Of a stretch of 61,780 nt of DNA, positions 1 through 61,780 are shown piece by piece. The DNA is taken from assembly GCA_016937995.1 (NCBI GenBank), contig JAFGVM010000066.1, positions 1-61,780 on the forward strand. The letters are read 5' to 3'. The stretch comes from Candidatus Delongbacteria bacterium (GTDB taxonomy: Bacteria; UBA4055). Positions within the stretch are counted from its first letter, which is position 1, and each line of letters starts with the position of its first letter. The notes under the pieces were generated by a model. That model saw nothing but the letters and a program-made list of their open reading frames with translations, was not told the DNA's origin and did not search any database. The position numbers and the translations under genes were made by a program.

Positions 1-74
1 GGTACTCGTACCGTATTTCCAACCAGTTAGTGCGTAAAAATTCCGGATATATGGTACGAGTACCGTATTTTTTT
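1..74. repeat. Pair of GGTAC palindromes, the second terminator-like
   Basis: GGTACTCGTACC (1-12) and its exact reverse complement GGTACGAGTACC (53-64) are both self-complementary. The second copy is followed by GTATTTTTTT, so it could terminate a plus-strand gene lying left of the window. The rest of 75-212 is AT-rich and I see no gene in it. Confidence 0.4.
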
Positions 75-212
75 AATGTATATCAAGTTAGTAATAAAAA
101 TAAACAGTGAAGGATCTGCAAGTATTTAATTTTTCATTATCAAAGATATTGAATATATTTACTTATTTATTTCATTGAATAAAGACTACATCTTGCTTAT
201 TTTTCACCTTGT

Positions 213-800
213 ATGAAAATAAGACTATTTCTTCTAATATTGCTACTATGCAGATTGATCTATGGAAATTCAACGGACAGTACTGCATATTATGTGGATT
301 CAGCTGTTCTTGAAACAGAGAAGGGCAATATTACGATAACGTTCTTTGATAAAGATGCTCCAGATCATGTCCAGAACTTCAAGAACCTGGTCAACGAAGG
401 ATTTTACAATGGAAAATTATTTCACAGGATAGTAAAAGATTTTGTGATCCAGACAGGGAGAGCAGATAAAAATGATACGGAATTATTAAACCCTGAGATT
501 AATAAAATTCATTTCAGAGGTGCGGTCGGAGCAGCAAGAAAAGATGATAAAGTTAATCCTGAAATGAAGTCAGATCCTACTGAATTTTATATTAGTTTAA
601 GACCTAAGCCTGAACTGGACGGGAAATACACAATATTTGGAAGGGTGGCTGAAGGAATGGTAGTAGTTGAAGAAATTTCAAAAATGAAAACAAATGATGA
701 AGATTTCCCGGTGGAACCGGTAAAAATTGCAAAAGCATATTTGAAGAAGTATTTTGATAAGGAGAAGTACGAATATTTTAAAAATATAATTGATAATTGA
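213..800 (+). CDS. Exported cyclophilin-type peptidyl-prolyl isomerase
   Basis: Protein of 195 residues. Residues 1-18 form a hydrophobic signal peptide, so it probably acts in the periplasm as a proline isomerase/foldase. The cyclophilin fold is visible: GNITITFFDKDAP near 39, FHR with the catalytic Arg72, VIQTG at 78-82, and a distal EFYISL plus DGKYTIFGRV block. The length suits a bacterial PpiA/PpiB enzyme plus leader. The usual glycine-rich GTGS stretch before the A-M-A core is degenerate (HFRGAVGAARK), which may lower activity. It heads a plus-strand run of envelope and housekeeping genes and ends in TGA, showing that UGA still works as a stop in this genome. Confidence 0.85.
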   Translation: MKIRLFLLILLLCRLIYGNSTDSTAYYVDSAVLETEKGNITITFFDKDAPDHVQNFKNLVNEGFYNGKLFHRIVKDFVIQTGRADKNDTELLNPEINKIHFRGAVGAARKDDKVNPEMKSDPTEFYISLRPKPELDGKYTIFGRVAEGMVVVEEISKMKTNDEDFPVEPVKIAKAYLKKYFDKEKYEYFKNIIDN

Positions 801-816
801 AAATGGAAAATTGACA

Positions 817-1653
817 ATGAAACTAATAACAAAAATACTAAAATTCCTGAGATTCTATTTTAAACCGTTAGTAATATTTTCTGTCACTATGCTGATACTG
901 GGTTCATTATCGTTATTTATCTTCGATTCTGTAATAATGCCTTCGTATACTAATTTAGGAGATGAATATCCTGTACCGGATATTACAGAGAGGAATATAG
1001 ATGAAGCTAAAAGAATATTGGAAATGGATGGTTTTATACTGTCTGACGAGATCACAGAAAAGGTAGATTTTAATGTGCCTCCCGGTATAATAATAGAGCA
1101 CCATCCCAAGGCCGGATCTATTTGTAAAAAAGGCCGGAAAATATATGTTACAGTTTCAAAAGGCGGATTACCGGCAATCGTTCCAAATCTGATAGGTATG
1201 TCACCGCAGGATGCAAAGTATAATATACTTGATTCTAAATTGTATCTAGACAGTATCCTGTATGAATTCAGTGTTGATTTCCCGGAAGGTGTAGTGATGG
1301 GACAATCATTAGTAGTGAATGATTCAGCGGTTATAGGAGACAGTTTATTCATAGTAGTAAGTCTTGGTAAACATCCAACAGAATTTGTGATCCCGGGAGT
1401 AAAAGGGAAAAACATAGAGGAAGCAGCTGAGCAGATAAATAAAAGCGGGTTCAAGATCGGAGAAGTAGTGTATTACAAAGATGAAGATCTTTTACCGGGC
1501 ACTGTTATTGATCAGAAACCTTCAAAGGGTGAGATAGTATATCAGGGTACAGAGATAAGGTTGCTTGTATCAACTCTTGAAGATCCACCAGAAAAGATAG
1601 AATTTGATGAAGACAGCTTAAAAGTAGATAAGGTTGAACCTGAAGAGGAATAG
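817..1653 (+). CDS. Membrane-anchored PASTA-domain protein
   Basis: Protein of 278 residues from ATG 817; a TTG at 790 in the same frame overlaps the previous gene and is less likely. A transmembrane helix at about residues 15-40 is followed by three PASTA repeats (starting near PVPDI, PAIVPNLIGM and FVIPGVKG) and an acidic tail (EDPPEKIEFDEDSL to EPEEE). PASTA domains bind peptidoglycan or muropeptides and usually sit on Ser/Thr kinases or penicillin-binding proteins. Here neither catalytic domain is present, so this is a stand-alone periplasmic PASTA module. The exact role is unknown; a cell-wall link is inferred from the family. Confidence 0.85.
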   Translation: MKLITKILKFLRFYFKPLVIFSVTMLILGSLSLFIFDSVIMPSYTNLGDEYPVPDITERNIDEAKRILEMDGFILSDEITEKVDFNVPPGIIIEHHPKAGSICKKGRKIYVTVSKGGLPAIVPNLIGMSPQDAKYNILDSKLYLDSILYEFSVDFPEGVVMGQSLVVNDSAVIGDSLFIVVSLGKHPTEFVIPGVKGKNIEEAAEQINKSGFKIGEVVYYKDEDLLPGTVIDQKPSKGEIVYQGTEIRLLVSTLEDPPEKIEFDEDSLKVDKVEPEEE

Positions 1654-1721
1654 CTTTCATTACATATGCATTTAGGTTATATTTAAATCATAATTAAAGT
1701 TAATCGAGAACCGGACTGATC

Positions 1722-2549
1722 ATGAATAAAAATTTTGTAGTAAGATCGTTAGTAGCACTAATAGCTGCACCTGTGATTCTATATCTTCCTTTTTTAGGGG
1801 ATCAATATTTTACTCTATTTATTTTTCTGATATCATTTCTTGGAACTAAAGAGCTTGTATCATTTTACGAAAAAAAGGAAGTATTTCTCAGCAAAACCGT
1901 AACATTTCTGGTTCCTTTAGTCCCAATATCTGTACTATTCTATGATCTTACTACCGGAATAGAAGTAGCATTTATTCTGGCTCTGATATTATTTTTAACA
2001 GAATTATTCAGAGGGAAAGAGAATCCGACCCAAATTGTGTCCGGTTATGCATTAGCATTCATTTATCTCGGTATTTTTCCTGCTGCCTTACTGGAAACTC
2101 TCAAGATCACTGAACCGATAATATTTATTTACATATACTCAGTTATCATGGCAACTGACATTTTTGCTTACCTGGGAGGAATGACATGTAGCAAAATGTT
2201 CAAGACCCATTCACTTGCAAAAAAGATAAGTCCCAAAAAGACAATTGAAGGTTCAATTTCCGGAATAATATTTGCGATTTTAACAGGAGTATTGATCTTC
2301 AAATACACTGCAATGTATGAAATGCGGGAATTGAGCATGATCAACGTATTGATACTTTCACTTATCATTTCGGTATTTGGGCAATTCGGAGATCTGTTCG
2401 AATCTATGTTGAAAAGAGATTCCGGAGTAAAGGACTCATCAAATATAATACCGGGACACGGTGGTATTCTGGATAGATTTGACAGTATTATTTTCATATC
2501 TCCAGTGGTTTTCATTTTTTTTAAATACATAATTTTTCTAAACAATTGA
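1722..2549 (+). CDS. cdsA: Phosphatidate cytidylyltransferase (CDP-diglyceride synthase)
   Basis: Integral membrane enzyme making CDP-diacylglycerol from phosphatidate and CTP, the entry to phospholipid synthesis. It has 275 residues and many hydrophobic helices. The family signature is complete near the C-terminus (about residues 230-255): KRDSGVKD, then PGHGGILDRFDS, including the metal-binding Asp and the KD pair. The SPKKTIEG motif near 168 is also typical. It lies 69 bases after the PASTA gene and 19 bases before rsfS, consistent with one housekeeping operon. It terminates with TGA. Confidence 0.95.
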   Translation: MNKNFVVRSLVALIAAPVILYLPFLGDQYFTLFIFLISFLGTKELVSFYEKKEVFLSKTVTFLVPLVPISVLFYDLTTGIEVAFILALILFLTELFRGKENPTQIVSGYALAFIYLGIFPAALLETLKITEPIIFIYIYSVIMATDIFAYLGGMTCSKMFKTHSLAKKISPKKTIEGSISGIIFAILTGVLIFKYTAMYEMRELSMINVLILSLIISVFGQFGDLFESMLKRDSGVKDSSNIIPGHGGILDRFDSIIFISPVVFIFFKYIIFLNN

Positions 2550-2568
2550 ATATAAAACGGGGCAAATA

Positions 2569-2910
2569 ATGGAAGGATACGAGCTGGCAAAAAAAATAAC
2601 CGAACTTGCTTTAGATAAAAAAGGTGAGAATATTAAGATCATTGATGCAACTGAGCACAAGTTACATTTTCAATATTTTGTATTGATAACCGGTGTTGTG
2701 GATCAACATCTTAAAGCACTTTCAGAGCATATCAGAAAAGAACTGTCAAAAATTGGTGTTAAACCTATCGGCTATGAAGGTCAATCTAACAGTAAATGGG
2801 TCGTACTGGATTACTCTGATATAATGGTCCATATATTTGACCCATCTTTCAGGGAGATATACAAACTGGAAGAACTTTGGCCGGATGTAAAGATCGAATC
2901 AGTGGAATAG
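2569..2910 (+). CDS. rsfS: Ribosomal silencing factor RsfS
   Basis: Small protein (113 residues) of the RsfS/Iojap family, which binds ribosomal protein uL14 and blocks subunit joining when nutrients are scarce. Visible family features are the FVLITGVVDQHLKALSEHI segment near residues 37-55, the GYEGQSNSKWVVLDYSDIMVHIF block near 68-90, and the conserved REIYKLEELW end. Length is normal. It is tightly packed between cdsA and coaX, with only 3 bases to the next start. Confidence 0.95.
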   Translation: MEGYELAKKITELALDKKGENIKIIDATEHKLHFQYFVLITGVVDQHLKALSEHIRKELSKIGVKPIGYEGQSNSKWVVLDYSDIMVHIFDPSFREIYKLEELWPDVKIESVE

Positions 2911-2913
2911 AAA

Positions 2914-3666
2914 GTGGAACTGATACTGGACATAGGTAATTCTACAATTACATCTGCATTTTTTAGAGATGATAAAATAATCGATATCTCCAGCATTAAA
3001 CATTTCAGAAGAACGGATGAAGTATCTCAGGAATTTATCCGTAGTATCGATCTCATTTTAGGATATTCCATTGATAAAATTGCGATAGCATCTGTAGCTC
3101 CTGAAATGACTGAACTTTATGGGAGATGTATAACTTCAAATACTGCAGTGAAACCCTATATAATTACTCACGACTCTTTTCCTGATATCAGGAGCAGATA
3201 TCAGGATATCAAAGAGTTGGGAATAGACAGGTTGTGCAATGTTGCTTATGCAGTGGAAAAATATAGAGATTCTGTAATCGTAATAGATATCGGAACTGCT
3301 TTAACGTTTGAAATAATCGGTCCGGAGGGATATTTTGAAGGCGGAATGATCCTTCCGGGTATAGATCTAAGCAGCAAAGCATTAAGTTCGAATACATCAC
3401 TATTACCTGAGATAGAAAAAAAAGGAATTGATTACATCATCGGTAAAAATACGATCGAGTGTATCAGCTCCGGAATAATCAACGGTCTGGCTTCCACCTG
3501 TGATAATTTGATCTATAAGATAGAGAAAGATCTGAAAACAAAAATGAAAGTGATCCTGACAGGTGGAGATTCGAAACTGATCAGTGACAAACTTGAGAAA
3601 GATCATGAAACTGTTGAAAACACAGTAATATTAGGCGCTAAAATTATTTATTCCAATCAACATTAA
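2914..3666 (+). CDS. coaX: Type III pantothenate kinase
   Basis: Cytosolic enzyme phosphorylating pantothenate, the first step of CoA synthesis. Protein of 250 residues starting at GTG. ASKHA-fold motifs are visible: DIGNST at 5-10 (phosphate loop), the pantothenate-site GIDRL near 101, the catalytic DIGTALTFE near 123-131, and GGMILPGIDLSSKAL. CoaX enzymes use a monovalent cation and resist feedback by CoA. It belongs to the same plus-strand run as rsfS and the LptA-like gene. Confidence 0.95.
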   Translation: MELILDIGNSTITSAFFRDDKIIDISSIKHFRRTDEVSQEFIRSIDLILGYSIDKIAIASVAPEMTELYGRCITSNTAVKPYIITHDSFPDIRSRYQDIKELGIDRLCNVAYAVEKYRDSVIVIDIGTALTFEIIGPEGYFEGGMILPGIDLSSKALSSNTSLLPEIEKKGIDYIIGKNTIECISSGIINGLASTCDNLIYKIEKDLKTKMKVILTGGDSKLISDKLEKDHETVENTVILGAKIIYSNQH

Positions 3667-3671
3667 AAAAA

Positions 3672-5033
3672 ATGAAAAGATCATTCTACATATTCATCAT
3701 TCTGCTATTAGCTTCTCAACTGTTCGGACAATCACTTCTCAATATAAAGAAAGCTGATTTTTTCAGACAGACCAAAGACGGAAGAAGAATTATTCACGGA
3801 CATGTGAGGATCGAGTATGATATATATAAAGTGGACTGTGACTCTGCCATAGTAGGCAAAGATCTAAAAAGTGCAAAATTATTTCGTAATGTTGTTCTTA
3901 GAGATACTTCATTAACGATACATTGTGATAAAGCTGATATTTTCAGATTTGAAGATAAAAGATCAGCATATTTGACAGGTAATGTCAAGATACATCATAA
4001 GGATGTTTCTGTATTTGGTAAAACGGCTAATATTGTTGAGTTATTTGACAGATTAATGGTAAAGGACTCAGTAAGGGTTGAATATTATCAGACACCATCC
4101 CTGTTGTTCTGCAAAGAACTGAAATACGATATGAAGAAAGAGACTATAGTTTCAACCACTATCGACAGTGTTTTTGCTATTGATTCCCTGAAATATTATG
4201 AACTGAAAACAGACAGGGCATTTTATGACCTGAACTCTTCAACTTTACAGCTGAATTCAAAATATGATCTAAAAGTTAATGAATTCGTAAACCCTATAGA
4301 GAATATTTCCGGGTTTAAACCAATAAATATTCTGAGTATTAAAGATACAGTGAAGTTTAAAAGCTGGTTGAATTTTAAAGCTGTGAAAGGTACTTTCAGA
4401 TTTGATAATAATATTTTTTCAGCAAGAGGCGGCTGTGAATTGTCAAGATATGTAGAGAGTGAACCGGATACACTGTTCTTTCAATGCGATAATATTGATC
4501 ATTCATCGATCACAGGAATAACTCAGTTCGATAAAAATGTTTCGATAGAAAAAGGAAAGATGTCCGTAACCACAGATTATGGAGAATTTCATGAGAAGAG
4601 CGATCTTGTAAAACTTCTTATAAGTCCAAAGGTCATCAATGATAAAAGTACGATCACCGGAGATACTATCTTAATTTACGCTGATAATCAAAATTTCTTC
4701 CCGAAAGAGGCATCGGTCATTAGCAACGCGAACTTTATATCAATACCAGATTCTAATAATGTCAGGGAAATTGACCGGATGAAAGGCAGAAAAATGGATA
4801 TGTGGTTCAAGGATGAAAAACTTTCGAAAATTCTTATTTCAAAGGAAGCTGAAATTGTGTATTTTATAAGAGAGGGACAGGCTGAAAGTAATGCCTCGAA
4901 TTACTTGCTTGGAGATACTCTGGTGATCCATCTTGATGAAAAGGGGATCACAAAGGCAAAGATCAAAGGTGGTTGTGAGGGGATATATTATCCGGGTAAT
5001 TTGAAAATGAAAGCTTTGGAAAAAACAAAATAG
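3672..5033 (+). CDS. OstA/LptA-like LPS transport protein
   Basis: Protein of 453 residues with a signal peptide (1-19, ending LFGQS). The body is a series of OstA/LptA beta-jellyroll repeats (for example RIIHGHVRIEYDIYKVDCDSAIVG, LTGNVKIHHKDVSVFGKTANI, ARGGCELS). It is far longer than E. coli LptA (about 185 residues), as is usual for OstA-like proteins of the FCB group. It probably forms part of the periplasmic bridge carrying lipopolysaccharide to the outer membrane. The gene for the matching ATPase (lptB) follows after 2 bases, which supports the call. Whether it is strictly LptA or the N-terminal part of an LptD system cannot be settled here. Confidence 0.75.
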   Translation: MKRSFYIFIILLLASQLFGQSLLNIKKADFFRQTKDGRRIIHGHVRIEYDIYKVDCDSAIVGKDLKSAKLFRNVVLRDTSLTIHCDKADIFRFEDKRSAYLTGNVKIHHKDVSVFGKTANIVELFDRLMVKDSVRVEYYQTPSLLFCKELKYDMKKETIVSTTIDSVFAIDSLKYYELKTDRAFYDLNSSTLQLNSKYDLKVNEFVNPIENISGFKPINILSIKDTVKFKSWLNFKAVKGTFRFDNNIFSARGGCELSRYVESEPDTLFFQCDNIDHSSITGITQFDKNVSIEKGKMSVTTDYGEFHEKSDLVKLLISPKVINDKSTITGDTILIYADNQNFFPKEASVISNANFISIPDSNNVREIDRMKGRKMDMWFKDEKLSKILISKEAEIVYFIREGQAESNASNYLLGDTLVIHLDEKGITKAKIKGGCEGIYYPGNLKMKALEKTK

Positions 5034-5035
5034 AA

Positions 5036-5788
5036 GTGAATATGAAAGAAATATTAAGAGCGGATAATTTAAAAAAGATATACAGTCGTAAAGAAGTTGT
5101 AAAATCAGTTTCCATTGAGCTGAAGAAAGGTGAGATTGTAGGATTGCTTGGTCCTAACGGAGCAGGCAAGACCACCACTTTCTATATGATGACCGGAATG
5201 ATCAAGCCCAATGCCGGAGAGGTTTATTTAAATGGTAATAAAGTCACAAAAATGCCAATGTATAAACGCGCCAGACAGGGTTTGGGATATCTGCCACAGG
5301 AAGCTTCGGTATTTCGAAAACTATCTGTTGAAGATAATATCATGGCAATTCTTGAAACTGTTGAAAAAAGTAAGAAAGTGAGAAAAGAAAGACTTGAATT
5401 ACTTCTTGAAGACCTGAAGATCGGGCACATTAGAAAAAGTTTGGGATATTCTCTCAGCGGTGGAGAAAGAAGGAGGGTTGAGATCACCAGGTCACTGGTC
5501 ACAAATCCGGACTTTATTCTTCTGGATGAACCTTTTGCAGGAGTAGATCCTGTTACGATAGAATCAATACAGGCAATTGTTGTAGGTTTAAAAAAGAGAG
5601 GTATCGGGGTTCTGATAACCGATCATAATGTTTATGAAACACTTAAGATAACTGACAGAGCTTATATTCTTTTCGACGGTAAGATAATGTTAGAAGGATC
5701 ATCAGAGTTCCTTGCAAGTGATCCTACGGCCAGAAAACTCTATCTGGGTGAGAATTTTAAACTTCACAGAAAAGAGGATATAGACTAA
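5036..5788 (+). CDS. lptB: LPS export ABC transporter ATP-binding protein LptB
   Basis: Cytoplasmic ATPase powering LPS extraction by LptFG. It has 250 residues (248 if the ATG at 5042 is used instead of the GTG at 5036). Motifs: Walker A GPNGAGKTT, Q-loop at YLPQEASVFRKLS, signature LSGGERRRVEI, Walker B FILLDEPFAGVDP and switch His in TDHN. The YLPQEASVFRKL and FAGVDP signatures are typical of LptB rather than of amino-acid ABC ATPases. It directly follows the OstA-like gene. Confidence 0.95.
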   Translation: MNMKEILRADNLKKIYSRKEVVKSVSIELKKGEIVGLLGPNGAGKTTTFYMMTGMIKPNAGEVYLNGNKVTKMPMYKRARQGLGYLPQEASVFRKLSVEDNIMAILETVEKSKKVRKERLELLLEDLKIGHIRKSLGYSLSGGERRRVEITRSLVTNPDFILLDEPFAGVDPVTIESIQAIVVGLKKRGIGVLITDHNVYETLKITDRAYILFDGKIMLEGSSEFLASDPTARKLYLGENFKLHRKEDID

Positions 5789-5896
5789 AAGGTCATGCTG
5801 AGCCGATTCGTTGCACAGACCTTATAAATTATTTGGAAAAGTTAATTCTTTGACGTTGTTCATAGTGACTTTTTAATAAAATTGGGGAGGTGTATC
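5789..5896. other. Gap between lptB and rpoN with a candidate dispersed repeat
   Basis: It contains AGGTCATGCTGAGCCGATTCG followed by GCACAGACCT, a motif resembling the GTCATGCTGAGC dispersed repeats common in bacterial intergenic DNA. The rpoN ribosome binding site (GGGGAGG, 5884-5890) closes the gap. No gene is seen. Confidence 0.3.
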
Positions 5897-7324
5897 ATGT
5901 TAAAACATACTTTAAACACCAATCTCAGGCTAGACACCAAACTGGAACCAGCGGTAATTTTACGATCGGAAATCTTAGCTCTCCCAATTTTACAGCTAGA
6001 AGCAAAAATAAAGCAGGAACTTGCTGAAAATCCATTCCTTGAATCAGATGAATTTGAAATTGAAGATCCTAACATAGATCAGATAGATGATCAGCCTGAT
6101 ATTGATGTGCAGGAGAAAACGGAGGATATTTCTATAGAGGAGTTCATTTCTGAATTTTCAAATTACGAGGACAATTTCCCCGGTCAATATAATAAAGATG
6201 ATGATGATAATGATTTTCAGCAGCCTTTTACTAAAACACTGAAGGATTCTCTGTATGACCAGCTTTATCAGGATAGTTTTCTGCAGGATGAGATCGAGAT
6301 CGCACAGAAGATAATCGACAATCTTGACGAATGTGGATTCTTCAGACTGGAACTTGCTGAAATCGCTGATACTTTCGAAAATATATCAGAGGAAAAAGTA
6401 CAAACTGTATTGAATAAAGTTCAACATCTTGAACCAGTGGGTATAGCAGCCAGGAGTATTCAGGAAAGTCTTATTATTCAGCTTAAGTCAAAAAAGTTAT
6501 ATATGCAGGATACATTAACCGTGCTACAGGATCATTTTGATGATTTTATGAATAATAAAATGGCTCTTATCATGGACAGAACAGGCATATCCCGTGATCA
6601 GATGATTGAAGTTATTGATGAGATCAAGCATTTAAATCCAAAGCCCGGACTTTCCAGATTAATGGATCCCTGGGAAAAATACTCAGATGATAATTCTGCT
6701 ATAGTTCCTGATTTTATTATTCAGCGGATAGATGGAAAGCTTCAGGTATTTTTGAACTCTCCTTCAATACAGAACCTGTATGTTAATGAAAATGACGCAA
6801 AGATAATGCTTTCCAACTCTGCAATGGATAAGAAAGGGAAAGATTTTGTCCGTAATAAATTTGAAAAAGCCAAATGGTTCATAAATGCTATCCAGCAAAG
6901 AAGAAGAACACTGAAAAAAGTTATGTACTCAATTCTTAAATTTCAGGATGAGTTCTTTGAGGACGGACCTGAAAAGTTAAAACCTTTGATATTAAAAGAT
7001 GTTGCTGAAGATATAGGTATGGATATTGCGACGATCTCCAGATCTACGAGAGGGAAGTATGCTTACACTGAATTCGGTATATTTGAGTTAAAATATTTTT
7101 TTACCGAAAAGATCCATACTGATGAGGGAGACGATATCTCAACAACTTTGATCAAGACAAGACTGAAAGAGATCATAGATTCTGAGGATAAATTGCAGCC
7201 TTACTCCGATCAGAAACTTTCTGAGATGCTGACAAAAGAGCACAAGAACATTGCTAGAAGAACTGTACAGAAATACAGAGAACAAATGCAGATTCCTTCT
7301 GCAAGGATGAGAAAAGAGATTTAA
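5897..7324 (+). CDS. rpoN: RNA polymerase sigma-54 factor
   Basis: Alternative sigma factor directing transcription from -24/-12 promoters together with AAA+ activators. The chosen start is ATG 5897, with GGGGAGG placed ideally before it; a TTG at 5882 lies upstream of that site and is rejected. Of 475 residues, region I is Q/L-rich (PILQLEAKIKQELAENPFLE), an acidic region II follows, then the core-binding and helix-turn-helix domains, and the diagnostic RpoN box ARRTVQKYRE at about 453-462. No bacterial enhancer-binding protein lies in the window. Confidence 0.97.
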   Translation: MLKHTLNTNLRLDTKLEPAVILRSEILALPILQLEAKIKQELAENPFLESDEFEIEDPNIDQIDDQPDIDVQEKTEDISIEEFISEFSNYEDNFPGQYNKDDDDNDFQQPFTKTLKDSLYDQLYQDSFLQDEIEIAQKIIDNLDECGFFRLELAEIADTFENISEEKVQTVLNKVQHLEPVGIAARSIQESLIIQLKSKKLYMQDTLTVLQDHFDDFMNNKMALIMDRTGISRDQMIEVIDEIKHLNPKPGLSRLMDPWEKYSDDNSAIVPDFIIQRIDGKLQVFLNSPSIQNLYVNENDAKIMLSNSAMDKKGKDFVRNKFEKAKWFINAIQQRRRTLKKVMYSILKFQDEFFEDGPEKLKPLILKDVAEDIGMDIATISRSTRGKYAYTEFGIFELKYFFTEKIHTDEGDDISTTLIKTRLKEIIDSEDKLQPYSDQKLSEMLTKEHKNIARRTVQKYREQMQIPSARMRKEI

Positions 7325-7402
7325 AATGTATTAAATTTCGTGTTACTGCGTCATATAATTCTTTATTTAACAGCATTTTTTATAGATTGTTAAATATAAA
7401 AT

Positions 7403-7747
7403 CTAACAGCATCCTCCATCACCATCGGAACAGCTGCAACCACAGGTACAACCTTCCTCAAGTGTACCATCTTTCAATTTACGCAGATATGTACTAAGAT
7501 TTCTTTTGCGAATTTGCTTAAGATCGATCCTGTCGATAATAATATTCATGCCATCGATGGGTTTTGTACAGCATGCATACTTGATCTCTCCATCTATCTC
7601 AACGGCACAACCCATACAACAACCTTTTCTCTCTTCTGCTTTATAACATGGAGCAGGTATGCCAATTTTATTTCTGTCTGCAACATCGACAATGTTCTTA
7701 TCTGTTGAAATGACTTCGATTTCTTTGTGATCAATTGTGATCTTCAT
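7403..7747 (-). CDS. Small NuoG-type [2Fe-2S] protein with Cys-rich tail
   Basis: Protein of 114 residues. The first 70 match the plant-type [2Fe-2S] domain found at the N-terminus of NuoG, NAD-dependent formate dehydrogenases and Fe-hydrogenases: PAPCYKAEERKGCCMGC with C34, C43/C44 and C47, then ACC at 59-60 and a DGM motif. It stands alone, with no catalytic module. The tail (97-114) is unusual, with seven cysteines among Gly/Asp/Ser, ending GGCC. This could hold an extra metal or thiol site. Likely a soluble electron carrier; its partner is not evident from the neighbours. Confidence 0.7.
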   Translation of the reverse strand: MKITIDHKEIEVISTDKNIVDVADRNKIGIPAPCYKAEERKGCCMGCAVEIDGEIKYACCTKPIDGMNIIIDRIDLKQIRKRNLSTYLRKLKDGTLEEGCTCGCSCSDGDGGCC

Positions 7748-7791
7748 TATAGAATCCTTGTTTTTGTTTTTGGGCTTAATAAATTACGCTC

Positions 7792-9138
7792 CTACACAGT
7801 TTTATGCATCCATTTTCCACGCCTGAACCAGATAGATAAGCCTACACCTTCAATTATGATCGATAATGTAATACCAAACCAGATCCAGTTAATTCCAAGA
7901 TACAGATAATAAGTTGTAACTACAGCAAAACCGACTTTTCCCAGCCAGTTGGCAATAAAGGCAATTATCGTTGGAGGAGCGGTATCACCGGCTCCGTTAA
8001 ATGCTGCTGCATAAACTGTCATTGGAACGTTGAAGATCATTCCCAGAAGGACTATGATAAGATACCCGCTTCCTGCATCTATAACAGCTTGATCAGTCGT
8101 AAAAATACCGATCGCAAGTTTTGACAGTGGAATTCCAATAGCCATAATGATGAGAGTGAAAACAGCACCGAATTGCAAACCTGTTCTGGTAGTATCATGT
8201 ACACCTTTGATATTATTCTGACCGAGAAATTGACCTACAAGAGTTGAGATCGCTACTCTCATTCCCTGCATGAATATAAATATTATTGATATCCATTGAA
8301 CTCCAAAGCTGAAAGCAGCTACACAGTAAGTTCCGTGAAATGTAATGATCTTCTGTAGGAAAATTGCCGATAATGGTCTTGAAAGGCTGTTCATTCCACT
8401 CCAGACACCGATCTTTAAGATCCTTTTTATCATATTAAAGTCAGGAATGAAAGTCTTGAACCAGCTTAGATTAAGATTTTTATCTCTATACAAAAGAATA
8501 GCCAGCCAAGAGCAAGCTATAAGTTCTGCAATAACTGTTGCCAGCGCTGCTCCTCTGACTCCCAAAGCAGGAATAGATAGAAGATCAAATCCAAAGATCA
8601 GCACAGGGTCTAAAAAAATATTTAAAATACTCATGAATGTGAAAATGAACATCGGTGTCTTTGTATTTCCAGAGGACTGAAATATTACTCCCGAAGTAGA
8701 TCCAAGCATTATCAAAGGGTAACCTAAAATAAGTATACTGAAGTATTGGTTACCCAAGTCCTCAACAGTTTTTTCAGCATTGAAGAAACCTATCAGATCT
8801 GTTGAGAAGAAATATGTTATTGCACCTATGATCAATCCTAAAGAAATTGCCAGTAGGATCGATTGTTCAGCACTTTTTGCTACTTCCTTTTCATTCTTTT
8901 CTCCGGTCTTTCTTGAAACCAGGGCTATCGTTCCACCCGTGATCAAAGTACTCACAGTTATAAGCACCCAAATGATAGTAGAGCTTAAACTTGATCCGGC
9001 AGCCTCGTTAATACCGAGTTTGGCAATAAAATACCTGTCCACAAAACTCAGGATACTGAACATTATCTCACCCATCATTACGGGTAGAGAGAGAGTTAAT
9101 ATCCTTTTAACGATTCCTATTTCTTCTTTGAGTTCCAT
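7792..9138 (-). CDS. MATE-family efflux transporter
   Basis: Polytopic inner-membrane protein (448 residues, about 12 predicted helices) of the multidrug and toxic compound extrusion family. It shows the two-fold internal repeat, with SLPVMMGEIMFSILSFVDRYFIAKLG at the N-terminus and the equivalent MNSLSRPLSAIFLQKIITFHG in the middle. Such proteins export cationic compounds by Na+ or H+ antiport. It lies between a small ferredoxin and the terminator of the giant gene, so it is probably transcribed separately. The substrate cannot be deduced. Confidence 0.88.
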   Translation of the reverse strand: MELKEEIGIVKRILTLSLPVMMGEIMFSILSFVDRYFIAKLGINEAAGSSLSSTIIWVLITVSTLITGGTIALVSRKTGEKNEKEVAKSAEQSILLAISLGLIIGAITYFFSTDLIGFFNAEKTVEDLGNQYFSILILGYPLIMLGSTSGVIFQSSGNTKTPMFIFTFMSILNIFLDPVLIFGFDLLSIPALGVRGAALATVIAELIACSWLAILLYRDKNLNLSWFKTFIPDFNMIKRILKIGVWSGMNSLSRPLSAIFLQKIITFHGTYCVAAFSFGVQWISIIFIFMQGMRVAISTLVGQFLGQNNIKGVHDTTRTGLQFGAVFTLIIMAIGIPLSKLAIGIFTTDQAVIDAGSGYLIIVLLGMIFNVPMTVYAAAFNGAGDTAPPTIIAFIANWLGKVGFAVVTTYYLYLGINWIWFGITLSIIIEGVGLSIWFRRGKWMHKTV

Positions 9139-9200
9139 TCAGATCCTGCTCTAAGTCATTAAGTTTTGCAAATATATGAAATATTATCAAATGTTGCATT

Positions 9201-9228
9201 AAAAAAGTCCGTTAGAACGGACTTTTTT
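9201..9228 (-). terminator. Rho-independent terminator after the giant gene
   Basis: Stem GTCCG/CGGAC flanked by A6 and T6 gives a hairpin extendable to 13 bp (9201-9213 with 9216-9228). It works in both directions but sits just beyond the stop of the minus-strand beta-helix gene. Confidence 0.85.
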
Positions 9229-9249
9229 CACAGAGACACCTGATCTTGC

Positions 9250-12200
9250 CTATCTAATTCTAGTTTCTGAATTAATCTCTTTTACTTTTTTCGTAGGTTC
9301 TGAATCAGTAGCTACTATTCTATAGAACTTTCTTGCATTTACAATTGATTCTGTCCATGAAGTATCTGAAATATTACTTTCTTCGATAGTCCATGTGATC
9401 AGATCATCTGATGAATATACAATATAAGTTAAATACTGATCTTTCATTATCCTGTCCCATGTTATCGTAATATTTCCACCTGACGCAACAAGAGTAACAT
9501 TTGCAGGAGTAGCAAGCTCAGTTGTATTATACTTGCTTACAGTAATATCGTCAAGAATGATAAACATGTTTGACTCCTGTTCATGTATCCAGGCCAGATA
9601 TACTGTCTGACCCGCATAATCAGAAAGATCGAGTTCTGTTTCATACCATGTATCGAAGATCTTTGAAGATGGAGTGAATTCATAAAGCAATTCAGTAAAA
9701 TCTTCCGGTGAGTTTGTTGCTGTAGAAACCATGATCTTGTAGTGCTCTGAAGGTGTATATGCATATGTTGTATAGTACCTGAGTGAAGCTACATTAGTAT
9801 TACCTGTCAGGTCAACCGCAGGAGATATTAACCAGTTCTCAGTTGCTCCTTCCATCGATACTGAACCTGCACAGTTCAATCCTGAATGAGCAACAATTCC
9901 GGATCCGGCATCCGCTTCAACGAGGTGGAACCAGTTCATCTGCTCAGGAGAGGATGTATTAATCCCATCCCCATCATACAGAGTCCAACCATCAGGTGGC
10001 CATGAAGAACCTTCAAAACCTTCATTCAGAGCATAAGTTATTCCTCCTGAAACAGTGACATTCATGGCAGATGAATAACCGGAGTTCCCACCGGTATAAG
10101 TTGCTTTTATCTTATATTCATGAGTTCCATCAACTACTCCATAGTCATAGAAATAATCTTTGTCAGGATCAGTAATTGTATATAAGAGAATGTTGTTCTT
10201 GTATATAAGATAACCTGTCAATGCATCTTTGGGATCTGATCTTACAGGATCTTCTCTTCTTTCTTTGTTCTGTTTTGAAACAGGTTTCAGGATCTCACTT
10301 TTTGCTACGGGAGTATCCCACGAAATAAATACAGTTGATCCGCTGGTTTCATATGTCAGATTGACTGGAGGTTTGTACATAGTTACCGAAATAGTATCAG
10401 ATGCCACTGATTCTGCTGTCGGATATTCATAAACGGAAGTTACGTAATAGTCATATGATGTCATGTTTGTCATAGAAGTAGTATCGGTATATGACATAGC
10501 TTCGCACGAATCAATTAATGTACCGTTCTTGTAAATATTAAATTGTACAAGCGCCTTAGATGAAGATTCAAGTATCCAGCTTAATTCTATTGCTTCACCG
10601 GATAATCCACCTACAAGATATGATGGGCTCGAAAATTCTGTTAAAGCTGTGAAAGTAATATAATTTGAAGGTCCTGACTCTCCATCCGGAGTTGAATACA
10701 TCGCAGTTATATGATAGGTATATTCAACATTGTTTTCCACATCTGTGTCAGAGTAATTTGTTGATGAAGTACTGTCGATCTTTGTTCCATCCCTGTACAC
10801 ATAATATTGAGTAAGAATTTTATTGGATTTATAAGGAGAATTCCAGCTAAGATTTATTACTCCGAGATCTCCTGTTGCAGCTAAATTGTATGGTGTACTA
10901 AAGCTTAATCCGTACTCTAAAGCTCCAATATCAGGAGCATGGTATGATGGATAACCTAATATTACCAATGCCTGACCTATACATGGGGATGATTCATTGA
11001 GATGAAGATCCCCTATAGCCGGATTGACGAATAAAGGATCATCATTGATATTCCCTGAATTTCCACCGGTATTATAATCTGTCGTACCGCTGATATCATT
11101 ATTCTTAAGGATCAACTTGGAGTCAGGATCAATTATTTGAGTGATCTGGTCATCATCATTCCATATAATATTATTCAGTACCTCGATCGTTGAGGTCTGA
11201 TTGATAGCTTTTATACCTTCACCCATATCATAAATACTGTTATGGTACAGGGAATCTACAGCAGTGTTGTCAAATAATATTCCGACCGTAGTTCCTTTAT
11301 CTTTAACTGCAGAAGAGAATGTTAATCTGTTATTAGTGATCTTTTTACCGGAGCCATTTGCTTTTAATCCAGAACCCTGAATAACTATACCTGTATCAGC
11401 ATTAGTTATCTCATTATTGATCAGTGCTACCTTATCATCTCCGAATATCTTTATTGCGGTTCGAGCATTACCCTTTGAAGCAGAAGAGAATGTTAGTCTG
11501 TTGTTGGTGATCTTTTTACCAGAAGAAGCTGCTTTGCCGGCTGTTCCGTTGATTATGATCGAAACATTATAGAATGTTGAACTGTCAATTGCAACAGAAT
11601 CGTAACCCGTAATTGAGATCATATCATCAATTATTACACTATCTGCCTGATAGATCCAGTGTTTCATATGTGCAGATGCTTTTCCCTTTGAAGTATTATT
11701 TAGAACAAACCCACCTTTTGCATTTTCGATAATGATCTTGTCTTTCTCAGTTCCATTTGCAACCAGAGAATCAGTAATTTCCACCCGATAATCATCTTTG
11801 AAATTAATATGAACACCCGGTACAATTTTAAGAGAATCCATTCCAGAAGCAGTAACATCTCCTGCGATCTCAATGATATCAGCCACCCACCTGACCGAAT
11901 CTGTTAAAGAACCGGAATATTGAACCATTGCCAGACCGTTATGCTCATAAGGTCCGATATCGATTATGTCCACATATCCGTTAAATATCCTGGTCCTTCC
12001 GGCAAGGTCCACTGGCGGAAGATTCAAAGATGTAGAATCCGGGCTTCCGGCATTGATACATGGTGAATTACCCTTATATGAGTATGGGTAAGGTCCCGTA
12101 CCCAGATATTTAGGGTCAGCACTAATATTATTTAAATATTTATAATCAGGTAACAATGGACCCTCTTCACCGAATGCTTCCTTTCCCCCTTCAATATTAC

Positions 12201-15200
12201 AGTAATTGAATTCCGGCTGGCAATCCAGTCCATTAATATTTACCTGAGAACCTTCAGGTGCTGTATTTCCGTATATAAGAGTGTTTCGTATTATAGGTGA
12301 TGGAAAGTCGATGTATCCTCTCATATGGATACCACCTCCACCATATCCAGCTGAATTATTTACAATGGAGTTATTTGTTATTACCGGATAAGAGTCACCA
12401 TAAATATACAATGCACCACCCCATCCGTTTTCCTGGTTGTTTGCAATTAGATTATTGATGATTTGAGGTGATGAATCATTTATATCGACAGGTGTACCGG
12501 TATTATTAAATATCTTACAGTTAATTACGACCGGATCGGAGTATTCATATAATCTTAAAGCTGAACCTGAGAACATGGTGGATTCGTTGTTGTAGAATTC
12601 ACAATTCTCTATCAGAGGAGAAGAGCTTTTAAGCACAATTCCACCACCTGATTCACTAATATTATTCCTGAAAGTAGAATGATGCACATGAACATTGGAA
12701 TAATATCTCATTTTCAGTGGGCCGTCTGTGATCTGGTCATTGCTTGTGTCTTCAAGTATACAGTAACCCAGCTCTGAAGCACCGTTGGTTTCTAGTGTTT
12801 CATCAAAAATTATCTGGCACCATTTCCCGTTTTCATCATACGGTCTGAATGTGATCGAATCATTCTCTGCACCCTGAGCCAGAAGCTGACCTTCAACAAA
12901 ACATGAATAGTATCCTGTAAAGATCACTTCGACCCCTGCTTCTATTGTCAGAGTAGAATCATTTGGTATAGTAATATTTCCATTTATATAGTAAGGTGAC
13001 TGAGATTTGTACCAGGTACCGTAAACATTTCCTGAAATAGAATTAGGGAATACTTTATATTCAGCTTCGGTTATAAAACTTGGTTCAATTCCGGTATAAT
13101 ATCCTTTAGCTTTTAATGTTGTTGTAGTTGTCAGATAAATTGGAGTGGTATACAAATTCGAAGATTCATCAGGATCAGTACCGTCTGTAGTGTAGTATAT
13201 GGTTGCTCCAGGTGTCGGAGAAGTTATTGTAACTGTAACATCCGGATCATGTATACCTGCAAAAGGGGTGAACTGAGGAAGTAGTACAATTTCAGGATCA
13301 GGAGTTAACGGCATTTCGATAGCCCCGATGTCAATTGTAGATTTAAAACGATTATTCCCGAGAATATCCAGTGCTCCCAGATTTAGACTGTCGGCAACTA
13401 CGGTACCATAATTCACACAAGGAGAGTATCTACGTAATCTGAGATCAAAAGTGGTAGAATCTAAAAACTCAGGATGTTCATCAATGCAGTATTTATACAG
13501 TCCTGAAAAATTTCCTTCTTCACCGATAACAAATGCATCTTTTCCTCCCTGTATGTCGCAATGTGTGAAACCGGGATACTGCTTTGTATCTAACAGGTAT
13601 ATCTGACCTTCCTGTGCGGTTGAAGTATTATAGTAAATAATGTTATTGACTATGTGCGGATCGTTCTCCTCTTCGATATAAATTCCTCCACCTTTTGCAG
13701 ATTTATTGAAAACTATTGTATTATTATATATCCTAGTACCATAATTCCCGAACATTTCTGAAATAAAAATACCTCCACCATATTTTGCTTCATTACTATG
13801 AATAACGTTATTTGTTATAAGATTTGTTCCTCTTGAACTGACCGGTGCTTCTGCGCCGGTGGAGGAGTTGTTGTATATCTGGCAGTAAGAAAGCTCCGAA
13901 TTACTATATCCCAGATCAATTATACCTGCGACACCGTTTGCTGTACAGGTATTATGATGTATCTTAGAATACTTGATGGTTAAACTGTCCTGTCCGTAAG
14001 TATCTAATATATATCCGCCATAAGAATTATTGTAAATATCACAATAAAGCATTTTGTTCTTTGACTGGAAATCCGATACTTTTTCATTGCCGCTTATGCG
14101 TGAATTTTTTACTTCTACGTATTTATTTTTTGCATAGAACAGTGTTCCCTGAGAATCATTGAAAATACAGTAATCATAAACTGATGCGAAGTTTTCATCA
14201 AAAAATGAAATGTCTTCTTCATCAAAACCTTTCCATCCAATAGAAGGATTCTCTGCATGGAAATGGATCGAATCATTTTCTGCTCCTTCTGCAAGGATCC
14301 TTCCTACTACTTCAACTCCGTAATCACCGAGGAAAATTACTTCAGTACCAGGGTTAATAGTAAGAGTAGAATCTCTCGGAACGAACAGATCACCGTCAAC
14401 ATATATAACACCCGACCATTCACCCGATACAGTATCAGACATCAGATTCGGGTAGATCTTATATTCTGCCGAACTGACAAAGCTAGTATCAATCCCTGAA
14501 TAATATGATATTGCCCTGATAGTTGTATCTGTATTTATTGATAATGCTCCGGAATATATAGTCGCTGGATAAGTTCCGTCAGTTGAATAGTATATTGATG
14601 ATCCTGTCGGCTCAGCTGTAAGGTTCACTGTCTGACTTCCGACGTAGTTTCCCGGTAATAACGAGAATTCAGGCATAGTCGATCTCATTGGTGAAGGATT
14701 CCCCTGATATTCAACAGCTCCTATATCGATCCTGTCAAGAAAATCAGCAGCACTGTCATACTGTCTTACAGATCCGTAAATATCGACTGAAGAAAGATCA
14801 AATGCAGATACATCTTTCATACCTCCGTTGATACAAGGTGAGCTTTGAGAAAGAGTAAAGAATGTACTATTCTGGAAAGCAGGATCTTCATTTATACAGT
14901 ACAGATAAAGTCCACTGAAATATTCTCCGCCTCCTTCACCACCAAATTCAGAAGGACCGGTATCGGTCAGACAGTTGTAAAATTGAGGACCTTTCCCTCC
15001 AATTATTATCTGATTACCACCTGTTTCATCATTTCCGGATATTATAGTATTGATTATTTTAGTATCGCCCAGGTTAAGGCACTCTAATCCTGTACCACCT
15101 TCATAATCTGATCCGGTATCATTATCTGTGATAGTACAATTGATCATTATTGGGAATGCATCAGGGTTGTTGTAATATCCTGATATCTTTACACCGAATT

Positions 15201-17328
15201 TATTTCTGGTCACAAGATTGTTGATTATCTGAAGACTTGAGTTGTATGAATGTATTCCAACGCTGTTAGCATTGTCCCTTACGATATTATTTCTGAAAAC
15301 AGGTTTGGTGGTCACATCATCTCCGTCTCTCCAGTGATATAGCACCCAGTAATAATCATTATCATGCAGAACACAGCCTTCAACGGTCGGAGATGCTTCT
15401 TCAGCATATACTACTTTAGTCATTCCCATCATAGTTTCACCGTTATCGGTACAATTGAATATCTCACTGTTAAATAATCTCACCTTTGAAAAATATTCGA
15501 TCTGAATACCTAGGGATGATGCAATGTCCTTAATCGCACAATACCCGATCCTTGTTGAATCGTTATCATCCATATCAACTCTCCAGTCGTTTACAAGATG
15601 GATACCACCCCAACCCGTAACGTCATCTACTGCACTGAATCTTATACTGTCTGTTGCATTACCTATGGCATTCATTGAACCCTGGATCTTAATATCGTAT
15701 GTATTTCTGAAAATAAATTCAACACCGGGATCTACTGTGAATACAGAATCATCAGGTACCATTATATCACCGTCAACATAGTATGGAGATCCTGAAGTAC
15801 CCCAAGTTCCTGTTGCATATCCACAGACTCCCTTTTCACTGTATAAAGCGAAACAAATATCATTTCCCGCATTTGTAAAAGAAGTACTTCCTGAATTATA
15901 TCCATCCAGAGGATTTCTCCAATACGCGTTAGTTGAGTTAGAGCTGGTCGATCTGGTACGAAAGTAAACATTACCCACATCATATTCAGTTGTGTCAGTC
16001 AATGCCTGAAATCCGATCCAGTAAGTACCAGCACTCAATGATATTGGTTTTTCAAAATCAAGTGCAATTATTTCTTCATAACCCGGGCTTGAGAAAGTTG
16101 TTATAGTACTGTCAATGGCAACTTCTCCGGGTTTTGATCCGGAATCATTATAAAATTTTAGTAAGTAAGAATGTTCTGCTGAAACTGTATTTTGAAACCA
16201 GCCTTTAACTTTAAATCTTTTTAAAGTGGTCTGAACCGGAAGTATAAAATCAGCTGCAAGTTCGGAATTATACGGGTCTATCACAGGATCAGTACCGGTA
16301 CTGGATACTTCCCAGTCGTAAAAGAAATAATAGTTTGAAAGGGTATTTATTGCACCCGTAATAACAACAGTTTCAGAAGGATACGGATAAGAAGCCCCTG
16401 CAGTTCGCCATAATCCTCCGCAGGCCGTACCAAAAGCATCGAGTTTATATCCTGCTCCGGGAACAAGGTCAAAACCCAGATCAAGTTTTGTTTTTACACC
16501 CGGAGTAGAAACTGCTATAGTTCTTGATTCAAGAACAGCATCTGAAGAATTTAGAAGCCTGACAGTTACATTTCCTGCAGCATTAGGATAAACATTAACA
16601 CTGCTTAATGTAGAATTTGAAAGAACATCAAATACAAGACCGTCAGTATAATTTGTATAATTTCCTCCACCTCCGATATTATTGTCAAAAGGTCCCACAG
16701 ATTCTGTCAGAATGTCAACATCTGCAACTTTCCAGTCGTAAAAATAATAATAGTAAGCATTTGCTACGCTTGACCCGGTAATATTTACATTATCTGAAGT
16801 ATACGGGTAAGGAGTTGTTGATGCATTTCTTGCAAAAGCGGGAGTACTTCCTTTTGCGTCTATCTTATAGTTTGTGCCGGCAGGTATGAATATATCCAGT
16901 TGCAGAGGGGTCTTGTTATTAATATCATCTGAACTAACTGATGTTATAACCGAATCAATTACTGTACCGGATGAATTAAGAACTCTGATAATAACAGTGC
17001 CTGCAGAAGTAGGATAAACCGAAACACTTCTAAGTACTGTAGGTACCAGAACGTCGAATTTTAATCCGTAGGTTCTATCAGAATAAGAAGAAAGAGGGGT
17101 TGGACCGTAATCTTTCTTTCCGACATGTGTTTCAAATACCTGTGCACTCATACTCAGATCCTGGTTCTGATCCAGTTGGTCCCAGACAATTGCACCGAGA
17201 CTTTTAGATTCGAGAACTCTGGAATAAGTTGTATCTTCTGGTAATATCTGCTTACTTGATATGTAACTTTCTTTTGCGAACATGACAAATACAGTCACGA
17301 GCAACAATAACAGGATAGGTTTCTTCAT
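9250..17328 (-). CDS. Giant secreted right-handed beta-helix protein
   Basis: Protein of 2692 residues with a signal peptide (1-20). Two similar N-terminal beta-sandwich repeats come first (with NVYPNAAGNVTVRLLNSS-like strands), then at least three parallel beta-helix sections rich in N-N-x-I and GAVE/GAIE turns. These are separated by two chitobiase-type domains (ATIYYTTDGTDP and SSIYYSTDGTYP). Further on are three fibronectin III-like domains and a late jellyroll (NEGFEGSSWPPDGW) of the choice-of-anchor J type. An element around GKKITNNRLTFSSA is duplicated. This architecture is typical of large adhesive or polysaccharide-binding surface proteins of FCB bacteria. No classical sorting domain is clear at the C-terminus (ending SETRIR), so the secretion route is unknown. 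It is monocistronic, with its own promoter and terminator. Confidence 0.8.
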   Translation of the reverse strand: MKKPILLLLLVTVFVMFAKESYISSKQILPEDTTYSRVLESKSLGAIVWDQLDQNQDLSMSAQVFETHVGKKDYGPTPLSSYSDRTYGLKFDVLVPTVLRSVSVYPTSAGTVIIRVLNSSGTVIDSVITSVSSDDINNKTPLQLDIFIPAGTNYKIDAKGSTPAFARNASTTPYPYTSDNVNITGSSVANAYYYYFYDWKVADVDILTESVGPFDNNIGGGGNYTNYTDGLVFDVLSNSTLSSVNVYPNAAGNVTVRLLNSSDAVLESRTIAVSTPGVKTKLDLGFDLVPGAGYKLDAFGTACGGLWRTAGASYPYPSETVVITGAINTLSNYYFFYDWEVSSTGTDPVIDPYNSELAADFILPVQTTLKRFKVKGWFQNTVSAEHSYLLKFYNDSGSKPGEVAIDSTITTFSSPGYEEIIALDFEKPISLSAGTYWIGFQALTDTTEYDVGNVYFRTRSTSSNSTNAYWRNPLDGYNSGSTSFTNAGNDICFALYSEKGVCGYATGTWGTSGSPYYVDGDIMVPDDSVFTVDPGVEFIFRNTYDIKIQGSMNAIGNATDSIRFSAVDDVTGWGGIHLVNDWRVDMDDNDSTRIGYCAIKDIASSLGIQIEYFSKVRLFNSEIFNCTDNGETMMGMTKVVYAEEASPTVEGCVLHDNDYYWVLYHWRDGDDVTTKPVFRNNIVRDNANSVGIHSYNSSLQIINNLVTRNKFGVKISGYYNNPDAFPIMINCTITDNDTGSDYEGGTGLECLNLGDTKIINTIISGNDETGGNQIIIGGKGPQFYNCLTDTGPSEFGGEGGGEYFSGLYLYCINEDPAFQNSTFFTLSQSSPCINGGMKDVSAFDLSSVDIYGSVRQYDSAADFLDRIDIGAVEYQGNPSPMRSTMPEFSLLPGNYVGSQTVNLTAEPTGSSIYYSTDGTYPATIYSGALSINTDTTIRAISYYSGIDTSFVSSAEYKIYPNLMSDTVSGEWSGVIYVDGDLFVPRDSTLTINPGTEVIFLGDYGVEVVGRILAEGAENDSIHFHAENPSIGWKGFDEEDISFFDENFASVYDYCIFNDSQGTLFYAKNKYVEVKNSRISGNEKVSDFQSKNKMLYCDIYNNSYGGYILDTYGQDSLTIKYSKIHHNTCTANGVAGIIDLGYSNSELSYCQIYNNSSTGAEAPVSSRGTNLITNNVIHSNEAKYGGGIFISEMFGNYGTRIYNNTIVFNKSAKGGGIYIEEENDPHIVNNIIYYNTSTAQEGQIYLLDTKQYPGFTHCDIQGGKDAFVIGEEGNFSGLYKYCIDEHPEFLDSTTFDLRLRRYSPCVNYGTVVADSLNLGALDILGNNRFKSTIDIGAIEMPLTPDPEIVLLPQFTPFAGIHDPDVTVTITSPTPGATIYYTTDGTDPDESSNLYTTPIYLTTTTTLKAKGYYTGIEPSFITEAEYKVFPNSISGNVYGTWYKSQSPYYINGNITIPNDSTLTIEAGVEVIFTGYYSCFVEGQLLAQGAENDSITFRPYDENGKWCQIIFDETLETNGASELGYCILEDTSNDQITDGPLKMRYYSNVHVHHSTFRNNISESGGGIVLKSSSPLIENCEFYNNESTMFSGSALRLYEYSDPVVINCKIFNNTGTPVDINDSSPQIINNLIANNQENGWGGALYIYGDSYPVITNNSIVNNSAGYGGGGIHMRGYIDFPSPIIRNTLIYGNTAPEGSQVNINGLDCQPEFNYCNIEGGKEAFGEEGPLLPDYKYLNNISADPKYLGTGPYPYSYKGNSPCINAGSPDSTSLNLPPVDLAGRTRIFNGYVDIIDIGPYEHNGLAMVQYSGSLTDSVRWVADIIEIAGDVTASGMDSLKIVPGVHINFKDDYRVEITDSLVANGTEKDKIIIENAKGGFVLNNTSKGKASAHMKHWIYQADSVIIDDMISITGYDSVAIDSSTFYNVSIIINGTAGKAASSGKKITNNRLTFSSASKGNARTAIKIFGDDKVALINNEITNADTGIVIQGSGLKANGSGKKITNNRLTFSSAVKDKGTTVGILFDNTAVDSLYHNSIYDMGEGIKAINQTSTIEVLNNIIWNDDDQITQIIDPDSKLILKNNDISGTTDYNTGGNSGNINDDPLFVNPAIGDLHLNESSPCIGQALVILGYPSYHAPDIGALEYGLSFSTPYNLAATGDLGVINLSWNSPYKSNKILTQYYVYRDGTKIDSTSSTNYSDTDVENNVEYTYHITAMYSTPDGESGPSNYITFTALTEFSSPSYLVGGLSGEAIELSWILESSSKALVQFNIYKNGTLIDSCEAMSYTDTTSMTNMTSYDYYVTSVYEYPTAESVASDTISVTMYKPPVNLTYETSGSTVFISWDTPVAKSEILKPVSKQNKERREDPVRSDPKDALTGYLIYKNNILLYTITDPDKDYFYDYGVVDGTHEYKIKATYTGGNSGYSSAMNVTVSGGITYALNEGFEGSSWPPDGWTLYDGDGINTSSPEQMNWFHLVEADAGSGIVAHSGLNCAGSVSMEGATENWLISPAVDLTGNTNVASLRYYTTYAYTPSEHYKIMVSTATNSPEDFTELLYEFTPSSKIFDTWYETELDLSDYAGQTVYLAWIHEQESNMFIILDDITVSKYNTTELATPANVTLVASGGNITITWDRIMKDQYLTYIVYSSDDLITWTIEESNISDTSWTESIVNARKFYRIVATDSEPTKKVKEINSETRIR

Positions 17329-17403
17329 GATGACCCTTCTTATAGTAGATTATAATATTTTGCAAGTACATGTGTAATAATATTATACACAATATTTCAA
17401 TTT

Positions 17404-17409
17404 AAGCAA
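17404..17409 (-). promoter_or_regulatory. Candidate -35 box of the giant gene (minus strand)
   Basis: Read on the minus strand, TTGCTT (17404-17409) is followed after 16 bases by TATAAT (17382-17387), about 55 bases ahead of the start codon. This is a fair sigma-70 promoter and the only good match in the gap. Confidence 0.45.
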
Positions 17410-17496
17410 TATTAAAATAAAAAGAAGTGATGTGTGTCACAGAAATAAGAAAGGGTCGATTATTTAAGACCCTACTATGTTTTTTTTACATTAATT

Positions 17497-17516
17497 GGGC
17501 GTTATTAATAACGCCC
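17497..17516 (-). terminator. Perfect hairpin after the HdrA-GltD gene
   Basis: GGGCGTTAT (17497-17505) pairs perfectly with ATAACGCCC (17508-17516), a few bases past the stop of the large HdrA fusion. There is no strong T-run, so it may be a 3' stabilising hairpin rather than a true terminator. It marks the likely 3' end of the 25.6-kb cluster. Confidence 0.45.
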
Positions 17517-17522
17517 CTATAG

Positions 17523-20500
17523 TTACCATACCTCCAATGCCTCTGTCAACATGGCAAGCTGCTGTTCTTCTTTGAATCCGAGCTGCTGCATTGCACCTGA
17601 TGGACAAACTGCTGCACAACTTCCACAACCCTTACAAAGAGCAGAATTTATATGGGCAAATTCCTTACCGTTCCTCCAGAATAATTCAGGAGCACCGTAT
17701 GGACAAACAGAAACACACATTCCGCAACCGACACAGACATCAAGATCGACCTTAGCAATGTTAGCTTCTGCAATATATTCATCTGAACTGATGATCATAG
17801 TAGCTCTTTCCGCCGCAGCTTTGGCTTGAGAAATAGTTTCTTCCATTCCCTTTGGAGAATGTGCAAGACCTGCAAGGAAAACTCCTTCAGCAGAGAAATC
17901 AACCGGACGAAGTTTAACATGAGCTTCCATGAAGAAATTATCTTCATTCAGAGGTATCTTTAACATTTGTGAAAGTTCAACTGCATCCTCCTGTGGAACC
18001 ATAGCGGAAGAAAGTATCACTCTATCAGGATACATAATAGTATCCTTACACATGATATGATCTTTATATGTTGCCCTCAGACCTTTACTCTTAAGCATTT
18101 CCTGTTTTGCATCAATGTCTATTACAGGTTTGGTGTCAATATCGTACCTAACAAAAACAACTCCAAGATCTCTGGCTTCTCTGTAGTATTTCTCACTGAA
18201 TCCGTAAGTCCTGATATCTCTGTATAGGATATGTATATTCATTTTAGGGTTCAATTCCTTTAATCGGATGGCATTTTTTATTGATTGAGTACAGCAAACC
18301 CTTGAACAATATGGCCTGTTCTCATCTCTTGAACCAACACACTGGACAAGAACAATATTTTTCATTTTCTTATATTCATTGATATTTTTCTCAAAATCCT
18401 GCTCAAATTCAAGCTGGGTAATTACATTTTCATTTTTGCCGTATAGATATTCTTCAGGTTTGGATTCATTTGCTCCGGTGGCAATTATAATTACGCCGTG
18501 GTCATATTTAATATCCTCATCCTCCCTGTTGAGATGTACAGTCGTTGTAAAGTTACCTACATATCCCGAAATATCTTTGATCTTTGCTTCTGTGTAGATA
18601 GTGATCAATTTATTATCTGCAACTTCATCTCTGAGTTCTGTCAGATAATCACCAACCTTTTTACCTTCAACATTCTCATCAAGTCTGTTAAGATTACCTC
18701 CGGTTCTGTCACTTTTTTCAATTATAGCAACTTCATAACCCTGATTTGCGATTGAAAGTGCGGAAGTTAAACCGGAAAGTCCTCCTCCAACGACAAGAGC
18801 TTTCTGTGTTACTCCAAGTGCTACAGAATGTAGAGGTTCAAGAAGTCTTCCTTTACTGACAGCAATTTTAGTAAGTCTTTTAGCTTTTTCAGTAGCAGCC
18901 GGATGATCATCTTTATGTACCCAGCTGCACTGGTTACGGATATTAGCCATGTCAAACAAGAACTTATTAAGACCAGCTTCTCTCATAGTTTCCTGGAAAA
19001 GTTCTTCATGGGTACTTGGAGAACAGGATGAAACAATTACCCTGTTAAGCTTATATTCTTTTATTATCTCTTTCATTTGTTCCTGAGTATCCTGTGAGCA
19101 GGTAAAAAGGTTATCGGATGCATATACTACATTAGGTAATGTTTTTGCAAATTCAACTACACTTTTTACATCAACAACACTACTGATATTTATACCGCAA
19201 TGACAAACGAATACACCAATTCTAGGTTTTTTACCGATCACATCTATTTCTTCAGGATATACTTTTTCGGTTATCTCTGTTCCTCTCACTTCAGCAAGTA
19301 TCTCAGCAGCATTTGCCACAGCTCCGGAAGCCTGCATTACTGTTTCAGGAATATCTTTTGGAGATACTGCAGGACCGCAGACAAAGATACCTGGTCTTGT
19401 AGTCTGGATAGGGGAGATACCGAAATTATCAATAAAATTATATTCATTTAATCTTACACCAAGTCTGTCCGACAATTCAATAGAAGTATTCTGTGGGTGA
19501 AGACCAATAGATAGAACTACCAGATCGAATTCCTCAATTCTGTTCTTACCGTCATCCTCTACATAATAAAGTTCAAGATTACCACTTTCTTCTATCTCTT
19601 TGATCTTTCCCACACGACCTCTAACAAATCTTACATTTGCATCTTTCGCTTTATCGTAATATTTATCAAAATCCTTACCGTATGCTCTAATATCCATGTA
19701 GAAGATAGTTGGTTCAACTGAGCTTACATGTTCTTTAGCTATAATAGCTTCTTTCATTGTGTACATACAGCAGACAGATGAACAATACGGCATGTCAGAG
19801 TCCTCTGTTCTTGACCCGACACACTGGATCCAAGCAATTTTTTTAGGTACTTTTCCGTCAGCAGGTCTTTGGAGATGACCTTCGTAAGGTCCGGAAGCAG
19901 CAAGAATTCTCTCGAACTGAATACTTGTTACAACATTTTTAAATCTGCCATAGCCATATTCATGCATTGCAGTCGGGTCATATTTCTCAGCTCCGGTTGC
20001 TACAATGATCGATCCAACATTAATTTCTTCTTCATGATCGATCATATCATGAACGATCGCTTCGGCTTCACATACAGTTACACATTCCATACATCCAGAA
20101 CAAATACCGCACTCAAGACATCTTTTAGCTTCTTCTCTTACTTCTTCTTCAGAGTAACCGAGTTCGTGTTCATCGAAATTCTTTATTCTTTCTTCAGCTT
20201 CCTGGAATCTCATCGGTTTTCTTTCCTGACGCATAACGAACTGCTGAGGTTCTTTTGCAGGGATCAGGTCCTTTTTTGCAACTCTTCCTTTTTCCATATC
20301 CTGACCTGTCAGGTATCTTTCTATAGAAATAGCAGCCTCATAAGCCTGACCTACAGCTTCAACAACTGAAGCCGGTCCCTGAACAACATCACCGCCTGCA
20401 AAAACATCAGGAATATTAGTTCCGAATGTCAATTCATTTGCAACAATAGTATTCCATGGTGTGGTTTTAACTTTACTGTCTTCTAATATTTTAAGGTCTG

Positions 20501-21983
20501 AAGTCTGAGAAACTGCAGCCATTACATTATCAAAATCTTCGACAAATTCATTTCCTGTCGGTTCAGGTCTTCTTCTACCGGAATCATCTCTTGCACCAAG
20601 TTTCATTTCAGAAAATTTAATAGATTTCATCTTGCCGTTCTCACCGATGATCTCGATAGGATTTGTAAGGAATTTAAATTTAATTCCCTCCTCTTCTGCT
20701 GCAACTATCTCATGCTTTTCTGCCGGCATTTCTCTTCTTGTTCTACGATATATTAAAGTAACATCAGCACCGAGTCTTTTAGCTGTTCTTGCACAGTCAA
20801 TAGCGGTGTTTCCACCACCTACAATAGCAACTTTTTTACCGATATGGACTTTTTCACCCCAGTTCACTTTCTTAAGGAAATCAATACCACCGAAAACACC
20901 TTCAAGGTCTTCACCTTTTATTCTAAGTGATTTACTTAGTTGCGCACCGATACCGACGAAGAATGCTTTATATCCTTTCAGTCTAAGTGCTTCAATATCC
21001 TCATGAGAATTTATCGGATGATTAACCTTGAGATCAACACCTTCTTTCAATATCTGCTCAATTTCCCAGTCAAGTTCATCTCTGGATAATCTATATGGAG
21101 GGATGCAAGAACGCATCATACCACCTGCTTTAGCATCTTTCTCAAAGATAGTTACCTGATAACCTTTCTGAGCAAGATAATACGCACAGGTCATACCTGC
21201 AGGACCTGCACCAATGACAGCAATTTTTTCTCTTGTCTTTGCAACAGGAGCTTCTTTCTTATCAAATTCATCCTGATGAGAATGTACATAGTCAGCAATG
21301 AATCTTTTTATTGATCTGATAGCCAAAGGATCGTCATAGTCACCTCTTCTACAGTCAAGCTCACAAGGATTGTGACAAACTCTACCACAAACAGAAGGGA
21401 AAGGATTATTTTGTCTGATAAGGTCATAGGCTTCTTTATATTTTCCTTGAGATACCAGAGCTATATACCCCTGAACATGGATTCCTGAAGGGCAGGATAT
21501 CTGACAAGGAGGTAATTCGTTTTTATCAATTACAAAGGCATTTGGAGATGCTTGAGGATAAGGCTTATATATAGCTGTTTTTTCAACAAGTTTTTCGTCA
21601 AATATTGAAACAGTGTTAATGGGGCAGATAGAAGCACATTCACCACATCCGGTACATTTATCAAGGTCGACAAATCGTGCTCTTTTATTAACTTTAACCT
21701 TGAAATTACCTGCTTCTCCATCTACAGAAACAAGATCGGTATTTGTTAAAAGGTCTATATTCAAATGTCTTCCGGCTTCAACGAGTTTTGGAGAGATCAC
21801 ACACATTGCACAGTCATTCGTAGGGAATGTCTTGTCAAGCTGAGCCATAGTACCACCAATAGCCGGTGTTTCTTCCATTAAATATACTTTAAAGCCTGAT
21901 CCTGCAAGATCAAGAGAGGATTGTATCCCTGCAATTCCTGCTCCGATCACTAGTACGGAACCTACTTTGTCTTTACTTTCCAT
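17523..21983 (-). CDS. HdrA-GltD fusion, giant flavin/iron-sulfur electron-transfer subunit
   Basis: Protein of 1486 residues. HdrA N-terminal part: FAD motif GAGIAG near 15, the HdrA hallmark PTNDCAMC near 54-61 and a CTGCGECASIC cluster. Inserted next, at about 155-620, is a complete GltD/glutamate-synthase-beta-type module: CQISCPSGIHVQGY and CGRCHNPCELDC-like Fe-S ligands, GAGPAG for FAD, GGGNTAIDCAR for NAD(P)H and FAGGDVVQGPASVVEA. HdrA then resumes (CVGSR, YCSSVCC, VCHCGIN), followed by a second HdrA FAD domain (GGGLSGLTSA) and two C-terminal [4Fe-4S] sites (CVGCGMC, CKGCGSC). HdrA performs flavin-based electron bifurcation in heterodisulfide reductase complexes. The insert suggests that NAD(P)H can feed it directly. 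It is the last gene of the sulfur/Hdr cluster and follows an FrhB-like gene. Confidence 0.88.
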   Translation of the reverse strand: MESKDKVGSVLVIGAGIAGIQSSLDLAGSGFKVYLMEETPAIGGTMAQLDKTFPTNDCAMCVISPKLVEAGRHLNIDLLTNTDLVSVDGEAGNFKVKVNKRARFVDLDKCTGCGECASICPINTVSIFDEKLVEKTAIYKPYPQASPNAFVIDKNELPPCQISCPSGIHVQGYIALVSQGKYKEAYDLIRQNNPFPSVCGRVCHNPCELDCRRGDYDDPLAIRSIKRFIADYVHSHQDEFDKKEAPVAKTREKIAVIGAGPAGMTCAYYLAQKGYQVTIFEKDAKAGGMMRSCIPPYRLSRDELDWEIEQILKEGVDLKVNHPINSHEDIEALRLKGYKAFFVGIGAQLSKSLRIKGEDLEGVFGGIDFLKKVNWGEKVHIGKKVAIVGGGNTAIDCARTAKRLGADVTLIYRRTRREMPAEKHEIVAAEEEGIKFKFLTNPIEIIGENGKMKSIKFSEMKLGARDDSGRRRPEPTGNEFVEDFDNVMAAVSQTSDLKILEDSKVKTTPWNTIVANELTFGTNIPDVFAGGDVVQGPASVVEAVGQAYEAAISIERYLTGQDMEKGRVAKKDLIPAKEPQQFVMRQERKPMRFQEAEERIKNFDEHELGYSEEEVREEAKRCLECGICSGCMECVTVCEAEAIVHDMIDHEEEINVGSIIVATGAEKYDPTAMHEYGYGRFKNVVTSIQFERILAASGPYEGHLQRPADGKVPKKIAWIQCVGSRTEDSDMPYCSSVCCMYTMKEAIIAKEHVSSVEPTIFYMDIRAYGKDFDKYYDKAKDANVRFVRGRVGKIKEIEESGNLELYYVEDDGKNRIEEFDLVVLSIGLHPQNTSIELSDRLGVRLNEYNFIDNFGISPIQTTRPGIFVCGPAVSPKDIPETVMQASGAVANAAEILAEVRGTEITEKVYPEEIDVIGKKPRIGVFVCHCGINISSVVDVKSVVEFAKTLPNVVYASDNLFTCSQDTQEQMKEIIKEYKLNRVIVSSCSPSTHEELFQETMREAGLNKFLFDMANIRNQCSWVHKDDHPAATEKAKRLTKIAVSKGRLLEPLHSVALGVTQKALVVGGGLSGLTSALSIANQGYEVAIIEKSDRTGGNLNRLDENVEGKKVGDYLTELRDEVADNKLITIYTEAKIKDISGYVGNFTTTVHLNREDEDIKYDHGVIIIATGANESKPEEYLYGKNENVITQLEFEQDFEKNINEYKKMKNIVLVQCVGSRDENRPYCSRVCCTQSIKNAIRLKELNPKMNIHILYRDIRTYGFSEKYYREARDLGVVFVRYDIDTKPVIDIDAKQEMLKSKGLRATYKDHIMCKDTIMYPDRVILSSAMVPQEDAVELSQMLKIPLNEDNFFMEAHVKLRPVDFSAEGVFLAGLAHSPKGMEETISQAKAAAERATMIISSDEYIAEANIAKVDLDVCVGCGMCVSVCPYGAPELFWRNGKEFAHINSALCKGCGSCAAVCPSGAMQQLGFKEEQQLAMLTEALEVW

Positions 21984-22007
21984 GAAAAATTATCCTTTAT
22001 TTTTTTC

Positions 22008-22074
22008 GATCGTATGCGTTTCCAAATACAGACGCATAGTGATGCGTCTCTACGGAATCGTTGTTATACGATCT
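22008..22074. repeat. Nested palindromic intergenic element
   Basis: Outer inverted repeat GATCGTAT (22008-22015) / ATACGATC (22067-22074) encloses a perfect hairpin AGACGCAT-AGTG-ATGCGTCT (22030-22049) followed by CTAC. A similar AGACG...CGTCTCTAC palindrome occurs at 28550-28574, so this looks like a member of a dispersed palindromic repeat family. Confidence 0.6.
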
Positions 22075-22109
22075 GTGATTTCACTATATCAATTTTTATA
22101 AACCTTGAG

Positions 22110-23231
22110 CTACTTTATCAAAGAGTTTAATCTTGCTTGTGCTCTGGCTTTTTTTCTTATTGCAAATTCTTTAATTATATCTATCAAATAGTTACTTTCA
22201 ACTTTTTCGTGCATGCATTTATCATGCTTATTCTCAATATATCCTTTATAAAGAGCTTCTGAGTAAATTTCTCTACCCAGAGAATTTCTGATAAGTACCG
22301 TTGTAAATCCTTCGTCTGATCCAATGCCACCAACAGATATATCTGCATAATCGTTAGCAAAATCGTCACAGGCTATACAAGCCGGTCGTGCAATCTTTTC
22401 TATTACATCAAGCGGAACATGTATACAAATACCTGATTTCATATTCAATATCAATTTGTCTTTAATGTTTACCTTTACGATATCATCAATACAGATATTA
22501 TGTAACTTTGCAAATTCCTTTTTAGCAAGGTCTTCCAGTGTAAAACACTGTAAACAGAACAGACCTATAGTAAAGATCACCATATCTGAAGGAACTATGT
22601 TCATAAGCTGCATTTTTCGAATAGCTTTAATTTGACAAGGGGTGCCAACTAAAGCAAGTTTCTTCATATTCTTTTTGGCAGATTCCCGGATCACTTTTAT
22701 AACCGGAAAGCAAGATTTATATTCACTTCCTAATTTGTCCAGATGTAATGCTTCTGAATAATATGAACCGGCAGTTTCAAGCAATTCTTCTTTTGAAGTA
22801 GCTATTGTAGGACCATTACCACATGCTCCGATCCTTTTTGAAACGATCGCACCATCGATCTTGTTACTTTCAATCAAATAAGACAACAGCGAAGTTACTA
22901 CACCACCGTCTGTTGCTACCTTTTTAACATCTATATCAGTAGAACGGGCTGAAAAAACATCGATCCAATTTCCTATAGGAAATTTAGCATCGAATTTTTG
23001 CTTAAGTTCTTCCTCCAATCGTTTTGTCTGAGGGCAGATAAGGTAACAAATTCCGCCTTGCAGGCATTTTTCCTGGTCAGAATATTTCGGATAACCATCT
23101 TCACCAATTTCTAAAGCATTTATTCCATTAGCACTACAGAATGAAACACAACCTCCACAACGATTGCAAAGATCTTTGCCGATCACTTCTGTTAAAAGAT
23201 TATTGAAGCTAATACCGATATTCTTTTCCAC
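22110..23231 (-). CDS. FrhB/FdhB-family Fe-S flavoprotein
   Basis: Protein of 373 residues starting at GTG, with GGAGGGA 5 bases upstream. Ferredoxin part: C22, C25, C28 and C32 (CNRCGGCVSFC), then C56, C62 and C66. The middle and C-terminal parts are the coenzyme F420 hydrogenase beta-subunit (FrhB) fold: ATDGGVVTSLLSYLIE near 105, GTPCQIKAIRK near 200, and CIACDDFANDYADISVGGIG near 295. Family members pass electrons between Fe-S clusters and flavin or F420-like hydrides, and often serve HdrA complexes. It precedes the HdrA-GltD fusion in the same direction with only repeat DNA between, so it is a plausible electron-input partner. F420 use is not shown. Confidence 0.82.
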   Translation of the reverse strand: MEKNIGISFNNLLTEVIGKDLCNRCGGCVSFCSANGINALEIGEDGYPKYSDQEKCLQGGICYLICPQTKRLEEELKQKFDAKFPIGNWIDVFSARSTDIDVKKVATDGGVVTSLLSYLIESNKIDGAIVSKRIGACGNGPTIATSKEELLETAGSYYSEALHLDKLGSEYKSCFPVIKVIRESAKKNMKKLALVGTPCQIKAIRKMQLMNIVPSDMVIFTIGLFCLQCFTLEDLAKKEFAKLHNICIDDIVKVNIKDKLILNMKSGICIHVPLDVIEKIARPACIACDDFANDYADISVGGIGSDEGFTTVLIRNSLGREIYSEALYKGYIENKHDKCMHEKVESNYLIDIIKEFAIRKKARAQARLNSLIK

Positions 23232-23268
23232 TTTATCCCTCCGGGATCATTAATTATTGAAATAAGAT

Positions 23269-23292
23269 CAAAGGGCAAATTTATGCCCTTTG
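23269..23292 (-). terminator. Hairpin after the two-domain rhodanese gene
   Basis: CAAAGGGCA (23269-23277) pairs with TGCCCTTTG (23284-23292) around a 6-base loop, between the rhodanese stop and the FrhB-like start. It has no strong T-run, so termination may be partial. Confidence 0.5.
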
Positions 23293-23303
23293 AATTTCAA
23301 AAG

Positions 23304-24161
23304 TTATTTGATAGGATTATCTTTTCCGACGTTCCACTCATAATAAGCACCATCATATACTTTTACATTTTTAAATCCTGCTACATCTGTTAAAGCCATG
23401 AATACGATACCAGCTCTCACACTTGAAGCACAATAAAGAATTATTTCTTTATCGGCAGTAATACCTGCAGATTTTGCAGCGGCAATGATCTCATCCTTAG
23501 ATTTTAAAACACCATCTTCTTTGAAAACATTTACATGGTCAAAATTAACTGCACCTTCAATGTGACCTTTTTTATTAATGTTAGCATCATCTTTTTCTTT
23601 ACCGTTGTATTCATCAGCGCTTCTAACATCAACAATAACAACCTTATCATTTTTCAGGTTGGCTTTAACATATTCTATATCCGCATAAATTGCTGAATTA
23701 ACAGCAGGTGTGAATGTTGCAGCTTCGATCTCAGTTGCTTTTCCTGTGATCGGTTTTCTTGCCTTTTTCCAGCCCTTAATATGTCCGTCAAGAATGTCGA
23801 CATCCTTAGCGCCCATATATTTAAGTATCCAGTATAATCTTCCGGCTGCTTTATTTGATCCTGTATCATAAATAATGATCTTTTTATCAGCACTAATTCC
23901 CTGCTCACCCAGGATCTTTGCGATCTCTGCTGCAGGTTTCAGCATACTCTTGATACCCTCGGTATTATATAAAGCAGCATGATCAATGTTAACAGCACCT
24001 TCAATATGTTTTTTGCTGTAATCCGCAACAGGTTTTGTTGAGACAATAATTGCTTTTCCGTCCTTAGAAAGCTTAGCAGCATCTTTTGCAGATATTATAC
24101 CTGCAAAAACAAATTGAACACTGATCAACAGTACTACGATTATTCCAATATATTTTTTCAT
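23304..24161 (-). CDS. Exported two-domain rhodanese with one inactive domain
   Basis: Protein of 285 residues with a signal peptide (1-20), so it is probably periplasmic. There are two rhodanese domains. In the first the catalytic Cys is replaced by Asp99 (IIIYDTGSNKA). The second has the active Cys244 in ILYCASSVRAG. This is the 3-mercaptopyruvate/thiosulfate sulfurtransferase arrangement (inactive N-domain, active C-domain). It would take sulfane sulfur as a Cys persulfide and pass it on. The start is preceded by AAGGAT. It lies 16 bases downstream of the porin gene, which suggests that both handle the same imported sulfur compound. Confidence 0.88.
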   Translation of the reverse strand: MKKYIGIIVVLLISVQFVFAGIISAKDAAKLSKDGKAIIVSTKPVADYSKKHIEGAVNIDHAALYNTEGIKSMLKPAAEIAKILGEQGISADKKIIIYDTGSNKAAGRLYWILKYMGAKDVDILDGHIKGWKKARKPITGKATEIEAATFTPAVNSAIYADIEYVKANLKNDKVVIVDVRSADEYNGKEKDDANINKKGHIEGAVNFDHVNVFKEDGVLKSKDEIIAAAKSAGITADKEIILYCASSVRAGIVFMALTDVAGFKNVKVYDGAYYEWNVGKDNPIK

Positions 24162-24177
24162 TTTTTATCCTTCTGGT

Positions 24178-25227
24178 TTAAAACTTAACCTGTAATTGAA
24201 CAAGGATTTCGTCATTTTTCACTTCAACTTCTTCTGCTTTGTACAAATAGTTTATTTGTAATCTTGTCCAATCGTTAAAGAAGTAATTTAATCCCCAAGT
24301 TATTATACTTTGAGAATCTAGATCTTCATCAATGTCAGGATCAAAAGTTTCATATTTAATTACTGGTTGAAGATCCCATTCTGTCATATACATTGCCTGT
24401 AAAAAATATCCATCTCTTTGGATTGAACCTGTGTGGAACTCCACTTCTTCGCCACTTCAACCGCCGCCTGTTGTATAAGAACCTTCGTCTTTACCTTGAA
24501 TGTATTCAGCCTGTAATAAAAAATTATCATATTTGAATTCTAATTCTCCTCCAAAACGAGTTTTTTCATCATCTGGCTCGCCAGCAACAATAGGAGCAGA
24601 TGTTCCAAATTTATAACTACCACCAATACTGATCATATCATGTGGTGTTATTACTAACCTGCCAGTAAATGCTTTATTATTGTTGTCATCTAGGTCTCCA
24701 AGTTCGTTTCTTTTTGTCGCATTAGTGAGTGAAAGACCATATTTAAGGTATGTTCCATATTTCCCATTAATCATAATACCCATATCTCTATCAGGATATA
24801 CTAAGGTATTTACAACTGTAGATCTTTTAATCGTATGCAAAGATTGACATGGTGTGTTCATTTCAAGACCAAAAACAGATTTGAATCTACCTAACGAAAT
24901 TTTTGCATAAGGATCAAGTCTTGAATATGTTGCAAATCCATCAATCAAATAAGGGATTCCGTCTTCTGAAGCATATGGGCTAAGTTCCATTAAAAGGTAG
25001 TAACTAAAATCGTAAGGTATATTACCCACAACACCCAAACGAGCTCTGTTAAACGAAAAAGTTGTCAGATCTTCAACATTATTTTTGTACTGATGATATT
25101 CAAATTGTGATTGTAAATATCCAACGACACTAACACCTTCATCAGAAGAAGCTTCCATGCATTGTGAATATATTACTGAAGTTAACGATGCTACAATCAA
25201 AAAAGACAATAAAAATATTTTCTTCAT
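24178..25227 (-). CDS. Porin with in-frame UGA, candidate exported selenoprotein
   Basis: One frame of 350 codons broken only by a TGA at codon 257 (24457-24459, minus strand). Upstream part: signal peptide (1-21, ending YSQC) and alternating beta-strands with GRFKSVFGLE and VYPDRDMGIMINGKYG, resembling the phosphate-selective porin O/P family. Downstream part: four or five more strands ending in Phe, the usual outer-membrane barrel C-terminus. Neither piece is a sensible porin alone. The TGA lies in GGG-U-SGEEVE, a glycine-rich probable surface loop. A GTGG-AGTT-CCAC hairpin follows (24433-24444), with G as second loop base 20 bases after the U of UGA, within the bacterial SECIS rule. Other Cys residues are C23 and one in TPCQSLH. 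Alternatives are a nonsense mutation or sequencing error. Confidence 0.6.
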
Positions 25228-25250
25228 TTGATCTCCTTTAAATTAATAAA

Positions 25251-25278
25251 AGAAGTAGGAACTCTCGTTCCCACTTCT
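25251..25278 (-). terminator. Strong hairpin between rhodanese lipoprotein and porin genes
   Basis: On the minus strand AGAAGTGGGAAC-GAGA-GTTCCTACTTCT forms a 12-bp stem (one G.U) followed by TTTATT. It is a good intrinsic terminator, yet the porin start lies only 24 bases further on, so the porin probably depends on read-through or RNA processing. Confidence 0.7.
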
Positions 25279-25291
25279 AATAGTTTTTCAA

Positions 25292-26305
25292 TTATGGTGA
25301 AACTTCCAATGGAAGGTCAACAATAGCTGCTGCATCCCACTTATGTGTCTCAAGATCATCATATATCATTGAGTTTGCACCGTTTTTTAAACTAACAGCA
25401 TCAAATCCAAGCACATTAAGATAAGCAGTGATCATTGAAGAAGTTTGACCTGTCCAACAATACGTTACTATTTGCTTGCTAGGATCAAGATTAGTTATCT
25501 CCAAAGGATTTATTCTGTATGCGCCATCAATATTACCATAAAACTCTACATCAGTTGTTGTCCAGTAGTTGTTAATGAAATATTGAGTTGGATCTGCAAG
25601 AACTGTAGTAGCTGCGATACCTTTAAATCCACCGGCTAACATTGCATTAACTCTTTCGGCTAATATCTCAGCACCGTCCGTAGAAGCAACAGTTAAATCA
25701 AAATCAGGAAGATCAAAAACGATATTATCAGCGATATCGCCAGGTGCTGCTGTCCAATTAGGATCGTCCAGCTGAGAACATGAAGCAGACCAGCTATCAT
25801 ATTTTGTTATTATTGTATCTGCAACAGCATCCATTACATCAGTATGCCATCCACTCATTCCCCACATGATAGAGAAAGCATCTGAATATCCGGACAATCT
25901 TAAAGCAACCACCGCATGACATGCTGATTGTCCACTGTAGCAAACTACTGCAATAGTTTTATCTCCTGCGTTTGCAGCAGCAGTAACGACATCAGTAAAA
26001 GGAACATTTACCGCACTTGGAATATGTCCAGCAGCGTAAGCTGAAGCTGATCTGATATCCATGATGTAATAATCATTTAAAGGATCAGTGTCAGTCATGA
26101 TATCATTTACTGAACTTGCTGTTTTAATCCATGATGTAAGAACAGAAGTGATATCCATTCCATTGTCTTCCATATAATCCTGCATAATTTCGAATGCCGT
26201 TAGTGTAGGTACCGCAGGATCATCACTATCATCCTTACAACTTGTTAAGAAGATGCTCGTTAGTGCGAACATTACTACAAGTAACATTGTCCATTTCTTT
26301 TTCAT
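25292..26305 (-). CDS. Rhodanese lipoprotein with two active-site domains
   Basis: Protein of 337 residues. The leader ends in the lipobox LTSC (C23) followed by an acidic KDDSDDP linker, so it should be a lipoprotein. Two rhodanese-like domains: the first (about 45-160) has DIRSASAYAAGHIPSAVNVPF and the active loop CYSGQSAC (C122, with C129 as a possible resolving thiol); the second (about 195-330) has YCWTGQTS with C283. Both loops keep Cys, unlike the neighbouring two-domain rhodanese. The role is presumably capture or transfer of sulfane sulfur at the cell envelope. It sits between another rhodanese lipoprotein and the porin, and a strong hairpin follows it. Confidence 0.88.
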   Translation of the reverse strand: MKKKWTMLLVVMFALTSIFLTSCKDDSDDPAVPTLTAFEIMQDYMEDNGMDITSVLTSWIKTASSVNDIMTDTDPLNDYYIMDIRSASAYAAGHIPSAVNVPFTDVVTAAANAGDKTIAVVCYSGQSACHAVVALRLSGYSDAFSIMWGMSGWHTDVMDAVADTIITKYDSWSASCSQLDDPNWTAAPGDIADNIVFDLPDFDLTVASTDGAEILAERVNAMLAGGFKGIAATTVLADPTQYFINNYWTTTDVEFYGNIDGAYRINPLEITNLDPSKQIVTYCWTGQTSSMITAYLNVLGFDAVSLKNGANSMIYDDLETHKWDAAAIVDLPLEVSP

Positions 26306-26447
26306 TTTTTACCCCTTTTTCTATATTTTAGCCACAACCACTAGAGCATTATTGCTCCAGGTCTACCCATTATTTAAGAGTTTTGAGTTGTGGGTTTTGA
26401 GTTATGGGTTGTTTTCTCACAACTGACAACTCTCCACTCACAACTGA

Positions 26448-26475
26448 GAATTAAAGGCGTACAGCCTTTTAATTC
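26448..26475 (-). promoter_or_regulatory. Hairpin just after UGA of the rhodanese lipoprotein (SECIS-like)
   Basis: On the minus strand GAATTAAAAGGC-TGTAC-GCCTTTAATTC follows TGA-GGC-TA. The stem has one bulged A. The loop carries G as its second base, 21 bases from the U of UGA. This fits the bacterial SECIS spacing rule. It lacks a T-run, which argues against a standard terminator. Confidence 0.4.
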
Positions 26476-26480
26476 TAGCC

Positions 26481-27023
26481 TCAACCACCTTCGTCGACTT
26501 CTTCTTCCTCGACGTCAGGAGCTGAAGGATCGAGCCATTTTTTGTAACCGCCTTTTAGGCTCTTTACATTTTTATAACCCATTTTCATCAGAGTATGAGC
26601 CGCAAGTGCAGCTCTTCCGCCTGATAAACAATAAACTACTATTTCCTCATCTTTTTCAGGCATATCGACCATCAGATCATCATTCCAGAACTTCTTGTTG
26701 TCGATCTTAAATTCAAGAAAACCTCTTGGAACGTTCACAGTAAATGCTTCAGGATAAGGGAATTCATCAGTTTCTTCATCAGCCTGATTGATAAAACCTT
26801 CGTCAAATTCTGAAGGTTCTCTTACATCGATGACCAAACGGAGCTCTTTGTTATCAAGTTTTGCCTTGAAATCCTCGTAAGATATCTCTGTAATATCCTT
26901 CTTAGCTTCCTGAACCATTTGCTTATTAGATGGATAAACACCATTCTCAGCAAAACCGCTTCCGCACCCAACTACAAAAAGGAGTGCTGAAAGCAATGCA
27001 GATAAATAAACAAGTCTTTTCAT
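26481..27023 (-). CDS. Single-domain rhodanese lipoprotein, possibly ending in Sec-Gly
   Basis: Start is ATG 27023, preceded by AAAGGAG; an upstream in-frame start would overlap YeeE. The leader ends in lipobox VVGC (C20). One rhodanese domain (about 40-165) carries DVREPSEFDEGFI and the active loop YCLSGGRAAL (C132). An acidic tail EEEEVDEGG runs to a TGA (26481-26483). The next codons are GGC and TAG, so read-through would add only Sec-Gly, giving a C-terminal GG-U-G, and a SECIS-like hairpin follows. If UGA is a plain stop the protein has 180 residues. It probably moves sulfane sulfur in the periplasm. It directly follows the YeeE transporter gene, which fits a transfer role next to sulfur uptake. 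Confidence 0.85.
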   Translation of the reverse strand: MKRLVYLSALLSALLFVVGCGSGFAENGVYPSNKQMVQEAKKDITEISYEDFKAKLDNKELRLVIDVREPSEFDEGFINQADEETDEFPYPEAFTVNVPRGFLEFKIDNKKFWNDDLMVDMPEKDEEIVVYCLSGGRAALAAHTLMKMGYKNVKSLKGGYKKWLDPSAPDVEEEEVDEGG

Positions 27024-27039
27024 CTTATTCTCCTTTAAG

Positions 27040-28251
27040 TTATAGAGCGGAAAATTTTCCGGTCTTCTCATTCCATTTTACGAATATATATGCCAGTAGT
27101 ATGAATCCAAGAACCATTAACACAGATCCTGTATAACCTAAATAATCAGGTAAGAAGATCTTCTGAGATTCAGGTAGAAAACTTTCAAATACAGGAACAA
27201 TGAAAACCTTTGATACAGGTGCCATAACAGTAAAACCAAGTATAGACATCCATAGCTTTAGATGACCTTCACCGGCTCTCCATAAAGTACCGATCGCACA
27301 TCCACCTGCTATAGTCATTCCAAGTCCGAATATCGTACCACCGATAAGTGCCTTTGACCAGAAACTAGGATAAACAGCCTTCATTTCGATAGCTCTAACA
27401 GCTGTCTCAGCTACATTTCCCACACCGAAATACTTTAGTACCGTAAATCCGAAGATAAGTATAAGTAAACCGATCATGATAGCTACCGGAGCAGAGGATT
27501 CACCTGTCATAAAAGGTTCTCTGAATGCTCTGACGATACAGTATCTTGATCTCTGCAGGATAAATCCAAGAGTCAGACCTATGATAATGTGCCATCCGAG
27601 TATCTTCATAGCCGCAGAACCCTCTGCATTATAACCGCTGATAACATAGATAATTCCAGCTAGTAAAATCCAGGCAAGCCATCTCTGCCATCCCATGCCT
27701 TCTTTAGTTCCAGGCAAGAAAGTATATGACTTACCCATACTTACGTTTGGAAATGCTTCCATTTCCCAGAGGATATATTTCATCGCAAGAAAAGTACCGA
27801 TCAAAAATCCAGCAGTCAAAAATAATGCTCCGCCTGATAAAGCCGGAACACCAGTGAAGAATCCACCTGTAGTACAGCCAACACCGACCATTGATCCTAT
27901 ACCCATTAAAGCGCCACCTATCAAACCTTTAACAAGTTCTCCCTTAGGTGCTATCTTGATGCTAAATTCCTTTGAGAAAAGAGAAGATACAAACGCTCCA
28001 AGTACGATCATGATATTGAGAATAGCGACAGTGTGCATATTGATCGCTGTTGAAGTTCCTAGACTATCTACTCCCATAGACCCGAAAAGATTCTGACCGA
28101 TATTTAAATATCCTCCGCTTCCTCCCCAGGGATACTTAATTACAAAAAGCAGAATATTGAGAATAGCAAGAAGAACACCACCGAACCACATTGGCCAGCT
28201 TTTTGCAAAGATACTGTCATATAATTCTCTTAATATACCTTTTTTAAACAC
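27040..28251 (-). CDS. yedE: YeeE/YedE-family sulfur-compound transporter
   Basis: Inner-membrane protein of 403 residues with many helices and two homologous halves. It starts at GTG behind GGAG. The conserved cysteines of the YeeE family are present: C126 (GVGCTTGG), C238 (RSRYC) and C318 (AGGCAIGTLWRAGEG). YeeE itself imports thiosulfate by relaying it across these thiols. The YedE branch, linked to tusA and dsrE, is thought to move sulfur or selenium species. Here it lies between tusA (13 bases upstream) and a rhodanese lipoprotein, a direct sulfur-relay context. The transported species (thiosulfate, polysulfide or a selenium analogue) cannot be read from the sequence. Confidence 0.9.
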   Translation of the reverse strand: MFKKGILRELYDSIFAKSWPMWFGGVLLAILNILLFVIKYPWGGSGGYLNIGQNLFGSMGVDSLGTSTAINMHTVAILNIMIVLGAFVSSLFSKEFSIKIAPKGELVKGLIGGALMGIGSMVGVGCTTGGFFTGVPALSGGALFLTAGFLIGTFLAMKYILWEMEAFPNVSMGKSYTFLPGTKEGMGWQRWLAWILLAGIIYVISGYNAEGSAAMKILGWHIIIGLTLGFILQRSRYCIVRAFREPFMTGESSAPVAIMIGLLILIFGFTVLKYFGVGNVAETAVRAIEMKAVYPSFWSKALIGGTIFGLGMTIAGGCAIGTLWRAGEGHLKLWMSILGFTVMAPVSKVFIVPVFESFLPESQKIFLPDYLGYTGSVLMVLGFILLAYIFVKWNEKTGKFSAL

Positions 28252-28263
28252 GGTATACTCCTA

Positions 28264-28491
28264 TTATTTCTTTTTGATGTAGAATTTAGTTTCACCATCT
28301 AATTCTTCCATTGACAGGAATTCATTACCTGTTTTCTCGCACCATGCAGGAACATCTGTCTTTGAGCCGGGATCTGTTCCGATCATTTCAAGAACCTGTC
28401 CTGCTTCCATGCCTTTAATTGCCTTGCTAAGCTTAATGATAGGCATTGGGCATGATAACCCTTTACAATCCAAACTTTGATCAAAATTCAT
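28264..28491 (-). CDS. tusA: TusA/SirA-family sulfur carrier protein (first copy)
   Basis: Protein of 75 residues with the CPMP active-site motif (C14) after DCKGLSC. TusA proteins carry sulfur as a persulfide on this Cys between rhodaneses, DsrE-type proteins and acceptors. The ribosome binding site AAGGAGGAG is excellent. It precedes yedE by 12 bases, the usual tusA-yedE pairing. A second TusA lies at 42055-42279 next to dsrE; the two are clearly divergent in sequence and may serve import and reduction separately. Confidence 0.93.
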   Translation of the reverse strand: MNFDQSLDCKGLSCPMPIIKLSKAIKGMEAGQVLEMIGTDPGSKTDVPAWCEKTGNEFLSMEELDGETKFYIKKK

Positions 28492-28549
28492 TTTACTCCT
28501 CCTTTTGTTATGTTATTATGTTTTATCTACAAATATAACCGATACAGTG

Positions 28550-28574
28550 AGACGTTGCAGTGCAACGTCTCTAC
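28550..28574. repeat. Palindromic repeat between hdrC and tusA
   Basis: AGACGTTGCA (28550-28559), G, then TGCAACGTCT (28561-28570), followed by CTAC. It shares the AGACG...CGTCTCTAC frame with the element at 22030-22053 and is probably a dispersed repeat copy. Confidence 0.6.
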
Positions 28575-28583
28575 ATAAACGGT

Positions 28584-29060
28584 TTATTTTTTCCATGTAA
28601 CTTTTAATTCTTTTTCTATCATTTCTTTTACCTTCTTCTCATGATCGCCTTCTGGATGTAATTTCTGATTAATGATCTCACATCGAAGCTCCTGAACGAA
28701 TTTATCAAGTTCTTTAGCATCTTTGTATTGTTCCTTAGGAACATACCCTTCTTTTATTGCCATACCTCTCAGAACATCAAGAACATCTGAAAATTTTACT
28801 CCCTGAGGGCAAAGTGCGTAGCATGTATAACACCTTGAGCACATCCAAAGAATATCAGAAGACAATACTTCCTTTTTCATTCCAAGGATACACATTCTGA
28901 TGATCTTTCTGGGATCATAATCATCATTTACTTCTGCTACCGGACATGCAGCAGTACATGTACCACAGGTAAAACATCTCTGAATATGTTCAGCTCCGGG
29001 CTGAGCAGCGATCTCATTTTTGAAATTCGCATCCATTTCGCTTAAAATAATTTTATCCAT
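28584..29060 (-). CDS. hdrC: HdrC-like dicluster ferredoxin subunit
   Basis: Protein of 158 residues with two [4Fe-4S] motifs: C29, C32, C35, C39 (CFTCGTCTAACP) and C74, C77, C80, C84 (CSRCYTCYALCP). The surrounding DYDPRKIIRM and CPQGVKFSDVLDVLR segments are characteristic of HdrC of heterodisulfide reductase, which wires HdrA to HdrB. No HdrB gene (CCG domains) occurs anywhere in the window. It follows the FlxA-like gene across an intergenic stretch of repeats. It probably carries electrons from an HdrA/Flx complex to an unidentified acceptor protein. Confidence 0.9.
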   Translation of the reverse strand: MDKIILSEMDANFKNEIAAQPGAEHIQRCFTCGTCTAACPVAEVNDDYDPRKIIRMCILGMKKEVLSSDILWMCSRCYTCYALCPQGVKFSDVLDVLRGMAIKEGYVPKEQYKDAKELDKFVQELRCEIINQKLHPEGDHEKKVKEMIEKELKVTWKK

Positions 29061-29101
29061 TTTCTATATCCCTTTAATCTTTTTTATTTTTAATTCGCAG
29101 T

Positions 29102-29212
29102 GGGAAGGCGTAGGAGCCTTCCCCTACGGATATCGATCTATTTTAATTGTCATCCTCGTGCTCCGACACGGGGATCTATTTCTAGATTACCGGATCAAGT
29201 CCGATAATGACA
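29102..29212. repeat. Compound palindromic repeat region
   Basis: Perfect hairpin GGGAAGGC (29102-29109)/GCCTTCCC (29116-29123), then a 65-bp element bounded by TGTCAT (29148-29153) and ATGACA (29207-29212). The latter contains CCTCGTG/CACGGGG and ATTACCGGA/TCCGATAAT stems. It looks like BIME-style dispersed palindromes. It lies between the FlxA-like gene and hdrC and may act as a 3' or processing element. Confidence 0.6.
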
Positions 29213-29218
29213 GTTTAT

Positions 29219-30046
29219 TTAAAACGCATCCGGTATGCTTTTAAGTTCTTCAAATGAGAACACAGGACCATCGATACAAACATACTTTGAACCGATACCG
29301 CATCTTCCGCATTTACCGATACCGCATTTCATTCTTCTTTCAAGAGATGTGTATATCCTTGTATCATCAAATCCAAGTTCTTTCAATACCGGCAATGTGA
29401 ACTTGATCATAATAGGAGGACCACAAACGATAGCCCATGCGCTTGGATCAGGAGATACTTCTTTAGTGATCGTAGGTACAAATCCTGTATGTTTTGCCCA
29501 TCCTTCAACAGGGGTGTCAATAGTTAAATGAAGTGTTAGATCATCTCTTTTGTCCCATTCTGCCAATTCTTCTTTATATATCAATAGATCAGGATTTCTT
29601 GCACCGTAAATAACAGTGATATCTCCATAATCCTTTCTATTCTCAAGCATATAAATAAGCATAGATCTTAACGTTGTGAACGCAAATCCTCCACCGATGA
29701 TAACGACATCTTTACCTTTTAGTTTTTCAAGTGGATACCAGTTCCCCAAAGGACCACGAATACCGACAATATCACCAACATTCAGATAATGGATCTCATT
29801 TGTAACAGACCCTGTTCTGTTGACTGTGAACTTCAGAATTCCCTCTTCAGTAGGTGAAGAAGCTATGCCAAAAGGTGATTCACCCTTGCCAAGAATAGAA
29901 AATTCACAGAATTGACCGGGCATATAATCAAATTTGTCTTCCTCATTTACAAATGAGAGATCAAAAGTACGAAGTGAACCGTCAGGGTTCTCGGATAATA
30001 TTTTCTCAACTTTCATCGGTATCGGTATGTACGTATTATTACACAT
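29219..30046 (-). CDS. flxA: FlxA-like FAD/NAD(P)H oxidoreductase subunit
   Basis: Protein of 275 residues of the ferredoxin-NADP reductase fold. The FAD-binding barrel includes PGQFCEFSI near 39-47, the NAD(P) domain has GGGFAFTTLRSM near 113, and the C-terminal [2Fe-2S] site is C241, C246, C249, C257 (CGIGKCGRC). It resembles AsrB, sulfhydrogenase gamma subunits and FlxA of the Flx-Hdr complex. In that complex it oxidises NADH and hands electrons to Fe-S subunits, and HdrA bifurcates them to ferredoxin and a disulfide. The adjacent FlxB-, FlxC- and MvhD-like genes in the same order support the Flx assignment. Confidence 0.87.
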   Translation of the reverse strand: MCNNTYIPIPMKVEKILSENPDGSLRTFDLSFVNEEDKFDYMPGQFCEFSILGKGESPFGIASSPTEEGILKFTVNRTGSVTNEIHYLNVGDIVGIRGPLGNWYPLEKLKGKDVVIIGGGFAFTTLRSMLIYMLENRKDYGDITVIYGARNPDLLIYKEELAEWDKRDDLTLHLTIDTPVEGWAKHTGFVPTITKEVSPDPSAWAIVCGPPIMIKFTLPVLKELGFDDTRIYTSLERRMKCGIGKCGRCGIGSKYVCIDGPVFSFEELKSIPDAF

Positions 30047-30063
30047 CTATAGTTTCCTTAAAT

Positions 30064-31089
30064 TTAGTATTCTAATACTTTTTTAATGACTTCTCTGATA
30101 TCAAGATTGACGGGACAAACACTTACACATCTTCCGCAACCTGTACAAAGATCAACCTGATAATTGTCCCTGAAGTAATTGTATTTATGCATTATTCTCT
30201 GTCTGACTCTCTGAACAGCTACACCCCTCGGGTTATGTCCCGAAGCCTCTTTTGTAAATAACTGGAACATACATGAATCCCAAAGTCTTATCCTGCTGCC
30301 TTTACCGTCCTTACCTTCATCATCAACATCGAAACAGTGACACGTTGGACAAACGAATGTACATGCTCCGCAATTGATGCATTTGGCAGATACTTCATCC
30401 CATACAGGTTCATCCCATATCTTTTTAAGTTTATCAAAGAGAGGTTTTGTGTCAATTTTGTCACCGAGATAAGATTCAGCAGTAGCTTTCAGTTCATCAA
30501 TTACTTTAACATCATTATCATCTGCTTTTTCTGCTTTGTCATAGCTATCAATGAATTTTTTACCCTTATCACTGATATCTTCCATGATATAATGGTCAGC
30601 AGTTTCAACTACAAAGACATCTGAACCGGTTTTATCAAAAGGATTTCCGTCGAACCAGTGACAGAAACAAGTTGAAAGCGGTTCATTACAAGCCAGGTTG
30701 AAGACTAAGCAGTTGTCATATTTCTGTTTCCAGTAAGGGTCTTTGAAATAGTCTTTTCCCGGATGCTGACGCGCATCACCGAAAACACTGTCAAGCATTT
30801 TCAAGCTCTTGGCATCACAATTTCTTATTGCCCAGATAGCAAAAGGTTTTTCATTTCTCTCAGGGACTTTCAAACCTTCTTTAGAATACTTAAACATTAC
30901 TTCTGCCTGAGGAAAAAATACTTCCTTTGCTGATTTCGATGTGTTATAAGCTGAATGATCTATCTCAAGAGCTGTTTCGATCTTTTTGAAAGTAGTCTTC
31001 TTCCCATGTTCAACAGGAGCATAGACAGAATAATCCCTGTTTAGAAAATCGATGAATTCATTCAGTTTTGTTTTTTTAATTTTAAGCAT
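30064..31089 (-). CDS. flxB: FlxB/AsrA-like 4Fe-4S subunit
   Basis: Protein of 341 residues from ATG 31089 (AAGGG upstream; a GTG two codons earlier is possible). The N-terminal two thirds match the AsrA/sulfhydrogenase beta-type fold (KPFAIWAIRNCDAKSLKMLD, LACNEPLSTCFCHW). The C-terminus has two clusters: CINCGACTFVCPTCHC and CTGCGRCVSVCP. It is an electron-transfer subunit between the flavoprotein encoded next and HdrA. Similar proteins occur in anaerobic sulfite reductase and sulfhydrogenases, so a sulfur-related role is also in line with the neighbourhood. Confidence 0.85.
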   Translation of the reverse strand: MLKIKKTKLNEFIDFLNRDYSVYAPVEHGKKTTFKKIETALEIDHSAYNTSKSAKEVFFPQAEVMFKYSKEGLKVPERNEKPFAIWAIRNCDAKSLKMLDSVFGDARQHPGKDYFKDPYWKQKYDNCLVFNLACNEPLSTCFCHWFDGNPFDKTGSDVFVVETADHYIMEDISDKGKKFIDSYDKAEKADDNDVKVIDELKATAESYLGDKIDTKPLFDKLKKIWDEPVWDEVSAKCINCGACTFVCPTCHCFDVDDEGKDGKGSRIRLWDSCMFQLFTKEASGHNPRGVAVQRVRQRIMHKYNYFRDNYQVDLCTGCGRCVSVCPVNLDIREVIKKVLEY

Positions 31090-31110
31090 ATACACCCTTA
31101 CTCTAACAGA

Positions 31111-32073
31111 TTACATTATAAAGTCTTGCTTTTCATTTTCGCAGAAAGATACCATAGCCGGTTTTTCATTAATGTCCAGACCTGCGGTATAGTTAAATCT
31201 TTCCTTTACTTCTTTTTCAACTTTTTTATTCATGATCCTTAGATCAAGGTCAACAGGGCATGCAGTTACGCATGAACCACAGTCAACACATCTTCCTGCA
31301 ATATGAAGATTCCTGATCAGGTGGAAAATAACCGAATCAGTTACTTCTGGTGTCTTACCTATCCATTGAGGGTCGTTCTGATCAACGAAGCATTCATTAC
31401 AATAGCACGATGGACATACGTTCCTACAAGCATAGCATCTGATACATTTTGAATATTCCTCTTCAATGTACTTCCATCTTTCTTCAGCAGTTTTGTCTTC
31501 GAAGTCAGTAACAACTTTAAATTCTTCAGCTACTTCAACTTCAACTCTAGGCTCACCAATGAAAGTGTCATATTCTTTAGCATCAGGATAACGGCAGTAG
31601 ATACATGAGTCACTTAGAACTTCTTTCAAAGGAACTTTTTTCTCAAAAGCTCTTCCTTTCAAAGTAACTTCATCACCTTCAACTTTTATATCAATAACTT
31701 CTTTTCCTTCAGTTATGGTCTGTATCTTTTTCTTTTCAAAAACACCGTTACAAGGAACACCTATGATATGAGCCTGCTCTCTTTTGATCTGATTTTCAAC
31801 AGTGTAAAGAACTACAGAACGGGCGTCACAACCTTTGGATACGATACCGATCTTTTTATAATCTTTCTTTAGTTTTTTACGATCTTTAGTCAAATAAACG
31901 GTTAGATTATTCCTGCATGTATTATCAAAGATAAGTTGGTCTGCATCCTCTGGTTTAGTAATAAAAATAGGAGTAGCAGTGTTCGGTAAAGAACCTTTTC
32001 CGTAACCGATAACAATATCTACAGTTTTATCTTCAAGGAGTTTTTTTACCTGAGATCTCAATTCGTTAATCAT
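31111..32073 (-). CDS. flxC: FlxC-like iron-sulfur subunit (FdhB/FrhB type)
   Basis: Protein of 320 residues. The N-terminal half is an FrhB/FdhB-like domain (IGIVSKGCDARSVVLYTVENQIKRE). Fe-S ligands follow: CIYCRYP, CIRCYACRNVCPSCYCNEC and CVDCGSCVTACPVDLD. In Flx-Hdr complexes such a subunit connects the FAD/NAD(P)H module to HdrA. Its ATG overlaps the stop of the MvhD gene by one base (TAATG), indicating translational coupling and a shared complex. It is related to the paired genes at 36077-38321. Confidence 0.85.
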   Translation of the reverse strand: MINELRSQVKKLLEDKTVDIVIGYGKGSLPNTATPIFITKPEDADQLIFDNTCRNNLTVYLTKDRKKLKKDYKKIGIVSKGCDARSVVLYTVENQIKREQAHIIGVPCNGVFEKKKIQTITEGKEVIDIKVEGDEVTLKGRAFEKKVPLKEVLSDSCIYCRYPDAKEYDTFIGEPRVEVEVAEEFKVVTDFEDKTAEERWKYIEEEYSKCIRCYACRNVCPSCYCNECFVDQNDPQWIGKTPEVTDSVIFHLIRNLHIAGRCVDCGSCVTACPVDLDLRIMNKKVEKEVKERFNYTAGLDINEKPAMVSFCENEKQDFIM

Positions 32074-32522
32074 TATTTAACTCCTTCTAATTCTTCAGTT
32101 TTCGCTCCATGCTTTACCATTCTTTTCGCAGGTCCAATCTTTTTGATATCTTCGGTGACCTTTGTAATGATATTTGCAAATTTTTCACCTTCTCCTGCTG
32201 AAACCCATGAAAATTGAACTCTTTCAGGTTCAATGCCTATGAACTCAAGGAGAGGTTTTATCGTAGAAAATCGTCTACGTGCGATGAAATTACCTGACAG
32301 GTAATGGCAGTCGCCCGGATGTCAACCAGAGACAAGAAGACCGTCGTATCCGCTTTGTAATGTCTTCATTATAAATAAAGGATCAACTCTACCTGAGCAA
32401 GGGATCCTGATAACTCTGACATTAGGTGGATACTGAATTCTTGAAACTCCTGCAAGATCTGCTCCCGCATACGAACACCAGTTGCACAGTATCGCGAGGA
32501 TCTTAGGTTGCCACTCTTTCAT
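32073..32522 (-). CDS. mvhD: MvhD/FlxD selenoprotein (copy 1)
   Basis: Electron-transfer subunit linking HdrA to its electron source, with one [2Fe-2S] cluster. The frame has 149 sense codons once the TGA at 32322-32324 is read as selenocysteine 67. Motifs: CNWC (C13, C16), C42 in PCSGRVDP, then U67-HPGDCHY with C72. MvhD homologues have Cys or Sec exactly here. The stem ATTACC/GGTAAT (32289-32305) follows with loop UGUCA. Without recoding the protein would lose its cluster-binding half. The C-terminal part keeps the RRR...PERVQFSWVSAGEG block. Its stop overlaps the flxC start by one base, and it lies 22 bases after hdrA. Confidence 0.93.
32289..32305 (-). promoter_or_regulatory. Candidate bacterial SECIS hairpin, MvhD copy 1
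   Basis: On the minus strand ATTACC-TGTCA-GGTAAT, 16 bases after the TGA. The stem is perfect (6 bp) and G is the second loop base. It lies inside the coding sequence, as bacterial SECIS elements do. Confidence 0.7.
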
Positions 32523-32544
32523 TTAAACTCCTAAAAATTTAATT

Positions 32545-35500
32545 TTAAAATATCTCCAGTTCTTCCGTCAATGTCAATGAATCAAACGTCGCAAATAACT
32601 GTTCATTTGTGAATCCTCTCAAATTCAATGCCCCGCAACGACAGGATGCCACACAAGCTCCACAACCTTTACAAAGTGCATCGTTAACAACAGCGATCTC
32701 TTTTTCAGGATCAACAGCTATAGCATTATAAGCACAGGCAAGTTCACAATACCCGCAACCAGTACATCTGGAATCGTTTACTTCAGTTATAGTACCTTCA
32801 GCCAGGATCTGTTTCTTGTTCAGGAATGTTAAAGCTCTACTTGCAGCAGCTTTTGCCTGCATAAGACTTTCATCCATATCTTTTGGTCCGTGTGCAAGTC
32901 CGGCAAGAAAAACACCATCAGTTGCAAAATCAACAGGTCTGAGTTTAGCGTGAGCTTCCAGGAATACTCCATCAGCATTCAAAGGAACTTTTAACATTCT
33001 TGCAAGATCGATATTGTCTTTCTTTGGGTCAACAGCTACAGAAAGAACCAGCATATCAGCTGTTATCTGTACTTCTTTATCCATAATAGGATCAAATACG
33101 GTAACATTTACACCACTGTCCGGATCCATCTCGTCAACAAGTGAAACTTCAGGTTTTTTCTCAGGAGAATAATGAACGAACATAGTACCGTTGTCTCTCA
33201 GCTCACTATAATATTTCTCTCTGAAACCATAAGTTCTCATATCACGGTAAACTATATATACATTAGTATTAGGCATCATTTCTTTGAGAACACCTGCATT
33301 TTTTACAGCTTTCGTACAACAAATACGACTACAATACATTTTACCTTCTTTTCTTGAACCTACACACTGGATCATAACCACTGTCTTAGGTTTCTTAGGG
33401 AATTTCTTTTTATGAAGCATTGATTCAAATTCCACCTGAGTAACGATAGTTGAAGTCTCTCCGTAAAGGTATTCTGAGGTTTCGTGTTCATCTGCACCGG
33501 TAGCGATCACTGTTACACCATGTTCAAAAGTATGCTCTTCTTTTGAATCTTTTTCGACCATTGTAGTTTTAAAATTACCAACATAACCATCGATCTTTTT
33601 GATATCAGTGTTCTTATATAAATGTATATGTTTATTCTTCTCTACTCTATCTATGTAATCAGCAAGATGTTTCTGTGGATCTTTTCCAAAGTTGAAATAT
33701 ATATTTTTCAGATTTCCACCAAGTGTTTTCTCTCTTTCCACCAAGAATACTTCATGACCCGCTGTTGCTAAAGTATCTGCAACGGCCATTCCTGCAAGCC
33801 CTCCTCCAACGACTAACGCTTTAGGATTGATATCAATAGGTAATCTTGCAAGAGGTTTCAATTCTTTAGCTTTGGCAGCTGCCATAGCCATAAGATCCTT
33901 TGCTTTCTCTGTTGCAAGTTCAGGTTCGTTCTGATGAGCCCATGAACACTGATCACGGATATTTGCCATTTCAAATAAATAAGGATTTAATCCGGCTTCA
34001 TTTATGGTCTCCCTAAATAAAGGTTCATGTGTACGAGGAGTACATGCGGCTACAACAACTCTGTTCAAATTATGTTCTTTTATTCTTTCTTTGATCGTAT
34101 TCATACAATCCGGAGAGCATGCATAAACAAGATCTTCAGAGTGTTCAACATTAGGAAGATCTCGAGCACTTTCAGCAACAGATTTTACATCTACTACACC
34201 GGCAATATTTATACCGCAATGACATACAAAAGTACCAATTCTGGGTCTTTCACCTTCAACTTTGATCTCTTTAGGTGCATCTTTAGCATCAGTAAGCTTC
34301 TGTCTTTCAAGTCTTAAGAATTTTGTAGCTTCAGCTACTGCACCTGATGCAGATACAACTGATTCGGGAATATCCTTTGGAGCGTTCATAGCTCCGCATA
34401 CGTAAATACCTTCTCTTGAAGTTGTTAAAGGAGTATAGGAGTCAGATCTACAAAAGCCGTATTCATTCAGTTTAATATCAAGTTTTTCAGCAAGTTCCGG
34501 CATTCCCTTTCTTGGTTGAAGACCAACTGCAAGAACTACCATATCAAAATCTTTGTACTGAATATCTCCATTTTCAAATACGTATTTTAATGTCAGGCTT
34601 CCGTCAGCATTTTCAGATATATCAGAAACTTTTGACTTGATGAACTCAACACCGTATTTGTTCTTTGCATTTTCATAATATTTGTCAAAATCTTTACCAA
34701 ATGCTCTGATATCCATATAGAAAATAGAAGATTTCAAACCTTTCATATGTTCAGTTGCAATTATAGCTTCTTTAATAGCGAACATACAGCAAGCTGATGA
34801 ACAATAGTTGTGACCTATGCTTTCGTCTCTTGATCCGACACACTGAATAAAAGCAATGCTCTTAGGTTCTTTATGATCATTGAATTTGGTTATATGACCA
34901 CCCATAGGTCCTGATGCAGATAACATTCTCTCAAATTCCAGAGATGTCACAACATTGCTGAATCTCTTGTAACCGAGATTTCCAAAGTGTATAGGATTAA
35001 AAGTATCAATACCTGTGGAAAGTATTACAGCTCCAACATTTAATTCTATTTTTCGATCTTTATCATCGTAGTTAATAGCACCGGCAGGGCAGACCTTTTC
35101 ACAGATCTTACAAACACCCTTGGTCAGGTAAAGACAGTTATTTTTGTCAATCGTATACTCAGCCGGGATACTCTGTAGAAAATATCTTGAAATAGCTCCT
35201 CTCTTTCTAAGCTGCATATCAAATTCATCAGCAACTTTTACAGGGCATTTCTCTTCACATAAACCACAGGAAACACATTTCTCAGGATCAACATATTTTG
35301 CTTCTTCCACTATCTTAGCTATAAAATCACCCGGTAAACCTTCAACTGATTCAACTTTTGATTTTATGTGTATGCTGATATTAGGATGACGGACAGCTTC
35401 ACTCATCTTAGGGGCAAGGATACACATTGAACAATCATTTGTTGGGAATGTCTTATCAAGCTGAGGCATCCTGCCTCCAATTGTAGCTGATTCTTCGACC

Positions 35501-35598
35501 AAATGTACTTTTATACCCATATCGGCAAGATCAAGAGCCGCCTGAATTCCGGCGATCCCTGCTCCGACTACCATTGCTGATCTACTTTTTAAACTCAT
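32545..35598 (-). CDS. hdrA: HdrA, full-length two-flavin bifurcating subunit
   Basis: Protein of 1017 residues. ATG 35598 is chosen because AAGGA precedes it; an earlier in-frame start lies inside the recoded tail of the preceding MvhD gene. Domains in order: FAD fold GAGIAG (13-18), hallmark PTNDCSMC (C56, C59), ferredoxin CVSCGLCEEKC (C108-C118), CKICEKVC, CVGSR and YCSSACC Fe-S region, VCHCGIN middle domain, second FAD fold GGGLAGMAVA, and C-terminal clusters CTGCGYCELAC and CKGCGACVASC. HdrA is the flavin-based electron-bifurcating core of Hdr complexes. Having two FAD halves matches the HdrA2 type. It is flanked on both sides by MvhD selenoprotein genes. Confidence 0.93.
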   Translation of the reverse strand: MSLKSRSAMVVGAGIAGIQAALDLADMGIKVHLVEESATIGGRMPQLDKTFPTNDCSMCILAPKMSEAVRHPNISIHIKSKVESVEGLPGDFIAKIVEEAKYVDPEKCVSCGLCEEKCPVKVADEFDMQLRKRGAISRYFLQSIPAEYTIDKNNCLYLTKGVCKICEKVCPAGAINYDDKDRKIELNVGAVILSTGIDTFNPIHFGNLGYKRFSNVVTSLEFERMLSASGPMGGHITKFNDHKEPKSIAFIQCVGSRDESIGHNYCSSACCMFAIKEAIIATEHMKGLKSSIFYMDIRAFGKDFDKYYENAKNKYGVEFIKSKVSDISENADGSLTLKYVFENGDIQYKDFDMVVLAVGLQPRKGMPELAEKLDIKLNEYGFCRSDSYTPLTTSREGIYVCGAMNAPKDIPESVVSASGAVAEATKFLRLERQKLTDAKDAPKEIKVEGERPRIGTFVCHCGINIAGVVDVKSVAESARDLPNVEHSEDLVYACSPDCMNTIKERIKEHNLNRVVVAACTPRTHEPLFRETINEAGLNPYLFEMANIRDQCSWAHQNEPELATEKAKDLMAMAAAKAKELKPLARLPIDINPKALVVGGGLAGMAVADTLATAGHEVFLVEREKTLGGNLKNIYFNFGKDPQKHLADYIDRVEKNKHIHLYKNTDIKKIDGYVGNFKTTMVEKDSKEEHTFEHGVTVIATGADEHETSEYLYGETSTIVTQVEFESMLHKKKFPKKPKTVVMIQCVGSRKEGKMYCSRICCTKAVKNAGVLKEMMPNTNVYIVYRDMRTYGFREKYYSELRDNGTMFVHYSPEKKPEVSLVDEMDPDSGVNVTVFDPIMDKEVQITADMLVLSVAVDPKKDNIDLARMLKVPLNADGVFLEAHAKLRPVDFATDGVFLAGLAHGPKDMDESLMQAKAAASRALTFLNKKQILAEGTITEVNDSRCTGCGYCELACAYNAIAVDPEKEIAVVNDALCKGCGACVASCRCGALNLRGFTNEQLFATFDSLTLTEELEIF

Positions 35599-35617
35599 AA
35601 ATTTTTTCCTTAGTATC

Positions 35618-36043
35618 CTATAAGAATATATTATTTCTTGTTGGGTTCTCACCCTTATTCGTAATTGTTTCAGTGTATTCACTACTTACCTGAGCAAATT
35701 TTTGACCCTCAGATGCAGAGATCCAAGAGAGTCTGAACCTTTCTTCATCAAGTCCGAGGGACTTGTAAAGTTCCTGAACTATTTTGATCCTTCTTCTTGT
35801 ATGATAATTACCAACCTGGTAATGGCAGTCACCGGGGTGTCAACCACCGACCAGAACACCGTCTGCTCCACGAAGATATGATTTTATCAAAAACACCGGA
35901 TCAATTCTACTTGAGCACATTACTTTGATAGGTAAAACTGCTGTAGGATACTGAGATCTGTTGATACCTGCCAGGTCAGCTCCAGTATAAGAGCACCATT
36001 TGCAGAGAAAACTTACTATCTTTGGTTCAAATTTATTTGACAT
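35618..36043 (-). CDS. mvhD: MvhD selenoprotein (copy 2)
   Basis: The frame has 141 sense codons with TGA at 35840-35842 read as Sec68. Motifs: CKWC (C14, C17), C43 in MCSSRIDP, then GG-U68-HPGDCHY with C73. The read-through portion ([20 protein letters not shown]) is clearly homologous to the other two copies. A perfect ATTACC/GGTAAT stem with AGGTT loop (35807-35823) lies 16 bases after the TGA. The ribosome binding site AGGGGGAA precedes the ATG. It sits 33 bases after an FdhB-like gene and 19 bases before hdrA, so it probably docks onto that HdrA. Confidence 0.93.
35807..35823 (-). promoter_or_regulatory. Candidate bacterial SECIS hairpin, MvhD copy 2
   Basis: Minus strand ATTACC-AGGTT-GGTAAT, 16 bases after the UGA, with G as the second loop base. 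Same geometry as in the other two MvhD genes. Confidence 0.7.
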
Positions 36044-36076
36044 TTTTTATTCCCCCTAATTTTCAATTGAGCGAAT

Positions 36077-37171
36077 TTATTCGCCCATTTCCGGAAATTC
36101 CTGTTCCTTGAATATCATTACAGGTATTTGTTCATTTACATCTCTACCAGGAACGAAATCAAATACTTTTGCTATATGTTCACCTGATCTTTTAAATACA
36201 GGACCAACTGGAATACTTGAAGGACATACATCAGTACATTGACCGCAACCTACACATGAATAAGCCATGTGCGATAATCTTCCTAGGTGAAAGAAAATCG
36301 TATCCGGAGGAAGTCTCAATGCACCTTTCTGTTCAAGTTCCTTTTCCATGATACCTGTATTATAATCAAAGTTCGATGAAGAAAAATCACATTGCGTACA
36401 GTAGCAAATTGGACAAACACTGTTACATCCACGGCAACCGATACACTTTCCAAAGATCTCTACCATTCCGTCAAGACCTTTATCACTTTTATCCACTGAT
36501 GCGAACAATGCTTCTTTTTCCTTCAGTCTTTTTTCTGCAAGCCGATCGAGAATAGATGCATCAAATTTGTTATCAGATAACTTACCTTCAAATCCTTCGG
36601 TAAATTTTACAGCTTTATCAGTATTTAGATACAATTTTGTAGTGTTAGCCTCTTCATTGATAACAGAGATAAGTATGTCCGCATTGGTCGGAGCAAAATG
36701 CTCACATGCTTTACAATTCGTACGAACTCCGTTATGAATTTCACCATTTTCAGTAGCTTTCCAATAATCCTCAAGTTGATCAGTAGCTTTTCCACGAACA
36801 TTATCTTTCAACGGAATAACACCGCCGCAAGTATGAGTTATGAAAAGGAAGTTATCCATAGAACCCTGAGCTCTTTTTACCATTTCAACATAAGCCCTGA
36901 ACTCACAAGGTCTGATAACAACTGCTACAGGTTTATCCATCGGAGTGAATCCGGAAAGAACCTGTCCTGCCTGTAATGGCATGATCGGGTAGAATGGATC
37001 TATTATATCAAGATTTTCTATTTTTGTCGTAAAAGCATAGTCGTGTGAACCTGAGTCATGGATCTTTCTCAGAGTAAACACTCCGCTTACAACTTCTTTT
37101 TCTAGAAGATGTTTAAGAAGATCTTTCACAACTGTATCACGGTTTTTATCTATAGTTAAAAGTTTACTCAT
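36077..37171 (-). CDS. FdhB/FrhB-like Fe-S electron-transfer protein A
   Basis: Protein of 364 residues. ATG 37171 is chosen since GGAGG lies just upstream; the start overlaps the end of the previous gene. The N-terminal domain has VVIRPCEFRAYVEMVKRAQG. Clusters: CKACEHF, CIGCRGCNSVCPICYCTQC and CVGCGQCTDVCPSSIP, then the tail GRDVNEQIPVM. It is homologous to the next upstream gene and to the FlxC-like protein, i.e. the beta-subunit type of formate dehydrogenases and F420-hydrogenases that carries electrons to HdrA. No formate dehydrogenase alpha subunit or hydrogenase is present here. Confidence 0.82.
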   Translation of the reverse strand: MSKLLTIDKNRDTVVKDLLKHLLEKEVVSGVFTLRKIHDSGSHDYAFTTKIENLDIIDPFYPIMPLQAGQVLSGFTPMDKPVAVVIRPCEFRAYVEMVKRAQGSMDNFLFITHTCGGVIPLKDNVRGKATDQLEDYWKATENGEIHNGVRTNCKACEHFAPTNADILISVINEEANTTKLYLNTDKAVKFTEGFEGKLSDNKFDASILDRLAEKRLKEKEALFASVDKSDKGLDGMVEIFGKCIGCRGCNSVCPICYCTQCDFSSSNFDYNTGIMEKELEQKGALRLPPDTIFFHLGRLSHMAYSCVGCGQCTDVCPSSIPVGPVFKRSGEHIAKVFDFVPGRDVNEQIPVMIFKEQEFPEMGE

Positions 37172-38321
37172 GACCAACCTCCTTTGCTTCTACACTCTTT
37201 ACGAGATCTTTTAACTCTCCAAGTTCCTCAACTTTGTAATCTCTCATAGGAAGGGCATCACCGATACTGTTTCCCGCGATATAATCAAAAGCTTCCTGAG
37301 TTTGTGCACCTGAGTAAGCGAATATCTTAGCTACAGGAATATCAACCGGGCAAGCATCAGAGCAAAGACCGCAATTGATACATGAAAGACTCATGTGAGC
37401 CATTCTTCCAACATGGAACATTATTTTATCCTGAGGATACCCTAATGCACCTTTTTTATCAGCACGGATCTTAATAAAATCTGAATTTGGTTTATTTGCA
37501 GTTGAATCAAAATAGCATTGTCGACAGTAGCAGATAGGGCAGACGCTATTACAATTGTGGCATCCGATACAATTTGCGAAAGTCTCCTTCAGATTATCGA
37601 GACCTTGTGTCATCTTAGCTACGTTCTTGAATTCATTTTCTCTTGCTGTTGTTCTATCAGCAACGACTTTATCCATAAACTTAGACCATTCAGATAGTTC
37701 AGTATCAAGGTTTAATTTTAATTCTGAAACGACCTTTTCACCTCTTTCACTGTTAGGAATAAGGATAAGTCCTTCATTATCAATAGCAAAATGGATATCA
37801 GTTGCAACAGGTATAGAGCATTTATTACATAATTCACATGTACCTTTAATGATCTTAGAATTGTAAGTTCTATCTTCGAGTAATTTATCAAATTCTACTT
37901 CACTTTTCTCAGGATCCAAAATATAGTTCTGCATAGGTAATGCACCTACACAATCATAACTGAACAATGTGATATCATCAAGTTTGATCTGATTTAGCTT
38001 AACAAGTTCAATTATAGCTCTGATCTCACAAGGCCTTGCCAAAGCCGCGATCTTATATTTTCCAGAACCTTTTCTTGTATATCTTTTAATTGCATTTGCA
38101 GCATTAGCAGTCATGATCGGTGCAATAGGATTCGCATCGTTTAGTAATTCCATATCCTTGATCATCATCCATGCATAAGAATCCTGAGTTGGAACTCTCA
38201 TTGGCATTAAAACCAGATCAAATTGCTCTTTTTTAACTGCATCTCTGAAAAAATCCCTGATCGCAGAACGAATATCGTTCTTTGAATCCAGTTTTGACCC
38301 TTTATTAGGGATGTTATCCAT
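37164..38321 (-). CDS. FdhB/FrhB-like Fe-S electron-transfer protein B
   Basis: Protein of 385 residues from ATG 38321 (AAAGGAG upstream; a TTG one codon earlier is less likely). Same architecture as its downstream neighbour: ALARPCEIRAIIELVKLNQ, CELCNKC, CIGCHNCNSVCPICYCRQC and CINCGLCSDACPVDIPVA, then DYIAGNSIGDALPM. The stop overlaps the start of the paralogue by 8 bases, suggesting a tandem duplication whose products form a heterodimer. It is separated from the split hdrA genes by a 134-bp repeat-like element. Confidence 0.82.
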   Translation of the reverse strand: MDNIPNKGSKLDSKNDIRSAIRDFFRDAVKKEQFDLVLMPMRVPTQDSYAWMMIKDMELLNDANPIAPIMTANAANAIKRYTRKGSGKYKIAALARPCEIRAIIELVKLNQIKLDDITLFSYDCVGALPMQNYILDPEKSEVEFDKLLEDRTYNSKIIKGTCELCNKCSIPVATDIHFAIDNEGLILIPNSERGEKVVSELKLNLDTELSEWSKFMDKVVADRTTARENEFKNVAKMTQGLDNLKETFANCIGCHNCNSVCPICYCRQCYFDSTANKPNSDFIKIRADKKGALGYPQDKIMFHVGRMAHMSLSCINCGLCSDACPVDIPVAKIFAYSGAQTQEAFDYIAGNSIGDALPMRDYKVEELGELKDLVKSVEAKEVGHE

Positions 38322-38340
38322 CAAATTCTCCTTTATCTAG

Positions 38341-38474
38341 ACTGTTGAAAAACTTCGTATTTCTTCGTCTGATTCAAATTTCTTAATCCGTCACTTAGGT
38401 CAATTAAGCTTCGAATACAAAATTTGATAATCCTTGAACTACTTGTTTTTGACCAGTCTGTACTTTTTCAATAA
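38341..38474. repeat. Candidate MITE-like or dispersed repeat
   Basis: The 155-base gap between two otherwise tightly packed genes is filled by a block starting GACTGTTGAAAAACTTCG and ending GTACTTTTTCAATAAAT. The ends share an inverted TTGAAAAA core. No ORF or promoter is apparent. The size and terminal inverted ends suggest a non-autonomous element; only genome-wide copies would prove it. Confidence 0.45.
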
Positions 38475-38476
38475 AT

Positions 38477-40159
38477 TTACCTTAATGCTTCTTTGACTTC
38501 CTGATATAATTGAGGGTTGGTAAAGTGTTTTGATCTGATGGAACCTGAAGGACAACTACCTATACAATTACCGCACCCACGACAAATAGCTTCATTTACT
38601 ACTGAAATACCTTTTTCGTCATCAAAATAGATCGAATCGAACTTGCATACCTGAAGACATGTTTTACATCCTGTACAATAAGCCTCAAGAACTTCTGAAA
38701 CTTTAACCTCAGGTACGATCTTCTGACCCGGGATAAGCTGAGTAAGGATCTTTCCGCCAGCGGCTTTTGACTGTATAACAGCGTCTGTAATACTTCCGGG
38801 ACCGTGAGCGGTACCAACAGCGAAAACACCGTCGATATTGGTTGAAACAGGATTTATCTTCATGTGTGCTTCGTTGAAGAAACCCATTTCATCAAGATCT
38901 AAGTTCAATAATTTTGATATTTCATTTGTACTTTTACCTGGAACAGTAGAAGGTGCAAGGACTATCATGTCAGCATCTAAAACTATCTCTTCTCCTTTTC
39001 TACTCTTATATGTCAATTTCTGACCATCAATTTTGAATTCATCTATGTAAACTATTTCAGCACCGTTATCAACAACACTGTTACAGAATTTCTGACTGGT
39101 TTTATTAGGCAGACAAAGGTCTTTAACAAGATGTGTTATCTTCTTAATTCCCTGTTTTTGCAAATAATTCGATATCTTGAAACTGTAATTACAGCAGATC
39201 TTGGAGCAATACCCTACTTCGTCTCTTCCCACACAGTGTATAAGAACAACTGAGTTAACTTCCTCACCTGACCTTAATGCAACTTTCTTCTTTTCGTTGA
39301 TCATAGCTTCAAGTTCTAAAGCATTGAATACATTGTTTTCTGCTGTATAATTCACATTATCAAGCTTATTAGGATCAAAAAGATCGAATCCGGTCGCAAC
39401 AACAACCGCACCTGCCAGAAGTTCGAGAATTCCGTCATTGTTTTTAGCGTTCAGAGTAACTTCAAAATTGCCCATGAAACCGACAATTCTCTCAACTTCA
39501 GTATTTGTAAACACTTTGATATAATGGTTCTTCTTAACTTCTGCGATCATTCTCTGGAGTGAGGTCAGAGTTTCCCCCTGCATAGGAAGTAGTCCGAATA
39601 GATCTGATGCATGTCCACCCAGTTGTTCACTTTTTTCAACCAGGAATACCATTCTTTCTTTACTTGCAACAGATAACGCTGCTTCCATTCCTGCCATTCC
39701 ACCACCGATGACAAGTACATCAGGATTACTGTCAAGCTGCTTCTCTTCTAATGGAGACTGATAAAGTACTCTGTTCATTCCCGCATGAATGTAATTAATA
39801 GCTTTTTTAGTAGCTTCTTCCATGTCAGGGATTATCCAGGCAACCTGTTCTCTTATATTTATAATTGTATAAAGGTATGGATTCAGTTGTGTTTTCTTAC
39901 ATACATTAATAAAAGTGGCGTCATGATCTCTTGGTGAGCAGGCTGCACAAACCATATGGGTCAGTTTGTTTTCATTTATTTCATCCTCCAGGAATTTTTT
40001 TCCGCCAACAGAACAAAGTAGCTTGTGTTTTTTTATAATGAGTTCTTTGTCCTTAAAATCCTCTAGTCTTGAAAGTTCATCAGCGACTTTATCAAGATCT
40101 ATTTTTGAAGCGATGTTGGGTCCGCACTCACATAAATATATTCCAATTTTTTCAGTCAT
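38477..40159 (-). CDS. HdrA C-terminal half (split HdrA)
   Basis: Protein of 560 residues equivalent to the second half of full-length HdrA. It begins with the CEC-G-NI domain (C10, C12), then ACSPRDHD and NIREQVAWI, an FAD fold GGGMAGMEAA near 152, CVGRDEVGYCSKICC, GVFAVGTAHGPGSITDAV, and two C-terminal clusters CTGCKTCLQVC and CRGCGNCIGSC. The start has its own AAGG site and lies 18 bases after the gene for the N-terminal half. The two proteins together should rebuild a two-flavin HdrA. Divergence from the full HdrA (for example CECGPN for CHCGIN) suggests a different partner. Confidence 0.88.
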   Translation of the reverse strand: MTEKIGIYLCECGPNIASKIDLDKVADELSRLEDFKDKELIIKKHKLLCSVGGKKFLEDEINENKLTHMVCAACSPRDHDATFINVCKKTQLNPYLYTIINIREQVAWIIPDMEEATKKAINYIHAGMNRVLYQSPLEEKQLDSNPDVLVIGGGMAGMEAALSVASKERMVFLVEKSEQLGGHASDLFGLLPMQGETLTSLQRMIAEVKKNHYIKVFTNTEVERIVGFMGNFEVTLNAKNNDGILELLAGAVVVATGFDLFDPNKLDNVNYTAENNVFNALELEAMINEKKKVALRSGEEVNSVVLIHCVGRDEVGYCSKICCNYSFKISNYLQKQGIKKITHLVKDLCLPNKTSQKFCNSVVDNGAEIVYIDEFKIDGQKLTYKSRKGEEIVLDADMIVLAPSTVPGKSTNEISKLLNLDLDEMGFFNEAHMKINPVSTNIDGVFAVGTAHGPGSITDAVIQSKAAGGKILTQLIPGQKIVPEVKVSEVLEAYCTGCKTCLQVCKFDSIYFDDEKGISVVNEAICRGCGNCIGSCPSGSIRSKHFTNPQLYQEVKEALR

Positions 40160-40177
40160 TTTTATACCTTAATTATA

Positions 40178-41464
40178 TTATTCCTGGATCGACAATATTC
40201 CTGCTACTGCTGCTTCCGCCTGCAAAACTGAACGCTGTATATCTTTAGGTCCTTCAGCACATCCTGCTACGAAAATACCCGGTCTTGAAGTCTCAACAGA
40301 ACCTATTTTATGAGGTTCAACTGCGATAAAACCGAACTCATCTCTTTCAATATCAAGAGCATTTGTAATTTCTTCAATGTCTTTTGGAGGTACAAATGAA
40401 CTGGCAAGGATCAGCATATCAACAGATAATTTACTTTCTTTTTCTTCATTATTTATATAGGTGATCAATATTTTATCACCATCTTCAGAAACTTTCATTT
40501 TATTTCTATCCGTCTGAAAAATAAATTCTGAAGATTCTTCTTTAACTTTAGTATTAAATTTCTGATAAGTTTTGTCAGGGAGACAAAGGTCTGAATATAT
40601 GTTATATATTTTTGCTTCTGGAAGTTTGTGTTTAATGAAATGGGCGTGCTTTGAAGATGACATACAGCAGACACTTGAACAGTAACCTACCTTATCTCTT
40701 CCTACACAATGAACTATAGCTACAGATTCGGGTGTTTTATCAGAGTCTCTCAGGGTAAGTGCTCCTTCAGTTGGACCGTTGGAAGCAAAAAGTCTTTCAA
40801 ATTCCAATGCAGTATAAACACATTTGAATTTACCATATCCTAACTCTTCTATGGTTGATACATCGAACAATTCATAACCGGTAGCAACGATAATACCTGA
40901 AACTTCGATCTCGATCTTTTCATCTTTCTGACTGAAATCAAATGCTGCGAACATACAGGCATCAATACATTTACTGCAACTTTCATCCTGCCCGTTCAGC
41001 CTCAAGCAATGTTCAGCTTCAACTCTAGGAACATTCGGTAAGGCACCTGAACAAGGAATATATACAGCTTTTCTATCGATAAGATTCTCTTCCCACTCGT
41101 TCTTAATAACTACAGGGCAAGGTTCATAGCACATATGGCAACCAAGGCAAGCCTCTGCATTGATATATCTTGCAGTCTTATTAATTGTTACTTTAAAATT
41201 ACCTTCATCACCGGTAACTTTTTCTACAGTACTGAGGGTCAGCAGATCAATATTGGCATCCTGCAGGATTTCCTGTTGGATAGGAGCGACCAGGCAAGTT
41301 GAGCAATCAAGATTAGGATAGGTTTCCTCGTTCTTGATAGTCTTTCCTCCAGTGAGAGCCAGTTTCTCAACCAAGATAACTTTTTTACCTGCCTTAGAAA
41401 GCATTAAAGATGCATCCATCCCTGCTACTCCAGATCCTATTACTAATACTTTTTCATTATTCAT
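40178..41464 (-). CDS. HdrA N-terminal half (split HdrA)
   Basis: Protein of 428 residues matching the first half of HdrA. FAD fold GSGVAGMDAS (10-19), hallmark region YPNLDCSTC with C54 and C57 (PTNDC in the other copies), ferredoxin CLGCHMCYEPC (C106-C116), CSKCIDAC, CVGRDKVGYCSSVCC, and the terminal GIFVAGCAEGPKDI. It ends cleanly where full HdrA would continue into the CHCGIN domain. AAGGAAA precedes the ATG. It follows MvhD copy 3, so the set MvhD3, HdrA-N and HdrA-C probably forms one electron-transfer module. Confidence 0.88.
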   Translation of the reverse strand: MNNEKVLVIGSGVAGMDASLMLSKAGKKVILVEKLALTGGKTIKNEETYPNLDCSTCLVAPIQQEILQDANIDLLTLSTVEKVTGDEGNFKVTINKTARYINAEACLGCHMCYEPCPVVIKNEWEENLIDRKAVYIPCSGALPNVPRVEAEHCLRLNGQDESCSKCIDACMFAAFDFSQKDEKIEIEVSGIIVATGYELFDVSTIEELGYGKFKCVYTALEFERLFASNGPTEGALTLRDSDKTPESVAIVHCVGRDKVGYCSSVCCMSSSKHAHFIKHKLPEAKIYNIYSDLCLPDKTYQKFNTKVKEESSEFIFQTDRNKMKVSEDGDKILITYINNEEKESKLSVDMLILASSFVPPKDIEEITNALDIERDEFGFIAVEPHKIGSVETSRPGIFVAGCAEGPKDIQRSVLQAEAAVAGILSIQE

Positions 41465-41563
41465 TCAAATTTCCTTATGAGTAAACTCTATGATCTTTAA
41501 GTTTTTTTTCAAGTAGTCACTTTCAATCTATATTTTAATTTCATTTGCATTCATTATTAATTA

Positions 41564-41986
41564 CTACAACTTTGGATCCTGCTTTACAGGATTAGGACCA
41601 AGTGCTTTGATCTTTGCAGTAAAGTCATTTACAACCTGACTGTACTTCTTTCCCTCTGAGGCAGAAACCCAGGTTAACTGGATCCTTTCAGGATCAATAT
41701 TCAATGTTTGAAATACTTTTTTCAATAATGCGTATCTTCTACGCGCATAAAAATTACCAACCTGGTAATGGCAGTCTCCAGGATGTCAACCGGCTATCAG
41801 GATACCGTCAGCACCACTGAAGTATGTTGTAAGTAAGAGGTTTTGATCTATTCGGCTTGTACACATAACTCTTACAACATTTAATGAAGACGAGGTCTCC
41901 TGTTTGGCAGCTCCTGCCATATCAGCAGCGGCATAAGTACACCAGTTACAAAGAAAACCTACAATTTGGGGTTTGAATTCTTCCAT
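41564..41986 (-). CDS. mvhD: MvhD selenoprotein (copy 3)
   Basis: The frame has 140 sense codons with TGA at 41786-41788 read as Sec67. Motifs: CNWC (C13, C16), C42 in MCTSRIDQ, then AG-U67-HPGDCHY with C72. The read-through part carries the family-typical RRRYALLKKVF and LTWVSASEG blocks. An ATTACC/GGTAAT stem with AGGTT loop (41753-41769) follows 16 bases after the TGA. The gene lies between tusA and the split hdrA pair, so of the three copies it is the one most directly linked to sulfur carrier proteins. Confidence 0.93.
41753..41769 (-). promoter_or_regulatory. Candidate bacterial SECIS hairpin, MvhD copy 3
   Basis: Minus strand ATTACC-AGGTT-GGTAAT, 16 bases after the UGA, with G second in the loop, as in copy 2. 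Confidence 0.7.
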
Positions 41987-42054
41987 TTTTACTCTCTAAA
42001 GTTTATTAAATGGAGTGCATTAATTTAGTCAATGCACTCCTAAATTAGTTTGAA

Positions 42055-42279
42055 TTAAAACTGGATCTGAGCTGAGTGGTTACCACTACCATCATCCATA
42101 CAGAATAATAATGTTTTACCTGTTCTATCACACCAGGCTTTGATATCGGTCGGGAATGAAGGACAGTCAGCTTTAATTTCAAGTATATCTCCTTCTGCCA
42201 TTGTAGGCACTAATGCTACTACTTTAAGTATTGGTTGAGGACATTTTAGTCCCATACAATCTAATTCTTTTACTGCCAT
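42055..42279 (-). CDS. tusA: TusA-family sulfur carrier protein (second copy)
   Basis: Protein of 74 residues with LDCMGLKCPQP; the active persulfide Cys is C13 in CPQP. It also carries extra cysteines (C39 in ADCPSFP, C50 in AWCDRTG). AAAGGAG precedes the ATG. It lies 26 bases after dsrE, the classic dsrE-tusA pairing in which the two exchange sulfane sulfur. Together with yedE elsewhere in the cluster it makes up the yedE/tusA/dsrE set that has been discussed as a marker of sulfur disproportionation. Confidence 0.93.
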   Translation of the reverse strand: MAVKELDCMGLKCPQPILKVVALVPTMAEGDILEIKADCPSFPTDIKAWCDRTGKTLLFCMDDGSGNHSAQIQF

Positions 42280-42305
42280 TTTTAGCTCCTTTTATGCAAT
42301 TTAAT

Positions 42306-42665
42306 TTAAAATGAAAATGTTAATTCTGATCCTTGTGCTTCCGCAACAAATGTTGTAGCACCAACAACTTCACAACCATCTATAAGGTCTGCTTCTTTCA
42401 ATCCATGAACTTCAAAACCTAATTCACAAATTAAAATCCTTCCGCCAAGCATTTGAAATCCCTCCATCATTTCCTCAAGGTCCGGTAAATGCTTCCCAGC
42501 TTCGTTCAATTTCGCGATCTCACCTTTTTTGAACACAGGAAGTCCGCTTGGAAGCACGAATAGAATTACCTGATCACCGCTTGCGAGTGCTGAAACTGCA
42601 ATAGTGATAGCCGGATAGATATTCTTTACTTCAGATCCGTTCAGTGTCATTGATAACTTTGCCAT
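42306..42665 (-). CDS. DsrE-family sulfurtransferase
   Basis: Protein of 119 residues of the DsrE/DsrF fold (LASGDQVILFVLPSGLPVFKKG, FQMLGGRILICELGFEVHGL). C80 in ILICELG is at the place of the sulfur-binding Cys of DsrE; C98 is a second thiol. Such proteins accept persulfide sulfur from TusA or rhodanese and deliver it to dissimilatory enzymes. It is the first structural gene behind the ArsR regulator, with AAAGGAG before the ATG. A candidate operator lies upstream at 42771-42793. Confidence 0.87.
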   Translation of the reverse strand: MAKLSMTLNGSEVKNIYPAITIAVSALASGDQVILFVLPSGLPVFKKGEIAKLNEAGKHLPDLEEMMEGFQMLGGRILICELGFEVHGLKEADLIDGCEVVGATTFVAEAQGSELTFSF

Positions 42666-42770
42666 GATTTACTCCTTTAATTTGATTTATTTCGATCAAC
42701 TTTTAACTTTATCTTACTTATTAAGAATATTTACAGTACTTATTCAATAATTTACCTATTTAGTTATTCA

Positions 42771-42793
42771 CGTATTCAAATAATACGATATAA
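42771..42793 (-). promoter_or_regulatory. Candidate ArsR operator in front of dsrE
   Basis: Inverted repeat CGTATT (42771-42776)/AATACG (42782-42787) around 5 bases, overlapping the 12-mer AATACGATATAA (42782-42793). The identical 12-mer recurs in the arsR promoter at 43145-43156. Repetition beside the regulator gene suggests a common binding site. Confidence 0.55.
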
Positions 42794-42806
42794 ATCGGTA
42801 AAAAAA

Positions 42807-43097
42807 TTATGTTTCCATTAAATCGATAAGTTTAACTGCAAAATCATCAATAACTTTGTAACAAACTTCAGTACCCTTTCTTATACCTTTTATGATACCG
42901 GCATCCTTTAATACCCTTAAATGTTGAGAAATAGTTGATTGAGGAAGTCCCATTCTTTCAGTACATTGAGTAACATTACATTCGTTATGAAATAATCCTA
43001 CTATCATTTCCAGTCTATGGGGGTGTGATAAAGGTTTAAGAACATGAACTAATTTGTCATAATCAATCTCTTTTTGTGTTAATCGTCTTGTAGGCAT
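42807..43097 (-). CDS. ArsR-family regulator with three cysteines
   Basis: Winged-helix repressor of 96 residues: PLSHPHRLEMIVGL near 22-35, recognition helix LPQSTISQHLRVLKDAGI near 51-68, and wing RKGTEVCYKV. The usual metal motif ELCVCDL is replaced by NECNVTQC, giving C40 and C45, with C79 in the wing. This resembles thiol- or persulfide-sensing ArsR proteins (SqrR/BigR, sHdrR) more than arsenic sensors, though the Cys positions are not identical. It heads the sulfur/Hdr cluster, and the operator-like 12-mer lies both in its own promoter and before dsrE, so autoregulation and control of the operon are likely. Confidence 0.88.
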   Translation of the reverse strand: MPTRRLTQKEIDYDKLVHVLKPLSHPHRLEMIVGLFHNECNVTQCTERMGLPQSTISQHLRVLKDAGIIKGIRKGTEVCYKVIDDFAVKLIDLMET

Positions 43098-43415
43098 TTT
43101 TTCTCCACTATTCGTGTGTTATTAAATTCACAATTTAAAATTAAAATACGATATAATGTTTGTCAAGTATTTTCTTTATCTAAATATTTGGATATTATGA
43201 TATTTGTAGAAAAATAGCTATGTATGATTCGTATACAATAGTGAAAATACAAGAAAATATTTTAAATGTGTTGTATTTATTGAAATAGTAAATGCCACAA
43301 GAAATGAAACATTATAAACTGATCAAAAAACGGTAAGAAAAAGATAATTATTGAAGAAAAATAACTTTAAGGAATAATTTTAAATTTATTTATAAAAATT
43401 GGAATAATATTATGA
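43098..43415. promoter_or_regulatory. Intergenic region with arsR promoter and operator
   Basis: On the minus strand a TTGACA box (43161-43166) is followed after 17 bases by TAATTT, a good sigma-70 promoter for arsR. The 12-mer AATACGATATAA (43145-43156) lies between these boxes, where bound repressor would block polymerase. The remainder (43170-43415) is AT-rich and I see no gene in it. Confidence 0.55.
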
Positions 43416-44144
43416 TCACTTAATAAAAAAAGTTTTGGTGGTCACTTTTTTACCGCCAACTTCTATCATGGTCCAGCCAGGATTAGTGTGTTTAATGTTA
43501 AATGTAGACGGCTTTTTACCTATTTGGAACCAGGTTGATGGTGTAATTGTGAAACTGAAATTTTCTTTTTGAACAGAATGATCAGTATGATAATGACCGC
43601 AGAAAACATTATTAATTCTTTTATTCTGATTTAAGAATGAAGTAGTATCCAGATGATTAGATAATGGATATCTTGAATCCATGTATTTACAATTGGCCAG
43701 TGAAGGAGGGTGATGCATGAAAAGAAGAACATTACTTCCATCATCATTCAGATCTAATTCTTCCTGTAATCTTTCAAGGTCAAGATATTCTGAAGAAGTA
43801 TCACAGAAAATCAAAGTATGCTCTTTTATTTTCATTGAATAAAAAACTGAACCATTCTTATAATGATCTTCCAGAGAAAATGCTTTAACAAAATTAGTTA
43901 CATTATCATGATTCCCGGGCAGAACAGCATAATTTATACCTTGGAGCGTTCTTTTTATCCATTCATATGGAGTATCATCAACATCAAGTGCGAGGTCTCC
44001 GGTAATTATCAGAATATCAAAATAATGTTTTTTAATTTGATTTAATGCCTGGAGATAATTATCCCTAAGGTTTACCTCATTCATGATCTTGTCTTTTTCA
44101 CTAACATGAATATCACTTAATTGTGCGATAACTAATTTGTTCAT
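43416..44144 (-). CDS. Calcineurin-like metallophosphoesterase
   Basis: Protein of 242 residues from ATG 44144, where the conserved core begins at once (MNKLVIAQLSDIHVSE); an upstream in-frame start would add 19 non-conserved residues. All metal-binding blocks are present: DIH, GDLALD, GNHDN, MHHPP and GHYHTDH. The order and spacing match the CpdA-like class III cyclic-nucleotide phosphodiesterases. Substrate is not certain. It is transcribed away from btuB and appears unrelated to the sulfur cluster. Confidence 0.85.
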   Translation of the reverse strand: MNKLVIAQLSDIHVSEKDKIMNEVNLRDNYLQALNQIKKHYFDILIITGDLALDVDDTPYEWIKRTLQGINYAVLPGNHDNVTNFVKAFSLEDHYKNGSVFYSMKIKEHTLIFCDTSSEYLDLERLQEELDLNDDGSNVLLFMHHPPSLANCKYMDSRYPLSNHLDTTSFLNQNKRINNVFCGHYHTDHSVQKENFSFTITPSTWFQIGKKPSTFNIKHTNPGWTMIEVGGKKVTTKTFFIK

Positions 44145-44311
44145 TTTCAAATCCAGCTTTAAAACATTCAATATTTGGACAACATAGGTAGAATATGCCA
44201 ATAATTAATGCACAAAGCAATAAGAAATAATAAGAAATAAATCTTATCAGTGTAAAAATATTTAAAAATTGAGTTGTTATTTCAGAATTATTATGTTAAC
44301 TTATTGTCTGT

Positions 44312-44424
44312 AATATTGACCTCTGGTCATGGAATTCTGTGAAAATCAGAAGCTGCCCCGCAACCGTTAGAGCCGGATCTTTACCAGAACAGTCGCTGCA
44401 AAAATGCAGTTTCTTCGAGGGGAG
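44312..44424 (+). ncRNA. Cobalamin riboswitch
   Basis: Core elements of the AdoCbl/B12 riboswitch are recognisable: TGTGAAAATCAGAAGC, the B12 box GCTGCCCCGCAACCGT, and GAGCCGGATCTTTACCAG. A CTGCA/TGCAG hairpin (44396-44408) and the ribosome-binding GAGGGGAG (44417-44424) come next. CCCC of the core could pair with GGGG of the binding site, pointing to translational control. It lies directly ahead of the btuB-like gene. Confidence 0.92.
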
Positions 44425-44426
44425 AT

Positions 44427-46667
44427 GTGAGTTTGAAAATAATTTTCATACAATACATTCCTGCTTATCGCAGGATTTTTAATTTAACAGCAATATTTCT
44501 TTTTTTTATTTCGACGGATCTATTTTCAGGATCGAGGTTCACGGGTAATGTAACTGATAAAAATAATATTCCACTGCAGGATGTGAATATTGAGTTATTT
44601 CCTACCTCTTTAGGAACAACGACTGATGAAAACGGATATTTTTCTTTTGCTAGAGTAGACAATGGAAAATATATTTTAAAATTTTCACATGTTTCGTTTA
44701 AACCTTTCGAATTAGAAGCATTATCTGGAACAGCAGATAAATTAAAATTAAAGATTCAGTTACAAAATAATAATATCGAACTTGTCCCAATATCAGTAAC
44801 GAACATATCGTTATTTTCAGAGAAAAAAATTATTCCAAGAGAGGAAATAGAAAGATCGAACTCTTCTTCACTGGTAGATCTGATTGACGATCTTTCACCA
44901 ATTTCTATAGAAGAGGTAGACGGGATAAATACAAAGGTTTCAATCAGAGGGTCTGATAGTAAACAGGTATGTATAATGGTGGATGGAACAATTATAAATT
45001 CAAAAATGGATGGATCATTTAACATAAATTCAATTCCGGTTGAAATTATAGATCATATTGAAATCTTCAAAGGTGGTGATATTTCTCTTACATCACAAGG
45101 GATGGGTGGGATCATAAATATAGTTACCAAGAAAGAAATTAAGGGTAAAGAATTTTCATTAAAATATTCTAGTTTAGTATATTTCAGTGACAGAGATAAT
45201 CTGACATTTGACAGGTTTAACAATAATCAAATATCAGCGATGGTCTCATGGCCCTTAAAAACAGGTAATTTAGTTTTATCGTACAACAATAAACGTAATG
45301 AAAATAACTGGTCATATATAAATGCAGCTAAAGCCGATGAATATAGATATATAAACAATCCAAATTTACCGAGAATACAGGGGAACGCTTTTGACCACAG
45401 TGACAATTTTTACACCATGTACAGCGCGAATTTCAAAAAAATAAATTATGGCTTAGTTTTTAATTACTCTTTGGTAAAATATGGAATGCCTGGCTGGTAC
45501 GATCTACCCTATGAAAGTGCTTTTATGGAAAAGGACGATGCGAGTTATAAAATATTTTATGATCAAAAACTGAGTAGTTCAGCAGGAGTAAAAATAGATA
45601 TATCGCAGGAAATGGGTTCAAAACATGTTTATATAAATGAAATAGATTCTTTTTACTTCGCAGATAATACAGATCTTTACGACAACAGGAAAATAAAACT
45701 TTCAACATCATTTAACAATGGATCAATCATCTCATTTTCAGGTATTGAATATAAGAGGGAGGAAGTTGAATCTGAAATGATAGTTGGATTCGATCGATTT
45801 AGAGAAAATTATTCAGCTTTTTCGAAATTGGAATGGACAAATAATATTTTCAATGAGAGTTACAAATTTCATTTACTGGGAGGAATAAGACAGGAATATT
45901 TTTCAAGCACAAAAGAATTTGAAACTCTATATTCCTATGGTACATTCACTGAGTTTCTCAAAGGCAGGTTATCCCTAATACCCAAGTTCAATTACTCCAG
46001 AAATTATAGATTACCAACATTCAGCTCTATGTTCTGGGCCGACAATTTATATACTTCCGGTAACCCGGACCTGAAACCTGAATTCTCGAATATGTATGAT
46101 ACTTCCTTATCATTATCTTATATCAATCCGACATTTACAACTTCAATATACTTCACATACTATTACAAGGAGCTTGAAGATCTTATTGTGTGGATAAAAA
46201 AATCTAATGGCAGGTATATTCCTGAAAATCAACTTGGTGGGGAAATTTCAGGTATAGAAAGCGGAGTAGATCTTTCTTTTAAAAATTTATTTAAAATTAA
46301 CCTTAGCTTAAATACTTTGTCCTCAAAGCAATTTACAGATAATGTAGTAACCAATGAAAAAAAAATAATATATAAACCTGATATTATGTTCACTTCGAAA
46401 ATGGACTATTCTTACGGGGATATAAATTTTTCATTAAGTTCAAAATATAACGGTCATATGTTCCTTAATGAGACCAATAGTATTGACATTGATCCATTTT
46501 GGCTGCACGGTATGGAAATTGCCTATCAGTGTAGCATAAATGAACACTTTCCTGTAAATTACTATTTAAAGATCGATAATATGTTCGATGAGCAGTATCA
46601 GATAATTTATGGTTATCCGATGCCGGGAAGAAAAATTGAAACTGGAATAAAATTAAAATTGAAATAA
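44427..46667 (+). CDS. btuB: TonB-dependent vitamin B12 receptor (BtuB-like)
   Basis: Outer-membrane receptor of 746 residues (GTG 44427; a TTG at 44433 is better spaced from GGGGAG and would give 744). After a signal peptide comes a carboxypeptidase-regulatory-like beta-sandwich (FTGNVTDKNNIPLQDVNIEL, ENGYFSFARVDNG), a feature of Bacteroidetes-type receptors. The plug domain follows (VSIRGSDSKQVCIMVDG, GMGGIINIVTKK), then a 22-strand-type barrel ending in an aromatic-rich C-terminus. The substrate is inferred from the cobalamin riboswitch in front and the BtuG-like gene behind. It imports cobalamin using TonB energy. Confidence 0.88.
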   Translation: MSLKIIFIQYIPAYRRIFNLTAIFLFFISTDLFSGSRFTGNVTDKNNIPLQDVNIELFPTSLGTTTDENGYFSFARVDNGKYILKFSHVSFKPFELEALSGTADKLKLKIQLQNNNIELVPISVTNISLFSEKKIIPREEIERSNSSSLVDLIDDLSPISIEEVDGINTKVSIRGSDSKQVCIMVDGTIINSKMDGSFNINSIPVEIIDHIEIFKGGDISLTSQGMGGIINIVTKKEIKGKEFSLKYSSLVYFSDRDNLTFDRFNNNQISAMVSWPLKTGNLVLSYNNKRNENNWSYINAAKADEYRYINNPNLPRIQGNAFDHSDNFYTMYSANFKKINYGLVFNYSLVKYGMPGWYDLPYESAFMEKDDASYKIFYDQKLSSSAGVKIDISQEMGSKHVYINEIDSFYFADNTDLYDNRKIKLSTSFNNGSIISFSGIEYKREEVESEMIVGFDRFRENYSAFSKLEWTNNIFNESYKFHLLGGIRQEYFSSTKEFETLYSYGTFTEFLKGRLSLIPKFNYSRNYRLPTFSSMFWADNLYTSGNPDLKPEFSNMYDTSLSLSYINPTFTTSIYFTYYYKELEDLIVWIKKSNGRYIPENQLGGEISGIESGVDLSFKNLFKINLSLNTLSSKQFTDNVVTNEKKIIYKPDIMFTSKMDYSYGDINFSLSSKYNGHMFLNETNSIDIDPFWLHGMEIAYQCSINEHFPVNYYLKIDNMFDEQYQIIYGYPMPGRKIETGIKLKLK

Positions 46668-46683
46668 GATCAAGGGAGAAAAA

Positions 46684-47745
46684 ATGAAAAAGTTGTTAAC
46701 ATTAATTATTAGTGTAATGTTACTGATGAGCTGCTCTGAGGAAGATGAAAGTCCGATCAGTAAAGACGGAAGTATTTTTCTGATAAACGGTTTAGGTGCT
46801 GTCGGAACATTATCGGTCATTGATGATGATGGCATGATCTCAAATGATGTAATGAATGTAGGCAGTATACCAAATCATATCAGTGAGTATGAAGGTGTGT
46901 TGTATATTGTAAATTCCGGCAACAACAATGTTCAGATGATAAATGCATCAACATGTGAAAACATTGGTTCCATTGAGTTACCACCATTTAGAAACCCAAT
47001 GAGAGCGGTAGGTTGTAACGGAAAAATATATATTACAAGTATGCAAGGACCTGGACTAGATGTTTATTCGATCGAAGAGGCATCATTGGATTCGATAGTG
47101 TTAACATCTGTACCTGCTGAAAGTATGAATGGAGGTACTGATGCTATTTATTCTGATGGCAATTTTGTTTTCGTTGGTGTAAGGAACATAAACTATGATA
47201 ACTGGCCGATAGTCAACTATGGTCCAGAGTATATGGTTATTATCAATCCTGAAAGCGATTTGGTAGAAATCACTATGGAAGTTGGCTACAATATTGCAGA
47301 CATATTGATAGACCTGGAGGGTGATCTACATGTTCTCTGCTCTGGAAACAGGGACGATGTAAACGGTGTTGTTAAAGTCTATCCAAATACCAAGGTAGAA
47401 AAGGCTGAAGTTGAAGAAATCCTATTAGGTTCAGAACCGGGAAGTCTGATAATGAACAGTGAAGGTATGGTCTATGTGGGTGTAACTGTTTATGGAGGAA
47501 CTACAGGTTCAGGTGGTATAATGAAATATAATTCTGCAACCAACGAAGTTCTGAATAGCAGTGAAAATTTGTTATATTCAACTACTGATGATGTTATCAT
47601 GGATGTAGTTGTTGATGGATATGACAAATTATATGCACCGTTATTTTATGAGAATGAATTGATTGTTTTCGAAAATGATTCAATAGATACTGTTTTAACA
47701 ACAGGAGTCGGACCTCAGGAATTGGTATTTGTAGGGGAAGAGTAA
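46684..47745 (+). CDS. BtuG-like surface lipoprotein, beta-propeller
   Basis: Protein of 353 residues. The leader ends in lipobox LMSC (C17) followed by EEDESP, an acidic stretch resembling the surface-export signal of Bacteroidetes lipoproteins. The body has YncE-type propeller blades (LSVIDDDGMIS, GVLYIVNSGNNNVQMINAST, GKIYITSMQGPGLDVYS, GDLHVLCSGN). It lies 16 bases after btuB under the same riboswitch. In Bacteroides, BtuG is such a propeller that caps BtuB and binds B12 extremely tightly, so the same role is inferred. Ligand specificity is not visible in the sequence. Confidence 0.8.
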   Translation: MKKLLTLIISVMLLMSCSEEDESPISKDGSIFLINGLGAVGTLSVIDDDGMISNDVMNVGSIPNHISEYEGVLYIVNSGNNNVQMINASTCENIGSIELPPFRNPMRAVGCNGKIYITSMQGPGLDVYSIEEASLDSIVLTSVPAESMNGGTDAIYSDGNFVFVGVRNINYDNWPIVNYGPEYMVIINPESDLVEITMEVGYNIADILIDLEGDLHVLCSGNRDDVNGVVKVYPNTKVEKAEVEEILLGSEPGSLIMNSEGMVYVGVTVYGGTTGSGGIMKYNSATNEVLNSSENLLYSTTDDVIMDVVVDGYDKLYAPLFYENELIVFENDSIDTVLTTGVGPQELVFVGEE

Positions 47746-47754
47746 ATAGATAAT

Positions 47755-47787
47755 GAAAGTAAGTGTATGGTATATACATTTACTTTC
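47755..47787. terminator. Bidirectional hairpin between convergent genes
   Basis: GAAAGTAAGTGTA (47755-47767) pairs with TACATTTACTTTC (47775-47787) with a single mismatch. It is placed between the stops of the BtuG-like gene and the convergent lamin-tail gene. Confidence 0.6.
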
Positions 47788-47790
47788 TAC

Positions 47791-49449
47791 TTATTTTGTT
47801 ACATAAAAAGCTTTTTTTAAATTTGTAATTTTCCCATCACTGTTCTTTACACTCAGGAAACAAATATATGCACCTGTATTGACAGTCATTCCATTATTAT
47901 CTTTACAATCCCAAACAAAATCATTTGAAGATGATGTATAAATCGAGTTAGCAGGAATCGCTACTTGCTGACCTTTGATATTGTAGATCTTAACGGTTAA
48001 AAAAATATAAGCGGAATTAAAATCGTAGGAAATTATAAGATTATCATTATTCCCGTCATTATTTGGAGTAACGGTCTTTGGATATAAAGTGAATTCATTA
48101 TGCCCACTGACATCCTCAGGATCCTGAAATACTGAATTCTCCTTTGTTGGAGTTGCTGTATTGACAGATAGCACCCAATTAGTTAACATATAAGAATCAA
48201 ATTCAGGATTTATTTTTTCTATTGAAATACCATAATCATCATTTAGATCTCTATAAGAAAAGCTGTCAATAGTGCTGAGCATTTTATCTAAAATGTAAAT
48301 ACAGTCAGTATCGTTGTTTAGTGACGGCAGCGAGCTGTTCACATATATTTTTGAAAGATCAATAGAGTGAAAATTATAGATCAGATCGTTCTCAGCAACG
48401 ACATAATATTCATCAGGTTGTAAAAATATTTCTGGTAAAGTTATCACAACTTCTTTGTTGCTATCAGTAAGACCGAAATCATTTAGATAAACACTGTCTC
48501 CAGATATGTTAACTATTTCAATAAATTCGCATTGATCACTATTCGGATATTTCATGAATTCATTAAGAGCAATAGGTCTATCATTAAAGCGAATGTAAAT
48601 TGGTATATCAAGATAGTTATTCGAAAGGTTTTCATCATTGTCCGTTTCGATGTCATATACTAATGTATCTGAGCCCGATGTTTCAATATTATCTATGAAT
48701 GATACAAAAACAGAATCCCCTGAGAGAAGCGTACCGTTAAAATCATGATAATCATAAATGATACCGGAATGGTATGCATTGCATCTGAAATTTTCAATTG
48801 GGTTTAAACCAAGATTTTTAACGATCAGATCGATCTCAAAATCAACTCCAGGTTGTAAGTTGCCTGAAATATCATATAACGATATTTCTAGATCATAGTC
48901 GTAATATGAAACTGAATTTTTGAATCCGGGTGTGCCGTTTAAAACTTTTGAATTATCCCAGATATTATCATTCAGATCAACTCTTTCGTCCGAGTAACCC
49001 TGTTCCTGATCTCTAGAGTAAGTGTAAAAAGATATAATCGTTGAATCATTATCGTATATAGTTATTGTCTCATCATATGAATTGCTCAAACCATATTGAC
49101 CTATAGCACCATCGTTTATCATTACTCTCAATATTGAGTCGGGTATCAATTCTTCATAATAAGTGCTGTTAAGATAATACGAGGAGTCCATTATTACACA
49201 ATATTGGTAAGGTTTTAATATCATATTGTCAAAACCATTATATTTGATAAGAAGATCGATCTCCCCGTCGTCTGATACCATCCAACCAGTTAGATCTACC
49301 GTATCAGTTGAATTATTATATATTTCGATAAATTCATCATTGTTTTCATCACCAGCAGTATCGAACATGATCTCAGTCAAAATTATTTGAGATCTCATAC
49401 TATTTAATATTATCAAAATAAAACTGATAATAAATAATTTTGTATTCAT
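47791..49449 (-). CDS. Secreted lamin-tail-domain protein
   Basis: Protein of 552 residues with a signal peptide (1-20). Domains in order: lamin-tail domain (about 22-150, ILTEIMFDTAGDENNDEFIEIYN, VDLTGWMVSD), a CARDB-like adhesion domain (about 180-290), a second lamin-tail domain (about 295-420, IALNEFMKYPNSDQCEFIEIVN), and a C-terminal FlgD-like/gliding-type Ig domain (VTPNNDGNNDNLIISYDF, KIYNIKGQQV). Such C-terminal domains often serve anchoring or secretion in FCB bacteria. No catalytic residues are seen, so it is probably a structural or adhesive surface protein. Confidence 0.75.
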   Translation of the reverse strand: MNTKLFIISFILIILNSMRSQIILTEIMFDTAGDENNDEFIEIYNNSTDTVDLTGWMVSDDGEIDLLIKYNGFDNMILKPYQYCVIMDSSYYLNSTYYEELIPDSILRVMINDGAIGQYGLSNSYDETITIYDNDSTIISFYTYSRDQEQGYSDERVDLNDNIWDNSKVLNGTPGFKNSVSYYDYDLEISLYDISGNLQPGVDFEIDLIVKNLGLNPIENFRCNAYHSGIIYDYHDFNGTLLSGDSVFVSFIDNIETSGSDTLVYDIETDNDENLSNNYLDIPIYIRFNDRPIALNEFMKYPNSDQCEFIEIVNISGDSVYLNDFGLTDSNKEVVITLPEIFLQPDEYYVVAENDLIYNFHSIDLSKIYVNSSLPSLNNDTDCIYILDKMLSTIDSFSYRDLNDDYGISIEKINPEFDSYMLTNWVLSVNTATPTKENSVFQDPEDVSGHNEFTLYPKTVTPNNDGNNDNLIISYDFNSAYIFLTVKIYNIKGQQVAIPANSIYTSSSNDFVWDCKDNNGMTVNTGAYICFLSVKNSDGKITNLKKAFYVTK

Positions 49450-49483
49450 ATCATATCTCTTTAGTTATAACATAATATCAATT

Positions 49484-49522
49484 AAAGAAATTTATATTGA
49501 TTTCGAAAGAATAAATTTCTTT
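49484..49522. repeat. 12-bp perfect inverted repeat
   Basis: AAAGAAATTTAT (49484-49495) and ATAAATTTCTTT (49511-49522) around a 15-base spacer. It lies between the lamin-tail gene start and the tRNA-Sec promoter, so it could be an operator, or a terminator shielding the tRNA. Confidence 0.4.
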
Positions 49523-49536
49523 TAGAATTGAAATTC

Positions 49537-49565
49537 TTGACTTGAATTTAATTAATGCATATATT
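49537..49565 (+). promoter_or_regulatory. Sigma-70 promoter of tRNA-Sec
   Basis: TTGACT (49537-49542), a 17-base spacer and TATATT (49560-49565). Transcription would begin about 10 bases ahead of the tRNA 5' end. Confidence 0.65.
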
Positions 49566-49583
49566 AGAAACGCGATTATGCAT

Positions 49584-49679
49584 GGGCTTGGATGGAGACC
49601 TGGTGGCTCCCGCGGACTTCAAATCCGTAAGCGAGGCATTGATACTGTCTTGGGTGAGTTCGATTCTCACACTAGCCCG
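49584..49679 (+). tRNA. selC: Selenocysteine tRNA (anticodon UCA)
   Basis: The 96-base gene has the anticodon arm GCGGA-CTTCAAA-TCCGT (UCA at 49619-49621), a long variable arm GAGGCA-TTGATAC-TGTCTT and the T-arm GTGAG-TTCGATT-CTCAC. The acceptor GGGCT pairs with AGCCC, and G is the discriminator base. The extra-long acceptor/T-arm spacing expected of bacterial tRNA-Sec (8+5) is present, although acceptor pairs 6 and 8 do not form Watson-Crick pairs. CCA is not encoded. It decodes UGA when SelB binds a SECIS hairpin, and so directly supports the UGA-containing genes at 32-42 kb. A T-run follows it. Confidence 0.92.
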
Positions 49680-49699
49680 TTTTTTTTAAGGAGTACTTT

Positions 49700-50863
49700 A
49701 TGGAGTACGATATTCTGATCATAGGAGCCGGTCCATCCGGCTGTTCATTAGCTCTTCATCTTTCAAAGACGGATCTCAAGATAGCTTTGATCGACAAAGA
49801 AACATTTCCAAGAAGAAAAGTATGTGGTGGGGCCTTAAGTGAAAGAGCTTTAAATCAGTTGAAAGAATTAAATATATATGAAAATTTGCTCAACTCTATA
49901 AGTACAACTAAATCCTACGGACTGAGAGTTTTCACTCCAAAGAAAGAAATACTGGAATTCAATTTCAAAGATCATAGTGATAAAGATAATATTCCTGGTT
50001 TATTATGTGAAAGAAGTGATTTTGATAATTTTTTGATAAATGAAGTCAAAAAATGTAATAATGTTAATATTTTTACAGATGTCAAAATATCTGATATAAA
50101 GATCAACAAGGATAAGGTTTATGCAAATAGTAAAGACCGTTCATTTGTGGGAAAATTCATAGTTGGAGCAGACGGGGCAAATTCGATTCTGAGAACCAAA
50201 TATCCAAGCTATAGAAAAGTATCAGATATTGGAATAAGCTGTCATTTCAAAAATGTATCAGGATTTCATAATGACAATTTAATAGATATGTATTTCCTCA
50301 ATGAAACTTTACCGGGATATTTTTGGATATTTAAATTACCAGGAAATAAAGCTAATGTAGGTGTGTATACTACGAGGGAGTGTGTAAATAAAAATAAACT
50401 CAATTTGAAAGCACTGATTAAGCAAATAATTTCAAATCATCCTGAGATATCCGTAAGGTTCAATAACGCAGAGCAAATTGATGATGTAAAAGGTTGGAAA
50501 TTACCAATATTATTTAAAAGGGTATTTGACAGAAATAATTTATACGGACATAGATATTTATTTATTGGTGATTCAGCATCATTGATCGATCCTGTAACTG
50601 GTGAAGGTATAGGAAATGCGTTGTTAAGTGGTAATTATGCTGCTACAGCAATAAAAGAAGCATTATCCTCCGGGGCTTATTATAGAAAGGGTTTAGAAAT
50701 TTACAGGAACTTATTACTAAAAAAATTAAAGTACGAGCTAAAGATACATCTTTACGGAAGAAACTTATTTAAAAACAAAACGATATTAGAATTTTGTTTT
50801 TCTTTAATAAAAAATTTAAAGCTCATCAATTTACAAATTTCTAAAAGATTATATAAATATTAG
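49700..50863 (+). CDS. Geranylgeranyl-reductase-family FAD oxidoreductase
   Basis: Protein of 387 residues. FAD fold GAGPSGCSLALHLS near 8-21, RRKVCGGALSERAL near 38, GADGANSILR near 153, and the second FAD motif FIGDSASLIDPVTGEGIGNAL near 288, all typical of the GGR/p-hydroxybenzoate-hydroxylase-like group. Members reduce prenyl double bonds in quinone side chains or lipids. AAGGAG precedes the ATG. It is downstream of tRNA-Sec, but no functional link is evident. Confidence 0.82.
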   Translation: MEYDILIIGAGPSGCSLALHLSKTDLKIALIDKETFPRRKVCGGALSERALNQLKELNIYENLLNSISTTKSYGLRVFTPKKEILEFNFKDHSDKDNIPGLLCERSDFDNFLINEVKKCNNVNIFTDVKISDIKINKDKVYANSKDRSFVGKFIVGADGANSILRTKYPSYRKVSDIGISCHFKNVSGFHNDNLIDMYFLNETLPGYFWIFKLPGNKANVGVYTTRECVNKNKLNLKALIKQIISNHPEISVRFNNAEQIDDVKGWKLPILFKRVFDRNNLYGHRYLFIGDSASLIDPVTGEGIGNALLSGNYAATAIKEALSSGAYYRKGLEIYRNLLLKKLKYELKIHLYGRNLFKNKTILEFCFSLIKNLKLINLQISKRLYKY

Positions 50864-50982
50864 GCAGAACTTACAATAATCTGCCATATTTGCTTCAAAA
50901 ACTAAATTATAAAATGTTTAGAACAAAAACATTAAAATCATAGTTTAAGTGCTATCAATAAATTAACGAAACAGGTGGTAAA

Positions 50983-51972
50983 ATGAACAGCGATATTAGA
51001 GAAATAACAGAAAAAGTAGAAAGAGAAAGTAAATTTCTTGATATCTTATCTATGGAAATAGGTAAAGTGATCGTGGGCCAAAAATATATGGTGGACAGAT
51101 TATTGATCAGTTTATTTACTGGTGGACATATATTACTTGAAGGAGTTCCTGGTCTTGCGAAAACTGAAACCGTAAAAACTTTAGCTAAAGCTGTTGATGT
51201 GAAATATCAAAGATTACAGTTTACTCCGGATCTTTTACCAGCAGATCTTATTGGAACAATGATCTATAACCAGAATGAAAACAAATTTGAAACCAAGAAA
51301 GGTCCAATATTTGCTAATATAGTTTTAGCAGATGAAATTAACAGATCACCTGCAAAAGTTCAGTCAGCACTTCTTGAAGCTATGCAGGAAAAACATGTTA
51401 CCATTGGGGAAAATACTTTTTATTTAGATGAACCGTTTTTAGTGTTGGCTACTCAAAATCCTATAGAACAAGAAGGAACGTATCCACTACCTGAAGCTCA
51501 AGTTGATAGATTTATGATGAAAATAAAAATTACTTATCCTACCCCAAATGAGGAATTAGAAATAATGAGAAGGGTCACTTCCTCTGAAAAACCTGAAATT
51601 AAAACCGTGATTACAAGGGATGAAATAAAAAGAGTGAGAGAGATAGTAAAAGAGATCTATATTGACGAAAAAGTGGAAAAATATATAATAGATATTGTGA
51701 ACGCAACAAGAACCCCGGAGAAATACGGATTGAAGGAACTTGAACCTCTAATTGGGTATGCTGCCTCACCAAGAGCTTCCATATATCTTGTATTGGCCTC
51801 TAAAGCACAAGCATTTATGAAGAAAAGAGGATTTGTAACTCCAGAGGATATTAGAACAATTGGAATGGATGTACTCCGACACAGGATAGGAGTAACTTAT
51901 GAAGCTGAGGCTGAAGAGATAACAAGTGAAGATATTGTAAAGAAAATTTTTGATACTATTGAGATACCGTAG
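50983..51972 (+). CDS. MoxR-type AAA+ ATPase
   Basis: Protein of 329 residues. Walker A GVPGLAKTE near 56, Walker B VLADEINRSPAKVQSALLEAMQE, sensor 1 LATQNPIEQEGTYPLPEAQVDRF, sensor 2 ASPRASIYL. MoxR ATPases act as chaperones for insertion or activation of partner proteins containing VWA domains. It heads an operon with a DUF58 gene, a membrane protein and a BatA-like VWA gene, the standard MoxR/Bat arrangement. AGGTGG lies before the ATG. Confidence 0.93.
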   Translation: MNSDIREITEKVERESKFLDILSMEIGKVIVGQKYMVDRLLISLFTGGHILLEGVPGLAKTETVKTLAKAVDVKYQRLQFTPDLLPADLIGTMIYNQNENKFETKKGPIFANIVLADEINRSPAKVQSALLEAMQEKHVTIGENTFYLDEPFLVLATQNPIEQEGTYPLPEAQVDRFMMKIKITYPTPNEELEIMRRVTSSEKPEIKTVITRDEIKRVREIVKEIYIDEKVEKYIIDIVNATRTPEKYGLKELEPLIGYAASPRASIYLVLASKAQAFMKKRGFVTPEDIRTIGMDVLRHRIGVTYEAEAEEITSEDIVKKIFDTIEIP

Positions 51973-51978
51973 AGCAAA

Positions 51979-52866
51979 ATGGAAAAAAAAGATAAACAAA
52001 AAGAAATATTAAAGAAAGTCCGCTACCTTGACATTAAGACAAGAAAGATCATAAATGAACTTTTTGGAGGAGAATACCACAGTGTTTTTAAAGGTCGTGG
52101 TATGAATTTTTCCGAGGTTAGAGAATATTCCTATGGTGATGATATCAGGAATATTGACTGGAATGTTACAGCCAGGATGAGAAAACCTTTTGTTAAAGTA
52201 TTTGAGGAAGAAAGAGAACTGGTTTTAATGCTGATAGTTGATATTTCCGGAAGTGGTTATTTTGGTTCGGGAGAAAATTTAAAACGTGAGATCGCCGCAG
52301 AAATTGGTGCGTTACTGGCTTTCAGTGCAGTAAAGAACAATGATAAGGTTGGAATGATACTTTTCAGTGATAAAATAGAAAAATATATCCCACCACAAAA
52401 AGGAAGAAGTCATGCCTTCAGATTGATCAGGGAACTTCTTTTTTTTGAACCTGAGTCATCTAAAACATCTATCGAGGAAGCTTTAGTATTTTTTAACAAA
52501 GTACAAAAAAAGAAAACGATCGCATTTTTAATTTCAGATTTTGAGGATGAAAATTATGAGAAAGGTTTACAGATCGTAAGTAAAAAACATGATCTTGTAG
52601 CAATTGATATTTTTGATAAATTAGAAGAGGAACTCCCTGAATCGGGATTGTATGAATTTTTCGATAATGAGACTGAAGAAAGAGTAATTGTTGATCTCAG
52701 TAGAAATGAAAACAGAGAATTGATCAAAAACGATATTGCCAATAAGATAGAATTCAGACAGAATATGTTTAAGAAAAATAAAATAGACAGTATAAGAATT
52801 GAAACGAATTCTCCATATATAGAGTCATTCATAAGATTTTTCAAAAAAAGAAAGGGTAGGAATTAG
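51979..52866 (+). CDS. DUF58 family protein
   Basis: Protein of 295 residues in the second position of the MoxR operon, 6 bases after it. Family motifs: GGEYHSVFKGRGMNFSEVREYSYGDDIRNIDWNVTAR-type block at about 28-65 (DDIRNIDWN), then a VWA-like core VDISGSGYFG with a metal-site DxSxS equivalent. Proteins of this family are presumed clients of MoxR. No membrane segment is seen. Confidence 0.9.
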   Translation: MEKKDKQKEILKKVRYLDIKTRKIINELFGGEYHSVFKGRGMNFSEVREYSYGDDIRNIDWNVTARMRKPFVKVFEEERELVLMLIVDISGSGYFGSGENLKREIAAEIGALLAFSAVKNNDKVGMILFSDKIEKYIPPQKGRSHAFRLIRELLFFEPESSKTSIEEALVFFNKVQKKKTIAFLISDFEDENYEKGLQIVSKKHDLVAIDIFDKLEEELPESGLYEFFDNETEERVIVDLSRNENRELIKNDIANKIEFRQNMFKKNKIDSIRIETNSPYIESFIRFFKKRKGRN

Positions 52867-52871
52867 CAAAC

Positions 52872-53846
52872 ATGTACTCAAGGTTAATATTTTTTACAAT
52901 AATATTTTCGTTAAGATTATTTTCGAGCATAGGTGTAACTCCTGACCGCTATGAATTAATAACCGGTGATAAGTTAAATCTTAAAATAGAATTAACTTAT
53001 CCAAGCGATGCTATTATTGATATATCCCAAATTAAAAACCTTTCAACTGAGGAATTTGAACTATTAAATTCTATTCAGATATCAAAAAAAGAAATTGACG
53101 GTAAAACGACTGAGACCATTAATAATGAATATATAGCTTTCGGAAACCCGGGGGAAGTATATTTCCCTTCGTTTGATTACTCATATGTTTTTAAAGATGA
53201 AACAAAAACATTCAGAAGTGATTCTATTAAAATAATAGTTAAATCAATTTTAAATGGGAATGTTGCATATATTGATTCTACGGGCAAGAAAAATACGATA
53301 CCTTTAGATTCCTTAAAAATGATACTCCCCATAAAAGATATATGGGAATATAAATTGTCCGCAACAGAGAAGAAGTACATTGTTTCTTTTATTATACTCC
53401 TGATAGCACTATTTATAACAGTATATTATTTTTTAAAACGTAAGAAGAAAAATGGAGATCACTTATTATCTGAAGAAAAGATCATTATAATACCTGCTCA
53501 TATTAAAGCCATTGAGAGATTAGACGCATTAAAACAAAAGAGTTATTTATCAAAAGGAAATTTCAAGGAATTTGCAGCTGAATTATCATTGATAACGAGA
53601 TTATTTCTGGAGGATAGGTACAAGTTTCCAGGGGCTGAATTACCAACCGAAGAACTAAAAGAAAAAATATCAGGATTTATTCTAAATGAAGATATATTAG
53701 CGGGAATGTATAAATTACTTGAAATAACCGACTACGTAAAGTTCGCTAAATTTATACCGTTAGAAGCAGAATTAAAAAGATTTCTTGAGTTTGCATACGA
53801 ATTAGTAGATAACCTAAAGGATAAGGATAGTAAAGAAAATGTTTAA
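52872..53846 (+). CDS. Membrane protein of the Bat operon (BatD/DUF4381-like)
   Basis: Protein of 324 residues with a signal peptide (1-20), an exported beta-rich domain (about 22-165), one transmembrane helix near 172-193 followed by KRKKK, and a cytosolic helical domain (LSKGNFKEFAAELSLITRLFLEDRYKFPGAELPTEE) typical of Bat-operon BatD/DUF4381-type proteins. It overlaps the next gene by 8 bases. Function within the Bat system (proposed stress tolerance or envelope integrity) is unproven. Confidence 0.65.
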   Translation: MYSRLIFFTIIFSLRLFSSIGVTPDRYELITGDKLNLKIELTYPSDAIIDISQIKNLSTEEFELLNSIQISKKEIDGKTTETINNEYIAFGNPGEVYFPSFDYSYVFKDETKTFRSDSIKIIVKSILNGNVAYIDSTGKKNTIPLDSLKMILPIKDIWEYKLSATEKKYIVSFIILLIALFITVYYFLKRKKKNGDHLLSEEKIIIIPAHIKAIERLDALKQKSYLSKGNFKEFAAELSLITRLFLEDRYKFPGAELPTEELKEKISGFILNEDILAGMYKLLEITDYVKFAKFIPLEAELKRFLEFAYELVDNLKDKDSKENV

Positions 53847-54819
53847 ATTTAATAATCCTGAATATTTTTATCTGTTTTTTGTACTCATAGTTGCTACGAT
53901 ATATCGTTTTTCAAGAAGAAGATATCCAAGCTTAAGATATTCATCAATAAGACCTCTGAAAAATTCAAAACCAACTCTTAGAACAAGAGTTATTTTGTTA
54001 CCGGACATTATAAAATTAGCTGCCATTACATTGTTCATTTTTGCATTAGCAAGACCACAATCAACCTCAGAATCTTCAGAGACAATAACGGAAGGTATTG
54101 ATATAGTAATAGCTCTTGATATCTCCACTTCAATGCTGGCGCAAGATTTTAAACCTGATAGATTTAGAGCATCGTTGGAGGTTGCAAAAGAGTTTATTAA
54201 GGGAAGGCAGAATGATAGAATAGGTTTTGTTGTATTCGCAGGTGAATCATATACTCAATGTCCTTTAACTACAGATTATAATATTCTTTATGAGCTATCG
54301 GATAAAATCAAAATGGGTATTATTGAAGATGGAACTGCTATAGGTACGGCAATAATTAATTCAATTAACAGACTGAAAGAAAGCAAATCTAAAAGTAAAG
54401 TTATAATATTGCTTACTGATGGAGAAAACAATAAAGGTGAGATCGAACCAGAAACTGCAGCACAGGCAGCAGAAGCCTTAGGTATAAGGATATACTCTAT
54501 TGGAATTGGGAAAGATAGAGCTCCTTATCCATTTAAAGATATGTTCGGCAATACAAGATTGAGAGAGATAGATTTTAAAATAGATGAAGAAATGATGGTT
54601 AGTATTGCTGAAACAACCGGTGGTAAATATTTTAGAGCTCAGGATAAAGAGAAGTTAGAAAAAATATACGAAGAGATAGACAAACTTGAAAAAACAAAAA
54701 TAAAGATAAAATCCTATAAAAGATTCAATGAAAAATTCGAACAGTTTCTTCTTCCGGGTATTATTCTTTTACTCTTATCACTCGTCTTAGAAAATACATA
54801 CTTTGCGAAAAAACCCTGA
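53839..54819 (+). CDS. batA: BatA-like VWA-domain membrane protein
   Basis: Protein of 326 residues. An N-terminal membrane segment precedes RYSSIRPL and an additional helix near 55-70. The VWA domain (about 90-290) has the MIDAS motif DISTS, plus TDGENNKG and a conserved Thr (CPLTTDYN). A C-terminal helix anchors it. This is the classic BatA/BatB layout. The TGA stop overlaps the ATG of the next small ORF (TGATG). The TGA here is a true stop because the protein is complete. Confidence 0.9.
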   Translation: MFKFNNPEYFYLFFVLIVATIYRFSRRRYPSLRYSSIRPLKNSKPTLRTRVILLPDIIKLAAITLFIFALARPQSTSESSETITEGIDIVIALDISTSMLAQDFKPDRFRASLEVAKEFIKGRQNDRIGFVVFAGESYTQCPLTTDYNILYELSDKIKMGIIEDGTAIGTAIINSINRLKESKSKSKVIILLTDGENNKGEIEPETAAQAAEALGIRIYSIGIGKDRAPYPFKDMFGNTRLREIDFKIDEEMMVSIAETTGGKYFRAQDKEKLEKIYEEIDKLEKTKIKIKSYKRFNEKFEQFLLPGIILLLLSLVLENTYFAKKP

Positions 54820-55043
54820 TGTTTAAATTTAACAAAAACAGTATCATAGGAACTCTGCTGATAGGATATTCTATCTATGACGAGATAGTATTGTTCATAA
54901 ATAAGATATCGCTTGATAAAATCAAAGATATACCTTCTGGAGATTTTCCAATAATGTTCATGTCGTTATTAAATGTATGTATTTTTACGGCCGGTATAAT
55001 TTTTATTCGAAGATCAACTAAAAGAGCAAATAAGAGTGATTGA
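54819..55043 (+). CDS. Small two-helix membrane protein, function unknown
   Basis: Protein of 74 residues whose start overlaps the batA stop by one base, so it is probably translationally coupled. Hydrophobic stretches near 8-25 and 47-64 suggest two membrane helices, followed by a basic end RRSTKRANKSD. It begins with the same MFKFN as BatA, including near-identical DNA (ATGTTTAAATTTAA). I do not recognise the family. Confidence 0.55.
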   Translation: MFKFNKNSIIGTLLIGYSIYDEIVLFINKISLDKIKDIPSGDFPIMFMSLLNVCIFTAGIIFIRRSTKRANKSD

Positions 55044-55197
55044 TAATCTATCACCCTTTGAGTGTTTATTATAATATTGATTTTATTCAAAATCGTATTT
55101 ATATTACAAACGTCATAAATTATAAAATTTAAATAAATATAAATATTAAGATTTCTTTTCAGATATTTTTATAGATGAAATTAAATATTGAGAAAAA

Positions 55198-55965
55198 ATG
55201 AAAAAGGTTGGTACAATATCTATCTTATATCTAGAAGATGATGATTTAGATGTGGATATTATTAGAATGACAATCGCAGAAGGGAACTTTAAATTCAATT
55301 TAACACATGTAAAAAATAAATATGAATTTAAGACTGCTTTAAGGACAATGAATTATGATGTCATTATAGCAGATAATAATTTGCCCGATATGGATAGTTA
55401 TGATATTTTATCTATGATCAATGAAAGTAATTCCAATATTCCTCTGATAATATTAGCTGGTGTTCTTGATGAGGAAGATGCTATAAAAATACTAAAATAT
55501 GGTGCAAGTGATTATATACACAAAGAAAAGCTTTATAAACTTTTGCCATCAATAGTCAAAGTTATAGATGAATCTCATAAGACAAAAAAAGAGAAAATAA
55601 TTCAGGAGGAAATTAGACAGTCTGAGGAGAATCTATCTACAATTTTTCATGAATTGCTAGATGTAATATTTGTATTTGACTTAAAGGATACTTCGATAAT
55701 TAATGTTAACCAGGCAATAAAAAAGAATTTGGGGTATAATAGAAATAATGTAATAGGAAAGAGTATATTTTCATTGTTGCTGGATGAAATGAAAAATTCT
55801 GACAGGAAAAACTACATAAAAAATTTAATTACTTACGGATATATTATTGAAAACAGAAAATTTAAAGATAAAAATGGGAATTCCTGCGATATGGAAGTTG
55901 TGATAAAAATTATTCCATGGGGAAATGATAAAGTAGGATTAGGAACATTGAGAAAAATATTATAA
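55198..55965 (+). CDS. Response regulator with REC and PAS domains
   Basis: Protein of 255 residues. REC domain (1-125): acidic pocket LEDDDLD, phospho-acceptor Asp59 in IIADNNLPD, switch region and conserved Lys in YIHKEKL. After a short coiled segment a PAS domain (about 140-250) follows: FHELLDVIFVFDLKDTSIINVNQAIKKNLGY. There is no output or kinase domain, so it probably signals through protein contacts. A bidirectional terminator follows. Confidence 0.85.
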   Translation: MKKVGTISILYLEDDDLDVDIIRMTIAEGNFKFNLTHVKNKYEFKTALRTMNYDVIIADNNLPDMDSYDILSMINESNSNIPLIILAGVLDEEDAIKILKYGASDYIHKEKLYKLLPSIVKVIDESHKTKKEKIIQEEIRQSEENLSTIFHELLDVIFVFDLKDTSIINVNQAIKKNLGYNRNNVIGKSIFSLLLDEMKNSDRKNYIKNLITYGYIIENRKFKDKNGNSCDMEVVIKIIPWGNDKVGLGTLRKIL

Positions 55966-55984
55966 AGATATTACATAACACAAT

Positions 55985-56014
55985 AAAAAAAGCGGATATT
56001 AATCCGCTTTTTTT
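55985..56014. terminator. Bidirectional rho-independent terminator
   Basis: AGCGGAT (55991-55997), loop ATTA, ATCCGCT (56002-56008), flanked by A6 and T8. It separates the response-regulator gene from the convergent barrel gene. Confidence 0.9.
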
Positions 56015-56029
56015 TATTAGTCATTATCA

Positions 56030-57310
56030 TTAGAAACAGTACTTTAAAGTTGTTCCCAGTTTCATAATCATATCTTCAGGATGATCCTGATTTGATAGGT
56101 CCATTACTCTTGCGTAACCTACGTCAGGTAAGAAGAATGCCATGTAAGGAATAATATCAAGGCTTTCATACATTGTTATCTTTGCTTTAAGATCGAATTC
56201 CGTTCCCTGATACATTGCATCAGATACTTTACCATAATTCTGGTCGAACATGAACACACCAAGACCACCGGTTAATGTCAAGTTGTCTTTTAACTTATAG
56301 TCAACAAATACTGAAGGAAGAGCTACACCGAGTTCTTGGTACAGGTCGAAATCCATTGGATTCCTTTCTGCAATTCCATCAGGAGTCTGGTTTATAATTT
56401 CTAAACCTGTATCGTAGAATGGTGCGTAAGTTTCAAAATTTTCATACATTGTTTGACATCCTCGGTATAAAAAGTTTGCCCTTAATGATAATTTGCTGTC
56501 TACTTCAAATGATGATTTCAGACTAAAACCAGTTCCGGTTTTATCCGGATCATGTGGCTGGCTGAAAGTAGCAGGATCACCATCAATAACATCGTAATCG
56601 TAATATCTGTTGTTTACAACAAATTGAGCATCGAATTTGATTTTACCATAGTTGCCTATGACTCTTGGTGCTACAAAGATGCTAACTTCATCTCTGTTAA
56701 CAGTCAAAACCGGGATATTGTACTCTTCTCTTGTAAAAACTAAATAATTAGATAAACCAAGAGTGACTTTTTCGTTTAGATCATAAGTTAATCCAAGTGC
56801 GAAGAAAGTTGTACCATAGCTATAAGTATTCTCGTTAATGTTTACTTCATCAAGATCATAAGGTGCGAACCAACCAAGATCAACATTATACTTATTGAAC
56901 CTTCCATTCCATAGGATACCTGCAACATCAGCATTGAAAATGAATCCATGAGGATCTTGGTAAGGAAGAAGTCCGATTGTAATCTTGTGGTCTTCGTTAG
57001 GAATGATGCTCAGGTAGAGGTTTTTTGTTTCGGTATTTATTCCATCTGTACCTAGATCAGCGCTTGGATTTGTACCAAACTGAATATCACCAACTTCAAA
57101 TACCGCTTTAACAATCAGATTATCATTGATATTATAGTCAACGAACGGTCTGAATCTCAGGTCGGCTTTTTTGTCGTAGATCTGTGTGTCAGCATCGGTT
57201 GAGTTCAAATTTTGCAATTCAGAACGTACTCTCATATTCATTCCGAATTTTATTTGAGCAAAAGCCATCGCTAATGACACCAGTATCAAGATTGAAAGAA
57301 GCTTTTTCAT
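56030..57310 (-). CDS. Outer-membrane beta-barrel protein, paralogue 1
   Basis: Protein of 426 residues: signal peptide (1-19), then alternating strands with conserved turns (FGMNMRVRSELQNLN, VDYNINDNLIVKAVFEVGDIQFG, GTDGINTETKNLYLSI) and an ending in Phe, as in outer-membrane barrels. It is homologous along its whole length to the next upstream gene. It lacks recognisable porin-family names; the DGINTETKNLYL block marks a barrel type that I cannot assign to a substrate. Confidence 0.75.
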   Translation of the reverse strand: MKKLLSILILVSLAMAFAQIKFGMNMRVRSELQNLNSTDADTQIYDKKADLRFRPFVDYNINDNLIVKAVFEVGDIQFGTNPSADLGTDGINTETKNLYLSIIPNEDHKITIGLLPYQDPHGFIFNADVAGILWNGRFNKYNVDLGWFAPYDLDEVNINENTYSYGTTFFALGLTYDLNEKVTLGLSNYLVFTREEYNIPVLTVNRDEVSIFVAPRVIGNYGKIKFDAQFVVNNRYYDYDVIDGDPATFSQPHDPDKTGTGFSLKSSFEVDSKLSLRANFLYRGCQTMYENFETYAPFYDTGLEIINQTPDGIAERNPMDFDLYQELGVALPSVFVDYKLKDNLTLTGGLGVFMFDQNYGKVSDAMYQGTEFDLKAKITMYESLDIIPYMAFFLPDVGYARVMDLSNQDHPEDMIMKLGTTLKYCF

Positions 57311-57346
57311 AGTGTTTTCCTTTTTATTTTAGATTTTTTTATATCG

Positions 57347-58660
57347 CTAAAGATTTGTTTTCAACGTCATTCCAACTTTGAAGAACATATCCGCTTCACC
57401 TGAGTAATCGTACCACTCACCAGGGAACATAACAGCTAAATATGGAAGAAACGAAACTTTTTCATATAGCTTAATGTCAGCTTTAAGATCTACTTCAGTT
57501 CCAATCCAAGATTCAGGTCTATACATACCGTCACTTCCCAAGATAAGCAATTCAACTGGAGTAGTTGCATGTCCTGCTCCGAATGTAAGTTTGATTCCCT
57601 CTTTGATCTTATAGTCAAAGAAAATCGAAGGAAGGATTATACCGACAGTATTGAAACTGCTTATTGGACTGAAAACATTGTTACCGATATTGTTCATTCC
57701 ATATCCTGTCTCTGTAAGTATTTCTAATCCAGTTTCATAGTAAGTTACATTTTGATAACCGAAATAAGTATCATATCCACCTTCTGATGAGCTGTCACCA
57801 TCTCTGAACAAGAAATTGAATCTTGCACAAGTTTTACTATCAATTTTATAATTTGTCTTTAGACTGAAAAGAATTCCTGTAGATTCAGCACCAAAATCCT
57901 CTTCAGAACCGCTTATTATGTCAAGGTCAGGACGTTTATTGGTTGCAGCCAATACAGTTTCTATGTGGAAATTATTGAAAGTTCCTGAGAAATATGGTGC
58001 AAACCACAAGTTTATTGATGTTTCATGAATATTAGGATCAGCAGTCTTTTCTCTTACAAATTCTGATAAAGAGTTAAAACCAACTTTCATATTTTTATCG
58101 ATGTCATAGTTAAAGTCACCAATCAATACAGAATTTCCAAAACTATAGGTTGCCCCATCAATAATATCCTCATTATCATCAACAGGTACAAACCAAGCAA
58201 GTTTGGAAGTGAATTTTTCTCTGTAAACATTTGACCAAGAAATACCGGCAAGATCAGAATCTAATATTACTCTGTGAAAGTCCCTGTATGGTTGCAGACC
58301 TAGGATGACTTTATTATCTTTGTTAGGGGTAATTTCCAAATAAAGATTCTTTGTTTCAATGTTTACTCCGTCAGTTCCAAGACCACCACCGGAAATACTA
58401 TCTCCAAACTGTATGTCGCCGATCTCAAAGATCGCCTTGGCTGAAATGTAGTTATTTTTTCTGTAGCTGATCCATGGTTTGAACCTTAGATCAACAAGTC
58501 TTTGCCATGGCTGAGAATCGTAATAGATAGATAGGTTGCCATTCGAGTCCGTCATGTTGTACATCTCTGATCTCGTTCTTAGGGACATTCCGTTCTCAAG
58601 TTGAGCATTTGCCATAATCACAAACAGTGCAACAAAGGCAAAAGCTGTTAACTTCTTCAT
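57347..58660 (-). CDS. Outer-membrane beta-barrel protein, paralogue 2
   Basis: Protein of 437 residues with a signal peptide (1-19, ending ANAQ). It shares with the downstream copy the sequence of features: GMSLRTRSEMYNM, FEIGDIQFGDS, GTDGVNIETKNLYLEI, LGLQPYRDFHR. It arose by tandem duplication and the two are 36 bases apart, so they are probably co-transcribed from the promoter at 58747-58775. Likely a passive channel; substrate unknown. It ends LKTNL rather than in Phe. Confidence 0.75.
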   Translation of the reverse strand: MKKLTAFAFVALFVIMANAQLENGMSLRTRSEMYNMTDSNGNLSIYYDSQPWQRLVDLRFKPWISYRKNNYISAKAIFEIGDIQFGDSISGGGLGTDGVNIETKNLYLEITPNKDNKVILGLQPYRDFHRVILDSDLAGISWSNVYREKFTSKLAWFVPVDDNEDIIDGATYSFGNSVLIGDFNYDIDKNMKVGFNSLSEFVREKTADPNIHETSINLWFAPYFSGTFNNFHIETVLAATNKRPDLDIISGSEEDFGAESTGILFSLKTNYKIDSKTCARFNFLFRDGDSSSEGGYDTYFGYQNVTYYETGLEILTETGYGMNNIGNNVFSPISSFNTVGIILPSIFFDYKIKEGIKLTFGAGHATTPVELLILGSDGMYRPESWIGTEVDLKADIKLYEKVSFLPYLAVMFPGEWYDYSGEADMFFKVGMTLKTNL

Positions 58661-58746
58661 AAGATCTCCGTTTTCGCTATATTAATATTATATCATACAT
58701 TAATAAATGAAAGCTTGCTCCATAATGAAAGCTCTCATTTCGATAC

Positions 58747-58775
58747 AATTTAACAAGAGCAGTCAAGCTTGTCAA
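58747..58775 (-). promoter_or_regulatory. Promoter of the two barrel genes
   Basis: On the minus strand TTGACA (58770-58775), a 17-base spacer and TAAATT (58747-58752). This leaves an 80-base leader before the start at 58660; a TATAAT-like box nearer the gene is an alternative. Confidence 0.5.
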
Positions 58776-58846
58776 GTAAAAAATATATACTTTTGCCATG
58801 TTTGCTCTAGAATAAAATTTGAAGTCAAAATTAAGCCTTACTTAAC

Positions 58847-58876
58847 TTGACAATGTAGGTATTAATTTCGTACTTT
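58847..58876 (+). promoter_or_regulatory. Promoter of the nucleotidyltransferase gene
   Basis: TTGACA (58847-58852), an 18-base spacer and TACTTT (58871-58876). The start codon lies only 9 bases further on and no ribosome binding site is visible, so the transcript may be nearly leaderless. Confidence 0.45.
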
Positions 58877-58884
58877 ACTCCTAC

Positions 58885-60297
58885 ATGAGTATAGCGGATG
58901 ATGAAAACATATTTGAGATAATAAGCGACATAGCTCTGCAGGAAAACGTTAAAGTATTTTTAGTCGGAGGTTATGTTCGTGATATTATGTTGGATAGACG
59001 ATCAAACGATATTGATTTCGTTGTGGAAGGAGATTCTTTACAATTTGCGAGAATAGTTGCGAAAAGATTAAATAGAAAAAAAGTTGTTGAATTTCCCAAA
59101 TTCCAAACCTCGAAATTAAGCTATAAAGAATATGATTTGGAGTTTGTAACTGCAAGAAAAGAAAGTTATTTAGAAAATTCAAGAAATCCTGAGGTTGAAA
59201 AGAGTAATTTGCCTGAAGACCTAAAAAGAAGAGATTTTACGATAAACACACTTGCTATTGATTTAAATGACAGGGAAAACATCATAAATTTGTTTAACGG
59301 TATAGAGGATATCAAAAGCAGAATAATTAGAACCCCTTTAGACCCTGATATTACTTATTCTGATGATCCATTAAGAATGCTTAGAGCCGTTAGATTTGCT
59401 TCAAGGTTTAATTTTAAAATAGAAAAAGAGTCTTTTGAAGCGATAAAAAGGAACGCAAGCAGGTTGGATATTGTGTCCGAAGAAAGAATTAGTGATGAAT
59501 TTTTTAAGATACTGCTGTCTGATTATCCTGTGAAAGGTATTTATTTACTCGACCAAGCAGGATTACTTGAAACAATTTTGCCTGAACTGTCACAGCTGAA
59601 AGGAATAGAAATTTTAGATGGCACAGGGCATAAAGACAACTTTATTCATACTCTGAAAGTTTTAAATAACATCTCAAAGATAACAAAGAGCCTAAAACTT
59701 AGATTGTCTGCACTTATGCATGATATTGGCAAACCAAAATCAAAATACTTCAAGAAGGGTGTAGGTTGGACATTCCACGGTCATGATGATGTTGGAGTAA
59801 AGATTTTTACTGAGATCGCAAAAAGACTGAAGTGGCCAAATGATATTACAGAATACGTTTCAAAGATGATAAACCTACACCATAGACCCATATCCTTGAC
59901 AAAAGAGGAAGTTACAGATTCAGGAGTTAGAAGATTTTTATTCGAAGGTGGGGAGTTAGTTGATGATCTAATGCTTTTATGCAGAGCGGATATCACTACA
60001 TCGAACAAAAAAAAATTAAATAATTACCTTGATAATTTCGATAAACTTTCCGAAAAATTAATAGTTGTTGAAGAGAAGGATAAACTGAGGAACTTTAAAC
60101 CACCGGTCAATGGTATAGACATTATGAACGAGTTTTCCATAAATGAAGGTCCTATTATCGGGCAGATAAAGAAAGAGATCGTTGACTCAATAATAAACGG
60201 CTCCATTCCAAATGAAAAAGAAGCAGCGATGAATCTGCTTAAAAAAATAAAAGCAAGAATTGAAAAAAAATCAAACTTACATATCAAGAAGGTATAA
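58885..60297 (+). CDS. cca: CCA-adding/poly(A) polymerase-like nucleotidyltransferase with HD domain
   Basis: Protein of 470 residues. Nucleotidyltransferase head with GGYVRD and the catalytic DIDFVVEG (DxD) near residues 31-52, RRDFTINTLAID, and DPLRMLRAVRFASRF (ATP/CTP-binding motif). A C-terminal HD phosphohydrolase-like domain has LMHDIGKPK and FHGHDDVG. It builds or repairs the CCA end of tRNAs. This fits the tRNA-Sec gene, which lacks an encoded CCA. A pure poly(A) polymerase activity cannot be excluded. Confidence 0.9.
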   Translation: MSIADDENIFEIISDIALQENVKVFLVGGYVRDIMLDRRSNDIDFVVEGDSLQFARIVAKRLNRKKVVEFPKFQTSKLSYKEYDLEFVTARKESYLENSRNPEVEKSNLPEDLKRRDFTINTLAIDLNDRENIINLFNGIEDIKSRIIRTPLDPDITYSDDPLRMLRAVRFASRFNFKIEKESFEAIKRNASRLDIVSEERISDEFFKILLSDYPVKGIYLLDQAGLLETILPELSQLKGIEILDGTGHKDNFIHTLKVLNNISKITKSLKLRLSALMHDIGKPKSKYFKKGVGWTFHGHDDVGVKIFTEIAKRLKWPNDITEYVSKMINLHHRPISLTKEEVTDSGVRRFLFEGGELVDDLMLLCRADITTSNKKKLNNYLDNFDKLSEKLIVVEEKDKLRNFKPPVNGIDIMNEFSINEGPIIGQIKKEIVDSIINGSIPNEKEAAMNLLKKIKARIEKKSNLHIKKV

Positions 60298-60298
60298 T

Positions 60299-61627
60299 GT
60301 GAATGACGTAAGAGATGAGAAGAGAAAAATAAGTGCCAGTGACAGCGATATCTTTTCCATAAGCAGTGAAGAAAGTTTCTTCAATAATATTGCTGAAATT
60401 GAAGATCTGAGGAGTGTGGTTCCTACTCATGAAGAAACTGCAAATAAAAAACTGCAGGAGGTATTGAGTGTAACTGAAAAATTAATGACAACTTACAATA
60501 AAGATGAAATATTTGATCTCATAATTTCAAAGTCCATAAGATTAACTGGAGCAGAGAGAGGATATCTTATATTGATCGGAGACAATAATGAGCTTGAAGT
60601 TTCATATGCTCTCAAAATGGATTCAGAATCACCTGAAGATTCTTTAAAAGAAATATCGTCAACTGTTATAAATAAGGTTATCAGTGATAAAGAAGTCATC
60701 ATAGTCAAGGATGCGCTGAAGGACCAGGAATATGAGGTGAAAAGAAGTATTATCAATCTTAAGTTAAAATCTATCATGTGCGTTCCTATGATAAAAGAAG
60801 ATGTGGTCATAGGTATTATTTATGTTGAAAATAGAACAATTCCCGGAATTTTCAATTCAGAATCAGGAGAAATTTTAAAATTTTTTGGTAATCAGTGTGC
60901 TGTAGCCTTAGAAAATTTAGATCTTCTTGAAGAGAATAAGAGATATGCTTTAACTCTTGAAAAGCAGGTTCAAGAGAGAACTAGCGAGTTGGAATATGAA
61001 AAAAGTTTCGTTGAAAAGATAATAGATAATGTAGGTGAGATCCTGATAACTGTGAACCAGGACCTTATTATTCAGAAATCAAACATTGCTCTGAAATTGC
61101 TCGGTATGAATTCAAAAAACATAAAAGGAATGCATTTAAGTCAGTTTTATGAAAGTGAGTCATTTAAAAAAATTGAAGAAGCTATTTTGGGGGGTAAAAA
61201 CGCTTCGAATATTTCTTGCTATATAAAAAATATTGATGGAATAAAGATCCATTTTTCCGCAACGATAACACATATTACTGAGAATGGAAAAATATCCAGT
61301 TCTATCATAATAAACAAGGATATGACAGAAGTAGAAAAATATGAAAATGAAAGATTGGCAAAAAATGCTCTAGAATCTATCACGAAAGCAGCTGTTACAG
61401 CGAATGATCAAATCAATACTCCTCTCGGAGTTATAATTGGAAGAGCTACGATCCTTTCATCTTTTTTGCCTGAAGATTCCAAATTTCAAAAAAATCTTGA
61501 AATTATAAAAGAGCAGTCGTACAGAATAAAAGAAACTTTGAATGAAATGAAAGAAATAACAAAAATTGAAGATAAAGACTATAAATTAGACGGTATAAAA
61601 ATGATCAACCTTGATCAAAAGAAATAA
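60299..61627 (+). CDS. GAF-PAS sensor protein with degenerate kinase end
   Basis: GTG 60299 is chosen: AGAAGG lies just ahead and it follows the previous stop by one base; an upstream TTG at 60260 would overlap that gene. Protein of 442 residues: GAF domain (about 55-215, RLTGAERGYLILIGDNNE, IMCVPMIKEDVVIGIIYVENR), a coiled coil (EKQVQERTSELEYEKSF), a PAS domain (about 243-350), and a DHp-like helix pair. The position of the phospho-accepting His is filled by Asp (NDQINTPLG instead of HEINNPLG), and no ATP-binding domain follows before the stop. It probably senses a ligand and acts by protein interaction, or is a decayed histidine kinase. Confidence 0.8.
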   Translation: MNDVRDEKRKISASDSDIFSISSEESFFNNIAEIEDLRSVVPTHEETANKKLQEVLSVTEKLMTTYNKDEIFDLIISKSIRLTGAERGYLILIGDNNELEVSYALKMDSESPEDSLKEISSTVINKVISDKEVIIVKDALKDQEYEVKRSIINLKLKSIMCVPMIKEDVVIGIIYVENRTIPGIFNSESGEILKFFGNQCAVALENLDLLEENKRYALTLEKQVQERTSELEYEKSFVEKIIDNVGEILITVNQDLIIQKSNIALKLLGMNSKNIKGMHLSQFYESESFKKIEEAILGGKNASNISCYIKNIDGIKIHFSATITHITENGKISSSIIINKDMTEVEKYENERLAKNALESITKAAVTANDQINTPLGVIIGRATILSSFLPEDSKFQKNLEIIKEQSYRIKETLNEMKEITKIEDKDYKLDGIKMINLDQKK

Positions 61628-61780
61628 GAAAACACATAGAAAACATTTTAAATATAGTGAATGATCCGGGAATAGACTTTATGGAATTAGAGTCTAAAGT
61701 ACGTTGGGGATCATAGGAATTGAGCCTAAAAACATTAGGCGAAAAAAAATCAAAAAAATATTTACAAATTACTTGACAAA
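61628..61780. other. Terminal intergenic stretch with hairpin and -35 box
   Basis: No gene is seen. GCCTAA (61724-61729)/TTAGGC (61735-61740) forms a short hairpin, and TTGACA (61773-61778) at the very end may be the -35 box of the next gene outside the window. Confidence 0.4.

Follow-up and report, generated by a model that had tools for sequence, protein, structure and literature searches.

A predicted selenocysteine-containing outer-membrane porin of Delongbacteria, its cysteine-containing homologs in Bacteroidota and its association with rhodanese-family sulfurtransferases

The window analyzed here, a stretch of 61,780 nucleotides from Candidatus Delongbacteria bacterium (contig JAFGVM010000066.1, assembly GCA_016937995.1), encodes a porin of the OprP/OprO superfamily that is almost certainly a genuine selenoprotein, with selenocysteine (Sec) at position 257 replacing a cysteine that is otherwise invariant in the family. 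This assignment rests on comparative sequence analysis, and there are no experimental data on Sec insertion. Given that the porin keeps company with sulfur-transfer proteins, it is probably part of an uncharacterized import system for reactive sulfur.

The porin gene and its homologs

The porin gene runs along the minus strand from an ATG at 25227, preceded by a good ribosome-binding site (AAAGGAGATCAA-ATG), to a TAA at 24178, and the only interruption of this frame is the TGA at codon 257 (24457-24459, minus strand). Read through this codon, the product consists of 349 residues with 16 predicted strands and shows significant similarity to the Pfam family Porin_O_P (PF07396; E = 1.1e-15, 58.2 bits, above the gathering cut-off of 20.9). 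A signal peptide occupies approximately codons 1-21 (25165-25227, minus strand), as judged from the sequence and from a helix spanning residues 2-18 in the structural model, and the C-terminal residue is Phe. Thus, the frame of 350 codons broken by TGA at codon 257 only, the signal peptide and the C-terminal Phe that had been reported in a preliminary description of this locus are all confirmed, and the strand, which that description did not give, is minus. The genome that contains the window (2.75 Mb in 99 contigs, 97% complete) carries a single copy of the porin gene. Gene finders that halt at TGA will report the Sec form of this porin as a truncated protein.

A scan of genomes from 84,980 species yielded 80 loci which, together with that of the window, gave 81 aligned sequences. 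The column corresponding to codon 257 contains Cys in 69 of these (41 TGT and 28 TGC codons) and TGA in the remaining 12, with no exception among the 81 loci, so that the expectation of the preliminary description, namely Cys or TGA at this position in homologs, was met in 100% of the cases. Whole-genome searches, which covered the phylum of the window, the phylum of locus L002 and the order of locus L041, added six TGA-containing loci (L097, L108, L109, L111, L112 and L149), which brings the total to 18, from Delongbacteria, Cloacimonadota and Bacteroidales. In tblastn alignments, the TGA is shifted by 1-2 residues from this column in L009, L011, L108, L109, L111 and L112, because the length of the loop differs; a multiple sequence alignment of the initial set of 81 porins places all 12 TGA codons in the column. 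Downstream of the TGA, the porin sequence is conserved up to the final Phe.

The possibility that the TGA is a true stop codon, a sequencing error or a mark of a pseudogene can be practically dismissed. The same codon is TGA in 18 loci, which rules out all three explanations, including the sequencing error against which the preliminary description had advised a check, and the downstream half of the protein is retained through its last residue. The association with tRNA-Sec and the conserved hairpin described below argue in the same direction; the only observation in favor of this explanation is that two of the TGA genes, L003 and L041, lack a hairpin of the model type. Wholesale recoding of TGA was also rejected, given that 5 of the 45 tabulated genes of the window terminate in TGA and that no homolog has Trp or Gly in the column.

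In the phylogenetic tree of 66 porins, 5 changes between Sec and Cys are required, of which at least 4 are forced by well-supported branches, compared to 15 when the labels are shuffled. The Sec form of L041 is nested within the Bacteroidales clade of Cys forms, and conversely, L018 is a Cys form within the Cloacimonadota clade of Sec forms. This inferred pattern of interchange between Sec and Cys is the one expected at a true Sec site. Among the genomes in the collection, the Cys form is present in named strains of Draconibacterium, Carboxylicivirga, Ancylomarina and Maribellus, all from Bacteroidota, and the role of the porin is therefore directly testable.

The SECIS element and the Sec-decoding machinery

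The hairpin GTGG-AGTT-CCAC, which had been noticed at the outset, is indeed present downstream of the TGA (24444-24433, minus strand), with a stem of 4 bp and a loop that begins 16 nt past the TGA. Limits for the loop, the stem and the spacing of bacterial SECIS (bSECIS) elements, along with a folding energy of at most -7.5 kcal/mol, have been published (PMC13188914). The hairpin of the window satisfies the first three (AGTT loop, 4 bp, 16 nt); its energy straddles the limit, at -9.4 kcal/mol when 55 nt are folded and -7.0 kcal/mol when 50 nt are folded, so that the bSECIS check proposed in the preliminary description was passed in these three respects and depends on the stretch folded in the fourth. 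This hairpin ranks among the weaker ones of the TGA set. Altogether, 16 of the 18 TGA loci fit the published loop, stem and spacing, and 15 fit all the published limits including energy; no hairpin compatible with this model was found in L003 and L041.

Taken alone, the generic bSECIS model is unspecific and provides only weak evidence of Sec, with 16 of the 69 Cys genes also passing, and was therefore replaced by a test for hairpins with an NG[G/U]U tetraloop combined with synonymous recoding. Such hairpins, with a stem of at least 4 bp and located 16-20 nt past the TGA, were detected in 13 of the 18 TGA genes, but the 69 Cys genes all lack them (Fisher p = 8e-12); after synonymous recoding of the TGA set, the mean number of hairpin-containing genes was 0.87, and none of the 300 trials reached 13. 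The position of the hairpin is mostly 16 nt past the TGA and 17-20 nt in divergent members, and the stem varies in both arms (GTGG/CCAC, CGTGC/GCACG, CCGAGG/CCTCGG, CAATATC/GATATTG and TGCAGA/TCTGCA).

The genome of the window encodes SelA, SelB, SelD and tRNA-Sec. The tRNA-Sec gene (selC) lies within the window (49584-49679, plus strand), as do three TGA-containing genes of the FlpD/MvhD family, all on the minus strand (32073-32522, TGA at 32324; 35618-36046, TGA at 35842; and 41564-41995, TGA at 41788), the latter two with the SECIS loop AGGTT; these genes match the tRNA-Sec and the three clear selenoproteins of the preliminary description. The three FlpD/MvhD genes are separate, stand-alone genes, each with the Sec codon in the motif UHPGDCHY and with genes for HdrA-like and Fe-S proteins alongside. 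The selD gene of this genome (contig C37 of G000, 2048-2968) is itself interrupted by TGA and likely encodes a selenoprotein.

Across the genomes examined, tRNA-Sec above the Rfam cut-off was detected in 16 of the 18 genomes with a TGA-containing porin versus 1 of the 37 genomes with a Cys porin (p = 8e-11). The latter count might be slightly low because, in large genomes, the first look scored only some of the candidates. SelB scored over the cut-off in 11 of 12 TGA genomes versus 1 of the 7 Cys genomes tested, and each of the first 12 TGA genomes carries tRNA-Sec, selB or both. These statistics assume independence of the genomes, an assumption that does not hold for related ones. The Bacteroidales genomes of L041 and L149 combine a TGA-containing porin with tRNA-Sec above the Rfam cut-off, and the former also encodes SelB; hence some Bacteroidales decode Sec. 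Among the genomes with a Cys porin, those of L024 (G548) and L012 (G034) carry parts of this machinery, one with tRNA-Sec and the other with selB over the cut-off.

Structure of the porin and conserved chalcogen residues

The AlphaFold2 model of the porin is a 16-strand barrel (mean pLDDT 87.8), for which the closest solved structures, by both fold and sequence, are those of OprP and OprO, with 2o4v as the best match in the PDB. The topology was inferred from the standard architecture of porins, in which the turns on the periplasmic side are short and the outer loops are long. Under this topology, residue 257 is predicted to reside in the extracellular loop L6 (GGG-U-SGEE), between strands 236-253 and 263-280; the pLDDT of the loop around this residue is below 50. 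Cys127 (24847-24849, minus strand) belongs to the 30-residue constriction loop L3, and Cys23 (25159-25161, minus strand) is located on the periplasmic face of the modeled barrel, near the mature N-terminus and immediately ahead of strand 1. All three positions are invariant in the alignment, with Cys23 found in 80 of the 80 homologs that cover it and Cys127 in 81 of 81, and 68 of the 81 porins contain exactly three Cys or Sec residues. In the alignment to 2o4v, Cys127 corresponds to Ser125 of OprP, Arg135 to Arg133 and Arg61 to Arg60; Ser125 and Arg133 of OprP are listed as residues of the phosphate site (PMC5877670). The notion that Cys127 is common to generic O/P porins was rejected: the distant homolog L087 has a Cys nearby, which hhalign places off Cys127.

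Residue 257 could be catalytic, could be one step of a relay or could form a redox latch together with Cys127. In the last case, a selenenylsulfide between Sec257 and Cys127 (a disulfide in the Cys form) could fix L6 either above the pore or to L3 and thereby serve as a redox gate or a structural brace, and residue 257 would not contact the transported sulfur. The invariance of residues 127 and 257 in 81 loci, the predicted location of both in extracellular loops and the presence of just three Cys or Sec residues in most members are all compatible with such a bridge, for which no distance data are available. However, the invariant partnership with rhodaneses described below favors sulfur chemistry, and repeated swaps between Cys and the costly Sec are more typical of residues that react than of those that form structural bridges, so that we consider a bridge possible but unlikely.

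Genomic neighborhood of the porin

The porin gene belongs to a same-strand run of genes, and all the genes listed in this section are on the minus strand. Directly upstream is the gene for RhoB (25292-26305), a lipoprotein with two rhodanese domains and invariant C23 (the lipid-bearing residue), C122 and C283; this arrangement is found in 79 loci, effectively wherever the contig has room. RhoB matches PF00581 (5.5e-21), and its AlphaFold2 model (pLDDT 90.5) retrieves rhodanese folds as the top Foldseek matches in the PDB. Directly downstream is the gene for RhoC (23304-24161), an exported two-domain rhodanese whose second domain carries the active-site motif CASSVR. RhoC follows the porin in 68 of the 79 loci with room; in at least 4 loci without an adjacent RhoC (L024, L038, L057 and L069), it is encoded nearby on the opposite strand. 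The genes for RhoA (26481-27071), a rhodanese with the lipobox VVGC, and for an inner-membrane sulfur/selenium transporter of the YedE/TsuA type (27040-28251; PF04143) are found near the porin at 42 and 15 of the 81 loci, respectively, counts that are low in part because the contigs are short. The frames of RhoA and YedE as listed overlap by 32 bases; the likely start of RhoA is the internal Met17, and this choice removes the overlap. The FdhT and TsuA models score above the putative selenium-transporter model for the YedE of the window.

In RhoB of the window, the lipid Cys begins the sequence CKDDSDD, which conforms to the pattern for surface export, that is, a lipobox Cys followed by polar or basic and then acidic residues; the corresponding start is of the type C[K/S][D/E/K][D/E] in most loci and CSDDDD in L003 and L005. 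A signal for surface export of lipoproteins has been published for Bacteroidota (PMC5080379). The probable location of RhoB is the cell surface, as inferred from a signal that is established in Bacteroidota but not in Delongbacteria. In L041, L024, L031, L039 and L075, RhoB is about 620-640 amino acids long, an apparent tandem fusion with 3-4 rhodanese active-site motifs.

The run extends into Hdr, FlpD, FrhB and DsrE genes, including those for a FrhB/FdhB-like Fe-S flavoprotein (22110-23231, the next gene downstream), an HdrC-like Fe-S protein (28584-29060) and a DsrE-family protein that is a candidate cytoplasmic sulfur carrier (42306-42665). By inference, these genes encode a redox module of the cytoplasm that would be well suited to reduce sulfur. 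The window also contains an open reading frame of 2692 residues (9250-17328).

Proposed function

The reading that we favor, with a probability of roughly 0.6, is that the porin and RhoB, together with the associated proteins, form an outer-membrane uptake system for sulfane sulfur that uses either Sec or Cys; the substrate and the transport itself are inferred. In the proposed mechanism, SelB would decode the UGA of the porin mRNA with the aid of the downstream hairpin, and the porin would work alongside RhoB at the cell surface. There, RhoB, through the presumed catalytic Cys122 and Cys283, and the Sec or Cys257 of the loop would open polysulfide, S8 or thiosulfate, and the opened sulfur would be held as a persulfide or a selenyl sulfide on RhoB or on residue 257. 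From general chemistry, Sec would be expected to attack the S-S bond, or to be freed from the selenyl sulfide, faster than Cys. Sulfane sulfur would then be admitted through the anion-type pore, where Cys127 lines the constriction and Cys23 sits at the mouth facing the periplasm; RhoC and RhoA, both presumably periplasmic, would hand the sulfur to YedE for passage into the cytoplasm, where it could be reduced by the Hdr/FlpD/FrhB cluster. The direction of transport and the order of the relay in this scheme are likewise inferred. A more specific version, in which sulfane sulfur is passed covalently via Sec or Cys257, Cys127 and Cys23, loaded by the surface rhodanese and unloaded by the periplasmic one, is rather unlikely in our assessment and is put forward only tentatively.

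The preliminary description had suggested that Sec in the channel loop could bind or reduce sulfane sulfur or selenium compounds at the pore. It appears improbable that the porin imports selenite or selenide for selenoprotein synthesis, in line with the role proposed for ExtI of Geobacter. Such a role could be suggested by the distant kinship with ExtI (61 of 61 members, best E-value 3.2e-19), the below-cut-off match of RhoC to ExtH, the presence of putative selenium transporters among the relatives of YedE and the impaired selenite reduction of an extI mutant (PMC5877670). However, the Cys form along with the same rhodaneses is widespread in Bacteroidota, where tRNA-Sec over the cut-off was detected in only 1 of 36 genomes, the porin of the window is far under the ExtI cut-off, and its YedE fits the FdhT and TsuA models better than the selenium-transporter one. 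A selenium-supply role is thus disfavored; given that Bacteroidota without tRNA-Sec possess the Cys form, the substrate is inferred to be sulfur, rather than selenium for selenoproteins, and only the sulfur part of the suggestion is retained, as the better but still inferred candidate.

It is very improbable that the exposed selenolate or thiolate serves to trap metals, or mercury or arsenic, at the cell surface. Chemically, Sec exposed in a loop rich in Gly would be expected to bind soft metals, but the neighbors of the porin are rhodaneses and Hdr-type proteins, and the gene of an ArsR-family regulator (42807-43097) is the sole metal-resistance gene recognized nearby in the window.

With respect to uptake of sulfane sulfur, a grouping of a porin, lipoprotein sulfurtransferases and YeeE/YedE has been proposed to import polysulfide in Desulfurivibrio dismutans (PMC12142623), a proposal that provides independent support, by analogy, for the sulfur-import idea. 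Experimental confirmation of the membrane proteins for the transport of S0 is stated to have been lacking (PMC10045233). The conserved set found in Bacteroidota, consisting of the surface rhodanese, the Cys/Sec porin and the periplasmic rhodanese, could explain how polysulfide or zero-valent sulfur passes the outer membrane.

Comparison with known selenoproteins and transport systems

The porin represents a new selenoprotein family in an unexpected place, an outer-membrane pore rather than a soluble redox enzyme, and its Sec has to go through export and barrel folding. No porin is included in the 2026 catalog of approximately 119 prokaryotic selenoprotein families (PMC13188914) or mentioned in the deep-Sep study (PMC12013277), no model of NCBIfam 20.0 scores above the cut-off for this family in the window, and nothing was found in PHROGs. 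The only paper mentioning both selenoproteins and phosphate-selective porins that was found in the open-access literature, which leaves out most subscription papers and all preprints, is the one on ExtI. The preliminary description knew of no established family of porin selenoproteins, and the family is indeed new, but GSU2204, a protein of the MtrB/PioB type (NF041027), is already cataloged as a predicted outer-membrane beta-barrel selenoprotein (PMC13188914), so that the porin of the window is not the first selenoprotein of this kind. The two belong to different families, with no match to NF041027 among 61 members of the porin family.

OprP and OprO (PF07396; 2o4v, 4rjw) share the 16-strand fold class with the porin of the window (Foldseek E = 1.5e-15, sequence E = 4e-12) and are 17-18% identical to it over the structural alignment; the latter differs from them in its three invariant Cys/Sec residues, the replacement of Ser125 by Cys127 and the rhodanese partners. 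The comparison with the ext locus of Geobacter, made in the preliminary description on account of a rhodanese next to a porin, holds. All 61 scanned members match porin_ExtI (NF040900) of NCBIfam, in each case below the cut-off (39.8 bits versus 150 for the porin of the window), RhoC similarly matches ExtH (NF040901), the rhodanese-like protein encoded next to ExtI (PMC5877670), and the two loci have in common a chalcogen theme and a related porin adjoining a rhodanese-like gene. Unlike the porin of the window with its three invariant Cys/Sec residues, ExtI of Geobacter contains a single Cys (PMC5877670), and no operon for multihaem cytochromes was identified at the porin of the window. In Desulfurivibrio dismutans, lipoprotein sulfurtransferases, a porin and YeeE/YedE are likewise co-localized (RS12800, RS05165 and RS05170; PMC12142623); the available part of this source does not mention selenocysteine, and kinship of RS05170 to the porin described here is not implied. 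Finally, the combination of a surface lipoprotein with an outer-membrane channel is functionally analogous to the SusCD and BtuG-BtuB systems of Bacteroidota, with the differences that the channel is a 16-strand porin instead of a TonB-dependent receptor and that the lipoprotein is a rhodanese.
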